Shown here: positions 1 to 64,000 of the stretch, in pieces | Position numbering within the stretch: position 1 is the stretch's first letter | Layout: each line of letters begins with the position of its first letter | Source of the DNA: Nannobrachium achirus | Lineage: Eukaryota > Chordata > Actinopteri > Myctophiformes > Myctophidae | NCBI GenBank assembly: GCA_963921795.1 | Contig: OY997641.1 | Coordinates: forward strand, 53,874,950 to 53,938,949 | Reading direction: 5' to 3' | DNA: 64,000 nt | Notes under the pieces: model-generated | Told to the model about the DNA's origin: nothing | What the model saw: only the letters and a program-made list of their open reading frames with translations | The model's database searches: none | Program-made: the position numbers and the translations under genes

Positions 1-1066
1 GTTTCACACAAGAGTGTTTGTAAAACACAACAGAGGAATCAAACATACGTGACACATCTTTTGTAATAATGTCAACAATTCTGTCATGCCTGGCAATGTA
101 AAGTCCTTTGTAAACATTACAGCCGTTTAATATACGAGACATACTCTATGCTGTCCGTGGTGTAAACAGTCATGCGCATTTGGATACCAAATGGACAGAT
201 TCAGTTTGGTAGGCAGCACTTGGGAGTCGTGCTTTTACAGTAAAGATGAGAATATCCTCATCAATAGCTGCGTTTTTAAGAATGGAGTGGGACACCGATC
301 CACCGAATGATCAGCTGACTGCAGGCAAGCAAGCTTATACCTTGCAGTCGCAGTCCTGTCCAGCGCTGCTTCCTTTGCTGCGCTCGGAGCGCTAGAAGGT
401 GCGCTCGCGCGCCGGGGGGGGCGCGCGCTTGATGTTCCATCGTGGCTCGCTGTTGCGCACACGTTGATTGACAGCTCGGTGATCACAGCTTCAGAGACGC
501 GCACAGCCTCGCCGCAGTGGCGTCAGTTCAGACAGAGCAAGCTAAGGTATGGCAACATGACAGGTGTCTTGCACGCGCGCCCTCAGGCGCGATAAAAAGT
601 ACATTTTTATTATTTCCCCCTGTAGCCAAGGTATGGCAGCTGCATACCCCTGCCATACCCAATTGACGCCCCTGCCTCGCCATCTCTTTTCCACTCCAGG
701 GAAACACCACTCCAGTTACACAAATCGTTCAGATCTGGCCAGTCAGAGTTTACTCCAAAACCGGTTGCGTTGGTATCCAATTTACCGCTGGGCTTCTTTT
801 TAAACCCAAGGAAGCTGGATGGGTCGCTCGTTTTGGGGACCTTGCGTCGCTCCAGGTCGAGAATGAGCGAGGCCCTGGCGAGCTCTCTGACCGCCCGCGG
901 TCGTCACAATTTAACATGTTTAACAGATGTGAAAGGCGTGTGGATATACTATATGTCCATTCAATGTCCGGTACCCCCAGCCCTCCCTCGCTCTTACTGT
1001 GGAATATGAAATAAAGAGACACTTTACTTTACCAAGTTCATTCATTCTTACATGGGATGGATGGCC
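1..1066. other. No gene recognised
   Basis: I see no convincing coding sequence here. The stretch has a GC-rich patch near 380-430 and a segment at 516-580 that recurs inverted near 6.6 kb (listed separately). An AATAAA motif lies near 1010, but no exon precedes it that I can recognise. The short open frames have no familiar motifs and overlap on both strands, as expected by chance. Confidence 0.5.
516..580 (+). repeat. Inverted partner of 6612-6672
   Basis: This segment, which includes GTCAGTTCAGA, CTAAGGTATGGCAACATGAC and CTTGCACGCGCG, is found in reverse complement at 6612-6672 with only a few differences. The two copies face each other across the histone and PDE4 remnants. They may be ends of one dispersed repeat family or of one large insertion. 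I cannot name the family. Confidence 0.7.
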
Positions 1067-1071
1067 TGGGT

Positions 1072-1087
1072 GGTCCTTAAAAGGATC
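1072..1087 (-). terminator. Histone 3' stem-loop, one mismatch
   Basis: On the minus strand this reads GATCCTTTTAAGGACC followed by ACCCA. It is a slightly degraded form of the replication-dependent histone stem-loop (consensus GGCTCTTTTAAGAGCC then ACCCA). One A-C mismatch breaks the six-base stem. It lies just past the H2B stop codon, as expected for histone mRNA 3' end processing by SLBP and U7 snRNP. Confidence 0.8.
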
Positions 1088-1113
1088 GTTGTGTTTAGAG
1101 CAGACAGAACAGT

Positions 1114-2050
<937 letters not shown>

Positions 2051-2056
2051 CTCTTT
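2051..2056 (-). promoter_or_regulatory. Possible histone downstream element
   Basis: AAAGAG on the minus strand lies about 17 nt past the stem-loop at 2073-2088. Purine-rich elements of this kind pair with U7 snRNA in histone pre-mRNA processing. The motif is short, so this is suggestive only. Confidence 0.35.
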
Positions 2057-2072
2057 GGATAATTTTGTGGGT

Positions 2073-2088
2073 GGCTCTTAAAAGAGCC
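2073..2088 (-). terminator. Canonical histone 3' stem-loop
   Basis: The minus strand reads GGCTCTTTTAAGAGCC then ACCCAC, a perfect replication-dependent histone stem-loop with a six-base-pair stem and four-base loop. It starts 26 nt after the stop codon of the small gene at 2115-2354, the usual spacing in histone mRNAs. No core histone reading frame lies upstream on this strand, so it appears to serve the small winged-helix-like gene. Confidence 0.9.
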
Positions 2089-2114
2089 GTTTGTTTGTTT
2101 GAATGAATGCCTTC

Positions 2115-2354
2115 TCAGCGCTTCCAGAACTCAGCCTGTTCCCATTTGACGTTGAAAGGGGCCTCCGAGCCTCTCCCTTTCATCCTGCTGTGGTTTCGGT
2201 ACTCCACGTCGCCTTTTCTTATCAGCAGTCTCATACCTTCTCTCACATCAAGGCCACCACCTCGAATCTCATAGCGGTTCTGGAGGCTTGCACGAATTGT
2301 GTCGAACCTGGTCCACTTTCTGTTCTGAAGCACGCTGAGGATCTGCTTGTCCAT
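2115..2354 (-). CDS. Small basic winged-helix-like protein, histone-type gene
   Basis: This 79-residue intronless frame starts MDKQILSVLQNRKWTRF and ends FWKR. It is not H1, H2A, H2B, H3 or H4. The frame is open upstream to 2429 but has no earlier ATG, and the start agrees with the related gene at 27815-28105, which also begins Met-Asp. Shared motifs are W-T-[KR]-[FW]-x-T-I near residues 14-20 and, nearer the C terminus, GM followed by L-[LI]-x-x-G-x-V-x-[FY]. My guess is a helix-turn-helix or winged-helix fold with a beta wing; that is inference. I count a net positive charge of about +8. TATA, CCAAT and E2F-like motifs lie upstream and a perfect histone stem-loop downstream, so expression in S phase with poly(A)-minus mRNA is predicted. 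No lesion is visible. The function is unknown. Confidence 0.6.
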   Translation of the reverse strand: MDKQILSVLQNRKWTRFDTIRASLQNRYEIRGGGLDVREGMRLLIRKGDVEYRNHSRMKGRGSEAPFNVKWEQAEFWKR

Positions 2355-2445
2355 GCCGCCGGCGCCAATGGTCTCCTTCTGGATGGATAAGATAGAAGCT
2401 TCTTCCGATGCTGCTGGAATGATGAATCATACGAAAAAGCGTCTG

Positions 2446-2528
2446 CCTTTTATAGCATAAACATGACAGGGCGCCTTTCTCTGATTGGCCTGTGGTCAAA
2501 AACATTTCGCGCCACCTTTTCTGATTGG
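2446..2528 (-). promoter_or_regulatory. Histone-type promoter of the small gene
   Basis: On the minus strand, moving away from the gene: a TATAAAAGG box (2446-2454), a CCAAT box (2484-2488), an E2F-like GGCGCGAAA (2505-2513) and a second CCAAT box (2524-2528). The gene at 27815-28105 has the same elements in the same order. The distal CCAAT box may be shared with the divergent H2A gene starting at 2668. Confidence 0.7.
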
Positions 2529-2667
2529 TCAGCAGCTCATACACACTCGGCCAGCACACACCCCGGCTGAGCTGGTCGTCTCCGTCTGTAACAGTGTAGA
2601 GCAGGCTGCCTGTCCTCCCTTACGTCCTCATTCACTTCTGAATCAACAACTGAACTGAAGCTGAAAA

Positions 2668-2965
2668 ATGAGTGGGCGTGGTAAGGGAGGAAGGCAACAA
2701 TGCCCAGAGAGTCGGTGCCGTCGCCCCGGTGTATCTGGCGGCCGTCCTCGAGTACCTGACCGCTGAGATCCTAGAGTTGGCTGGAAACGCTACCCGTGAC
2801 AACAAGAAGACTCGTATCATCCCCCGTCACCTCCAGCTGGCCGTCCGCAACGACGAGGAGCTCAACAAACTGCTAGGCGGAGTGACCATCGCTCAGGGCG
2901 GTGTGCTGCCCAACATCCAGGCTGTCCTGCTCCTCAAGAAGACCGAGAAAGCCGCCAAGAAATAA
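2668..2965 (+). pseudogene. Histone H2A with internal deletion and frameshift
   Basis: The frame starts ATG with MSGRGKGG, the H2A N terminus, then jumps to [20 protein letters not shown] in another frame. About 28 codons (roughly residues 9-36, including the basic tail and alpha 1) are missing and the phase is shifted by one. From there the H2A fold is intact to the KKTEKAAKK tail and TAA stop, with small changes (AGAP to AVAP, AARD to ATRD, LLPKK to LLLKK). A downstream GTG frame would give a protein without the N-terminal tail. It is most likely dead. The stem-loop is at 2999-3014. Confidence 0.93.
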
Positions 2966-2998
2966 ACCTGCCTCATTCTTCTGAATAAACCCCACAAA

Positions 2999-3014
2999 GG
3001 CTCTTTTAAGAGCC
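2999..3014 (+). terminator. Canonical histone 3' stem-loop (H2A)
   Basis: GGCTCTTTTAAGAGCC followed by ACCCAC, 33 nt after the H2A stop. It is a perfect match to the consensus although the gene itself is broken. An AATAAA also lies between stop and stem-loop (about 2982-2987). Confidence 0.92.
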
Positions 3015-3055
3015 ACCCACTAATTCAACAAAGGGTTGCTTCTAATGGCCTATGA

Positions 3056-3403
<348 letters not shown>

Positions 3404-3434
3404 TAATGCTGACTTGATCTACCAACAACCCAAA

Positions 3435-3450
3435 GGCTCTTTTAAGAGCT
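3435..3450 (+). terminator. Histone 3' stem-loop (H4)
   Basis: GGCTCTTTTAAGAGCT, followed by GCCGCCCA. The last stem base is changed (a G-U pair in RNA), so the stem is still nearly complete. It lies 31 nt past the H4 stop. Confidence 0.85.
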
Positions 3451-3591
3451 GCCGCCCACACTTTCTATACAGAGTTAATTATATCAGACATGGTGAAATG
3501 CATTTTTTTATTACTTTCTGTGGTACAAACTGACTCATAGATTCATAAAAAAGTATCATGTCGAATTAATATTAAGTCTGCAGTTATAGTG

Positions 3592-3593
3592 TG

Positions 3594-3659
<66 letters not shown>
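3592..3659. repeat. (GT)n microsatellite
   Basis: A nearly pure GT array of about 65 bp lies in the spacer between the H4 and H2B remnants. No gene is seen from 3451 to 3839. Confidence 0.95.
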
Positions 3660-3662
<3 letters not shown>

Positions 3663-3839
3663 AACTGGTTTAATATTGGAGCGTGGCTTGATATACATAA
3701 TAATTCCAATTAAAATATAGATTCACCCTACATGTTTATTATACTTTGTCACTAGTCTATATTTTAGCTGGTGGGAAACATAGTGGAGAAACAAAGACAG
3801 TGTCACCTCCCTCTGAGAGTCACATAGGCAGTAGGCCAG

Positions 3840-3892
3840 CCAATCAAATGCTGGGATTCGCACACTACATTTTCATGGACCTCCCATAAATA
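3840..3892 (+). promoter_or_regulatory. H2B promoter: CCAAT and TATA-like
   Basis: A CCAAT box at 3840-3844 and a TATA-like CATAAATA at 3885-3892 lie about 70-120 bp upstream of the H2B ATG at 3962. This is the usual layout of replication-dependent histone promoters. Confidence 0.6.
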
Positions 3893-3961
3893 CTGGTGTA
3901 ACACCACCTCGGCTCTCAGTCACTTCTTATCTTTACTTCAAGGCAAGCCATTGAGAGAACC

Positions 3962-4742
<781 letters not shown>

Positions 4743-5246
4743 CCCATATTTTCGAGAAAGAGTTGATCATGTCCTTAATAATATGTCAGATAAAATCAGA
4801 ACAGTATGAAAGTACCTGAAAGTACAGTATAAGTGGTTAAAACATGATTTCATATCTTCACACTAAGCTCAAACTCTAATGATATTTTACTCCCTCTCAA
4901 GACAGATCCTGCAATATGCTGTATATACATTGAGGATCTGTCAGCACTAAAATCACAAAAACATATTGTATTGACAGATAAAGGACACATTTACCATATG
5001 CCTGTCTCACACACAAACGCGCACGCACGCACACAATAAGCTTCAAACTAAGCTTGTCTGTGCTCCTGTCCTCTATACCGATATGAATCCAACTACAATG
5101 TTGAAATGGAGGACATGAGAAACACTCACTGGTGTTGATGAGGAACTGGTTGTTGAATCCTGGGTGATCCTGGGCAGGGGCGTCACACCAAATTCTGGGC
5201 CCCGGGTACAAGGATTCACTGTGGGGCCCCTGTGCTTTAACTATTA

Positions 5247-5303
5247 AAAAATAGCAGATATACAAGCTCACAGCGCGGCAGAGCTTGTAGATCTGCTATT
5301 TTT
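5247..5303. repeat. Dispersed hairpin repeat, copy 1
   Basis: Arms of 23 bp (AATAGCAGATATACAAGCTC and its inverse with one mismatch) around an 11-base GC-rich spacer. Confidence 0.9.
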
Positions 5304-5488
5304 GAAAAATCGTGAAAATGTGTGCAAGAAACCTGTGTCAAGGACCCCCAAGATGATATGTATTTGGCCACGGACCCCGATCTCAAAATATTTCGTTCCA
5401 GGGACCCCCAGAAGCAAAATTTGAGTTAGAAATGTTCGCTTAAAAATTGCATATTACTCAAAGATTTTCACACATTTTCACAACTTTT

Positions 5489-5562
5489 CAAAAATAGCAG
5501 ATCTACAAGCTCGCAGCGCGGCACTCGGTGCCGCGCTGTGAGCTTGTATATCTGCTATTTTT
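5489..5562. repeat. Dispersed hairpin repeat, copy 2
   Basis: Arms of about 34 bp: AATAGCAGATCTACAAGCTC continuing into GCAGCGCGGCA, with the inverse on the other side. This is the longest near-perfect copy in the first 10 kb. Confidence 0.92.
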
Positions 5563-6208
5563 CAATAGATAAAGTTATTAGGGCCCCTCCACCTTGGGCC
5601 CCAGTAACTCAGTCTAACTTTCCTACCCCTTGTGACGCCCCTGATCCTGGGTGGTCATGAATGGCACTGGCAAAGATAGCAGCCAATATCTCCGGGTCTG
5701 TGAACACAGACTGAGCCTGCTATGAAGATTATCTTATCGTTGATATCTCCATATTCTAACTTATTATTATTTTTCTTTTGTCTTTTTGTTTTCATCAAAT
5801 GAATGCGCTACTTGATCATACTACAGTGTCACACAAATGTATCAAACGTAGCAGATCAAAAATTGGGGAGAACGGGAACGTCCGAAGCAGTAAAAGAGTT
5901 GAATTGGTTCAAATCCATACACTACAGATGCTTTCCAGGTCTAAATGTGCTGAATACCTCCAGAGCGGGGCGAGGAGAGCAGCACGTGCGCAGACTGGAG
6001 GACGTTGGCGGCGTGCACGTTGCTGTGGTAGGCCACGTCTGCGTGGTAGTGGTCCTCCAAGGTCATCAGGTACGTGATCAACGTGTCTGACGGAATCTTG
6101 AACTTCTTCAACAAATCCCTCTCCTGCTCCAGAGGAGGAGATAAAGGGAAGAGAGACATATTTAGCAGACACTCTTAATAATCCCATTTATGCCGATTTT
6201 TTTTTTTT

Positions 6209-6254
6209 AAATAGCAGATATACAAGCTCCTGCGAGCGTGTAGATCTTCTATTT
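6209..6254. repeat. Dispersed hairpin repeat, copy 3
   Basis: Arms AAATAGCAGATATACAAGCT and an inverse with two or three mismatches; the spacer is only about 4 bases. Confidence 0.85.
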
Positions 6255-6495
6255 TTGATTGATTGTGATTTCTTTTGTCTTCAAATAAATATTTTTTTAA
6301 AAGCAAACGAATATTCAAATATTTGCTTCTGGGGGGGGTCCCTGGAACAACACATTTTTAGATGAGGGGTCCGCGGCCAAATGCATGTCATTTTGGGGGT
6401 CCTTTACATGAAGAAGTTTGAGAACCACTGAATTAGAAGGATTTAGAAGACATTTATAGCATCGGGTCAAATGCACTTAATGTTCACGATTTTTC

Positions 6496-6541
6496 AAAAA
6501 TAGCAGGTCTACAAGCTTGCAGCTTGTATATCTCTGCTATT
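6496..6541. repeat. Dispersed hairpin repeat, copy 4
   Basis: Left arm AATAGCAGGTCTACAAGCT, right arm AGCTTGTATATCTCTGCTAT; the spacer is very short. Confidence 0.85.
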
Positions 6542-6611
6542 CTTTAATAGTTTAATAGTAGGAGCTATAGTCAACCTTTTCGTGACTAAAGCTAAAATAA
6601 AAAACGCCTTT

Positions 6612-6672
6612 GCGCGCGTGCAAGACACCAGTCATGTTGCCATACCTTAGCTTTTTCTGAACTGACGCCACT
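6612..6672 (-). repeat. Inverted partner of 516-580
   Basis: Reverse complement of the segment at 516-580, including GCAAGACACC, GTCATGTTGCCATACCTTAG and TGACGCCACT. See the entry at 516. Confidence 0.7.
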
Positions 6673-6854
6673 GAGAATAACCACAAAAAAATTAAAATAA
6701 ATCTAAAATCTGTACATGTACTGTAGGATGCCAGGTCAACAATGACCTGAGAGAGACATTATGAAGCCACAGACACCAAGCAGTGTTGACCAAATTTACG
6801 AGAGAAAAAAAAAAAAAAACAAGCACAACAGAAGCGACTTTGTGCCACATTTTG

Positions 6855-6922
6855 AAAATAGACAATCTACAAGCTCACAACGTGTCGCGGATCAGCTGAT
6901 CACCTTGTAGATCAGCTATTTT
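6855..6922. repeat. Dispersed hairpin repeat, copy 5
   Basis: Left arm ATAGACAATCTACAAGCTCA, right arm CTTGTAGATCAGCTATTTT. The loop region carries its own palindrome, GATCAGCTGATC. It is followed near 6965-7015 by GTCCTTGACATG and TTTGAGAACCACTG, a hAT-like end. Confidence 0.85.
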
Positions 6923-7451
6923 AAACATTTTAACAACACAAATCTGGTACAGGGCTCACAAAATACTTGTAGATGGCGGGTCCTTGACATGAAAATGTTT
7001 GAGAACCACTGGTTTATAAACAACATTAGGAAAGCAAGCTCAAAGTCGCTTATAATAAGGCAGGCTTGGCAACACTGACACCAAGGCAGCTGTTCCGCTC
7101 AAGTGTTGATTGACGTGGACCTACACTGTACTAACATTGGGTGCGTTTATATGCACAGAGGTATTCCACTTATATTCGGAATGACTGCTCATTCAGAATA
7201 GAAATGCTCATATAAACGTTTAGGAATGGCCATTCCGGTCTGACCCGAATTAATTTTCATTCTGGTCTGAAGAGGTGGTTTATGCCGTTTCAATCGGGAT
7301 ACATTTGTCATATAAACGCTCCATTCAGAATGAACTGCTGTCTGACCTGCCCCACCCCCCCCCCCCCCCCCCCCCCCCCTCCGACCTGAAGTAGGCCTAC
7401 TTTGCGTATGCCCAAAGTTCTATTCCGAATGAATCCCTTGGTCATGTAAAC

Positions 7452-7889
7452 CAGTGGTTCTCAACCTGTGGGTCGGGACCCCCAGGGGGGTCGCAAATTT
7501 ATTTTGGGGGGGTCCACAGATGATTATCTCAATGTAACATTGTTGTCTCACTCAACAGTAAACAAACCAACATAAAGTTTAAGTGTATAGAGGGTATCTG
7601 CACATTTCTAAAGTGACAATTTAAGGACTTTTTAATACCTCTGAAATGACAAATTAAACATTGGCCAAATTGTCAAATATCAGAGGCAGAAATTGTGAAA
7701 ATAGACGATCTACATGCTCACAACACCTCGCGTTGCGAGGCGTTGTGAGCATGTAGATCAGCTATTTTCACAATAGAACCGTGTTCCACAAAATGTAATT
7801 CCTCAACTCTTAGTGCATGTGAGTGGGGGGTCCCCAGTTAAAATATGATAATTTTGGGGGTCACGGCCAGAAAAGGTTGAGAACCACTG
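7452..7889. mobile_element. hAT-type MITE, nested
   Basis: Ends CAGTGGTTCTCAACCT and the inverse AGGTTGAGAACCACTG. The 8-bp target duplication ATGTAAAC is perfect (7444-7451 and 7890-7897). A copy of the dispersed hairpin lies at its centre (7693-7773). It inserted into the older MITE at 7139-8012. Confidence 0.95.
7693..7773. repeat. Dispersed hairpin repeat, copy 6
   Basis: Arms of about 38 bp: TTGTGAAAATAGACGATCTA, CATGCTCACAACACCTCG and their inverse, with few mismatches and a spacer of about 5 bases. Confidence 0.93.
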
Positions 7890-8353
7890 ATGTAAACGAC
7901 CGTGGAATGAGGGATACTTGTATTCAGGTCCCATGTAAACGTTTGGGTATGAAGCTCTATTCGGAATAAGTTCATTCTGAATGGCATTCTGAATGTGCAT
8001 ATAAACGCACCCCTTGAGTTCCACCTGTGTCTAGTTTGTTTCAGTGTTTGTTCAGATCATCTGTGTCCATGATCTGATAGTGTGTCTGTCCTGCTTTAAC
8101 CTACAAATACAGGGAAGTGCTGGCCATTGGGAAAAGCGGGACAACTCCCGAACGGCGGTTCATTCCCGGCCGGTCCAGGCCGGCCATTAGGAAAAAAATA
8201 AAATGGCGGCCTTCGTTCCATTTTGGGGGCTGGGCGGCCAACAAAGTAAATCGTCACTGTCGGGCAGAAACCTTGTATCTCCATGTTTCAAATATGTACA
8301 TTTTTTCACAAAGCAAAGCCCTGCTTCATCATACAAGGCCGTCGCACAAAAGT

Positions 8354-8417
8354 AGTGAAAACAGCAGATCTACAAGCACACAACGCCTCGTGTGCTTGTA
8401 GATCGGCTGTTTTCACT
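8354..8417. repeat. Dispersed hairpin repeat, copy 7
   Basis: Arms of about 28 bp beginning AGTGAAAACAGCAGATCTAC and closing GATCGGCTGTTTTCACT. No hAT ends are visible around this copy. Confidence 0.9.
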
Positions 8418-8515
8418 AGTTTAAATCACAAGACAACTACGAAATATAACTCATGTAATTGGCCCATGCACTGGCTTGTCACGATCTGAAAATGGCAAAT
8501 CTTTGAGTTGCAGCA

Positions 8516-8547
8516 GCGCTATAGAGAGAGATCTCTCTCTATAGCGC
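8516..8547. repeat. Perfect 32-bp palindrome
   Basis: The 16-base half GCGCTATAGAGAGAGA is followed directly by its exact reverse complement. There is no spacer. It is unrelated to the dispersed hairpin family. Confidence 0.95.
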
Positions 8548-8814
8548 GCAATGAGGGCCTCTCCAACTCTTCTTCCTGGGCTGAATCAGGGGCCCAGCAC
8601 CTCCCTGTACAAATACTCAACATTACATTTATGTTGGTATTTAAAGCTTGATGTTTCAATTACTCCTGTTACCACATGAACATAACCCATTAAATTGTCT
8701 AGTTAAAGGCACTAAGGGCCAATGTTTGTCGCTTTGAACAGTAACAGCCTTTAACTTTTTCTCTGCCATTTTAAACATAGCTGTAGTAAGCAGCTGCCAA
8801 ATTGTCCTTACCTT

Positions 8815-9145
8815 TTAACGTGGGCACGCGCACGCATCGTGCACAATCTGTGCGCGACTCATCTAGTAGACGTGTAGACTCGGTGACAAGCTTTCGAATA
8901 CAAAAAACCCCATTGAAAAAGACATATCCGTTGCCACGCTGTATCTCTGCTTATCAGCCAGTGTTTACATGAAAAAGCATTGAAAAAAGCCAACTGTGCG
9001 CTATGGTAACACGTGGACACGTTCGCGCACAAAACGCACGATATGTGCGGGGATCATAATCCAGGCCTGTAGAGACTGGATCAAAGTTTCCAAACGCAAA
9101 AATCCGATTGAAAAACGAGCGTTCCATCGCCCAGTAGCTTCCACT
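8815..9145. repeat. Two diverged copies of one segment
   Basis: 8820-8960 and 8995-9140 share an order of motifs: ACGTGG or ACGTGGGCACG, a GCACGATNTGTGCG-like stretch, TAGAGACTGG or GTAGACTCGG, and AATCCGATTGAAAAA or CCCCATTGAAAAA. This suggests an old tandem duplication or two TE ends. No coding sequence is recognised between 8550 and 9545. Confidence 0.5.
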
Positions 9146-9545
9146 TCTGTTACACAGTAAACCAATGGAGGCGGGACTATGGCCCAGGCTCAGACTGGAT
9201 ACGGAAAGCTGGATCCGGTCCAGACCGGAAATGACCGGATACAGTTAGGGGGGCGGGCCTAAAGAGCCAGAATCAGCGAAAATCTGCGCTAATACTTTTA
9301 ATCCTTTCATAATGATTAAAGCTAATTAAACTTTGCGGGCTCTACGGGCATGGCAGCGCGGTACAGCGGGAAATCTACGGTCTCTACGGGGATCGCGAGG
9401 TATGAGTTAACATCACCTTTATGGGTCACGACTCGGATTAAAAACAAATATTTTCTTGCATAATTTTTTTTAAATTAATTAATTATTTATTTTACAATAA
9501 TTGTATGCATTTTAAAACAAGAAAATCACAACAAATGATTAAGTA

Positions 9546-9618
9546 GTAAAAATAGCCAATCTACAAGCTCGCAAAGAGGTGTGAAGCTGCACGTTGTGCG
9601 CTTGTAGATCTATTTTCA
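9546..9618. repeat. Dispersed hairpin repeat, copy 8
   Basis: Left arm AATAGCCAATCTACAAGCTC, right arm GCTTGTAGATCTATTTTCACT; the centre is diverged. Confidence 0.85.
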
Positions 9619-9778
9619 CTAGTTTAGGTCCTGTACCGGTACAAACGTCTAATGTCTCTTACACCTAATGTCTCACGCACATACAGTATAGTCTGTAAGA
9701 ATGTCCTTATATGACAGGGTGCCATGGCATTGGTCCCAAATCTCATTGTTCCTACATCCCATTAGTCAGAATCTAAAT

Positions 9779-9868
9779 ACTATGCCTAAACCTAAACCTA
9801 ACCTCAGTAAAACTATGCCTAAACCTAACCCAAACCCTAACGTAAAACTATGCCTAAACCTAACCCTA
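9779..9868. repeat. Interstitial telomere-like repeats
   Basis: Degenerate CCTAAA, CCTAAC and CCCTAA units, interrupted by a spacer CAGTAAAACTATGCCTAA. The same spacer occurs in the telomere-like stretch at 62196-62259, so both belong to one family rather than to two independent telomere fusions. Confidence 0.75.
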
Positions 9869-10274
9869 ACTAAATTCAGACTAATGAGATGTAGGACTAT
9901 GGACTTATGGGCAGTCCCCATATGACAGCATATATGTTATTGATTACTGTGAAAAATGTTGCGACAAAATTAATTGTATCGATATTATGTTGATATTATG
10001 TGACCTACTGTAGCCTATATTTACTGTCTAACTGGGAACACATGAAGAAACACATTTGCAAAAAACTGAACCCAAAATTAAGAGAAAAGGCTGTTGAAAC
10101 ATTTAGTTATTCAAGGCCAAAATGATAATAAAAATCCACAATCAAATAGTAAACAATACTAAGCTCCCTAACTGTCAACAAAACAGAAGAAAAAAGTGGG
10201 AGCTAAATAAACGGCAGAGAACAGCTATACACTCCACTGCACTCACCAGCAATCTTCATACAACTTATGCCTTT

Positions 10275-10454
10275 ATGTAGTTGCTTGCAACGTAGGTTCA
10301 GGAGTGGAGACCCACCTCTGCTCATCCATGCCACTTCCCTGTCACAATCACCTCATCACATACACCTGCCTCACTATCTCCTGGCCAATCCAGTATAAAA
10401 GCACCTGTGTTTGCCTCCCCTACCTGTTTGTATCTGCAAAAGTAGAAACCAAAC
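10275..10454 (+). repeat. 5' direct repeat of DIRS/Ngaro-like element
   Basis: 180 bp from ATGTAGTTGCTTGCAACG to GTAGAAACCAAAC. It is repeated at 14692-14886 with near identity apart from a 15-bp insertion there. It contains CCAGTATAAAAGCACC, a probable TATA promoter. Confidence 0.9.
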
Positions 10455-10667
10455 TCTACATCGTCTGTTGCTCGTTTTCGTGTAAGTTCACTTGCTTACA
10501 AGCTAATCCCCTTTGTCTCAAGGTAAAGCCTTGTCCTCCAAGCGCGTTGTTTGTTCCAAGCGCGTTGTTTGTTTAATTTAGTTAATTGAATTTTTTGATT
10601 GTTTAAGTTTAGACGTTTTGTGCATATTTAAGTTTAGTCTCGAGGCTCGGCCTCGAGGCCGTCCACA

Positions 10668-11153
10668 ATGGACGAGCTTTTTGTGAATGCGTCCGACGAC
10701 GAATTGTTTTCGGACGCGTCGGTTTTTTCGATAGCTGAAAGCAGCCGTTCAAGTGCAGCTGACTTCCAAAGTCCCTTTCCACCAGCACAGCCGGTCGCAA
10801 TCTCGCCTAGCCAGCCTTCCACCTCGCGCCGAGATGCACCTGTGACCGGCGGCCGTTCGCAGGGGCTCGATTTGCCTCTGCAAACTATTTCACACTGGAC
10901 GGTCGCCGGTCTGCAGGATGTTCTAACAGCGGCCGGCATTCCATTCTCGCGAACGGACCGCAAAGCTTATTTGTTTAGAGCGGTCATGGCCCATTACCGT
11001 GGCACTGACCACCGCCGTGCCGGCTCAGCTCCCGCCACCGCTCCCGCCCCCGCTCGCCCAGCTCCGCCTCCCGGAGCCCTACGTTCCAGCTCTACAACTA
11101 GGCTATCCTCCTCCGCTCCGACTCCTGCAGCTCCACCAGCTCTTCGTCGACAG
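10668..11153 (+). CDS. Gag-like N-terminal segment of DIRS/Ngaro element
   Basis: 162 codons start MDELFVNASDDELFSD. Residues about 76-110 (HWTVAGLQDVLTAAGIPFSR and following) resemble a SAP-like helix-extension-helix, as in fish DIRS/Ngaro gag proteins. A strong splice donor CAG|GTAAGT lies at 11151-11159, exactly at a codon boundary. Without splicing the frame runs on through Pro-Arg-rich repeats to 11936. If spliced to CCCCCCAG at 12525, the next segment joins in phase. That joining is inference; transcripts would decide. Confidence 0.65.
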
Positions 11154-11164
11154 GTAAGTATGCA

Positions 11165-12415
11165 TCCCCCCTCCCCCCCGCTAGGCCGGGACCTAGCCGC
11201 CCCCCTCCCCCCCGCTAGGCCGAGACCTAGTCCCCCTCCCCCCGCTAGGCCGAGACATAGTCCCCCTCCCCCCGCTAGGCCGAGACATAGTCCCGCTAGG
11301 CCGAGACCTAGTCCCCCTCCCCCCGCTAGGCCGAGACCTAGTCCCGCTAGGCCGAGACCTAGTCCCCCTCCCCCCGCTAGGCCGAGACCTAGTCCCGCTA
11401 GGCCGAGACCTAGTCCCCCTCCCCCTGCTAGGCCGAGACCTAGTCCCCTTCCCCCCGCTAGGCCGGGTCCTAGTGGGCAGGCGTCCCAGCACACCTCCCC
11501 CCCCCCCGCAAACGTACTGCTAAAAAGCGGCACATTTTGCCTTCTCCCTCCTCCTCTTCCTCGCACTCCCACCGGCAGCCACACTCCCGCAGGCAGGCGC
11601 GTAATCGCTCCTCGCCTCTCTCTAATCACCCCCCTCCTCTCCCCACTAGGCCGAGACCTAGTCCACCTCCTCTCCCCGCTAGGCCGAGACCTAGTCCGCC
11701 TCCTCCCCCCGCTAGGCCGAGACCTAGTCCGCCTCCTCCCCCCGCTAGGCCGAGACCTAGTCCGCCTCCTCCCCCCGCTAGGCCGAGACCTAGTCCTCCT
11801 CCTCCCCCCACTAGGCCGAGACCTAGCACCCCTCCCCCAACTAGGCCGAGACCTAGTCCTCCCCCTCACTCGAATTCCTAGGCATCACCCTCGACACCGT
11901 AGCCTTCTAAGCTTCCCTTCCCCTAGAGAAGCTTAACCGCATCACCCTCCTATTGCACAATTACATTCTCACTCCCCACTGCACCAAGCGCCTCCTCCCC
12001 CCGCTAGGCCGAGACCTAGTCCGCCTCCTCCCCCCGCTAGGCCGAGACCTAGTCCGCCTCCTCCCCCCGCTAGGCCGAGACCTAGTCCGCCTCCCCCCAC
12101 TAGGCCGAGACCTAGTCCCGCTAGGCCGAGACCTAGTCCACCTCCTCTCCCCGCTAGGCTGAGACCTAGTCCGCCTCCTCCCCCCGCTAGGCCGAGACCT
12201 AGTCCGCCTCCTCCCCCCGCTAGGCCGAGACCTAGTCCGCAGTCCGCCTCCTCCCCCCGCTAGGCCGAGACCTAGTCCGCCTCCCCCCACTAGGCCGAGA
12301 CCTAGCACCCCTCCCCCCGCTAGGCCGAGACCTAGTCCCACTCCCCCCGCTAGGCCGAGACCTAGTCCGCCTCCCCCCACTAGGCCGAGACCTAGCACCC
12401 CTCCCCCTGCCTGCC
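11165..12415. repeat. Pro/Arg-coding minisatellite, units multiples of 3 bp
   Basis: Several dozen units with the core CTAGGCCGAGACCTAGT and a C-rich linker. The common unit lengths I counted are 33, 30 and 21 bp. Each core is nearly palindromic (CTAGG...CCTAG). Because the units are in phase, frames stay open on both strands through the array. A remnant of RT coding sequence (11869-11995) separates two blocks. One further unit lies at about 12835-12872, inside the RT coding frame. Confidence 0.95.
11869..11995 (+). pseudogene. Displaced RT fragment (LEFLGITLD)
   Basis: Reads LEFLGITLDTVAF, a stop, then ASLPLEKLNRITLLLHNYIL and TPHCTKRLL. This matches the segment of DIRS-type reverse transcriptases just after the catalytic motifs. 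It lies upstream of the gag zinc-knuckle and of the RT N terminus, so it is out of its natural order. It is flanked on both sides by the minisatellite. Confidence 0.7.
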
Positions 12416-12477
12416 ACCACCGTCAACATACCCCCCCTGTTACCCCGCACACGCTCCGCAGCCCCCCACCTCCATTA

Positions 12478-12696
12478 GTGCCCAGGCCAGCACCCACTTC
12501 ATCTGCCTCTCGCCCCTCCCCCCAGTCCAATGCCAAGCAGGAGAGGCCCATCCTCGTTCAGGCTGGTAGAACAATCTGCAACAACTTCAACGACAGGGGC
12601 TGTTTCATGTCCAGCTGCCGCTATCTCCATATTTGCTCATTCTGCGGAGGAGCGCATTCCCGGTCCACCTGCCCCCATAACCTGACGAGCGCATGA
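12478..12696 (+). pseudogene. Gag zinc-knuckle segment
   Basis: Contains ICNNFNDRGC, SSCRYLHICSFCGGAHSRST and CPHN, a Cys/His-rich cluster found at the gag C terminus of fish DIRS/Ngaro elements. A CCCCCCAG acceptor-like site ends at 12525 in phase with the donor at 11153. The frame ends at TGA 12694-12696, directly before RT coding sequence in the same frame. Confidence 0.7.
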
Positions 12697-13504
12697 CTAG
12701 GCCATTACCTCAGCACCCCCATCAATATCCCAGCCCTCGCCACTGCTCTCCGTTCCCACCCAGACCGGCCATTTGTCTCATTCCTAATCAACGGCTTCAC
12801 TAATGGCTTCCACCCCGGTACAATAATCAACCTAGTCCTCCTCCTCCCCCCGCTAGGCCGAGACCTAGTCCTCCGCATTATTCCCCAAGGCCGTCCATTC
12901 ATTTCCCACCTCCTCGCCACAGCCACATCCGTCCCCAACCTGCACGACCCTGTCCCTATCACCGACTCCTGCCGCACTGACCTCCGCCTCTGGTGTCACC
13001 TGCTCGAGCAATGGAACGGAATCACCCTATTCTACCAAACCATCATTTCCAACCCAGACGACATCCAATTGTACACAGACGCCGCCCCCTCCATCGGCTA
13101 CGGTGGCTATTATCAGGGCCGTTGGTTTTCTGCTCCATGGTCACCAGAGTTTCACGCCATCACCCCCCCCCCCATCCACTCATCCCATTGTCACAAGTGC
13201 AATTCTTTGGGGATCTGAGTGGTCACAAAGGCGCATACTCATTCACTCCGACAACCAAGCCACCGTCGACATCATAAATAAAGGCCGTTCCAATGCCCCC
13301 AATATCATGCCATTCCTCCGCCGCCTAATTTGGACCTCCGTAACTCACCAATTCATTATCCGAGCCGCTCACGTCCCTGGTCATTCTAACCAAATTGCTG
13401 ATGCTCTGTCCCGCCTTTCCCTCCAGAGGTTTCGGCAGTTGGCGCCCGACGCGGACCTCCATCCCACTCCCATTCCTCCGTTTTCCACAACCACGTTCAC
13501 CTGA
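12697..13504 (+). pseudogene. Reverse transcriptase remnant and RNase H
   Basis: The first part (TPINIPALATALRSHPDRPF and following) matches the RT N terminus. One minisatellite unit then replaces the whole RT core, including the YxDD active site, and the frame continues in phase with RIIPQGRPFISHLLATATS, the post-RT connection. RNase H follows: LYTDAAPSIGYGG with the first catalytic Asp, then after a +1 shift in a C-run (about 13163-13173) HSDNQATVDIINKGRS and HVPGHSNQIADALSRL. RNase H degrades the RNA strand during reverse transcription. This copy is dead for RT. Confidence 0.85.
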
Positions 13505-14454
13505 ACCCCCAGCTCCAACACCTCATCATCCAGGCCCGTCACCACATCATAAACGGCTTTTCCCCCAGGACACTCTCCAGCTACCTTACCGCGTGGAACT
13601 CCTACAAGAGGTTCCACACCACCACCGGCGTCCCGTTCCCGTCCTCCGACATCTCCATCATCGCCGCCTACCTCTCCTACGCTCACTCACACCTCCATCT
13701 CCGTACCTCCACCCTGCACGTCTACCTCAGCGGCATCAACTTCTTCTTCCGCCTGATCGATGGACATCCAAGCCCGGCCATCTCTCACCCCCACATCACC
13801 ATGCTGCTCCGTGGTCTCCAGCGCAGTGAAGTCCAGGTTCCCCCCAGTCGTCACCCACTCACCGCTGACCTACTGCTCCGCTGCCTTCTCACACTCCGAG
13901 CTGGATACCTCACACCCTATATCGCCTCAACCCTGGAGAGGATGTTCCTGCTGGCCTTCTTCGGCTTCCTGCGGTGCTCCGAACCGACGTCCTCCTCCTC
14001 CCGTTACGACCCTTCAATCCACCCGAGCCTGGCTGACATCGTTTTCCACTCCTCCGAATCATTCACATTCAAACTCAAACACAGTAAAACTGACCAGCTG
14101 GGGCGCTCATCCACCATCCACCTATTCAGGTTAGACTCACCCCTCAGCCCTTACGAACGATCCCTCAATGCCACTCCTCACGACCCCCTATTCATTACCG
14201 AGACCGGTTCCATCGCCACCCGATTCTGGTTCCACCATCACCTCCGCCAGATACTGTCCCTCACCGGCCTTCCTCCACAACTCTACTCCGGCCACTCTTT
14301 CCGAATCGGTGCCGCCTCCACCGCAGCCAGTCAAGGTCTGTCAGATCATCTGATCCGCATCCTCGGACGATGGTCTTCCCACGCCTACCACTCATATATC
14401 CGCACCAACATTCACGACGTACGCAACGCTCACTACCACCTAGGCCGTCCGTAG
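13483..14454 (+). CDS. Tyrosine recombinase of DIRS/Ngaro-like element
   Basis: A continuous frame of 323 codons ends at TAG 14452-14454. The N-terminal SAM-like core-binding part (LSSYLTAWNSYKRFH) precedes the catalytic domain. Catalytic residues visible: Arg in AFFGFLRCSE, His-x-x-Arg in GHSFRIGAAS, Trp in ILGRWSS and Tyr in HAYHSYIR. In these elements the enzyme integrates a circular DNA intermediate. No obvious own ATG precedes the core-binding part, so it is probably made as part of a pol fusion or by overlap with the RNase H frame. It is the best-preserved gene of the element. Confidence 0.88.
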   Translation, partial: FHNHVHLNPQLQHLIIQARHHIINGFSPRTLSSYLTAWNSYKRFHTTTGVPFPSSDISIIAAYLSYAHSHLHLRTSTLHVYLSGINFFFRLIDGHPSPAISHPHITMLLRGLQRSEVQVPPSRHPLTADLLLRCLLTLRAGYLTPYIASTLERMFLLAFFGFLRCSEPTSSSSRYDPSIHPSLADIVFHSSESFTFKLKHSKTDQLGRSSTIHLFRLDSPLSPYERSLNATPHDPLFITETGSIATRFWFHHHLRQILSLTGLPPQLYSGHSFRIGAASTAASQGLSDHLIRILGRWSSHAYHSYIRTNIHDVRNAHYHLGRP

Positions 14455-14691
14455 TACCCAGTCTTTTTGTCAGGTGAGCCAGGCTTCTTTTGGGGAGTAA
14501 CGGAGCCGAGGCCTGAGATAGCTCCCGGGCTGAGCATCCTCGCCATCACTCCGGAGACGACCCCCACACTGCGTCTCACCATACCCTGGGCTCCTTCACC
14601 TTCGCACTACACTCACACACTCAACATTCACCTTCACTTCAATCAATAAACATGTTCAACTTGAGCAGAGGTGTGGTTTCTTACTAGTGAA

Positions 14692-14886
14692 ATGTAGTTG
14701 CTTGCAACGTAGGTTCAGGAGTGGAGACCCACCTCTGCTCATCCATGCCACTTCCCTGTCACAATCACCTCATCACATACACCTGCCTCACTATCTCCTG
14801 GCCAATCCAGTCGCAATCACCACAGTATAAAAGCACCTGTGTTTGCCTCCCCTACCTGTTTGTATCTGCAAAAGTAGAAACCAAAC
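14692..14886 (+). repeat. 3' direct repeat of DIRS/Ngaro-like element
   Basis: Copy of 10275-10454 with a 15-bp insertion (after CCAATCCAGT) before the TATAAAA motif. The high identity suggests that this element inserted recently relative to its other damage. Confidence 0.9.
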
Positions 14887-16390
14887 GCCCTCCCTCCCTC
14901 CCCAAACACCTAATCATTTTACAGTCCTTGCTCCCCTCAGATCAACTGTATCGACAAATCGAATCTTTGTCCTTGAGTGACATTCTGACAAGGCTGAGAT
15001 CAAATTCACCAGTTCAAAAGTCAATTTATCTCATTGTTGTTTCATTGTGTTCTCAATCTAGCCCGTTTCTGGTGCCAAACAATTTTTTCACTTGAATGTG
15101 GTATGCAACAGGTCCGCTAAACGTAAATACCAAGTAGAATGTAATGTTTTCATTACCAGAAGGCACTGTTCAGATAATAAAACCCACAAAATAGAACCGA
15201 GAACCAGCAGGAATGACTATGCATTTATATTATACATTTAAGATTACGAAACATTTGTCTATACTCCCAAGTTTGCACTGACTGAACACTTCAATTCTAA
15301 AAAATAAAACATTTGTAGTGTAGACTTAAGGTCTTTATGTATTAGGGTGATAGAAATGGCACAAGTAAGGGTCGTTTCACACTCTAATAAAGAGCCTAAC
15401 TAATTTCGGTTCGGGAGGGCTCCCCGACCCGAAATTGTTTAGGTTCGGGGGGAGTTCATCCATACTTTCTTAACGGCTAGTGCCGAAGTCGCATGTAAAT
15501 ATTGGAGGTCTGTGGCATGAAAACGTTTGTGGCCGAGAAATGAGTGTTGCAGGGCGGATACATACAGTATCTGACTGGCCCTCGCGCTAGCCCTGAACTT
15601 GAAGCCGGGCTGAATGAATGAGAAGACACCGCTTAGTACCGAAATTAAGTCGGGAGGTCACAACATTTTGGCAGCACCGTGGAGCCGAGTTTAGTCGGTT
15701 GACGCCCCCCCGAACCGGGGACGACGACCCATATTTGGGTTTGGACAGTGCCGAACCGAAATTAGTTAGGCTCCTTATAACGGTGTGAATCGACCCTAAC
15801 TCAGCACAGATTTGGTAGATTCTCTCGGTTTTAGATATACAATAAATTAAGAGATTTCAAATGTATCTGAGTAGCAAAGCAAAGGTGAACCAACCACTGA
15901 CATACAACTTTGAATACATGAAAAAGTATAATAAATACTTCTTCTGTTAAAACGCACACAGCATCATGGATGCGTCTCATCTGATTTGATATCACCTAAG
16001 ACTGTCCAGGAAATTCAACTGGTTTTGAGAACAAGTAAAATCCAAATTATTACAAAAATTTAAAAATTTAAAATTGAAACAAGACACAAATGTCATTCAT
16101 ACCTTTTATGTGATGTTTTTTTTATTTTCAAACATCGGTTATGGTAGCGACAAGAGGACCAAACAACTGCTGTTTCAACAATAAAACTTCAAAGCTGCTT
16201 CAATAATAAAAATTAAATATAGCTGCAAGCAGCGATAAAGTGGCCAAGCCAGAAAAAGCAGGAAAGCAAAAAAGCAAGGGAAAAGTGGGAAAAGAAACCA
16301 AAGAAAAAACTAGAAGCAGTGCTCTTCTGAGCACTATAATATGCAATTTAAATAGTCTGTATGAGGTGAGACTTGAACCGGTGACCATCG

Positions 16391-16421
<31 letters not shown>

Positions 16422-17191
16422 TGCGTGCGTGTGTAGGCCTATTTGAAACGGATGGATTCACACCAACAGTGAAGCGTATGCTGTAGCGAATCGAAACCGT
16501 CTTTTTTTTAAATGCCGCCCCTAGACTCTGCCGTTAAACATTGCTCCATGGATCTGCAACCACGACCATCAGACGAGTGTCTACTATAGGGCCTAGTATA
16601 AAGGATAACGCACATAACATTCACTGCTCCTCCTCGCCCTCTTTTGCAACCAATTATGGATGTATCACTTGTTTATTATGGGCTTGTGGGTCTATTATAA
16701 AAAATTATGTACAAGATACTGAAAAGGCGCTGGCGCATGCATCTAGACTAGGATACTGCTGGCAGTTGTTATAATTCCAATTCTTCTACCTGGCTGTGCT
16801 GCTGAATGTGTGCATAATAGACTTTTAAGTCTATGTCTCTGTTTTTTCACATAGCATTTTACACAATAGAATAACGGAACCAGGTGTAAACCAGCTTTAT
16901 TTTAAAAATCACACCCGTGTGAACTGAGCGGTGGTTTACCCCCCCTTCCCCCCTGTGTGTGTGTGTGTGTGTGTGCGTGTGTGTGTGTGTGCCTGGTCTG
17001 GCCTGGCCTGAACAACAGCGCCCCTCCCTTAACATGTGTGGTCATAAAAGGTACTGCAGGCTACATACAGACACACACACACGGACGGACGCATACACAC
17101 ACGGCCACGTATAGGAGACGGTGTAACCACCGCTCAAAAACTATTCTATTATAATGTAGCCTAAAACATTACAACAGAACAGCAAGAGCCG
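14887..17191. other. Intergenic; one MITE, no gene seen
   Basis: Apart from the PIF/Harbinger-like MITE at 15369-15796 there are short (GTGC)n and (GT)n tracts near 16391-16434 and 16953-16991. The small lysine-rich frame at 16240-16446 runs into the GT tract and has no recognisable domain. Confidence 0.6.
15369..15796. mobile_element. PIF/Harbinger-like MITE
   Basis: Inverted ends of about 45 bp start GGGTCGTTTCACAC on the left and, in reverse complement, GGGTCGATTCACAC on the right, both running into GAGCCTAACTAATTTCGGTT. The element is flanked by the 3-bp duplication TAA (15366-15368 and 15797-15799), typical of the PIF/Harbinger superfamily. There is no coding capacity. Confidence 0.88.
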
Positions 17192-17440
17192 TTGGCCGCC
17201 GCGTCCACGTCCATGGACGCGGCCGTGGACGCGTCCATGGACGCGGACGCGAAAAAAACGTCCGTGGACGCGAGGCCGCGTCCACGGACGCAAACGGCCG
17301 GCCGTCCCGGCCGTGGACGCGGCCGTGGACGAGGCCGTGGACGCAGACGGCCGGGGACGCGGCCGTGGACGAGGCCGCGGACGTGGACGCAAACGGCCGG
17401 CCGTGGACGAGTCCATGGACGAGGCCGCGAAAAAAAGGCA
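17192..17440. repeat. GC-rich GGACG minisatellite, left copy
   Basis: Irregular array of CGTGGACGC, GAGGCCGTGGACG and ACGGCCGG units; locally palindromic (CGTCCATGGACG). Its inverted copy is at 23812-24078. It marks the outer end of the large inverted repeat. Confidence 0.92.
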
Positions 17441-17458
17441 GCGAAAAAAAAAAAAAAA

Positions 17459-17815
17459 GTGTCTATTGTATGTATTTTTTGATGGAGAATTCAAATATGA
17501 CCTTCTTTTTTGCATAGGACAACTCTAACCTGCATCAATTGGTATTTTATAATTGCCAATTGTACCCTATCCATCTGAAAAACAAATTGGATGTCTATTG
17601 TATGTATTTTTTGATGGAGAATTCAAATATTACCTTCTTTTTGGGATAGGACAACTCTAACCTGCATCAATTGGTATTTTATAATTGCCAATTGTACCCT
17701 ATCCATCTCAAAAACAAAGTGGATGTCTATTGTATGTATTTTTTGATGGGGAATTCAAATGTTACCTTCTTTTTTAGATAGGACAACTCTAACCTGCATC
17801 AATTGGTGCATCAAC
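17459..17815. repeat. 132-bp tandem repeat, left copies
   Basis: About three units start GTCTATTGTATGTATTTTTT (17461, about 17593, about 17725) and run through AATTGGTATTTTATAATTGC. The right arm has about four units (23310-23800), so unit number has changed since the inverted duplication. (ATCT)n tracts follow at 17817-17880 and 18291-18360. Confidence 0.92.
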
Positions 17816-18290
17816 CTACTATCTATCTATCTATCTATCTATCTATCCATCTATCCATCTATCCATCTATCTATCCATCTATTTATGTATACACCTATTC
17901 ACCTTTAGTCCAGAAGAGAGTTCAGCATCAGGAACTTGCACACATGTAACTGTGTCATGACTGTGTCATGGAGCTAAAACAGGGCTATGTTAAATACTCA
18001 AAATGACTCTGATGGACCAATCAGGGTGGTGGTGGGGGGAGGGATCAACAATAGACAGAAACTGGATAATGCTTTGTTAACTGTCCCACCTAAGTCCCTG
18101 CTAGTCTGAACAAACATCACCTTCCCTCTCATAACACTACTACTACTACATTTATATAAAGCTGCTCTTGCATTTGAATTCAAGTCTGACACAAGTTAAG
18201 GTTAACTTAGGTAGTATTTCATTTTGCTGGCTTTTAGGGTCTGTGTGTGAGTGTGTAGGCTCACAAATTATTATAATTGTCATTAAGTGA

Positions 18291-18327
<37 letters not shown>

Positions 18328-18630
18328 CATCTATCTATCTATCCATCTATCCATCTATTTATTTATACTTACTGTTTACATTTTCTATAAATATTTATTT
18401 CTATATAAAACTCAGTTGTGTGGAGTTATTGTGTGCCTTTTCTTGTAGCTAAAGAGTCCATTTGTTCACTAGACATTAAGTCAAGGTTACTATTTTGAGT
18501 TGAAGCTAAGTGTTTTATTGCTTTGTGGTTTAACATGATTTAAAAGGCAAATTCATTGTTATGGTTACTTTAGAAGACTGCTTTTGCATTCATGAGTTAA
18601 AAAGAGAGCCAAGCTAATTCAAAGAGTTAA

Positions 18631-19130
18631 AGCCATACTGTGTAAGATGCCCAACTAGTGGTCATTAGCCCTATAGCAAACCGCGGTCGCGTCCGCGTCT
18701 TTCGGACGTTTTTCGTACCTTCAGACCCCCGCGTCTGCCTCCACCTCGCTGAGATCTATCTTTTAAGGGGTCCCTTGTTCCTGTGCGTTCAGTAATTCCA
18801 GAGATACGGACTCCTTCACCCTGCCTGGTAGGCGAAATTACCTAGAGAAGGGATGGTACAAACGGGCGACAACAAATATGGCTGCCATAGCGACCCCACT
18901 TCAAGATGCGCTGTGATTGGCCGGCAGTTGTATAACCCTCGCTGTGATTGGCCGGTAGTGTGATGACGCAATTTTGGCGCGAGATCCGGTCCACGGCAAG
19001 GATCTCAGTTTACATACAGAGAAGGCTTTACAGGCTGAAATTCACGGCGCGGATCTTCTAAAACTTTTGTGATTTAATAGTTAGGAGAATTTTAAGATTT
19101 GTTTTATAAAAAAAGTTACATAGTACAACT
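18631..19130. mobile_element. TTAA-flanked MITE, left arm only
   Basis: Flanked by TTAA at 18627-18630 and 19131-19134. The ends are inverted: left TTAAAGCCATACTGTGTAA, right in reverse complement TTAAAGTTGTACTATGTAA. The right arm of the inverted repeat has a clean empty site with a single TTAA near 22495-22506. TTAA duplication suggests piggyBac-type transposition. It has no coding capacity; the interior has two GATTGGCCGG copies. Confidence 0.93.
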
Positions 19131-19816
19131 TTAAGTTAAAGGAACACAAAACATGACCTAACTCGCTGCCATTGGACAGACAGTTACAACATAGGCCTAC
19201 TCTTATCTTTCACAGAACAGACAATTATCATTTGTTTTATCTATTTGAGACTATGTAGCTGCTCTATGGGAAATAGAGCATTATATCAGCCTATTCAATT
19301 GATAATGACCAATGGGTGCCAGTTTCTAAGTAGTTAACCATATTAACATAACAATATATGTGGCCTAGACATGGATATTGCCCAATCAACTCGTAATCTA
19401 CAGAAATGTCCACCACATCACACAGTATAAAACTTAGTAGGCTCAGTGGATTCACCTATGTTAAATCATGTCAGGTTAGTTTGGTTCAAGGTTCAAGTAT
19501 AATAATTTATGAGACAAAAATGTAAACAGCACAAATGTACAATCACATCTCGGCTAGAATGATAACATAAAGTCCTGACTACTCCTTGTTATTGTGGTCC
19601 TAAATACTACAATGATTAGTTTGGATGCATTGCTTCTATCATGTCCAATTAAAAATAAATACATTACATACATACAGAAATCTGCCTTCTCCTGTATTGT
19701 ATTAGTGACATTCATTATAAATAGTAAAATAACAGGACAGAGCAAAAAAGGCCTCTGTTGTGTCTTTATCTGATCACATGCAATCAGACACTCACACTGC
19801 ACAGCAATATATAAAC

Positions 19817-19822
19817 TTTATT
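19817..19822 (-). terminator. AATAAA polyadenylation signal of ZNF gene
   Basis: AATAAA on the minus strand, about 80 nt below the zinc-finger region's 3' end. The inverted copy on the plus strand is at 21810-21815. Confidence 0.6.
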
Positions 19823-19901
19823 ACAGGCTCAAGGCCCACAGGGTAAGAAGACAATACATTACAAAGATAATAATTTAAAAAAACAACAACAGAGAGTACA
19901 T

Positions 19902-20780
<879 letters not shown>

Positions 20781-20829
20781 GCACAGGACAGGGAGAGAAA
20801 ACACACACCTGATAAGAGCCAGATTCACA

Positions 20830-21644
20830 CATTGATCAGCATTTAAGTAACATCATCATTATTATTGTTGAGTCTGAAAAGAACAATACAATGTGATAGA
20901 TCTTTACACATCTGACCCATAACATTATTAGCAATTCACATGGTTACTATAATAGGTGAGTCTTCTAGCTTTTTAAAAATGTAATATTTCATTAATTCTT
21001 TCTCTTACTAAGTGTAACATCCCACTTCTTAATTGTATATTATTTGGAAAGGGTTAGCAAAATGTTTGCCATAAATTCAATGCTGAGTTGCATTTGTTTT
21101 CCTACATTTTCCCCTTCAATGTATTATTACAATGTATTTACTATTTCTTACTTAGGTCTACTTAACTTTGTATTTTTACATTATTATATTGATCAACATT
21201 AACACATAGTGTGTGTTAGGTTAGGTTAGTTGCAGAGTGTCCACAACTGTCCAGAATACACTGTACATAATAGACTCCAGACTTCAAGTGAAGATGAAAT
21301 CTCTAGACGGCACCAGCGGCAATTCTGATGAACGGGTGGAACCCAAAGACCATCAAGATCTCTGTAAGTCACAGACTGAGTAAGTCTCCAGATAAACTCA
21401 CACACATCAAAGTGTTTAAACATTACTTTTATCATTCATGACATAATATCATGTTACTGTTACCTACATGCCTTTATATGGGGAGAACCAAGCAGACCCA
21501 GTTATGATTTTGCTTTTAATAGAAAGGAATCCCTTACATTGTTGTATGTTAAATTACTTTCTGATCTGTTTGTGTTCATTATAACAGCCACAGGAAAGAT
21601 ACATTGTTTCAGATTTTTCCAGAGACTGATGACAGACCCTGGAT
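20830..21644. other. Spacer of the inverted repeat; possible upstream exon
   Basis: Unique sequence between the two arms. On the plus strand 21258-21364 reads an open, acidic stretch (MKSLDGTSGNSDERVEPKD) ending in CT|GTAAGT, which could be an N-terminal exon of a zinc-finger gene. It would point towards the right-arm copy of the ZNF tail, not the main finger exon. The support is weak. Confidence 0.35.
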
Positions 21645-22784
21645 GTAGCTCTGTCAGGTACACGTCTACCATTAGTGGACACTGGCATGAGTGGCATGAG
21701 TGCCTCTTTAGCTCCGGTGGGGCTTTGTGAATGTACTCTCTGTTGTTGTTTTTTTAAATTATTATCTTTGTAATGTATTGTCTTCTTACCCTGTGGGCCT
21801 TGAGCCTGTAATAAAGTTTATATATTGCTGTGCAGTGTGAGTGTCTGATTGCATGTGATCAGATAAAGACACAACAGAGGCCTTTTTTGCTCTGTCCTGT
21901 TATTTTACTATTTATAATGAATGTCACTAATACAATACAGGAGAAGGCAGATTTCTGTATGTATGTAATGTATTTATTTTTAATTGGACATGATAGAAGC
22001 AATGCATCCAAACTAATCATTGTAGTATTTAGGACCACAATAACAAGGAGTAGTCAGGACTTTATGTTATCATTCTAGCCGAGATGTGATTGTACATTTG
22101 TGCTGTTTACATTTTTGTCTCATAAATTATTATATTTGAACCTTGAACCAAACTAACCTGACATGATTTAACATAGGTGAATCCACTGAGCCTACTAAGT
22201 TTTATACTGTGTGATGTGGTGGACATTTCTGTAGATTACGAGTTGATTGGGCAATATCCATGTCTAGGCCACATATATTGTTATGTTAATATGGTTAACT
22301 ACTTAGAAACTGGCACCCATTGGTCATTATCAATTGAATAGGCTGATATAATGCTCTATTTCCCATAGAGCAGCTACATAGTCTCAAATAGATAAAACAA
22401 ATGATAATTGTCTGTTCTGTGAAAGATAAGAGTAGGCCTATGTTGTAACTGTCTGTCCAATGGCAGCGAGTTAGGTCATGTTTTGTGTTCCTTTAACTTA
22501 ACTCTTTAAATTAGCTTGGCTCTCTTTTTAACTCATGAATGCAAAAGCAGTCTTCTAAAGTAACCATAACAATGAATTTGCCTTTTAAATCATGTTAAAC
22601 CACAAAGCAATAAAACACTTAGCTTCAACTCAAAATAGTAACCTTGACTTAATGTCTAGTGAACAAATGGACTCTTTAGCTACAAGAAAAGGCACACAAT
22701 AACTCCACACAACTGAGTTTTATATAGAAATAAATATTTATAGAAAATGTAAACAGTAAGTATAAATAAATAGATGGATAGATG

Positions 22785-22821
<37 letters not shown>

Positions 22822-23255
22822 TCACTTAATGACAATTATAATAATTTGTGAGCCTACACACTCACACACAGACCCTAAAAGCCAGCAAAATGAAATACTA
22901 CCTAAGTTAACCTTAACTTGTGTCAGACTTGAATTCAAATGCAAGAGCAGCTTTATATAAATGTAGTAGTAGTAGTGTTATGAGAGGGAAGGTGATGTTT
23001 GTTCAGACTAGCAGGGACTTAGGTGGGACAGTTAACAAAGCATTATCCAGTTTCTGTCTATTGTTGATCCCTCCCCCCACCACCACCCTGATTGGTCCAT
23101 CAGAGTCATTTTGAGTATTTAACATAGCCCTGTTTTAGCTCCATGACACAGTCATGACACAGTTCCATGTGTGCAAGTTCCTGATGCTGAACTCTCTTCT
23201 GGACTAAAGGTGAAGTATAAATAAATAGATGGATAGATAGATAGATGGATAGATG

Positions 23256-23300
<45 letters not shown>

Positions 23301-23309
23301 TAGGTTGAT

Positions 23310-23800
23310 GCACCAATTGATGCAGGTTAGAGTTGTCCTATCTAGAAAAGAAGGTAACGTTTGAATTCCCCATCAAAAAATACATACAATAGACATCCAA
23401 TTTGTTTTTGAGATGGATAGGGTACAATTGGCAATTATAAAATACCAATTGATGCAGGTTAGAGTTGTCCTATTCCAAAAAGAAGGTAATATTTGAATTC
23501 TCCATCAAAAAATACATACAATAGACATCCAATTTGTTTTTGAGATGGATAGGGTACAATTGGCAATTATAAAATAAATACCAATTGATGCAGGTTAGAG
23601 TTGTCCTATTCCAAAAAGAAGGTAATATTTGAATTCTCCATCAAAAAATACATACAATAGACATCCAATTTGTTTTTCAGATGGATAGGGTACAATTGGC
23701 AATTATAAAATACCAATTGATGCAGGTTAGAGTTGTCCTATGCAAAAAAGAAGGTCATATTTGAATTCTCCATCAAAAAATACATACAATAGACACCTTT
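23310..23800. repeat. 132-bp tandem repeat, right copies
   Basis: About four inverted units corresponding to 17459-17815. One has a 4-bp duplication (AAATAAATA). (GATA)n tracts precede it at about 23222-23300 and 22769-22820. Confidence 0.9.
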
Positions 23801-23811
23801 TTTTTCTTTTT

Positions 23812-24078
23812 TCGCTGCCTTTTTTTCGCGGCCTCGTCCATGGACTCGTCCACGGCCGGCCGTTTGCGTCCACGTCCGCGGCCTCGTCCACGGCCGCGTC
23901 CCCGGCCGTCTGCGTCCACGGCCGCGTCCACGGCCGCGTCCACGGCCGCGTCCACGGCCGGGACGGCCGGCCGTTTGCGTCCGTGGACGCGGCCTCGCGT
24001 CCACGGACGTTTTTTTCGCGTCCGCGTCCATGGACGCGTCCACGGCCGCGTCCATGGACGTGGACGCGGCGGCCAGCG
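23812..24078. repeat. GC-rich GGACG minisatellite, right copy
   Basis: Inverted copy of 17192-17440, slightly longer because of extra CACGGCCGCGTC units near 23917-23955. Confidence 0.92.
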
Positions 24079-24379
24079 GCTGTCTCTCCAACAGAAATGT
24101 AATGTAACCTGTCTACTTTAATTTAACCTAAAGCAAAACCTATAGCCTTTACTAATTGTAATGTGTTAGGACTCAACATTTGTGACTTCAACCCATTCAA
24201 AGGGGAAACACATTTCCCCATTAACCCCACTTCAGAACCATTTGCACATTTGGAGAAAGTGTGTTTAACAAAAGTATCAATACTGCAATGAAGAAATACT
24301 CTATTACAATTAAGTCCAGTAATAAAACAATTTACTTGAAAAGAACATTTGGTAACACAATGGAGAAGAGTGGCGTATA

Positions 24380-24548
24380 ACGGGGAAGCATGGGTCAATG
24401 TCCGGGGGAGGCAGTCCGCGTGGCATCTTGTTGAGAGTGGATACACTAGCCGTAGTCGTGGTTAAGGGAGAAGCATGGTTCAAAGTCCGGGAGATGCTGT
24501 CAGCGTGGCGTCTTGATTGAGAGGGAGTAAACTAGCCGTAGTCCGTTG
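24380..24548. repeat. Diverged tandem duplication of about 85 bp
   Basis: Two copies share GGGAAGCATGG or GAGAAGCATGG, TCAATGTCCGGG or TCAAAGTCCGGG, CGTGGC and ACTAGCCGTAGTC. No gene is recognised from 24079 to 24650. Confidence 0.75.
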
Positions 24549-24652
24549 TCCAAATCCGGGTCAGATACACATGAGGGTCTGTCCAAAAGAAGTAAAGGTA
24601 CAAAGGCATTAGGCAGTGGGTATAGGCAATGATCCAAAACAGTCAAAAAATA

Positions 24653-25975
24653 TCAGGGTTCAAAATGCAGATTGGATATATCAGAGAGTGCTAAGTCTCC
24701 ACGTTCTGCTATTAAGCACTTTGTCTCCTCCACCCTCTGCTCATCCTTCAGGCATCTGACGAACACCCAGATGGAGGGGTGGCGTCTGTCGACCCTGTAG
24801 TTCCATCTTTGATGGAAACCTGAAATTATAGATTTACGTTAGCCTACTCAGATATTGAAGCCAATATATTTTGAAATAGAAATTATTATTATTATTACCC
24901 TTACCATTATTATTAATATTAATTATTAGTATTTATTATTATAATACATCTAAGTTGTTACCTTCAACCCAGTTGTTGCTCCGATTGTCCAAGCGGCGGC
25001 CGTAAACGCACCAGAACCGAGGCGGGAACAGCACGCGCGCCCCCCCCCCCCCCCCCCCCCCCACCCCACATATGTTTCTTCCATATACTGGATGAAATCA
25101 TCCAATGCAGGGGAAGCGTCGGCCCAGCTGGCAGGAGTCAGGATTGGCGACGAACCTCCTGAAATTCCGCTTCAGGAGGTAAACGGGGAGATGGCCTGTC
25201 GCCATCACCTTCCTGATCCACTGCTGCAGGGCGTCGTCATGCATATATGGAGCTGCAAAAGTTGAGTGAAAAAGTAGGCCTACAAGTTATCTAACTAATA
25301 CAAACTTCATACAAGCACTCAGCACTCTTTTTTTTAAATAAAAGAAAAATAAGGTTTCTGCCCAATGAATGCTAATATTAAAATAAAAAAATACAGTTAT
25401 AATTGGCTAAATGAACATACATTTAATAGGTACTATACTTTAAATCCTGTAGAAATCACACAAAATGAGTATTTGTTGTGTTCTGTTAATCACTGACCTG
25501 CCAGGCCAAGGCTCTGCACCTTCCGCCAAAGACTTTGGCAAAAGTGAAAATAACAGGCCGTGGTCCGGGTCTGGGGCAGCTCCACCTGGAAAGCGTTTAT
25601 GAGCGCCAGCTCAAAGTCCGTTAGGACTCTCGCTGGGCTCCATCTGGATGGATAGATGGACGAACGCAAGGACATACAGATGGATGGATGGATGCATGGA
25701 TGGATGGATGGATGATGAGGAAAAAAAATTGCTTCCACAAATATATATTAAAAAGCCAAGTGCAGTGAGATACAATGACTGACACACAAACACACACACA
25801 CACGCACTTACGACTCTCCTGTGACGCGCTCCACTTTCCTCTTGACGTGATGGAGGACAGCGCGGTACATGTCCTCCGTCTTGGACATGTGGAGGGCTGG
25901 AAGTGCGGGGGATGGGGACGAGAAGGGAGAGGCGGGCCCGCGGGAGGACATGTACCGCGTAAAGATCCTCATGCC
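24653..25975 (-). pseudogene. MULE-transposase-like gene, C-terminal exons
   Basis: Four exons fit consensus splice sites in matching phase. The upstream one ends at 25812 (MYRAVLHHVKRKVERVTGES). The next (25643-25498) has [20 protein letters not shown] and ACYFHFCQSLWRKVQ, the MULE transposase domain with a catalytic-type Asp-Phe-Glu. The third (25252-24962) has LPVYLL, FIQYMEETYVG, and PPRFWCVYGR...NNWVEG. The last (24819 to TGA 24653) starts FHQRWNYRVDRRHPSIWVFV. A frameshift near 25135 and a run of about 22 C at 25041-25062 break the third exon. The 5' part is absent. Many fish carry such host-like or FLYWCH-linked MULE genes. Confidence 0.75.
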
Positions 25976-26039
25976 GATTTCGTTTTTTGCCCATGTAAGA
26001 CCGCCATGCTTTTATGATGGTAATGAGCATCAATCCCAA

Positions 26040-26400
26040 AAGTCCTCCTGTTGTTTGCCCTCCTCCCTTCGGGCAGGAGGCTGGGTAGTATAATGGCCTG
26101 TACCACCCGGCTAAAGAATAGTTTCTTCCCTGTAGCTGTGAGAATGATGAACTCTGGACTTTGAAAACTGTGATCTTGCACTGGGAGATTACTCATGAAC
26201 TCTGCACTATGAACTATGCTGTTTTTAATGCTGCTGTTTTAATGCTGCTGCTCTTAGTATTGTCTTTTTAGTGGGCAAGTGTTTTTAGGTATTATGTAGT
26301 TTTCTATAGGGTATTTTTATATTTATTTCGCCATGTCCAGGACCTGGGTAACAAATTTCGTTTTGTACCTGTACTGAATGACAAATAAACTCCTTGACCT
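26040..26400 (+). mobile_element. LINE 3' end
   Basis: The end of a LINE reverse transcriptase frame and 3' UTR: CCCTTCGGGCAGGAGGCTGG, CCCGGCTAAAGAATAG, GCTGTGAGAATGATGAACTC, closing with TGAATGACAAATAAACTCC. This pattern is common for L2/CR1-like LINE tails in fish, where the last codons encode a cysteine-poor end after RT. It is 5' truncated. Confidence 0.65.
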
Positions 26401-26570
26401 TGAAGAGGGTGTTTTTGCCCATGTAAGACCGCTATGCTTTTATGATGGTAATGAGCATTGAGCATCAATCCCAAAAGTCCAGAAAAGAGGGTGTAACTCA
26501 GGATCCTCATGCCTGCCATGCTGCTGTTTTCTGTCCGGCACCGTTCTGCTGTCGGTAGGCGGTATATATA

Positions 26571-26935
26571 TATATATCATACTGGGGCAGGCTGGGCTGG
26601 TACTGGCAACGCCATGCTTTGATAATGGTTATCAAAGCCCACCTCCCCAGCAGGGGAGGGGGGGGGGGGGTACCCCAGCGGGGAGGTGGGGTACTGGGGC
26701 AGGCTGGGCTGGTACTAAGGATCCTGAGGCTGAGGCTGCTGCCCTTCAGGGCCTTGCCCCCCCCCCGGGAACTCGGGGGGGGGGGGGGGGGGGGGGGGGG
26801 GTACTGGGGCACTGGGTACTGGGTATTGGGGTACCCCAGCGGGGAGGTGGGGTACTGGGGCAGGCTGGGCTGGTACTAAGGATCCTGAGGCTGATGCTCT
26901 TCGGGGGCTTGCCCCCCCGGGAACTCCAAATGTAA
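26571..26935. repeat. Poly-G/GGGGTAC array
   Basis: Units include TACTGGGGCAGGCTGGGCTG, AAGGATCCTGAGGCTGAGGC and TTGCCCCCC...GGGAACTCGGG with G-runs up to about 25. They are diverged relatives of the arrays from 28.7 kb on. The ATATATAT tract at 26566-26576 precedes them. Confidence 0.9.
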
Positions 26936-27663
26936 TTGACCAAAACAATATTTGACTTTAAAATAAAAGATCCTCTCTCTCACACTTCTGCCTGTGTGCC
27001 AGTGATCACCCTCCACTGTGGACCCGTCCGACCCCACCCTGACAAGTACTTGGAATTGTAGGAGTTGAGGCATTACCTTTAGTTTGACTCGGTTCCACAG
27101 ATAACTAATGAGAAAATAGCAGATCTACAAGCTCATAAAACCTCATAATGCTCATAACGGTTGTGACCCACAGGTTCTTCATACAAGATGTCATGGAGTA
27201 ACTACAAAGACGCTGAAAATCAACTAGAAATGTACACTAAAATGAACATTAAAGTGAAAAGAAACAGAGGAGACAGGATTAACAATGAAGCCAGTTTTAA
27301 TGGGCCACTTAAAAGAGCTCTAACAGAATCCACACTCACTTTGAAGTGAAACTTTGACCTACCAACCCCACTGACCCACCCCATGTTGTATGTGGAAGGG
27401 GCTAACCCGTAATCCCTATCCCAGTTTGTACACACCTGATCTGCACCACTAAACAATAGTTATCAAGTTGCTGTTTTTATGCAGAGTTAATGTTTATAAA
27501 ATAATAATGATATCAATATAACTAACATGTATAATATTATTGTTTGTATCTGCAAGAATTATTAATAGCAATACATGTTTCCTTCAGACATTTTACATAC
27601 GTACATATACATCTATATTTACGCTGCCTCTTTTTCTGTGTAGGTGTTTTAACAGCAGTACCA
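26936..27663. other. Intergenic; half hairpin repeat
   Basis: No gene is recognised. At 27112-27135 one arm of the dispersed hairpin (AAATAGCAGATCTACAAGCTC) is present without its partner, apparently a truncated copy. Confidence 0.6.
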
Positions 27664-27800
27664 TGTGGGGGGGGGGGGGTACCCCAGCGGGGAGGTGGGG
27701 GGTACTGGGGCAGGCTGGGCTGGCAGGCTGGGCTGGTACTAAGGATCCTGAGGCTGAGGCTGCTGCTCTTCGGGGCTGCTCTTCGGGGGGGGGGGGGGAA
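27664..27800. repeat. Poly-G array next to winged-helix-like gene
   Basis: G-runs with TACTGGGGCAGGCTGGGCTG and GGATCCTGAGG, ending 14 bp short of the stop codon of the gene at 27815. It has probably replaced that gene's normal 3' end. Confidence 0.9.
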
Positions 27801-27814
27801 GTTGAGAAATCTTC

Positions 27815-28105
27815 TCAATTCCGTCTAAAGCGAGTGGCTGGCCAGTCAATTTCCTCCCACTCAGCATAGGCACGTTTTGCACCGTGTGCTCCAATTTTAA
27901 AGACCACCCTGCCGGCTTGCAGCAGATCCAACATGTGGTATCCCCACATACCCTGCCCTGGATTGGGCGAGCCAGAGCGGCGCGCGACTCCCCCAGGCTG
28001 ATTGTAGCCCGGCTGAGCCAGCGGATCTTGCCCCTCTAGGCGCTTCTGGATTGTAGACCATTTAGTCCACACGTTGGGCTTCATAACAGCGGCGATATCG
28101 TCCAT
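27815..28105 (-). CDS. Winged-helix-like small protein, second family member
   Basis: 96 residues start MDDIAAVMKPNVWTKWSTIQ and end WPATRFRRN. It shares with the gene at 2115-2354 the Met-Asp start, W-T-[KR]-[FW]-x-T-I, the GM...L-[LI]-x-x-G-x-V-x-[FY] block and a basic C terminus. It has an extra Gly/Pro/Ser-rich loop (residues about 31-52). Its upstream region has the same ordered TATA, CCAAT, E2F-like and CCAAT motifs. No histone stem-loop follows; poly-G sequence begins 14 bp after the stop. The frame is intact, but correct 3' end formation is doubtful. Function unknown. Confidence 0.6.
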   Translation of the reverse strand: MDDIAAVMKPNVWTKWSTIQKRLEGQDPLAQPGYNQPGGVARRSGSPNPGQGMWGYHMLDLLQAGRVVFKIGAHGAKRAYAEWEEIDWPATRFRRN

Positions 28106-28152
28106 GGCTGCTGCTCGATGGCGACGACGGTGCCCGTTACGGACAGCGGGCT

Positions 28153-28238
28153 CCTTTTTATATCATGGGCTCAGAATCGCCGCCTTTTTCTGATTGGTCT
28201 GTGGTCATGAGCACGTTCGCGCCACTACTTGTTATTGG
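28153..28238 (-). promoter_or_regulatory. Histone-type promoter of the second member
   Basis: Minus strand: TATAAAAAGG (28153-28162), CCAAT (28193-28197), E2F-like GGCGCGAA (28216-28223) and CCAAT (28234-28238). Order and spacing match 2446-2528. Beyond it, 28389-28412 is an inverted repeat (GAACTATGGC...GCCATAGTTC). Confidence 0.7.
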
Positions 28239-28668
28239 TGGGGAACCCATCCACAGAGGAACCTCCTTCTTTGGGGAGGAACCCACAGCTTTTAGACAGG
28301 GGGCAGGGCTCTGGGCGGAACCATCTGACGTCGATGATGCTGACAGACTTTACTTTAGAGGAAGGAAGGACAAACTACTAGCTGAAAAAGAACTATGGCA
28401 GAAGCCATAGTTCTAGTTCATAGTTAAAATTGTGGCAAGCTTGTAATTGCTATGCATACACTCCGTGTGAAGGTTAATCTGACAAGGTACTGTACAAGGT
28501 AAGCAGGATCATATAGGCAACTACCCTGTCGGTTACCGTTACTCGTGTCCTTGGAATTACACAGAATACAAGCATCTGGAGGACGAAAGGTTTTCTAAAT
28601 GTCACTTGAAACGACCAACGCCGTCGCTGACTCACCTTTTTCACCTTTTTCCTACCTGCCGGGCAGGT

Positions 28669-28928
28669 AGTGGCGACTTGCTTTTATAAAAACGCCATGT
28701 TTTTGCCCATGTAAGACCGCTATGCTTTTATGATGGTGGGGGGGGGGGGGGGGGTACTGGGGCAGGGTGGGCATAAAAACGTCATGTTTTTGCCTATGTA
28801 AGACCGCTATGCTTTTATGATGGTGGGGGGGGGGGGGGGGGGGGGACTGGGGCAGGGTGGGCAGGTAGTGGCGACTTGCTCTTATAAAAACGCCATGTTT
28901 TTGCCCATGTAAGACCGCTATGCTTTAT
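28669..28928. repeat. G-run array, about 100-bp unit (A)
   Basis: The unit is GGTAGTGGCGACTTGC, TTTTATAAAAACGCCATG, TTTTTGCCCATGTAAGACCG, CTATGCTTTTATGATGG and a G-run, then TACTGGGGCAGGGTGGGCA. Two to three units are present here. Part of the unit resembles the end of the membrane-protein exon at 31117 (CGCCATGCTTTAATAAG). Confidence 0.92.
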
Positions 28929-29898
28929 CAATTTTAAAGACCACCCTGCCGGCTTGCAGCATAGACGGATTATGAAAAAATGGGCCCCTGGGCACCAAAA
29001 TGCAAAGGGCCCCCCCTTCTTACGACCACGCGGCGACGCATCAACGGTGTGTGTTCTGTGTGCGCGGCACAGCCGCGCCAGAAAAAAAATCACGATTCAA
29101 AGAGGAAACATTTTAAAAGGAATAAAAAATAAAATGTATAAAATATGGTGCTGACTTATTTATTTAATATATATTATTATCTATATTTTAATAATACATT
29201 ATTCATTATACTTCTTGCAAGAGTTTGGCCCCTATCAAAGAATCCCACTTGTCCCAGGCAGCCAGGTAAGGCTGGTGGTATCACATACTTAAAGGACCAG
29301 TCAAGTGTTACATGATGCTATGGTATGAATGAGGGGGCCCATTTAGATTAATAAGGGTAGATAACATATATAATATATAAATAATATAACATCTACCCCG
29401 GTTTATCTACTGTAAATGGGCCCCTTCATTGTTATTATGCGTGGACATTAGAACATCTAATGTTGTTGTTGTTTTGCACTTGCTTTTTGGATCCCTCACT
29501 CTGAAAACTTATAGATAAACTGAGGAGTTACACTTACAGTAACATGTATCTTGATGGATTAGGAATATTTGGGGTTATATTAGTGACATGTCAATGTCAA
29601 TGTTAATAACAGGGACGCGGTCACACGGTGGCTCAAGCTCAGGGGCCCCCCTAGCTCAGGGGCCCCTGGGCCTGGGCCCATTGTGCCCGTTGGGTAATCC
29701 ATCCCTGGCTTGCAGCAGATCCAACATGTGGTATCCCCACATACCCTGCCCTGGATTGGGCGAGCCAGAGCGGCGCGCAACTCCCCCAGGCTGATTGTAG
29801 CCCGGCTGAGCCAGCGGATCTTGCCCCTCTAGGCGCTTCTGGATTGTAGTCCATTTAGTCCACACGTTGGGCTTCATAACAGCGGCGATATCGTCCAT
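28928..29898 (-). pseudogene. Winged-helix-like gene, third copy, split by hAT
   Basis: 29898 to 29708 encodes the first 63 or so residues, almost identical to the gene at 27815-28105 (S to T at residue 17). A hAT element (28960-29707) interrupts the codons for LLQA. The next 32 bp of the gene continue at 28959-28928, where a G-run array takes over, so the C terminus is lost. The promoter copy upstream (to about 30215) is intact and nearly identical to that of the second member. Confidence 0.85.
28960..29707. mobile_element. hAT-type element, 748 bp
   Basis: Perfect 8-bp target duplication GCTTGCAG (28952-28959 and 29708-29715). Ends start CATAGACGGATTA and, in reverse complement, CAGGGATGGATTA. 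The body has no transposase; it contains GGGCCCCTGGG-type motifs in both orientations near the ends. Confidence 0.93.
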
Positions 29899-30217
29899 GG
29901 CTGCTACTCGATGGCGACGACGGTGCCCGTTACGGACAGCGGGCTCCTTTTTATATCATGGGCTCAGAATCGCCGCCTTTTTCTGATTGGTCTGTGGTCA
30001 TGAGCACGTTCGCGCCACTACTTGTTATTGGTGGGGAACCCATCCACAGAGGAACCTCCTTCTTTGTGGAGGAACCCACAGCTTTTAGACAGGGGGCAGG
30101 GGGCAGGGCTCTGGGCGGAACCATCTGACGTCGATGATGCTGACAGACTTTACTTTAGAGGAAGGAAGGACGAACTACTAGCTGAAAAAGAACTACGGCA
30201 GAAGCCGCACCAGCTCC

Positions 30218-31116
30218 GGCCAAGGCGACTTGCTTTTATAAAAACGCCATGTTTTTGCCCATGTAAGACCACTATGCTTTTATGATGGGGGGGGGGGGGG
30301 GGGGGGGGGTACTGGGGCAGGGTGGGCAGGTAGTGGCGACTTGCTTTTATAAAAACGCCATGTTTTTGCCCATGTAAGATGGGATCCCTTCCTGGGAACA
30401 ACAGACCTCTAATGGATGGTCCCTTCTTAATCGTGCTTCTCTTCACGATTTTTTGCCCATGTAAGACCGCTATGCTTTTATGATGGTGGGGGGGGGGGGG
30501 TACTGGGGCACTGGATACTGGGATCCTGAGGCTGCTGCTCTTCGGGGCCTTGCCCCCCCGGGAACTCGGGGGGGTACTGGGGCAGGGTGGGCAGGTAGTG
30601 GCGACTTGCTTTTATAAAAACACCATGTTTTTGCCCATGTAAGACCGCTATGCTTTTATGATGGTGGGGGGGGGGGGGGGTACTGGGGCAGGGTGGGCAG
30701 GTAGTGGCGACTTGCTTTTATAAAAACACCATGTTTTTGCCCATGTAAGACCGCTATGCTTTTATGATGGTGGTGGGGGGGGTACTGGGGCAGGGTGGGC
30801 AGGTAGTGGCGACTTGCTTTTATAAAAACGCCATGTTTTTGCCCATGTAAGACCGCTATGCTTTTATGATGGTGGGGGGGGGGGGGGGGTACTGGGGCAG
30901 GGTGGGCAGGTAGTGGCGACTTGCTTTTATAAAAACGCCATGTTTTTGCCCATGTAAGACCGCGATGCTTTTATGATGTTATGATGGTGGGGGGGGGCAC
31001 TGGGTACTGGGATCCTGAGGCTGCTGCTCTTCGGGGCCTTGCCCCCCCTGGAACTCGGGGGGGGGGGTACTGGGGCAGGGTGGGCAGGTAGTGGCGACTT
31101 GCTTTTATAAAAACGC
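30218..31116. repeat. G-run array (B)
   Basis: About eight units like those at 28669, with G-runs of 8-25. Near 30360-30440 a unit is interrupted by GATGGGATCCCTTCCTGGGA sequence, and near 30530 and 31000 the GGATCCTGAGGCTGCTGCTC segment appears. Confidence 0.92.
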
Positions 31117-31250
31117 CATGCTTTAATAAGTGTTAAGACAGACAAAACAGAAAGTCCCATATAACAAATATAAGACGCAGCAGCAAATCTGCTGTTCTTT
31201 TCATTTTGAATTATGGTCAAAAAAACACCAAAAAGACCATTAAAAAAAAA
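31117..31250 (-). pseudogene. Membrane-protein exon M, copy 1
   Basis: The minus strand encodes IIQNEKNSRFAAASYICYMG, then LSVLSVLTLIKAWRFYKSKS: one hydrophobic segment after a polar loop. A further hydrophobic stretch (LIFFFNGLFGVF) precedes it but is partly a poly-T run. Other copies are at about 36359, 40928, 41938, 49920 and 50930. I do not recognise the protein. The exon end grades into the G-run array. Confidence 0.4.
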
Positions 31251-31473
31251 ATAAGGGATCCCAAGGTAGGCGGTCCAGCCAGCAGCGGTGTTGCAAACCC
31301 CTTCTGTATGACTCTATCTACTGCACGTTTATGTTGTTGCATATTCATGAGCCATTGGGATTGATTGTTGCAACTTGTCACACTCTAGTAGTCTATTCAG
31401 CCAAGGCAACAAAGAACATTCCATCGAATTATAACGTAGAGTAAAGTAGGATACGGCCACCCATGGTGTCCAT

Positions 31474-32280
31474 CAGTGCTTAATTTGTCAATGAAAAGGT
31501 GGGGGATCCTAGGTTTCGCGTGCACACGCGCACATGCACACACGTGCACACGCGCGCACACCCGGTGTACATTTTCATTAACACATTAACTATATATATA
31601 TTATATATATACAGTATATATCACTGTCAACAATAAAGCATCACAGAAGCCAAAAAAGTCTCTATTTGGAAGGACGAAAACATAGATGACCATATATAAA
31701 CAGCACTACTGCACAGTGCAATAGAATAATTATCTTATCTGTTTCAACAGAGGTGTGGTGTATCAAAATAGTAAAGTGAAAATGTATTTGTAAGAACACT
31801 GCACACACAGCCAAAGTGCCAAACTCACTGTTGCTAACCAAAATATCAGTGTACAACAGTAATATCACTAATGTCCAGTCCAACAAAAGCAGATTCAGAT
31901 TCAATCTGATTAATTGTCCTGTGTAACAAGGATGCATTTCCTTTTCTTGTTCACGTGTGTTTTGTCCATGACTAACTGAATCCTCTTTATATGCTTGCAA
32001 ATTCAGACACATGACATCTTTTTCCAGAGATGTTGCAATCAGTTCTATGAGTTCTTCATCGTCACAAAGGTCTCCCCCCTCCTGTCTCACAGTACTCTCA
32101 CTGGCTCTCCTGTCCTCCAGTCTTCATTTAATGTAGTTTCCCTTCAATGGATATATAATTAGGACTGGAAGTTTTATTTTAAAAAAGCAAGCCTAAACTG
32201 GGTGACACGTTCTCTCACTTCTCTGTCCATTCACTGTCCATCAGCGCACGCACGCACGCACGCACGCACCCACGCACACA

Positions 32281-32361
<81 letters not shown>

Positions 32362-33279
32362 CAGCGCTGTCCCTGAGCAACAGAGCAAGCAATGTCACGA
32401 CTCACGCTAATCATACCCACGCAGCGATGGGACATTTTTACACTCATTCACAACATTTACTCATGGCTCTAAATCAATAACAATGCACAAGATAAATGCA
32501 AGTTAACAACGTGTGCTTAAAAGCCTTTTATGGCATTGAACTGAGCCTCGGTCCAAATCCCCCCTGCAGTACTAAGGAGCCCCCTTTCACCTGTCGCTGC
32601 TGTCCTGTCCTCCTCACCACCTCCTTCGTCCTCACTCTCTGATTTATCCTCCTCATCCTCCTCCTCTCGTTCCCCGTGCTGGTCATCGGGTGTCATCATG
32701 CCAGTGGCTGCCCCCTCCTCCTCCTCATCTGTGCCGCTGTTTACAGCACAGAGCCCCGCTGCTGCTGTGCTGTCGGCCTGTCGCTATCTGCCGAAATAAC
32801 TTTGGCCTGTTTGGGGTCTGGCTGACCGACTGGTTTGAAGAACGTTAAAGTTTAGTCTGTCGCTTTGACATTTTAGCAGCCGCTTGCTTGTGTATTGTTT
32901 TGTTGCCCGGTAAACTCCATGGTAAACTCCCTGTGCAGTGTGCAGTGCAGCGTGCGACCGAGGCGGAAACAAAACAACTAGTTGCGTGAACCTGTGTCAT
33001 CACGTGATTGATGTTTGTCAAACCCCTATTTTATTTTTCAGATTAAAACGCATACAAATATTTAAAAAAAATATCAAACAAGGGTCACACCAGAACAACA
33101 TAAAACAGAGAGAACATAGATTAAAAAAACAGTTTATTTATAGATTTTTATTGACAGGGAAGGTCCCGGATCCTTGATTCAAAATCAAATAGGTGGCGGA
33201 TCCAATGAAATAGGTGCCGGTCAGAAAAAGTGAGGTACCGGAACAAGATCCGGCTTGATCCGGCACAAATTAAGCACTG
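31474..33279 (-). mobile_element. hAT-like element with CA array, copy 1
   Basis: Ends CAGTGCTTAATTTG and its inverse CAAATTAAGCACTG. The minus strand carries an acidic open stretch (EREEEDEEDKSESEDEGGGE, 32517-32699) and another (GGDLCDDEELIELIATSLEK, about 31850-32090); neither shows the hAT RW dimerisation or catalytic motifs. A (CA)n array of about 85 bp lies at 32272-32358. No exact target duplication is visible. It is duplicated passively with the unit. Confidence 0.75.
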
Positions 33280-33372
33280 TGTGTGTGTGTGTGTTCATCA
33301 ACACAAGCAGAGCCTGAGGAGGTGGCAGCCGTTGCCGTGCCGGGTTCGGCCCAGTGTAAAAGGGCCTTAAAT

Positions 33373-33748
33373 TTACTTAAACTGACTCCCCCCTCCCCAG
33401 CTCCCCTCCACCCCTCGTAGTCGGGCTAAACCCGGGGGGAAGGGGGGGGGGCGGGTGGGGAGAAGCTGGATTCCTTCCCCTTCCCTCTCTTGGGGGGGGT
33501 GCATCATGGATCGATATATTTTTGTAACTGTGAATGTCCCAATAAGGAAAAGACCCACAATGGAAACGAAGAAATTAATTCCCCATATAATGTTAAACCA
33601 AAGGTTTGACTTTAATTCGTCAGCAAAGATTTGCCCAAGAGCAATAATGCCAACAAAAGCAGTACCAATTATGCCTGCCATAATGCTTATCGCTGCCCAA
33701 GGCGTTGAGTCCGCGCAATTGCGGCCCTCAACTCGCTCCGTCGGCACG
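33373..33748 (-). pseudogene. Membrane-protein exon N, copy 1
   Basis: Encodes VPTERVEGRNCADSTPWAAI, then two hydrophobic segments (SIMAGIIGTAFVGIIALGQI and IIWGINFFVSIVGLFLIG), then FTVTKIYRSMMHPP. The start codon seen in copy 4 (MDTAVPTE) is cut off here by a G-run. It is probably a broken first exon. Confidence 0.5.
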
Positions 33749-34134
33749 GGGGGGGGGGGGTACTGGGGCAGGGTGGGCAGGTAGTGGCGACTTGCTTTTA
33801 TAAAAACGCCATGTTTTTGCCCATGTAAGACCGCTATGCTTTTATGATGGTGGTGGGGGGGGTACTGGGGCAGGGTGGGCAGGTAGTGGCGACTTGCTTT
33901 TATAAAAACGCCATGTTTTTGCCCATGTAAGACCGCTATGCTTTTATGATGGTGGGGGGGGGGGGTACTGGGGCAGAGTGGGCAGGTAGTGGCGACTTGC
34001 TTTTATAAAAACGCCATGTTTTTGCCCATGTAAGACCGCTATGCTTTTATGATGGTGGGGGGGGGGGGGGGGGGGGCACTGGGTACTGGGATCCTGAGGC
34101 TGCTGCTCTTCGGGGCCTTGCCCCCCCCGGAACT

Positions 34135-34167
<33 letters not shown>

Positions 34168-36345
34168 ACTGGGGCAGGGTGGGCAGGTAGTGGGCAGGTA
34201 ACTGTGAATGTCCCAATAAGGAAAAGACCCTGGAAACGAAGAAATTAATTCCCCATATAATGTTAAACCAAAGGTTTGACTTTAATTCGTCAGCAAAGAT
34301 TTGCCCAAGAGCAATAATGCCAACAAAAGCAGTACCAATTATGCCTGCCATAATGCTTATCGCTGCCCAAGGCGTTGAGTCCGCGCAATTGCGGCCCTCA
34401 ACTCGCTCCGTCGGCACGGGGGGGGGGGGGTACTGGGGCAGGGTGGGCAGGTAGTGGGCAGGTAGTGGCGACTTGCTTTTATAAAAACGCCATGTTTTTG
34501 CCCATGTAAGACCGCTATGCTTTTATGATGGTGGGGGGGGGGGGGTACTGGGGCAGAGTGGGCAGGTAGTGGCGACTTGCTTTTATAAAAACGCCATGTT
34601 TTTGCCCATGTAAGACCGCTATGCTTTTATGATGGTGGGGGGGGGGGGGGGGGGGGGGGGGCACTGGGTACTGGGATCCTGAGGCTGCTGCTCTTCGGGG
34701 CCTTGCCCCCCCTGGAACTCGGGGGGGGGGGGGGGGGGGGGTACTGGGGCAGGGTGGGCAGGTAGTGGGCAGGTAACTGTGAATGTCCCAATAAGGAAAA
34801 GACCCACAATGGAAACGAAGAAATTAATTCCCCATATAATGTTAAACCAAAGGTTTAACATTAGTGGGCAGGTAGTGTGGGCAGGTAGTGGCGACTTGCT
34901 TTTATAAAAACGCCATGTTTTTGCCCATGTAAGACCGCTATGCTTTTATGATGGTGGGGGGGGGGGGGGGGGGGGGGGGGGCACTGGGTACTGGGATCCT
35001 GAGGCTGCTGCTCTTCGGGGCCTTGCCCCCCCTGGAACTCGGGGGGGGGGGGGGGGGGGGGGGGTACTGGGGCAGGGTGGGCAGGTAGTGGGCAGGTAAC
35101 TGTGAATGTCCCAATAAGGAAAAGACCCACAATGGAAACGAAGAAATTAATTCCCCATATAATGTTAAACCAAAGGTTTGACTTTAATTCGTCAGCAAAG
35201 ATTTGCCCAAGAGCAATAATGCCAACAAAAGCAGTACCAATTATGCCTGCCATAATGCTTATCGCTGCCCAAGGCGTTGAGTCCGCGCAATTGCGGCCCT
35301 CAACTCGCTCCGTCGGCACGGGGGGGGGGGGTACTGGGGCAGGGTGGGCAGGTAGTGGGCAGGTAGTGGCGACTTGCTTTTATAAAAACGCCATGTTTTT
35401 GCCCATGTAAGACCGCTATGCTTTTATGATGGTGGGGGGGGGGGTACTGGGGCAGAGTGGGCAGGTAGTGGCGACTTGCTTTTATAAAAACGCCATGTTT
35501 TTGCCCATGTAAGACCGCTATGCTTTTATGATGGTGGGGGGGGGGGGGGGGCACTGGGTACTGGGATCCTGAGGCTGCTGCTCTTCGGGGCCTTGCCCCC
35601 CCTGGAACTCGGGGGGGGGGGGGGGGGGGGGGGGGTACTGGGGCAGGGTGGGCAGGTAGTGGGCAGGTAACTGTGAATGTCCCAATAAGGAAAAGACCCA
35701 CAATGGAAACGAAGAAATTAATTCCCCATATAATGTTAAACCAAAGGTTTGACTTTAATTCGTCAGCAAAGATTTGCCCAAGAGCAATAATGCCAACAAA
35801 AGCAGTACCAATTATGCCTGCCATAATGCTTATCGCTGCCCAAGGCGTTGAGTCCGCGCAATTGCGGCCCTCAACTCGCTCCGTCGGCACGGGGGGGGGG
35901 GGGGGGGGTACTGGGGCAGGGTGGGCAGGTAGTGGCGACTTGCTTTTATAAAAACGCCATGTTTTTGCCCATGTAAGACCGCTATGCTTTTATGATGGTG
36001 GTGGGGGGGGTACTGGGGCAGGGTGGGCAGGTAGTGGCGACTTGCTTTTATAAAAACGCCATGTTTTTGCCCATGTAAGACCGCTATGCTTTTATGATGG
36101 TGGGGGGGGGGGGGTACTGGGGCAGAGTGGGCAGGTAGTGGCGACTTGCTTTTATAAAAACGCCATGTTTTTGCCCATGTAAGACCGCTATGCTTTTATG
36201 ATGGTGGGGGGGGGGGGGGGGGGGGGCACTGGGTACTGGGATCCTGAGGCTGCTGCTCTTCGGGGCCTTGCCCCCCCTGGAACTCGGGGGGGGGGGGGGG
36301 GGGGGGGGGGTACTGGGGCAGGGTGGGCAGGTAGTGGCGACTTGC
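33749..36345. repeat. G-run array (C) with truncated exon N copies
   Basis: Alternates about 100-bp units, G-runs up to about 30, the GGATCCTGAGGCTGCTGCTC segment, and partial copies of exon N at about 34201-34417, 34781-34862, 35097-35320 and 35668-35890. All partial copies have the same break after TTCACAGTTAC. One copy (34781-34862) is truncated to about 80 bp. Confidence 0.92.
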
Positions 36346-37514
36346 TTTTATAAAAACGCCATGCTTTAATAAGTGTTAAGACAGACAAAACAGAAAGTCC
36401 CATATAACAAATATAAGACGCAGCAGCAAATCTGCTGTTCTTTTCATTTTGAATTATGGTCAAAAAAACACCAAAAAGACCATTAAAAAAAAAAATAAGG
36501 GATCCCAAGGTAGGCGGTCCAGCCAGCAGCGGTGTTGCAAACCCCTTCTGTATGACTCTATCTACTGCACGTTTATGTTGTTGCATATTCATGAGCCATT
36601 GGGATTGATTGTTGCAACTTGTCACACTCTAGTAGTCTATTCAGCCAAGGCAACAAAGAACATTCCATCGAATTATAACGTAGAGTAAAGTAGGATACGG
36701 CCACCCATGGTGTCCATCAGTGCTTAATTTGTCAATGAAAAGGTGGGGGATCCTAGGTTTCGCGTGCACACGCGCACATGCACACACGTGCACACGCGCG
36801 CACACCCGGTGTACATTTTCATTAACACATTAACTATATATATATTATATATATACAGTATATATCACTGTCAACAATAAAGCATCACAGAAGCCAAAAA
36901 AGTCTCTATTTGGAAGGACGAAAACATAGATGACCATATATAAACAGCACTACTGCACAGTGCAATAGAATAATTATCTTATCTGTTTCAACAGAGGTGT
37001 GGTGTATCAAAATAGTAAAGTGAAAATGTATTTGTAAGAACACTGCACACACAGCCAAAGTGCCAAACTCACTGTTGCTAACCAAAATATCAGTGTACAA
37101 CAGTAATATCACTAATGTCCAGTCCAACAAAAGCAGATTCAGATTCAATCTGATTAATTGTCCTGTGTAACAAGGATGCATTTCCTTTTCTTGTTCACGT
37201 GTGTTTTGTCCATGACTAACTGAATCCTCTTTATATGCTTGCAAATTCAGACACATGACATCTTTTTCCAGAGATGTTGCAATCAGTTCTATGAGTTCTT
37301 CATCGTCACAAAGGTCTCCCCCCTCCTGTCTCACAGTACTCTCACTGGCTCTCCTGTCCTCCAGTCTTCATTTAATGTAGTTTCCCTTCAATGGATATAT
37401 AATTAGGACTGGAAGTTTTATTTTAAAAAAGCAAGCCTAAACTGGGTGACACGTTCTCTCACTTCTCTGTCCATTCACTGTCCATCAGCGCACGCACGCA
37501 CGCACGCACGCACC

Positions 37515-37605
<91 letters not shown>

Positions 37606-38992
37606 CAGCGCTGTCCCTGAGCAACAGAGCAAGCAATGTCACGACTCACGCTAATCATACCCACGCAGCGATGGGACATTTTTACACTCATTCACAACAT
37701 TTACTCATGGCTCTAAATCAATAACAATGCACAAGATAAATGCAAGTTAACAACGTGTGCTTAAAAGCCTTTTATGGCATTGAACTGAGCCTCGGTCCAA
37801 ATCCCCCCTGCAGTACTAAGGAGCCCCCTTTCACCTGTCGCTGCTGTCCTGTCCTCCTCACCACCTCCTTCGTCCTCACTCTCTGATTTATCCTCCTCAT
37901 CCTCCTCCTCTCGTTCCCCGTGCTGGTCATCGGGTGTCATCATGCCAGTGGCTGCCCCCTCCTCCTCCTCATCTGTGCCGCTGTTTACAGCACAGAGCCC
38001 CGCTGCTGCTGTGCTGTCGGCCTGTCGCTATCTGCCGAAATAACTTTGGCCTGTTTGGGGTCTGGCTGACCGACTGGTTTGAAGAACGTTAAAGTTTAGT
38101 CTGTCGCTTTGACATTTTAGCAGCCGCTTGCTTGTGTATTGTTTTGTTGCCCGGTAAACTCCATGGTAAACTCCCTGTGCAGTGTGCAGTGCAGCGTGCG
38201 ACCGAGGCGGAAACAAAACAACTAGTTGCGTGAACCTGTGTCATCACGTGATTGATGTTTGTCAAACCCCTATTTTATTTTTCAGATTAAAACGCATACA
38301 AATATTTAAAAAAAATATCAAACAAGGGTCACACCAGAACAACATAAAACAGAGAGAACATAGATTAAAAAAACAGTTTATTTATAGATTTTTATTGACA
38401 GGGAAGGTCCCGGATCCTTGATTCAAAATCAAATAGGTGGCGGATCCAATGAAATAGGTGCCGGTCAGAAAAAGTGAGGTACCGGAACAAGATCCGGCTT
38501 GATCCGGCACAAATTAAGCACTGTGTGTGTGTGTGTGTTCATCAACACAAGCAGAGCCTGAGGAGGTGGCAGCCGTTGCCGTGCCGGGTTCGGCCCAGTG
38601 TAAAAGGGCCTTAAATTTACTTAAACTGACTCCCCCCTCCCCAGCTCCCCTCCACCCCTCGTAGTCGGGCTAAACCCGGGGGGAAGGGGGGGGGGCGGGT
38701 GGGGAGAAGCTGGATTCCTTCCCCTTCCCTCTCTTGGGGGGGGTGCATCATGGATCGATATATTTTTGTAACTGTGAATGTCCCAATAAGGAAAAGACCC
38801 ACAATGGAAACGAAGAAATTAATTCCCCATATAATGTTAAACCAAAGGTTTGACTTTAATTCGTCAGCAAAGATTTGCCCAAGAGCAATAATGCCAACAA
38901 AAGCAGTACCAATTATGCCTGCCATAATGCTTATCGCTGCCCAAGGCGTTGAGTCCGCGCAATTGCGGCCCTCAACTCGCTCCGTCGGCACG
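36334..38992. repeat. Segmental unit, copy 2
   Basis: Near-identical to copy 1. The hAT-like element is 36718-38523, exon N 38617-38992, exon M about 36359-36495. The CA array length differs from copy 1 by a few repeats. Confidence 0.95.
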
Positions 38993-40927
38993 GGGGGGGG
39001 GGGTACTGGGGCAGGGTGGGCAGGTAGTGGCGACTTGCTTTTATAAAAACGCCATGTTTTTGCCCATGTAAGACCGCTATGCTTTTATGATGGTGGGGGG
39101 GGGGGGGTACTGGGGCAGAGTGGGCAGGTAGTGGCGACTTGCTTTTATAAAAACGCCATGTTTTTGCCCATGTAAGACCGCTATGCTTTTATGATGGTGG
39201 GGGGGGGGGGGGGGGGGGGCACTGGGTACTGGGATCCTGAGGCTGCTGCTCTTCGGGGCCTTGCCCCCCCTGGAACTCGGGGGGGGGGGGGGGGGGGGGG
39301 GGGGGGTACTGGGGCAGGGTGGGCAGGTAGTGGGCAGGTAACTGTGAATGTCCCAATAAGGAAAAGACCCACAATGGAAACGAAGAAATTAATTCCCCAT
39401 ATAATGTTAAACCAAAGGTTTAACATTAGTGGGCAGGTAGTGTGGGCAGGTAGTGGCGACTTGCTTTTATAAAAACGCCATGTTTTTGCCCATGTAAGAC
39501 CGCTATGCTTTTATGATGGTGGGGGGGGGGGGGGGGGGGGGGGGGGCACTGGGTACTGGGATCCTGAGGCTGCTGCTCTTCGGGGCCTTGCCCCCCCTGG
39601 AACTCGGGGGGGGGGGGGGGGGGGGGGGGTACTGGGGCAGGGTGGGCAGGTAGTGGGCAGGTAACTGTGAATGTCCCAATAAGGAAAAGACCCACAATGG
39701 AAACGAAGAAATTAATTCCCCATATAATGTTAAACCAAAGGTTTGACTTTAATTCGTCAGCAAAGATTTGCCCAAGAGCAATAATGCCAACAAAAGCAGT
39801 ACCAATTATGCCTGCCATAATGCTTATCGCTGCCCAAGGCGTTGAGTCCGCGCAATTGCGGCCCTCAACTCGCTCCGTCGGCACGGGGGGGGGGGGGTAC
39901 TGGGGCAGGGTGGGCAGGTAGTGGGCAGGTAGTGGCGACTTGCTTTTATAAAAACGCCATGTTTTTGCCCATGTAAGACCGCTATGCTTTTATGATGGTG
40001 GGGGGGGGGGGGTACTGGGGCAGAGTGGGCAGGTAGTGGCGACTTGCTTTTATAAAAACGCCATGTTTTTGCCCATGTAAGACCGCTATGCTTTTATGAT
40101 GGTGGGGGGGGGGGGGGGGGGGGCACTGGGTACTGGGATCCTGAGGCTGCTGCTCTTCGGGGCCTTGCCCCCCCTGGAACTCGGGGGGGGGGGGGGGGGG
40201 GGGGGGGGTACTGGGGCAGGGTGGGCAGGTAGTGGGCAGGTAACTGTGAATGTCCCAATAAGGAAAAGACCCACAATGGAAACGAAGAAATTAATTCCCC
40301 ATATAATGTTAAACCAAAGGTTTGACTTTAATTCGTCAGCAAAGATTTGCCCAAGAGCAATAATGCCAACAAAAGCAGTACCAATTATGCCTGCCATAAT
40401 GCTTATCGCTGCCCAAGGCGTTGAGTCCGCGCAATTGCGGCCCTCAACTCGCTCCGTCGGCACGGGGGGGGGGGGGGGTACTGGGGCAGGGTGGGCAGGT
40501 AGTGGCGACTTGCTTTTATAAAAACGCCATGTTTTTGCCCATGTAAGACCGCTATGCTTTTATGATGGTGGTGGGGGGGGGTACTGGGGCAGGGTGGGCA
40601 GGTAGTGGCGACTTGCTTTTATAAAAACGCCATGTTTTTTGCCCATGTAAGACCGCTATGCTGTTATGATGGTGGGGGGGGGGGGTACTGGGGCAGAGTG
40701 GGCAGGTAGTGGCGACTTGCTTTTATAAAAACGCCATGTTTTTGCCCATGTAAGACCGCTATGCTTTTATGATGGTGGGGGGGGGGGGGGGGGGGGGGCA
40801 CTGGGTACTGGGATCCTGAGGCTGCTGCTCTTCGGGGCCTTGCCCCCCCTGGAACTCGGGGGGGGGGGGGGGGGGGGGGGTACTGGGGCAGGGTGGGCAG
40901 GTAGTGGCGACTTGCTTTTATAAAAAC
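38992..40927. repeat. G-run array (D) with truncated exon N copies
   Basis: Same composition as array C. Partial exon N copies lie at about 39341-39427, 39662-39884 and 40240-40463. The order of blocks is the same as in 46263-48200, so these arrays were duplicated as blocks. Confidence 0.92.
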
Positions 40928-41937
40928 GCCATGCTTTAATAAGTGTTAAGACAGACAAAACAGAAAGTCCCATATAACAAATATAAGACGCAGCAGCAAA
41001 TCTGCTGTTCTTTTCATTTTGAATTATGGTAAAAAAAACACCAAAAAGACCATAAAAAAAAAAAATAAGGGATCCCAAGGTAGGCGGTCCAGCCAGCAGC
41101 AGTGGTCATCTGATGAGAGAGAGAGATGGGGAGAGAATTTTTAAAATATATTTACAGTCATATTTAGTCATATTAGAGAGACAGATAGTAATGTAAGACC
41201 GCTATGCTTTTATGATGGTGGGGGGGGGGGCACTGGGTACTGGGATCCTGAGGCTGCTGCTCTTCGGGGCCTTGCCCCCCCTGGAACTCGGGGGGGGGGG
41301 GGGGGGGGGGGGTACTGGGGCAGGGTGGGCAGGTAGTGGGCAGGTAACTGTGAATGTCCCAATAAGGAAAAGACCCACAATGGAAACGAAGAAATTAATT
41401 CCCCATATAATGTTAAACCAAAGGTTTGACTTTAATTCGTCAGCAAAGATTTGCCCAAGAGCAATAATGCCAACAAAAGCAGTACCAATTATGCCTGCCA
41501 TAATGCTTATCGCTGCCCAAGGCGTTGAGTCCGCGCAATTGCGGCCCTCAACTCGCTCCGTCGGCACGGGGGGGGGGGGGTACTGGGGCAGGGTGGGCAG
41601 GTAGTGGGCAGGTAGTGGCGACTTGCTTTTATAAAAACGCCATGTTTTTGCCCATGTAAGACCGCTATGCTTTTATGATGGGGGGGGGGGGGGGGGGGGG
41701 GGGCAGAGTGGGCAGGTAGTGGCGACTTGCTTTTATAAAAACGCCATGTTTTTGCCCATGTAAGACCGCTATGCTTTTATGATGGTGGGGGGGGGGGGGG
41801 GGGGCACTGGGTACTGGGATCCTGAGGCTGCTGCTCTTCGGGGCCTTGCCCCCCCTGGAACTCGGGGGGGGGGGGGGGGGGGGGGGTACTGGGGCAGGGT
41901 GGGCAGGTAGTGGCGACTTGCTTTTATAAAAACGCCA
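40928..41937. repeat. Exon M and exon N copies with array
   Basis: Exon M copy (about 40928-41085), a spacer with (GA)n, a short array, exon N copy (41346-41567) and more array. The same block recurs at about 49918-50930. Confidence 0.88.
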
Positions 41938-42204
41938 TGCTTTAATAAGTGTTAAGACAGACAAAACAGAAAGTCCCATATAACAAATATAAGACGCAGC
42001 AGCAAATCTGCTGTTCTTTTCATTTTGAATTATGGTAAAAAAGACCAAAAAGACCATTAAAAAAAAAAATAAGGGATCCCAAGGTAGGCGGTCCAGCCAG
42101 CAGCAGTGGTCATCTGATGAGAGAGAGAGATGGGGAGAGAATTTTTAAAATATATTTACAGTCATATTTAGTCATATTAGAGAGACAGATAGTAAATGAA
42201 TATC

Positions 42205-42503
<299 letters not shown>

Positions 42504-42534
42504 GCAATGACACATCATACGCCCATGTCCTCAC

Positions 42535-42777
42535 CAGGATCTTGGTGGTGTAAGCAGAGTTGATGGAGATGCTGTTGACCAGGACCTCCAGTGTTTCTGG
42601 CTTAATGGCGTCTGGCTCGGGCACCTTTCTGTAGTGCGTGTCCCCTATGTAGGCCTGCACCACGGTCATACGGTTCATTGTCAGAGTGCCCGTCTTGTCA
42701 GAGCAGATGGCCGTGGCATTGCCCATGGTCTCACAGGCGTCCAGGTGACGCACCAGGTTGTTATCTTTCATCATTTT
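42535..42777 (-). CDS. atp2b: ATP2B (PMCA) phosphorylation-site exon, copy 1
   Basis: 243 nt between a TGTGTAG acceptor and a G|GTGAGG donor encode [20 protein letters not shown], then [14 protein letters not shown] with the phosphorylated Asp of P-type ATPases, and [13 protein letters not shown]. It is intact, with phases matching vertebrate plasma-membrane Ca2+ pumps. GDTHY and AYTTKIL suggest ATP2B2/3 rather than ATP2B1/4, but this is not decisive. A second, near-identical copy is at 51541-51783, so this one may be a surplus exon. Confidence 0.9.
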
Positions 42778-42890
42778 CTACACAGAGATAGAGGGAGGGG
42801 GGGGGGGGGTCTTAGTGGGCCTCTTTTACGCATTATTTGATTTGGCCATAAGAAGGTATCCATATGTGTCATTTTAAGCCGAATACTTAA

Positions 42891-43326
42891 AGGAGGATGT
42901 TGCCACTTTTCAACCTATCTTCATATACTGTAATAGGTCCTCACTAATGTTCATAATAAAATAGCACCATTTTTTTCTACTCTGTCCAAGTCTCTTAGGA
43001 GAGCTGTGGGAAGTTCACAAATCCATAGTCTTGTGACATCATCATTTTCCCAAAAAATAAAATGTATCAATATTTTTAAAAATAATATTTAGATTTCTAT
43101 TATCGCGAGAACAATGGCTTCCACTTTAACATTGCAACTTTTCAGGAATAGAAAGCCTGCATTTTCTATTAGCTTGGATTCCCAATCGATGATGTCACAA
43201 GACGATGGGTTTCTGACCTGCCCACAACCCTCCTCTGAGAAAAAAAATATATTTTATTATTATTTTTATCATGAACATTTAGTGAGGACCAATTATATGA
43301 AGGTTGAAAAGTGGTGAAGTCCTCCT
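42891..43326. mobile_element. TTAA-flanked MITE, copy 1
   Basis: Flanked by TTAA (42887-42890 and 43327-43330). Ends AGGAGGATGTTGCCACTTTT and, in reverse complement, AGGAGGACTTCACCACTTTT are inverted repeats. No transposase. Its copy at 51896-52331 comes from the segmental duplication. Confidence 0.88.
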
Positions 43327-43330
43327 TTAA

Positions 43331-43978
43331 GAAGCAATACCATTAAAAACAGTAGAGATTGGAGAGACATGTTAAAGGAGAAGACCGTTCATAAAGGGTT
43401 AACTACTTTTTAGGCGTCTTACCTCATCTAATGACTAGTGGTCGTCTGGTCGAGGTCTTGCTGTTATCTCCCAAAGCATTGTTGTGATTTTCGTCCAAAC
43501 CGGAAAGCCGAGTTCCTTCTCACAACGGCGGTTATGGGCCAAACCAAAATCCAGGTATTTAAACATGTTAAAACAACAAAATAACGCCTCAGGTTTCCTT
43601 CATGGACTCACAGCAGTGAATGGATGTCAACAAACTTCACGTGATCGCAGCACTGTTGTGAAACAGCCGTAAAGCGAATGCTGTCTCCAGCAGAAGAATG
43701 TTTTTTATTCTACCAGCAGGGGCGTAGTTTTGCAATCTTTTGTTGCTTCTCCCTGCTAAATGTATGGAAAAAGCGATCTATGCAGTTCTATAATGTTGCA
43801 AACCCCTTCTGTATGACTCTATCTACTGCACGTTTATGTTGTTGCATATTCATGAGCCATTGGGATTGATTGTTGCAACTTGTCACACTCTAGTAGTCTA
43901 TTCAGCCAAGGCAACAAAGAACATTCCATCGAATTATAACGTAGAGTAAAGTAGGATACGGCCACCCATGGTGTCCAT
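43331..43978. other. ATP2B intron-like sequence
   Basis: No gene is recognised. The same sequence lies at 52336-52983. It includes the junction near 43795 (AATGTTGCAAACCCC) at which copies 1 and 2 resume after their deletion. Confidence 0.6.
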
Positions 43979-45793
<1,815 letters not shown>

Positions 45794-45890
45794 TGTGTGT
45801 GTGTGTGTTCATCAACACAAGCAGAGCCTGAGGAGGTGGCAGCCGTTGCCGTGCCGGGTTCGGCCCAGTGTAAAAGGGCCTTAAATTTAC

Positions 45891-46262
45891 TTAAACTGAC
45901 TCCCCCCTCCCCAGCTCCCCTCCACCCCTCGTAGTCGGGCTAAACCCGGGGGGAAGGGGGGGGGGGCGGGTGGGGAGAAGCTGGATTCCTTCCCCTTCCC
46001 TCTCTTGGGGGGGGTGCATCATGGATCGATATATTTTTGTAACTGTGAATGTCCCAATAAGGAAAAGACCCACAATGGAAACGAAGAAATTAATTCCCCA
46101 TATAATGTTAAACCAAAGGTTTGACTTTAATTCGTCAGCAAAGATTTGCCCAAGAGCAATAATGCCAACAAAAGCAGTACCAATTATGCCTGCCATAATG
46201 CTTATCGCTGCCCAAGGCGTTGAGTCCGCGCAATTGCGGCCCTCAACTCGCTCCGTCGGCAC
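45891..46262 (-). pseudogene. Membrane-protein exon N, copy 3
   Basis: As at 33373-33748, with the start removed by a G-run. The C-terminal part is shifted by one base in a G-tract near 45957-45966. Confidence 0.45.
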
Positions 46263-48380
46263 GGGGGGGGGGGGGGTACTGGGGCAGGGTGGGCAGGTAG
46301 TGGCGACTTGCTTTTATAAAAACGCCATGTTTTTGCCCATGTAAGACCGCTATGCTTTTATGATGGTGGTGGGGGGGGTACTGGGGCAGGGTGGGCAGGT
46401 AGTGGCGACTTGCTTTTATAAAAACGCCATGTTTTTGCCCATGTAAGACCGCTATGCTTTTATGATGGTGGGGGGGGGGGGGTACTGGGGCAGAGTGGGC
46501 AGGTAGTGGCGACTTGCTTTTATAAAAACGCCATGTTTTTGCCCATGTAAGACCGCTATGCTTTTATGATGGTGGGGGGGGGGGGGGGGGGGCACTGGGT
46601 ACTGGGATCCTGAGGCTGCTGCTCTTCGGGGCCTTGCCCCCCCTGGAACTCGGGGGGGGGGGGGGGGGGGGGGGGGGTACTGGGGCAGGGTGGGCAGGTA
46701 GTGGGCAGGTAACTGTGAATGTCCCAATAAGGAAAAGACCCACAATGGAAACGAAGAAATTAATTCCCCATATAATGTTAAACCAAAGGTTTGACTTTAA
46801 TTCGTCAGCAAAGATTTGCCCAAGAGCAATAATGCCAACAAAAGCAGTACCAATTATGCCTGCCATAATGCTTATCGCTGCCCAAGGCGTTGAGTCCGCG
46901 CAATTGCGGCCCTCAACTCGCTCCGTCGGCACGGGGGGGGGGGTACTGGGGCAGGGTGGGCAGGTAGTGGGCAGGTAGTGGCGACTTGCTTTTATAAAAA
47001 CGCCATGTTTTTGCCCATGTAAGACCGCTATGCTTTTATGATGGTGGGGGGGGGGGGTACTGGGGCAGAGTGGGCAGGTAGTGGCGACTTGCTTTTATAA
47101 AAACGCCATGTTTTTGCCCATGTAAGACCGCTATGCTTTTATGATGGTGGGGGGGGGGGGGGGGGGGGGGGGCACTGGGTACTGGGATCCTGAGGCTGCT
47201 GCTCTTCGGGGCCTTGCCCCCCCTGGAACTCGGGGGGGGGGGGGGGGGGGGGGGGGGGGTACTGGGGCAGGGTGGGCAGGTAGTGGGCAGGTAACTGTGA
47301 ATGTCCCAATAAGGAAAAGACCCACAATGGAAACGAAGAAATTAATTCCCCATATAATGTTAAACCAAAGGTTTAACATTAGTGGGCAGGTAGTGTGGGC
47401 AGGTAGTGGCGACTTGCTTTTATAAAAACGCCATGTTTTTGCCCATGTAAGACCGCTATGCTTTTATGATGGTGGGGGGGGGGGGGGGGGGGGGGGCACT
47501 GGGTACTGGGATCCTGAGGCTGCTGCTCTTCGGGGCCTTGCCCCCCCTGGAACTCGGGGGGGGGGGGGGGGGGGGGGTACTGGGGCAGGGTGGGCAGGTA
47601 GTGGGCAGGTAACTGTGAATGTCCCAATAAGGAAAAGACCCACAATGGAAACGAAGAAATTAATTCCCCATATAATGTTAAACCAAAGGTTTGACTTTAA
47701 TTCGTCAGCAAAGATTTGCCCAAGAGCAATAATGCCAACAAAAGCAGTACCAATTATGCCTGCCATAATGCTTATCGCTGCCCAAGGCGTTGAGTCCGCG
47801 CAATTGCGGCCCTCAACTCGCTCCGTCGGCACGGGGGGGGGGGGGTACTGGGGCAGGGTGGGCAGGTAGTGGGCAGGTAGTGGCGACTTGCTTTTATAAA
47901 AACGCCATGTTTTTGCCCATGTAAGACCGCTATGCTTTTATGATGGTGGGGGGGGGGGGTACTGGGGCAGAGTGGGCAGGTAGTGGCGACTTGCTTTTAT
48001 AAAAACGCCATGTTTTTGCCCATGTAAGACCGCTATGCTTTTATGATGGTGGGGGGGGGGGGGGGGGGGGGGCACTGGGTACTGGGATCCTGAGGCTGCT
48101 GCTCTTCGGGGCCTTGCCCCCCCTGGAACTCGGGGGGGGGGGGGGGGGGGGGGGGGTACTGGGGCAGGGTGGGCAGGTAGTGGGCAGGTAACTGTGAATG
48201 TCCCAATAAGGAAAAGACCCACAATGGAAACGAAGAAATTAATTCCCCATATAATGTTAAACCAAAGGTTTGACTTTAATTCGTCAGCAAAGATTTGCCC
48301 AAGAGCAATAATGCCAACAAAAGCAGTACCAATTATGCCTGCCATAATGCTTATCGCTGCCCAAGGCGTTGAGTCCGCGC
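46263..48380. repeat. G-run array (E) with truncated exon N copies
   Basis: Same block order as arrays C and D. Partial exon N copies at about 46709-46932, 47292-47379, 47609-47832 and 48189-48380. The last is cut by the foldback element at 48385. Confidence 0.92.
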
Positions 48381-48384
48381 AATT

Positions 48385-49423
48385 AGCCCTTCGCTATGCC
48401 CCTCCTAAACCCGTGCTTGCCCAATGCCACGTTTAGCGACAGGTTACTAAGGCGGGTGCCTTGGCAAGCTGCCATGGCGGCGTGCAGCAATAGCACCCAG
48501 CTGCAGACTAAGTAACCTGCCTCAAACGCACGTCTAGGAAGAAAACAATAGCCTATACTAAAGTCAGATTAACATACAGTACACAAGTGTTACCAGTTAT
48601 ATTTTCTCATGAAGTGCTCCTAAATTATTCCAGTGGGTTTGTGTAGGTCAGTGCAATCCGTTCTGTTTTTGTTTCAGTGTTTGTGACACGGAAGCGAGTG
48701 GGTGGGACGTTCGCGAACGAATCGAGTCTTTTGAACGGCTCTTTGAAATGAACGATATAATTCGGTTCACAGTAGGGAGCCGTTCCTTTCTAATGAACAG
48801 TGTTGGGAAAAGTACTAAATATATTTACTTAGGTAAACATATCAATACTGCAATCAAGTTTGGAATGTTATTAATGTACTTAATATTTTGTGTTTTATTA
48901 ATGAGTAAAAGTAAAATAGTATTGGTATCAAAATGTACTTAAATTAGCCTACCAATATTAGAACGTAGCCTACTCATTATGCAGAATGTCCTGTTTCACA
49001 GGTTTTCCAATGAGTAAAATGTAGAAAAATCATTTGCAAATAGCTGATCTACAAGCTCACAATGCATTGCAACGTGACACATTGTGAGCTTGTAGATCAC
49101 CTATTTTCAAATGCCAGAAATGTATCCAATGGCAAAAAATGTATAGGCCTATTTGGGTGGAAGTGATTTACAATCATAATCAAAATCTACAAAGTAACCA
49201 GTAACTAAAATGAGGCAGTCTTTTGAACGGCTCTTTGAAAGGAACGGATCTCAGAGATCCGGTTCACTTCAGAGAACCATAAATCCCATCTCTATCTAGC
49301 AGCCAGACTCGCGGTACAGCGATGCGCGCCGCCATGGCAGCTTGCCAAGTCAGCTGCGTTAGTAACCTGTTGCTAACTTGGCATTGGACAAGGACGGCTT
49401 TAGGAGGGGCATAGCGAAGGGCT
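48385..49423. mobile_element. Foldback DNA transposon, 4-bp target duplication
   Basis: Inverted ends longer than 80 bp start AGCCCTTCGCTATGCCCCTC on both sides. The 4-bp AATT is duplicated (48381-48384 and 49424-49427), splitting GCGCAATTGCGG of an exon N copy. The interior holds other repeats: two GTCTTTTGAACGGCTCTTTG segments (about 48726 and 49219), an AGTGTTGGGAAAAGTACT stretch and one dispersed hairpin (49033-49111). It is unique to this copy of exon N, so it is younger than the duplications. Confidence 0.92.
49033..49111. repeat. Dispersed hairpin repeat, copy 9
   Basis: Arms of about 32 bp with TTGCAAATAGCTGATCTACA, AGCTCACAATG and their inverse, around a CATTGCAACGTGA-like centre. 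Confidence 0.92.
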
Positions 49424-50929
49424 AATTGCGGCCCTCAACTCGCTCCGTCGGCACGGGGGGGGGGGGGGTACTGGGGCAGGGTGGGCAGGTAGTGGCGACT
49501 TGCTTTTATAAAAACGCCATGTTTTTGCCCATGTAAGACCGCTATGCTTTTATGATGGTGGTGGGGGGGGTACTGGGGCAGGGTGGGCAGGTAGTGGCGA
49601 CTTGCTTTTATAAAAACGCCATGTTTTTGCCCATGTAAGACCGCTATGCTTTTATGATGGTGGGGGGGGGGGGTACTGGGGCAGAGTGGGCAGGTAGTGG
49701 CGACTTGCTTTTATAAAAACGCCATGTTTTTGCCCATGTAAGACCGCTATGCTTTTATGATGGTGGGGGGGGGGGGGGGGGGGGGCACTGGGTACTGGGA
49801 TCCTGAGGCTGCTGCTCTTCGGGGCCTTGCCCCCCCTGGAACTCGGGGGGGGGGGGGGGGGGGGGGGGGGGGTACTGGGGCAGGGTGGGCAGGTAGTGGC
49901 GACTTGCTTTTATAAAAACGCCATGCTTTAATAAGTGTTAAGACAGACAAAACAGAAAGTCCCATATAACAAATATAAGACGCAGCAGCAAATCTGCTGT
50001 TCTTTTCATTTTGAATTATGGTAAAAAAAACACCAAAAAGACCATTAAAAAAAAAAATAAGGGATCCCAAGGTAGGCGGTCCAGCCAGCAGCAGTGGTCA
50101 TCTGATGAGAGAGAGAGATGGGGAGAGAATTTTTAAAATATATTTACAGTCATATTTAGTCATATTAGAGAGACAGATAGTAATGTAAGACCGCTATGCT
50201 TTTATGATGGTGGGGGGGGGGGGCACTGGGTACTGGGATCCTGAGGCTGCTGCTCTTCGGGGCCTTGCCCCCCCTGGAACTCGGGGGGGGGGGGGGGGGT
50301 ACTGGGGCAGGGTGGGCAGGTAGTGGGCAGGTAACTGTGAATGTCCCAATAAGGAAAAGACCCACAATGGAAACGAAGAAATTAATTCCCCATATAATGT
50401 TAAACCAAAGGTTTGACTTTAATTCGTCAGCAAAGATTTGCCCAAGAGCAATAATGCCAACAAAAGCAGTACCAATTATGCCTGCCATAATGCTTATCGC
50501 TGCCCAAGGCGTTGAGTCCGCGCAATTGCGGCCCTCAACTCGCTCCGTCGGCACGGGGGGGGGGGGGGTACTGGGGCAGGGTGGGCAGGTAGTGGGCAGG
50601 TAGTGGCGACTTGCTTTTATAAAAACGCCATGTTTTTGCCCATGTAAGACCGCTATGCTTTTATGATGGTGGGGGGGGGGGGGGGGGGGGGCAGAGTGGG
50701 CAGGTAGTGGCGACTTGCTTTTATAAAAACGCCATGTTTTTGCCCATGTAAGACCGCTATGCTTTTATGATGGTGGGGGGGGGGGGGGGGGGGCACTGGG
50801 TACTGGGATCCTGAGGCTGCTGCTCTTCGGGGCCTTGCCCCCCCTGGAACTCGGGGGGGGGGGGGGGGGGGGGGGGGGTACTGGGGCAGGGTGGGCAGGT
50901 AGTGGCGACTTGCTTTTATAAAAACGCCA
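49424..50929. repeat. G-run array (F) with exon M and N copies
   Basis: Resumes the interrupted exon N start, then array units, an exon M copy (about 49918-50060), a short array, an exon N copy (50331-50554) and more array. It parallels 40464-41937. Confidence 0.9.
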
Positions 50930-51376
50930 TGCTTTAATAAGTGTTAAGACAGACAAAACAGAAAGTCCCATATAACAAATATAAGACGCAGCAGCAAATC
51001 TGCTGTTCTTTTCATTTTGAATTATGGTAAAAAAAACACCAAAAAGACCATTAAAAAAAAAAATAAGGGATCCCAAGGTAGGCGGTCCAGCCAGCAGCAG
51101 TGGTCATCTGATGAGAGAGAGAGATGGGGAGAGAATTTTTAAAATATATTTACAGTCATATTTAGTCATATTAGAGAGACAGATAGTAAATGAATATCAT
51201 TGAGTGTTTACTACTGTAAATACCAGGGTTGGGTGGTGGTGTGGATTGGGTGGTGTTGGTGAATTGGGAGGGACCACCACATACTTTGGATGGTGGTGGT
51301 GGATTTGGAGGGTTGGGTGGTGGATTCGGGTGGTGGTGGTGAATTGGGAGGGACCACCACATACTTTGGCACCTGG

Positions 51377-51509
<133 letters not shown>

Positions 51510-51540
51510 GCAATGACACATCATACGCCCATGTCCTCAC

Positions 51541-51783
51541 CAGGATCTTGGTGGTGTAAGCAGAGTTGATGGAGATGCTGTTGACCAGGACCTCCAGTGT
51601 TTCTGGCTTAATGGCGTCTGGCTCGGGCACCTTTCTGTAGTGCGTGTCCCCTATGTAGGCCTGCACCACGGTCATACGGTTCATTGTCAGAGTGCCCGTC
51701 TTGTCAGAGCAGATGGCCGTGGCATTGCCCATGGTCTCACAGGCGTCCAGGTGACGCACCAGGTTGTTATCTTTCATCATTTT
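51541..51783 (-). CDS. atp2b: ATP2B (PMCA) phosphorylation-site exon, copy 2
   Basis: Same 243-nt exon as 42535-42777, with intact splice sites and the [10 protein letters not shown] motif. It lies in natural order below the exons at 57243-57368 and 56779-56913 on the same strand. The exons for transmembrane segments 3-4, expected between 56779 and 51783, are not recognisable, so either the gap holds diverged sequence or the locus is broken. Confidence 0.9.
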
Positions 51784-51895
51784 CTACACAGAGATAGAGG
51801 GAGGGGGGGGGGGGTCTTAGTGGGCCTCTTTTACGCATTATTTGATTTGGCCATAAGAAGGTATCCATATGTGTCATTTTAAGCCGAATACTTAA

Positions 51896-52331
51896 AGGAG
51901 GATGTTGCCACTTTTCAACCTATCTTCATATACTGTAATAGGTCCTCACTAATGTTCATAATAAAATAGCACCATTTTTTTCTACTCTGTCCAAGTCTCT
52001 TAGGAGAGCTGTGGGAAGTTCACAAATCCATAGTCTTGTGACATCATCATTTTCCCAAAAAATAAAATGTATCAATATTTTTAAAAATAATATTTAGATT
52101 TCTATTATCGCGAGAACAATGGCTTCCACTTTAACATTGCAACTTTTCAGGAATAGAAAGCCTGCATTTTCTATTAGCTTGGATTCCCAATCGATGATGT
52201 CACAAGACGATGGGTTTCTGACCTGCCCACAACCCTCCTCTGAGAAAAAAAATATATTTTATTATTATTTTTATCATGAACATTTAGTGAGGACCAATTA
52301 TATGAAGGTTGAAAAGTGGTGAAGTCCTCCT
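51896..52331. mobile_element. TTAA-flanked MITE, copy 2
   Basis: Duplicate of 42891-43326, flanked by TTAA at 51892-51895 and 52332-52335. Confidence 0.88.
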
Positions 52332-52983
52332 TTAAGAAGCAATACCATTAAAAACAGTAGAGATTGGAGAGACATGTTAAAGGAGAAGACCGTTCATAAA
52401 GGGTTAACTACTTTTTAGGCGTCTTACCTCATCTAATGACTAGTGGTCGTCTGGTCGAGGTCTTGCTGTTATCTCCCAAAGCATTGTTGTGATTTTCGTC
52501 CAAACCGGAAAGCCGAGTTCCTTCTCACAACGGCGGTTATGGGCCAAACCAAAATCCAGGTATTTAAACATGTTAAAACAACAAAATAACGCCTCAGGTT
52601 TCCTTCATGGACTCACAGCAGTGAATGGATGTCAACAAACTTCACGTGATCGCAGCACTGTTGTGAAACAGCCGTAAAGCGAATGCTGTCTCCAGCAGAA
52701 GAATGTTTTTTATTCTACCAGCAGGGGCGTAGTTTTGCAATCTTTTGTTGCTTCTCCCTGCTAAATGTATGGAAAAAGCGATCTATGCAGTTCTATAATG
52801 TTGCAAACCCCTTCTGTATGACTCTATCTACTGCACGTTTATGTTGTTGCATATTCATGAGCCATTGGGATTGATTGTTGCAACTTGTCACACTCTAGTA
52901 GTCTATTCAGCCAAGGCAACAAAGAACATTCCATCGAATTATAACGTAGAGTAAAGTAGGATACGGCCACCCATGGTGTCCAT

Positions 52984-54822
<1,839 letters not shown>

Positions 54823-54968
54823 TGTGTGTGTGTGTGTTCATCAACACAAGCAGAGCCTGAGGAGGTGGCAGCCGTTGCCGTGCCGGGTTCGGCCCAGTGT
54901 AAAAGGGCCTTAAATTTACTTAAACTGACTCCCCCCTCCCCAGCTCCCCTCCACCCCTCGTAGTCGGG

Positions 54969-55301
54969 CTAAACCCGGGGGGAAGGGGGGGGGCGGGTGG
55001 GGAGAAGCTGGATTCCTTCCCCTTCCCTCTCTTGGGGGGGGTGCATCATGGATCGATATATTTTTGTAACTGTGAATGTCCCAATAAGGAAAAGACCCAC
55101 AATGGAAACGAAGAAATTAATTCCCCATATAATGTTAAACCAAAGGTTTGACTTTAATTCGTCAGCAAAGATTTGCCCAAGAGCAATAATGCCAACAAAA
55201 GCAGTACCAATTATGCCTGCCATAATGCTTATCGCTGCCCAAGGCGTTGAGTCCGCGCAATTGCGGCCCTCAACTCGCTCCGTCGGCACGGCTGTGTCCA
55301 T
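54969..55301 (-). CDS. Two-transmembrane small protein or first exon (exon N source)
   Basis: 110 codons start MDTAVPTERVEGRNCADSTP and contain two hydrophobic segments of about 20 residues (SIMAGIIGTAFVGIIALGQI; INFFVSIVGLFLIG), then a basic/Pro-rich tail. The ATG context GTCCATGG is favourable. It is the only copy that keeps a start codon. I do not recognise the family; it may be the first exon of a four-transmembrane protein whose later exon is M, at 51070-50930 on the same strand. No clear splice donor is visible at its end. Confidence 0.45.
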   Translation of the reverse strand: MDTAVPTERVEGRNCADSTPWAAISIMAGIIGTAFVGIIALGQIFADELKSNLWFNIIWGINFFVSIVGLFLIGTFTVTKIYRSMMHPPQEREGEGIQLLPTRPPPSPRV

Positions 55302-55335
55302 GGACTTTTGAAATGTTTGTTTTTACCGCAAACGT

Positions 55336-55409
<74 letters not shown>

Positions 55410-55544
55410 CATGTGTGTGGTAAAAGTCGCGCATGCGCAGATCCCGTTCTGACCAAGACAATTTTTCCCACTAGACTGGACACACAAACCCATGTACTGG
55501 GAGCTCACCGCTCCAAAAAAAACTGCTTGTGTGTGTGTGTGTGT

Positions 55545-55587
<43 letters not shown>

Positions 55588-56743
55588 AGGGCTGATGCAG
55601 CCATGTGTGACAGTGACGTCTGTTGCATGTCTCTGCCATTTTCAGAAATGCCAGGATGTGGACGTGTGTGTGTGTTGACACATGTAAATGTTGACTAATG
55701 CATTTCAATCTGCTCGAGTCATTCTACTAAGTGGTTCTATTCATCTGAATCGAATAAACTACAAATATGATTTTATAATCATTAAGAGCCATTGATCTCA
55801 TTCAGTTGATTAGCATCGTCTCTCCCTCTCTCTCTTCTCTTAAGTGGCGCATTCATCCCTTGCAGAATGAATGCCTCAGGAAATCAAAACCTGAAGCCAA
55901 AATGTCTTGCAAAACACAAACAAAACAAATCAACAGAAATTTACAGTTAGAAAAAGGTGTTAGTATGGAACACAAGTAAACCGAAAGCAAGAGAGATCCA
56001 TTGCAGATGCACGATATTGTTCTTTTGGGCTGATGGACTAGTAAAGCTTGGTTCTCATTAAGTTAATTCGTAGTTCACCACAGAAAAGTGAAGGGTAAAA
56101 TCATTTAGACGAGAGCGGTCTGCAGCACCCATATAGAAAATACAGTACTGTAATACCAGAACTAATAAAAGCAAACTAATAAAAGCAACAGCAGCAGCAT
56201 CAGTATCTCCAAGCTGTATTAATGCACTGGTTTTCAACGTGGAGTGAAGGGACACCCAAGGGTCCTTGAGGGGGTTCCAGGGGGGCACCAGCTAAAATGA
56301 TAGTTGGGAACCAAATGAAACCTTATGGGTATGTAAGTCAGAGATAGTACAAATGAAAACAACTTTGCATTTAATGAGCATTTTGAACTGAGGATTCGAA
56401 TGAGTAGATTGGAGTCCTAGACTCCAAACAGTATCAAAAAAGGTGTCGGTGGCCTAACACATATCAAACTGGGGGGTCCTTGAGATTAAAATGATCGATT
56501 ATCACTGGACTAACGTATTTGGGTATCTACATCATCGCCAATGTGACTTTACCTGAACTTTATGGCACCTCCTGAAACCACTTTCCCTAAACAATCGATG
56601 TTGAAAATTAAACAAAATGGAGGAAAAAAAAGAGAAAGAAAAAGAGCAAAGGGCCAGAAAGAGTGAAAGTGAAAGCGAGTTGGAGAAAGGCCAACATGTC
56701 AACATGAGCCTCTTCCGTCGGAGGAGCAGCTGAGACAAGGCAT
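55302..56743. other. Intron-like; microsatellites and hAT remnant
   Basis: (GT)n arrays at 55336-55399 and 55526-55584. A degraded hAT-like element at about 56224-56515 has CACTGGTTTTCAAC and ATCACTGG ends and GGGGTCCTTGAGATTAAAA. No exon is recognised, although ATP2B exons would be expected in this interval. Confidence 0.6.
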
Positions 56744-56778
56744 TTAGTTGGCATACATGCCCGTTTGGTCAGCCTTAC

Positions 56779-56913
56779 TTTTTTTGCTGGACTGCTTCTG
56801 CTTCTCTTCTTCCATCTCGCCGGCGCCCAAGAGGGTAAAAATGATGCCTGTCTGCGAGTTGAGTCCGACAGCTGACACCAGCATTCTGCCTGATCCCTCC
56901 ATCACATGGGTTC
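56779..56913 (-). CDS. atp2b: ATP2B (PMCA) exon, HVMEGSGRM region
   Basis: 135 nt between CCCTACAG and AAA|GTAAGG encode [36 protein letters not shown] and a Lys/Ser-rich end. This is the end of the actuator domain of plasma-membrane Ca2+ pumps, just before the splice-site-A region. Its phase matches the preceding exon: the split codon gives Gly. Confidence 0.88.
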
Positions 56914-57225
56914 CTGTAGGGAGGAAGAAAGAGAGAGACAATGTGCACACTAAGTCAAAAGTGTCAGTCGTGGCAAACCTGTACATTTTTAATGAAGGGA
57001 TAATAATTCAAGTTACATTATACAGTACAAGCTACAGTACAGGAAGAAATAATGGCCTAAGACGCATCATTACACAGCATTGAACGTGTATTGAATGTAC
57101 AACTTCTCATGAAAATGATGCATTTCACATCTTCGTTCCGCAACAAGCAATGCAGATTGTTCATAGCAGCCATGCACACACACACACACACACACATTGT
57201 GTTTGCCTTCATTACTGTGAAACTA

Positions 57226-57710
<485 letters not shown>

Positions 57711-58084
57711 GACATGACACCACGGGAGGAGGAAGAGATGCCAATGTTATAGCTAGTACAGTATGTGTCCTTTACTGGTTAATCTACATAAGTAGTGACA
57801 AAATTGACTGGCCAATTTCCTTCTGTCTGAGATTCTCTTCACCATAACTGTGTGGGCTATTAATTAGAGTTTACTAACAGAATGAATGACAATCACAGCA
57901 TCACATAAACTTAATTGTGATGCATAGTTGGCTTCAAAGTTTGTTATCAATTGTGTGAGCGACACATTGCGTGCCAAGGTATAGATAGATTACTCTTAAC
58001 TGTCATCCTATCCCGAGCAGGGACGTGCAGAGAATGTTAGAGAGGCAGGGGCTGAAATTTCTAAAAGCCTTTTGGTGAAAATAC

Positions 58085-58131
58085 CGAAAATAGCAGACCT
58101 GCGACAAGTGAGTTTGGAGGTCGGCTATTTG
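58085..58131. repeat. Dispersed hairpin repeat, degenerate copy 11
   Basis: GAAAATAGCAGACCTGCGAC on the left and GGAGGTCGGCTATTT on the right; shortened and imperfect. Confidence 0.6.
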
Positions 58132-58225
58132 GAGATGTGGCGTAACAGCATGGATTTCCACACAGACAGGGCAATTCTTTCAACATAAGATGCTGCATTC
58201 AAGTTCAGGAGAGTTTGGACAAGGC

Positions 58226-58281
58226 AATTCTCTTGAATGCTGCCTTCAGGTCCATACCTGAAGGCAGCATTCAAGAGAATT
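58226..58281. repeat. Perfect 26-bp hairpin with 4-base loop
   Basis: Left arm 58226-58251 starts AATTCTCTTGAATGCTGCCT; the right arm 58256-58281 is its exact reverse complement; the loop is CCAT. The RNA would fold into a perfect short hairpin. It is not related to the dispersed hairpin family. Confidence 0.95.
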
Positions 58282-58829
58282 ACCATGGAAAGAGGGCATT
58301 TATGTTTCTTTTGCCATAGTAAAAACTGCACTGCATGGTCTGGAGAGGGCACTTTTTACAAACGGATAAAAGGGCAGGGGCTCAAGCCCCCTTTGATGTC
58401 TATGTGTGCACGTGCCTGATCCCGAGCAGTGGTACAGAGGAGAGAAAGTTAAATTCTATGCCGCGCGCGTCATATTGCCCTCACCATGGTGTGAGCCTGT
58501 GGAATACATTCAATCATGACACAACATCAAAGGCAGCGAACGTTCTCGCGCCGTTGAACTTGGCATTTTAATTGGATATTAATTCACATGTTCCTACATT
58601 AACCGATGACACGCGGCTGCCCTATGAGTATGACACTTGGAAACAAGCCGCCAGAGCAATGAATTATTGAAATAATTTCCCCATATGACATTTATTTCAG
58701 CAACAGAGGATCAGATGGTGGTTCTCCATGTTGATGTGTTTTTTTAACCACCTTTGCAAGTACAAATGCCTACAAAATTATACCAGTGTTAAAGTTCTAT
58801 TATGTATTTGAGTGTGAATACATTTTTAT

Positions 58830-59289
58830 TAGGGATGCACCGATATATCGGCCAATGCTGTGATTGGTCAATATAAAGCTGATATTAACCGATGGCAGTA
58901 GCCGATATTTGTTCTTTAAAAAGCATACATTTTGCGCGGTATCTGCCAAAATATTTTTTATTTTGTCCAATCTGTAATATAACCTATGCAATTGGGGTGG
59001 TTGTATTTGGTCGCCCTGCTCTTCTATTGAGACATTTAGATCTTATGGTGGACATGACCTTTGATACGATCCCGTTTCTGGTTCTTGTTTTATGACCCTT
59101 ACATCAGCAAGGTGGCTTGCTTTTTAACCTTTATGTTCATGGTGCTGATTATCTCAACAAAACATGACGTTATGTTCGTCTACTCTAATCAACTTCATCA
59201 CAACCAGCCGTGCAAGCTGGCATTCATTTCACAGAGTTCCCGTGCTGTGTGGTGGCTTATTTTCTACAGTAATCGCCTCTTATTTAACA
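58830..59289. other. hAT remnant and intergenic sequence
   Basis: AGGGATGCACCGATATATCG at 58833 and an ACCGATGGCAGTAGCCGATA stretch resemble a common fish hAT terminus. No gene is recognised from 58300 to 59289. Confidence 0.45.
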
Positions 59290-59570
<281 letters not shown>

Positions 59571-60635
59571 CTTGAATGAACCTCAAAAATACCCAAATGG
59601 AAAAATATTCAAAAATAGCAAGTCAAAGTCTTGGATGCAAACACTTGTGATCTATTCACCTTCTTGAAAGTTCAGTCGATAGTGGTCAAACATACAAAAG
59701 CTATTTACATCTCACTGGCCAGAAATTGGTAACCAGTCTGCTCCCTTCCACAGTTCTACATTAACTGCTGAGAAAATGGCAGGTCTCCCTTTTAAAGGCT
59801 AAGCCCCTCCCACTGGACCGTACCAATTCTGAACTCGATTCCACGATAATATATACCAGACTCGTTCATGTCCAGAGACATTACAATTCAGAAACACATT
59901 TAAAGTCACATTACTTAAAAAGTTAATCAAATATCTATAATTACATGCACACATCTTAGAAGCCCCAATTTCCCAACCTCCAAAGTTGGTCTGGTTATCA
60001 GGTCTGATTGAGCTCAGGTGTGTTCAACAGGCTCCCTACCATGGAGTCAATCCCATCATTAACCAATCAATATATAGACAACATGCCTGGCCACGCCCCC
60101 TACTTCCGACCGGAAGCCCTTTTTTGGGCTTGATCGTAGCGCGATTTCCTGTTTACGTTCATCTGATCTGATTCTCCTCTTAACTAATGAGACGGGATTG
60201 TTTTACTTTGTAATTTTACTTTGTAACTTATGTTAACAATGTCACTTAATGGCAACACTCATCCACTCTGCTGATAAATAAATGAGTTGTGACGATACAC
60301 ACCTGTTCTGCCATCATTCAATGTTATGAGTTGGAGGGAAAAAAAAAGAGATCTCAATTGAAACAATTGCCATAGGCTTTCTTGGGCGTATGCTTTTAGT
60401 TGACCTTGTACTAGTGTACTGTCATGAAACTACCTTTTTTCATATGCAAACTTCTTAAAAAATAACGCTATTTAAATTGTTTCAAAAGCTTTATACCCTG
60501 TATATATATATATAAAATGTCACAATGCGACATAGCTTTTTACACAATGCTGTACTCCCTCCAACTGCATGTCATATTATATGTTCGCCATTTTAAACTG
60601 TTTTTATTTTATTTGACACTTGCTTTGGCAATATA
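59571..60635. other. Intergenic, nothing recognised
   Basis: I see no conserved exon or TE end with confidence. A short (TA)n lies near 60502. Confidence 0.5.
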
Positions 60636-60639
60636 AACA

Positions 60640-60682
60640 TGTCTTCTCATGCCAATAAAGCTCCTTTGAATTGAATTGATAT
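60640..60682 (+). mobile_element. LINE-like 3' tail
   Basis: TGCCAATAAAGCTCCTTTGA followed by ATTGAATTGA resembles the 3' end of fish L2-like LINEs. Only the tail is recognisable. Confidence 0.45.
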
Positions 60683-60689
60683 AGGCCTA

Positions 60690-62190
60690 CAAATAAACAG
60701 ATTTGTGTATTTGAAAGCAAGCATTGAACCTAATCAGTATTTCATGGAAGCGAATGTTGTATGATTTCTAGCTAGCAAACCTTTTCCCTTCAGAACGCTG
60801 GTTGATCATGTCAAACGTTGTCATCTCCATTCTCCTCTGTTCTGGGATGAAGTCACAGTTGGCTTGTGTTGTGTGATATGCATTAATGTTTTTACAAATA
60901 GGCCTGTCAACAACTCAACCCACTCCAGAATAGACATAATACACATTAGCCCACCTATTATGTGCATCCTATGCTGTGTTCATTTCACTATATCACTGTA
61001 AATCATCGATTTAATCCTAATCAAGGCAATATAAATATCCATTCATATTTAATGCTCATTTAATCATTAAATCCTAAACTGTCACGTCAAAACAATGAAT
61101 ACATTTGGCTTTAATAGATACAAAAACAAACTGGATTAATTGAAAATGACAAGTGTTTAAAAGCATTCCTTCAAAGCATCATTGGGAACATTCCTTATCT
61201 CAATAACACAATATACAGTACAACATTTGAAACCCTCAACAGTAAAAAAAAAAAAGGCATGGACAAGTCAAAGAAAAGTGTGTATAAATATTTTATTGCA
61301 ATAAATATGATGAGGAGACCCTCACATCTGGCTTCATTGGTCCTGGACGTACAGTACAGGTCTGAAAGACAGAAAACAATTGCATTCACAGATACAACAC
61401 AACAGCGAAGAGCTTGTATTTCAATTATAATCAATGTTGTGTTGTCACAAGTGAAAATAACTTGTACTTAGTTGTAACAAGAGTAGTCCCCATACAGTAA
61501 AAGATCGTAGCTAACAAGGCTAATTAGCTAGCATGAGAGTTTTACCTTGTTGTTGTTGTTGTTGTTGTTGTTGTGAGTCGTGCTGCTTCTCTGGGGAGTT
61601 TGCTGAGTTTAGGATATGTTAAGGATGTCATCAATACTATTAACTGGTGTAGATAGAATAAAAACATCGAAGATAGCGGTGCGCTTGCATATCAAGAGAC
61701 CATGACCGCAGTCACCGCACCATCTGACAGCTGGAAAAAAAACCTCCGTTGGTTTAACCCTTTCAGTTCATTGTCATAATCTTTTACTGCAGCGCTGGGC
61801 AGTGTTGCCAAAATTTGTGAGAGAAATAAGCCAAACAAGCCAACTCTTGCAATATAAATAAGCAAAAAAAACAAGATAGTTTAGGTAAATAAATTGACTT
61901 GGCAACACGTTTATATGCATGCCTGACAGAGAGAACCCGGAAGTTCCCTTTCGACTTGGGGGCGGGGCGTCCCTCCTGCAATCGGCCAGGAATGTTGTCT
62001 ATATGTTACAGTACGTTTGGGTAACTCAGTACGTTCATGGTAAGAGCGCTTGTTTTGTCGTTCACCACACACCAATCACCACCAGATGGCGACGACAGCC
62101 ATTCACTAGTATAGGCGCTGACGTCACTCGTTTGCGACTCTCTTTCTTTATTTACTAGCCTAGCTCGGCAGTGTTTAGCCATTAGCTTAC
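60690..62190. other. Intergenic, AT-rich, no gene recognised
   Basis: Contains a (TTG)n tract at 61549-61574. Short open frames on both strands have no familiar motifs. Confidence 0.5.
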
Positions 62191-62195
62191 TATGC

Positions 62196-62259
62196 CTTAA
62201 TCTAACCCTAACCCTAACCTCAGTAAAACTATGCCTAACCCTAACCCTAACCCGAACCT
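62196..62259. repeat. Telomere-like repeats
   Basis: TAACCCTAACCCTAACCT, then CAGTAAAACTATGCCTAA, then CCCTAACCCTAACCCGAACC. It shares its spacer with 9779-9868. Confidence 0.75.
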
Positions 62260-62388
62260 CCGTGGGGTGAGGAGTTGTCATTCCTGCCGACGCTACGTTG
62301 TTGTGGATCAAAGCGACCGCTTGTTCCGCCCCGTGCCGCACGACGAGTGCTCCGTTTCTCGATCGTACTGTTTCTCAAACAAACCGTG

Positions 62389-62427
<39 letters not shown>

Positions 62428-63300
62428 TTCTTAAACTATAAAGTACAACTCAAACTTGTAACCCAGTATACTGAAATAATGTCAGTTAAAAAATTATGGG
62501 GGGAAAACAACGGAAATATACTTAAGTCTGTTAAAAGTATATCAGTGGCAGGGTGAACTGCCACATTTCCTCCCCCCTCTCCTGGCGCAGCAATGGTGGT
62601 GAACAGCTCCTTGTGGGGCCCATAGCAGTCTCAGCAGGCCATCTGAGGCCTTATGGACAGACGGCTAGCCTGCTAACCACATCAGCCATTCTTGTTTGTT
62701 GACTGTCACCCTGGCCTTGGTTGGGGTGACGCCGCTGGGGTCACCATGTGGTCCTGGTGGTCGCTGCTGAGGTGCCGATGCTGGGGGTCCCTGCTGTGGG
62801 GCTGGTGGTTGCTGCTGCTGGGGACGCTGGTTGGCGCTGCTGTGGGGCTGGGGAGGCCGGTTGACTGGCAGCTTGGGCAGCTGCCCGTAGGCCCCGCATT
62901 TCCCTCACCAGTAGCTTGTCTGTCCCGCTGGGCAACCATAAAGCGACGTAGCAGCTCCACCATCCCCTGCTGGGGTGGTATGGTATGGCAATGCTGAGAA
63001 GACGGCTCTTCCTCCACGCCATCCTCCCAGTGCTGATCCTCGACCTCCGTTGCTGGTTCAGGTTGAATTTTCACCATCTTGCTTTTTGTTTGACTTTTCT
63101 TCCCCACCATGGGGACCTTCTGGGTGGCGTTCCCACCACTGCCTCCAAAGGTCACACTTTGGTCTAAGTGAGGGTAGTGTAGGCCAAAAACAGGACCAAG
63201 GACCACAATGGAAATAAGTCTTTGACTGTGGTGCAGGGGTGGAGTTGCCTTCTTTATGTGGCCACAACCAAAAAAATAAAGAAATTCGGTTCATTCGGTA
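62260..63300. other. Unassigned; long minus-strand frame
   Basis: A minus-strand frame (63206-62706) is open for 166 codons and rich in Pro, Ser and Gln, with GMVELLRRFMVAQRDRQ in the middle, which resembles a gag-like helix. Its N-terminal codons are the inverted-repeat arm at 63153-63191, so the annotated start is not original. It may be a retroelement gag remnant; evidence is weak. Confidence 0.3.
63153..63191. repeat. Third copy of the 59290 inverted-repeat arm
   Basis: CACTTTGGTCTAAGTGAGGG and TAGTGTAGGCCAAAAA, identical to the right arm at 59531-59568. Confidence 0.92.
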
Positions 63301-63432
63301 TGGGCTGTTCGGTTCGGTATACCGGTTCGGTTCAGTATTGTAGCACCCCTAAAAACGATTATGCAAAAATAATTGCAATTACCTCAAATAATTGCGGTTA
63401 GACGATTTGTAATAATTGTGACAGCCCTACCT
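63301..63432. mobile_element. Abutting hAT-like termini
   Basis: GGTTCGGTATACCGGTTCGG with TGTAGCACCCC, then AATAATTGTGACAGCCCTAC. Both resemble frequent fish hAT ends. No full element can be outlined. Confidence 0.4.
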
Positions 63433-63536
63433 AGCGGAAACCGGATACGATGTTCAGAGGTGGGACAATAGCGAAGACTCGATTAAGCAACGATAAAACA
63501 ATAATCTGTCAGAACTCGTCAATGGTAGTGAATAAG

Positions 63537-63766
63537 TTAACGTTTTACAGAGAAGCGGTTGAAGATGATGGATGGCAGGATCTCCCTATGTGCCTTGCTC
63601 CTCTCCTGAATTTCCTTCATCTCCTCCATGACCTCAATCATACTCGGGGTACGGTTGACCATCGGAAACACTCTAAACGGTTGACCATCGGAAACACTCT
63701 TCCCCGGGGCGATCAAATACTTGTCCAACTCATAGCTGGCCCTCTGAGCTTCCTCCCTGTGAAACA
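63537..63766 (-). pseudogene. Exon-like segment with internal duplication
   Basis: After a TTTCACAG acceptor, the frame reads EEAQRASYELDKYLIAPGKS and later MIEVMEEMKEIQERSKAHRE, a charged, probably helical stretch. A 26-bp tandem duplication (unit GAGTGTTTCCGATGGTCAAC) lies at about 63648-63700; since 26 is not a multiple of 3, it shifts the frame. I do not recognise the protein. Confidence 0.35.
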
Positions 63767-63779
63767 GTGTTAATTTTGT

Positions 63780-63940
63780 TGACAAAGACTAAGACTAAAA
63801 ATATAAGTCGACTAAGATTTTGATATTTAGTCGACTAAGACTAGACTAGACTAAAACTATTTCAGAAGACTAAGACTAAGACTAAATGTTGTTATTAAAA
63901 AGTCTTAAGACTAAGACTACCGGTAAGTCTAAAGTACCAT

Positions 63941-64000
<60 letters not shown>
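63780..64000. repeat. GACTAA repeats and terminal (CA)n
   Basis: Degenerate GACTAA units in direct and inverted orientation (AAGACTAAGACTAAA, ATTTAGTCGACTAAG) to about 63925, followed by pure (CA)n from about 63941 to the window end. Confidence 0.9.

Follow-up and report, generated by a model that had tools for sequence, protein, structure and literature searches.

Replication-dependent histone genes (H2A, H2B, H3, H4 and H1) are intronless and clustered, with short 3' untranslated regions. The genes described here share this build, and common to both groups are a CCAAT/E2F/TATA or H1-type promoter and, in most, a stem-loop with a downstream AAAGA. In contrast to replication-dependent histone genes, the family encodes proteins whose sequences correspond to none of the five histones. 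The histone mRNA ending is generally regarded as all but confined to the five histone classes. The linker histones H1/H5 offer a second point of comparison, as their winged-helix globular domain is also seen in the models of the family proteins, although many other protein families share this fold. The lysine-rich C-terminal tail of H1/H5 is missing in the family: its members stop in the last strand or directly after it and, unlike tailed H1/H5, comprise 79-102 residues in all. In such literature as lies largely outside subscription journals (PMC12803260 included) no description of such genes was found. We consider that the gene studied here, c1, belongs to a family of small intronless genes. 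They are located mainly in histone clusters, have the build of replication-dependent histone genes and would probably encode S-phase, linker-histone-like DNA-binding proteins.

The window, that is the whole 64-kb stretch of DNA analysed, carries c1 at 2115-2354 (-) as an intronless open reading frame of 79 codons. The preliminary description had presented it as a non-histone gene for a small, basic, winged-helix-like protein. The frame was recovered as described, the 79-residue product has a computed pI of 10.6, and a search for histone-fold sequence gave no Pfam histone match and no PDB sequence match, the model being a winged helix. A perfect histone stem-loop had been placed 26 nt past the stop codon and was found at that distance (GGCTCTTTTAAGAGCC, 2073-2088, -). 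It lies in a match to Rfam RF00032 at 2049-2093 (-) of 38.9 bits (E 7.2e-8 in the 64-kb window), above the gathering threshold of 34 bits. Across the 64 kb this threshold is reached just twice, by this stem-loop and by that of the adjoining H2A gene. The same 16 letters recur in seven of the nine other genes tabulated; among those that depart from them, one (at L026) has an altered loop base in the first of its hairpins and c2 has no stem-loop. The histone downstream element AAAGAG follows at 2051-2056 (-), which we take to be a U7 site, and AAAGA is present after the stem-loop in 7/10 tabulated genes, c1 included. By BLAST, the 3' ends of family genes match histone 3' ends; that of c1 is nearest to the H1 3' end of this genome (83% identity over 59 nt, E 7e-13), with the H4 3' end nearly as near (E 2e-12).

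Upstream of c1 all four elements previously reported were located on the same strand: a TATA box (TATAAAA, 2448-2454), a proximal CCAAT box (2484-2488) inside the conserved block TGACCACAGRCCAATCAGA, a distal CCAAT box (2524-2528) and, between the two CCAAT boxes, the E2F-like site GGCGCGAA (2506-2513). Relative to the ATG, TATAAA stands at -100 and the CCAAT boxes at -134 and -174. The combined layout of CCAATCAG, GGCGCGAA and TATA is seen three times in the 64 kb, each time ahead of a family member, and the c1 promoter matches the H3 promoter of the same genome (E 3e-6). With a histone stem-loop, a downstream element and a histone-type promoter, c1 would, judged from sequence, be classed by its regulation as a gene of the replication-dependent histone type. 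Frameshifted relatives begin ACC-ATG-GAC; in an alignment read by eye, c1 has ACC-ATT-GGC at this position, so its frame begins at the next in-frame ATG.

The claims that c1 adjoins H2A divergently and is the only lesion-free gene of its cluster both stand, with the shifted start just noted. The H2A gene (2668-2965, +; stem-loop 2994-3038) has its N-terminal part deleted, H4 (3101-3403, +) is without a start, one H2B (3962-4736, +) is split by an insert and another is reduced to a C-terminal piece (1117-1296, -); neither H1 nor H3 was found in the c1 cluster by tblastn. This decay of the surrounding histone cluster counts against the reading that we favour. A near-identical copy of the locus at C4:53866472, 8.5 kb ahead of the window and 10.6 kb from c1, encodes the same protein with two differences, both synonymous; the duplicate is too recent to serve as a gauge of selection.

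A 75-nt core of the c1 promoter matches two further places in the window, at 28.2 kb and 30.0 kb (76%, E 1e-8), and a small gene follows each. The first gene, c2 (27815-28105, -), is intact and encodes 96 residues; its promoter (28155-28240, -) contains CCAAT, GGCGCGAA, CCAATCAG and TATAAAA and is homologous to the c1 and H3 promoters (E 5e-14 against H3). The second, c3 (29707-29898, -; extra piece 28929-28961), duplicates c2 in tandem and is interrupted by an insert. Divergent to c2 lies the remnant of a histone H1 start (MAEA, 28395-28406, +), and divergent to c3 that of an H1 N-terminus ([T]AEAAPAPAKA, 30195-30227, +). Both intact members of the window thus adjoin a histone gene or its remnant divergently. 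The proteins of c1 and c2 share 26% identity, and their alignment score was matched by 1/2000 shuffles in global alignment and by 2/2000 in local alignment, the local path being unlike the global one. Soon past its stop codon the 3' flank of c2 is replaced by a G-rich repeat and the stem-loop is gone; since c3 is itself broken by an insert, the absence of a stem-loop in these two genes says little.

Other histone clusters in this genome also contain homologues. A search of the 1.66-Gb genome with c1 gave at least seven places: the window copy, the copy 10.6 kb upstream on C4, and on C14 four copies in tandem, spaced 6-7 kb apart, and a single one. The C14 copies are 44-48% identical to c1; those in tandem (L003-L006) have one frameshift in common and the single copy (L007) a different one. 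A stem-loop at or above the gathering threshold stands just past the gene in 7/7 of the c1-type places found. With c2 as query at least eight places were found: c2, c3, three copies at C4:59.29 Mb, of which two are intact, a single copy at C4:58.18 Mb, and weak matches on C15 and C19. Of the eight, three (L018, L019 and L023) each carry a stem-loop of their own that reaches the gathering threshold; that of the partial copy L020, with a single changed base, falls below it. The member at C4:58.18 Mb (L026:5734-5985) stands between an H3 gene and an H1 gene, and two hairpins lie past its stop codon, the nearer (+23) altered at one loop base and the farther (+49) perfect. Beyond these, at L026:5420-5549, a short frame (MNNENHILGDMRAEAWNRGW...) with a similar start pattern is perhaps another broken member.

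Several of these observations tell against the favoured reading. No histones were found near the C14 copies in the stretches inspected, of 40 kb and 10 kb, and no stem-loop at the weak C15 and C19 matches. Members are broken by frameshifts (L003-L006, L007) or interruptions (c3, L029). A further member (L038:495-743), between H3 and H2A/H1, carries AATAAA in the place of the stem-loop and stops immediately ahead of an H3 coding region; it may be a replication-independent version.

A second subgroup came from the stem-loop itself. At least 75 places in the genome reach the gathering threshold (75 of 325,083 candidates scored), 53 of which were classified. In 46 of the 53, the stem-loop follows a canonical histone or a fragment of it, which is not the case in the other seven (L029, L030, L031, L032, L033, L034 and L052). 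At five of these seven the stem-loop lies 32-36 nt past the end of a non-histone frame. Of these, L030 and L031 are nearly identical to each other, and the L029 frame represents the latter half of a gene that is interrupted. No frame of at least 45 codons was found before the stem-loop at L032 and L033. A related gene with its own stem-loop lies at L025:2017-2325. The two subgroups are linked weakly (hhalign E 0.031), a further point against the favoured reading.

The control regions of these genes resemble those of histone genes, with promoters of the H3 kind in one subgroup and of the H1 kind in the other. The promoter of the L026 member is 92.8% identical over 195 nt to the H3 promoter of the same genome (E 1e-70). 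Those of L025, L034, L031 and L052 match an H1 promoter, that of the frameshifted H1 gene at L026, with 77-79% identity across 228-244 nt (E 4e-48 to 5e-54), and have AAACACA at -184 to -210, presumably the H1 box. Against the favoured reading, L018 and L038 gave no histone-promoter match or no CCAAT: neither a CCAAT nor a TATA motif was seen in the stretch examined for the L018 copies, and L038 showed neither a CCAAT nor similarity to the H3 and H1 promoters. By eye, a 3' untranslated stretch at L052 1470-1500 resembles the last H2A codons, as if an H1 5' part and an H2A 3' part had been joined; BLAST of the L052 3' end did not single out H2A. The coding sequences were also compared with histone genes as possible shifted H1, H3 or H2A frames, an origin that we reject since the ten coding sequences gave short matches only. 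For c1 the match was 19 nt (E 0.009). L052 has an unexplained 41-nt coding stretch with 71% identity to the H2A of L054, which has non-canonical first residues (E 0.001).

The coding parts have changed rapidly. L034 and L031 agree at 92% over 300 nt upstream, yet at 54% in coding DNA. The preliminary description had made purifying selection on the frame a touchstone, and support for it is weak. Synonymous change exceeds non-synonymous change between c1 and frameshifted L003 (pS 0.51, pN 0.36), between c1 and part of L007 (pS 0.49, pN 0.33) and between L025 and L052 (pS 0.72, pN 0.47; reversed in 0/1000 bootstraps); for c2 and L023 the values are 0.44 (pS) and 0.38 (pN). In five of nine pairs (c2-L018, L023-L038, L034-L031, L034-L052 and L031-L052) pN is about equal to pS, which speaks against the favoured reading, and the two L018 copies, being identical, give no signal. 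Open frames of 79-102 codons are nonetheless kept in members 12-27% identical to c1, and W14, I20, L24, L44 and V50 are retained in 5/5 members of the first subgroup. We interpret this pattern as rapid and in part diversifying change that the fold constrains; either constraint or exchange between histone clusters may keep the flanks alike.

AlphaFold gave a model too poor for use from a single sequence; from an alignment of nine members it confidently predicts a winged helix (pLDDT 81, pTM 0.70), in line with the fold first suggested for c1. Linker histone H5/H1 domains share the top rank of structural matches with bacterial winged helices: the structural Z of BlaI, Zur, PadR and Fur against the family model equals that of H1/H5 within error. 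These four are bacterial regulators, whereas the family has its setting in a vertebrate histone cluster. By sequence, neither the family nor its subgroups matched H1 significantly in hhalign (E 0.27-0.81), and there was no Pfam linker-histone match. Among other winged helices used for comparison (SAMD1, KAT6A and ADAR), which we do not retain as relatives, a weak signal was seen for c1 and SAMD1 only (z 3.0, 6/1000 shuffles); the H1 globular domain gave z 3.3 with c1 (5/1000 shuffles). c2 showed no signal to H1 (z -0.4) or SAMD1. Searches of a 5.8-billion-protein set with c1, c2 and the nine-member alignment found no homologue, and neither did those of IMG/VR. Pfam gave weak matches far under the cut-off (for example NdhM, E 0.18, and Bacteriocin_IIi, E 0.022); in PDB sequences there was nothing for c1 and, for the alignments, E 0.81 or worse. 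Absence from these collections carries little weight.

In the mechanism that we propose, E2F and NF-Y would switch on the family genes at G1/S, and SLBP and the U7 snRNP would cut the pre-mRNA past the stem-loop to yield a poly(A)-minus mRNA. Such a message would persist through S phase only. The histone promoter together with a putative SLBP/U7-type ending thus points to an S-phase protein, and the family proteins are probably made only during DNA copying. A small, basic winged helix without lysine-rich tails could bind DNA or nucleosomes as they form and so join new chromatin, a function like that of linker histones.

The same data have to be set against other origins. Descent from true histone H1, with the tails lost and the sequence diverged past recognition, would account for the predicted fold with H5/H1 among its top structural matches, the H1-type promoter of four members, the H1-like 3' end of c1 and the score of c1 against the H1 domain. 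That score is almost equalled by SAMD1, however, c2 gives none, the hhalign comparisons with H1 are not significant, and c1 and c2 bear H3-type promoters; we hold such descent to be rather unlikely. The many broken copies in the histone clusters of this genome, the frameshifted or interrupted members and the near equality of pN and pS in most pairs tested could instead mean that duplicated histone cassettes had their coding part replaced or scrambled, leaving dying or accidental frames without a product. This is improbable, given that the frames stay open despite such low identity, that five residues are kept throughout the first subgroup in an alignment that folds confidently, that both differences between the recent c1 copies are synonymous, and that pS exceeds pN for c1-L003 and L025-L052.

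It is very doubtful that a winged helix derived from a mobile element or virus acquired histone control regions. The fast evolution and the C14 copies, outside histone clusters and four of them in tandem, would suit such an origin, as would nearby frames that resemble, as we assume, Harbinger transposase; yet the copies found are few, Pfam and PDB sequences gave no convincing match and IMG/VR held no relative. Strong matches to a known transposable-element protein, a result that the preliminary description had named as counting against it, did not appear in Pfam or IMG/VR.

Returning to replication-coupled, linker-histone-like proteins, the quick coding divergence within conserved flanks fits genetic conflict or a specialised role in the germline or early embryo. 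Rapidly evolving sperm chromatin proteins elsewhere provide a parallel for conflict-driven change. We tentatively raise the possibility of a new class of replication-coupled chromatin proteins: fast-diversifying, tail-less, linker-histone-like winged helices in fish histone clusters, with a histone promoter and mRNA ending, possibly driven by genetic conflict (such as chromosome drive or repeat control). If so, the histone-type S-phase supply route would be used for new, non-histone proteins, the family would constitute a directly testable set of chromatin candidates, and the contrast between rapidly changing coding parts and steady regulatory flanks would suggest that replication-coupled chromatin is subject to conflict or specialisation.

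The window holds several other features. Frames at 10668-14454, presumably DIRS-like, have a tyrosine-recombinase-like end (GHSFRIGAAS...LGRWSSHAYHSYIR) and an inner array of the palindrome CTAGGCCGAGACCTAG. A very long inverted repeat, seen by eye, spans 17190-24060 with a zinc-finger-like coding sequence near its centre, and isolated CCAAT and E2F-like sites (ATTGGCCGG...TTTGGCGCGA) lie in this region at 18930-18985. Large G-rich tandem and segmental repeat blocks, with multi-kb units in repeated copies, occupy 28700-55300. An exon resembling a P-type ATPase, which we take to be ATP2B-like, is duplicated at 42540-42780 and 51540-51790. A small scattered repeat of short near-palindromes (AATAGCAGATCTACAAGCTC...GAGCTTGTAGATCTGCTATT) occurs at 5244-9610, 49040 and 57610 of the window and at L026:1000.
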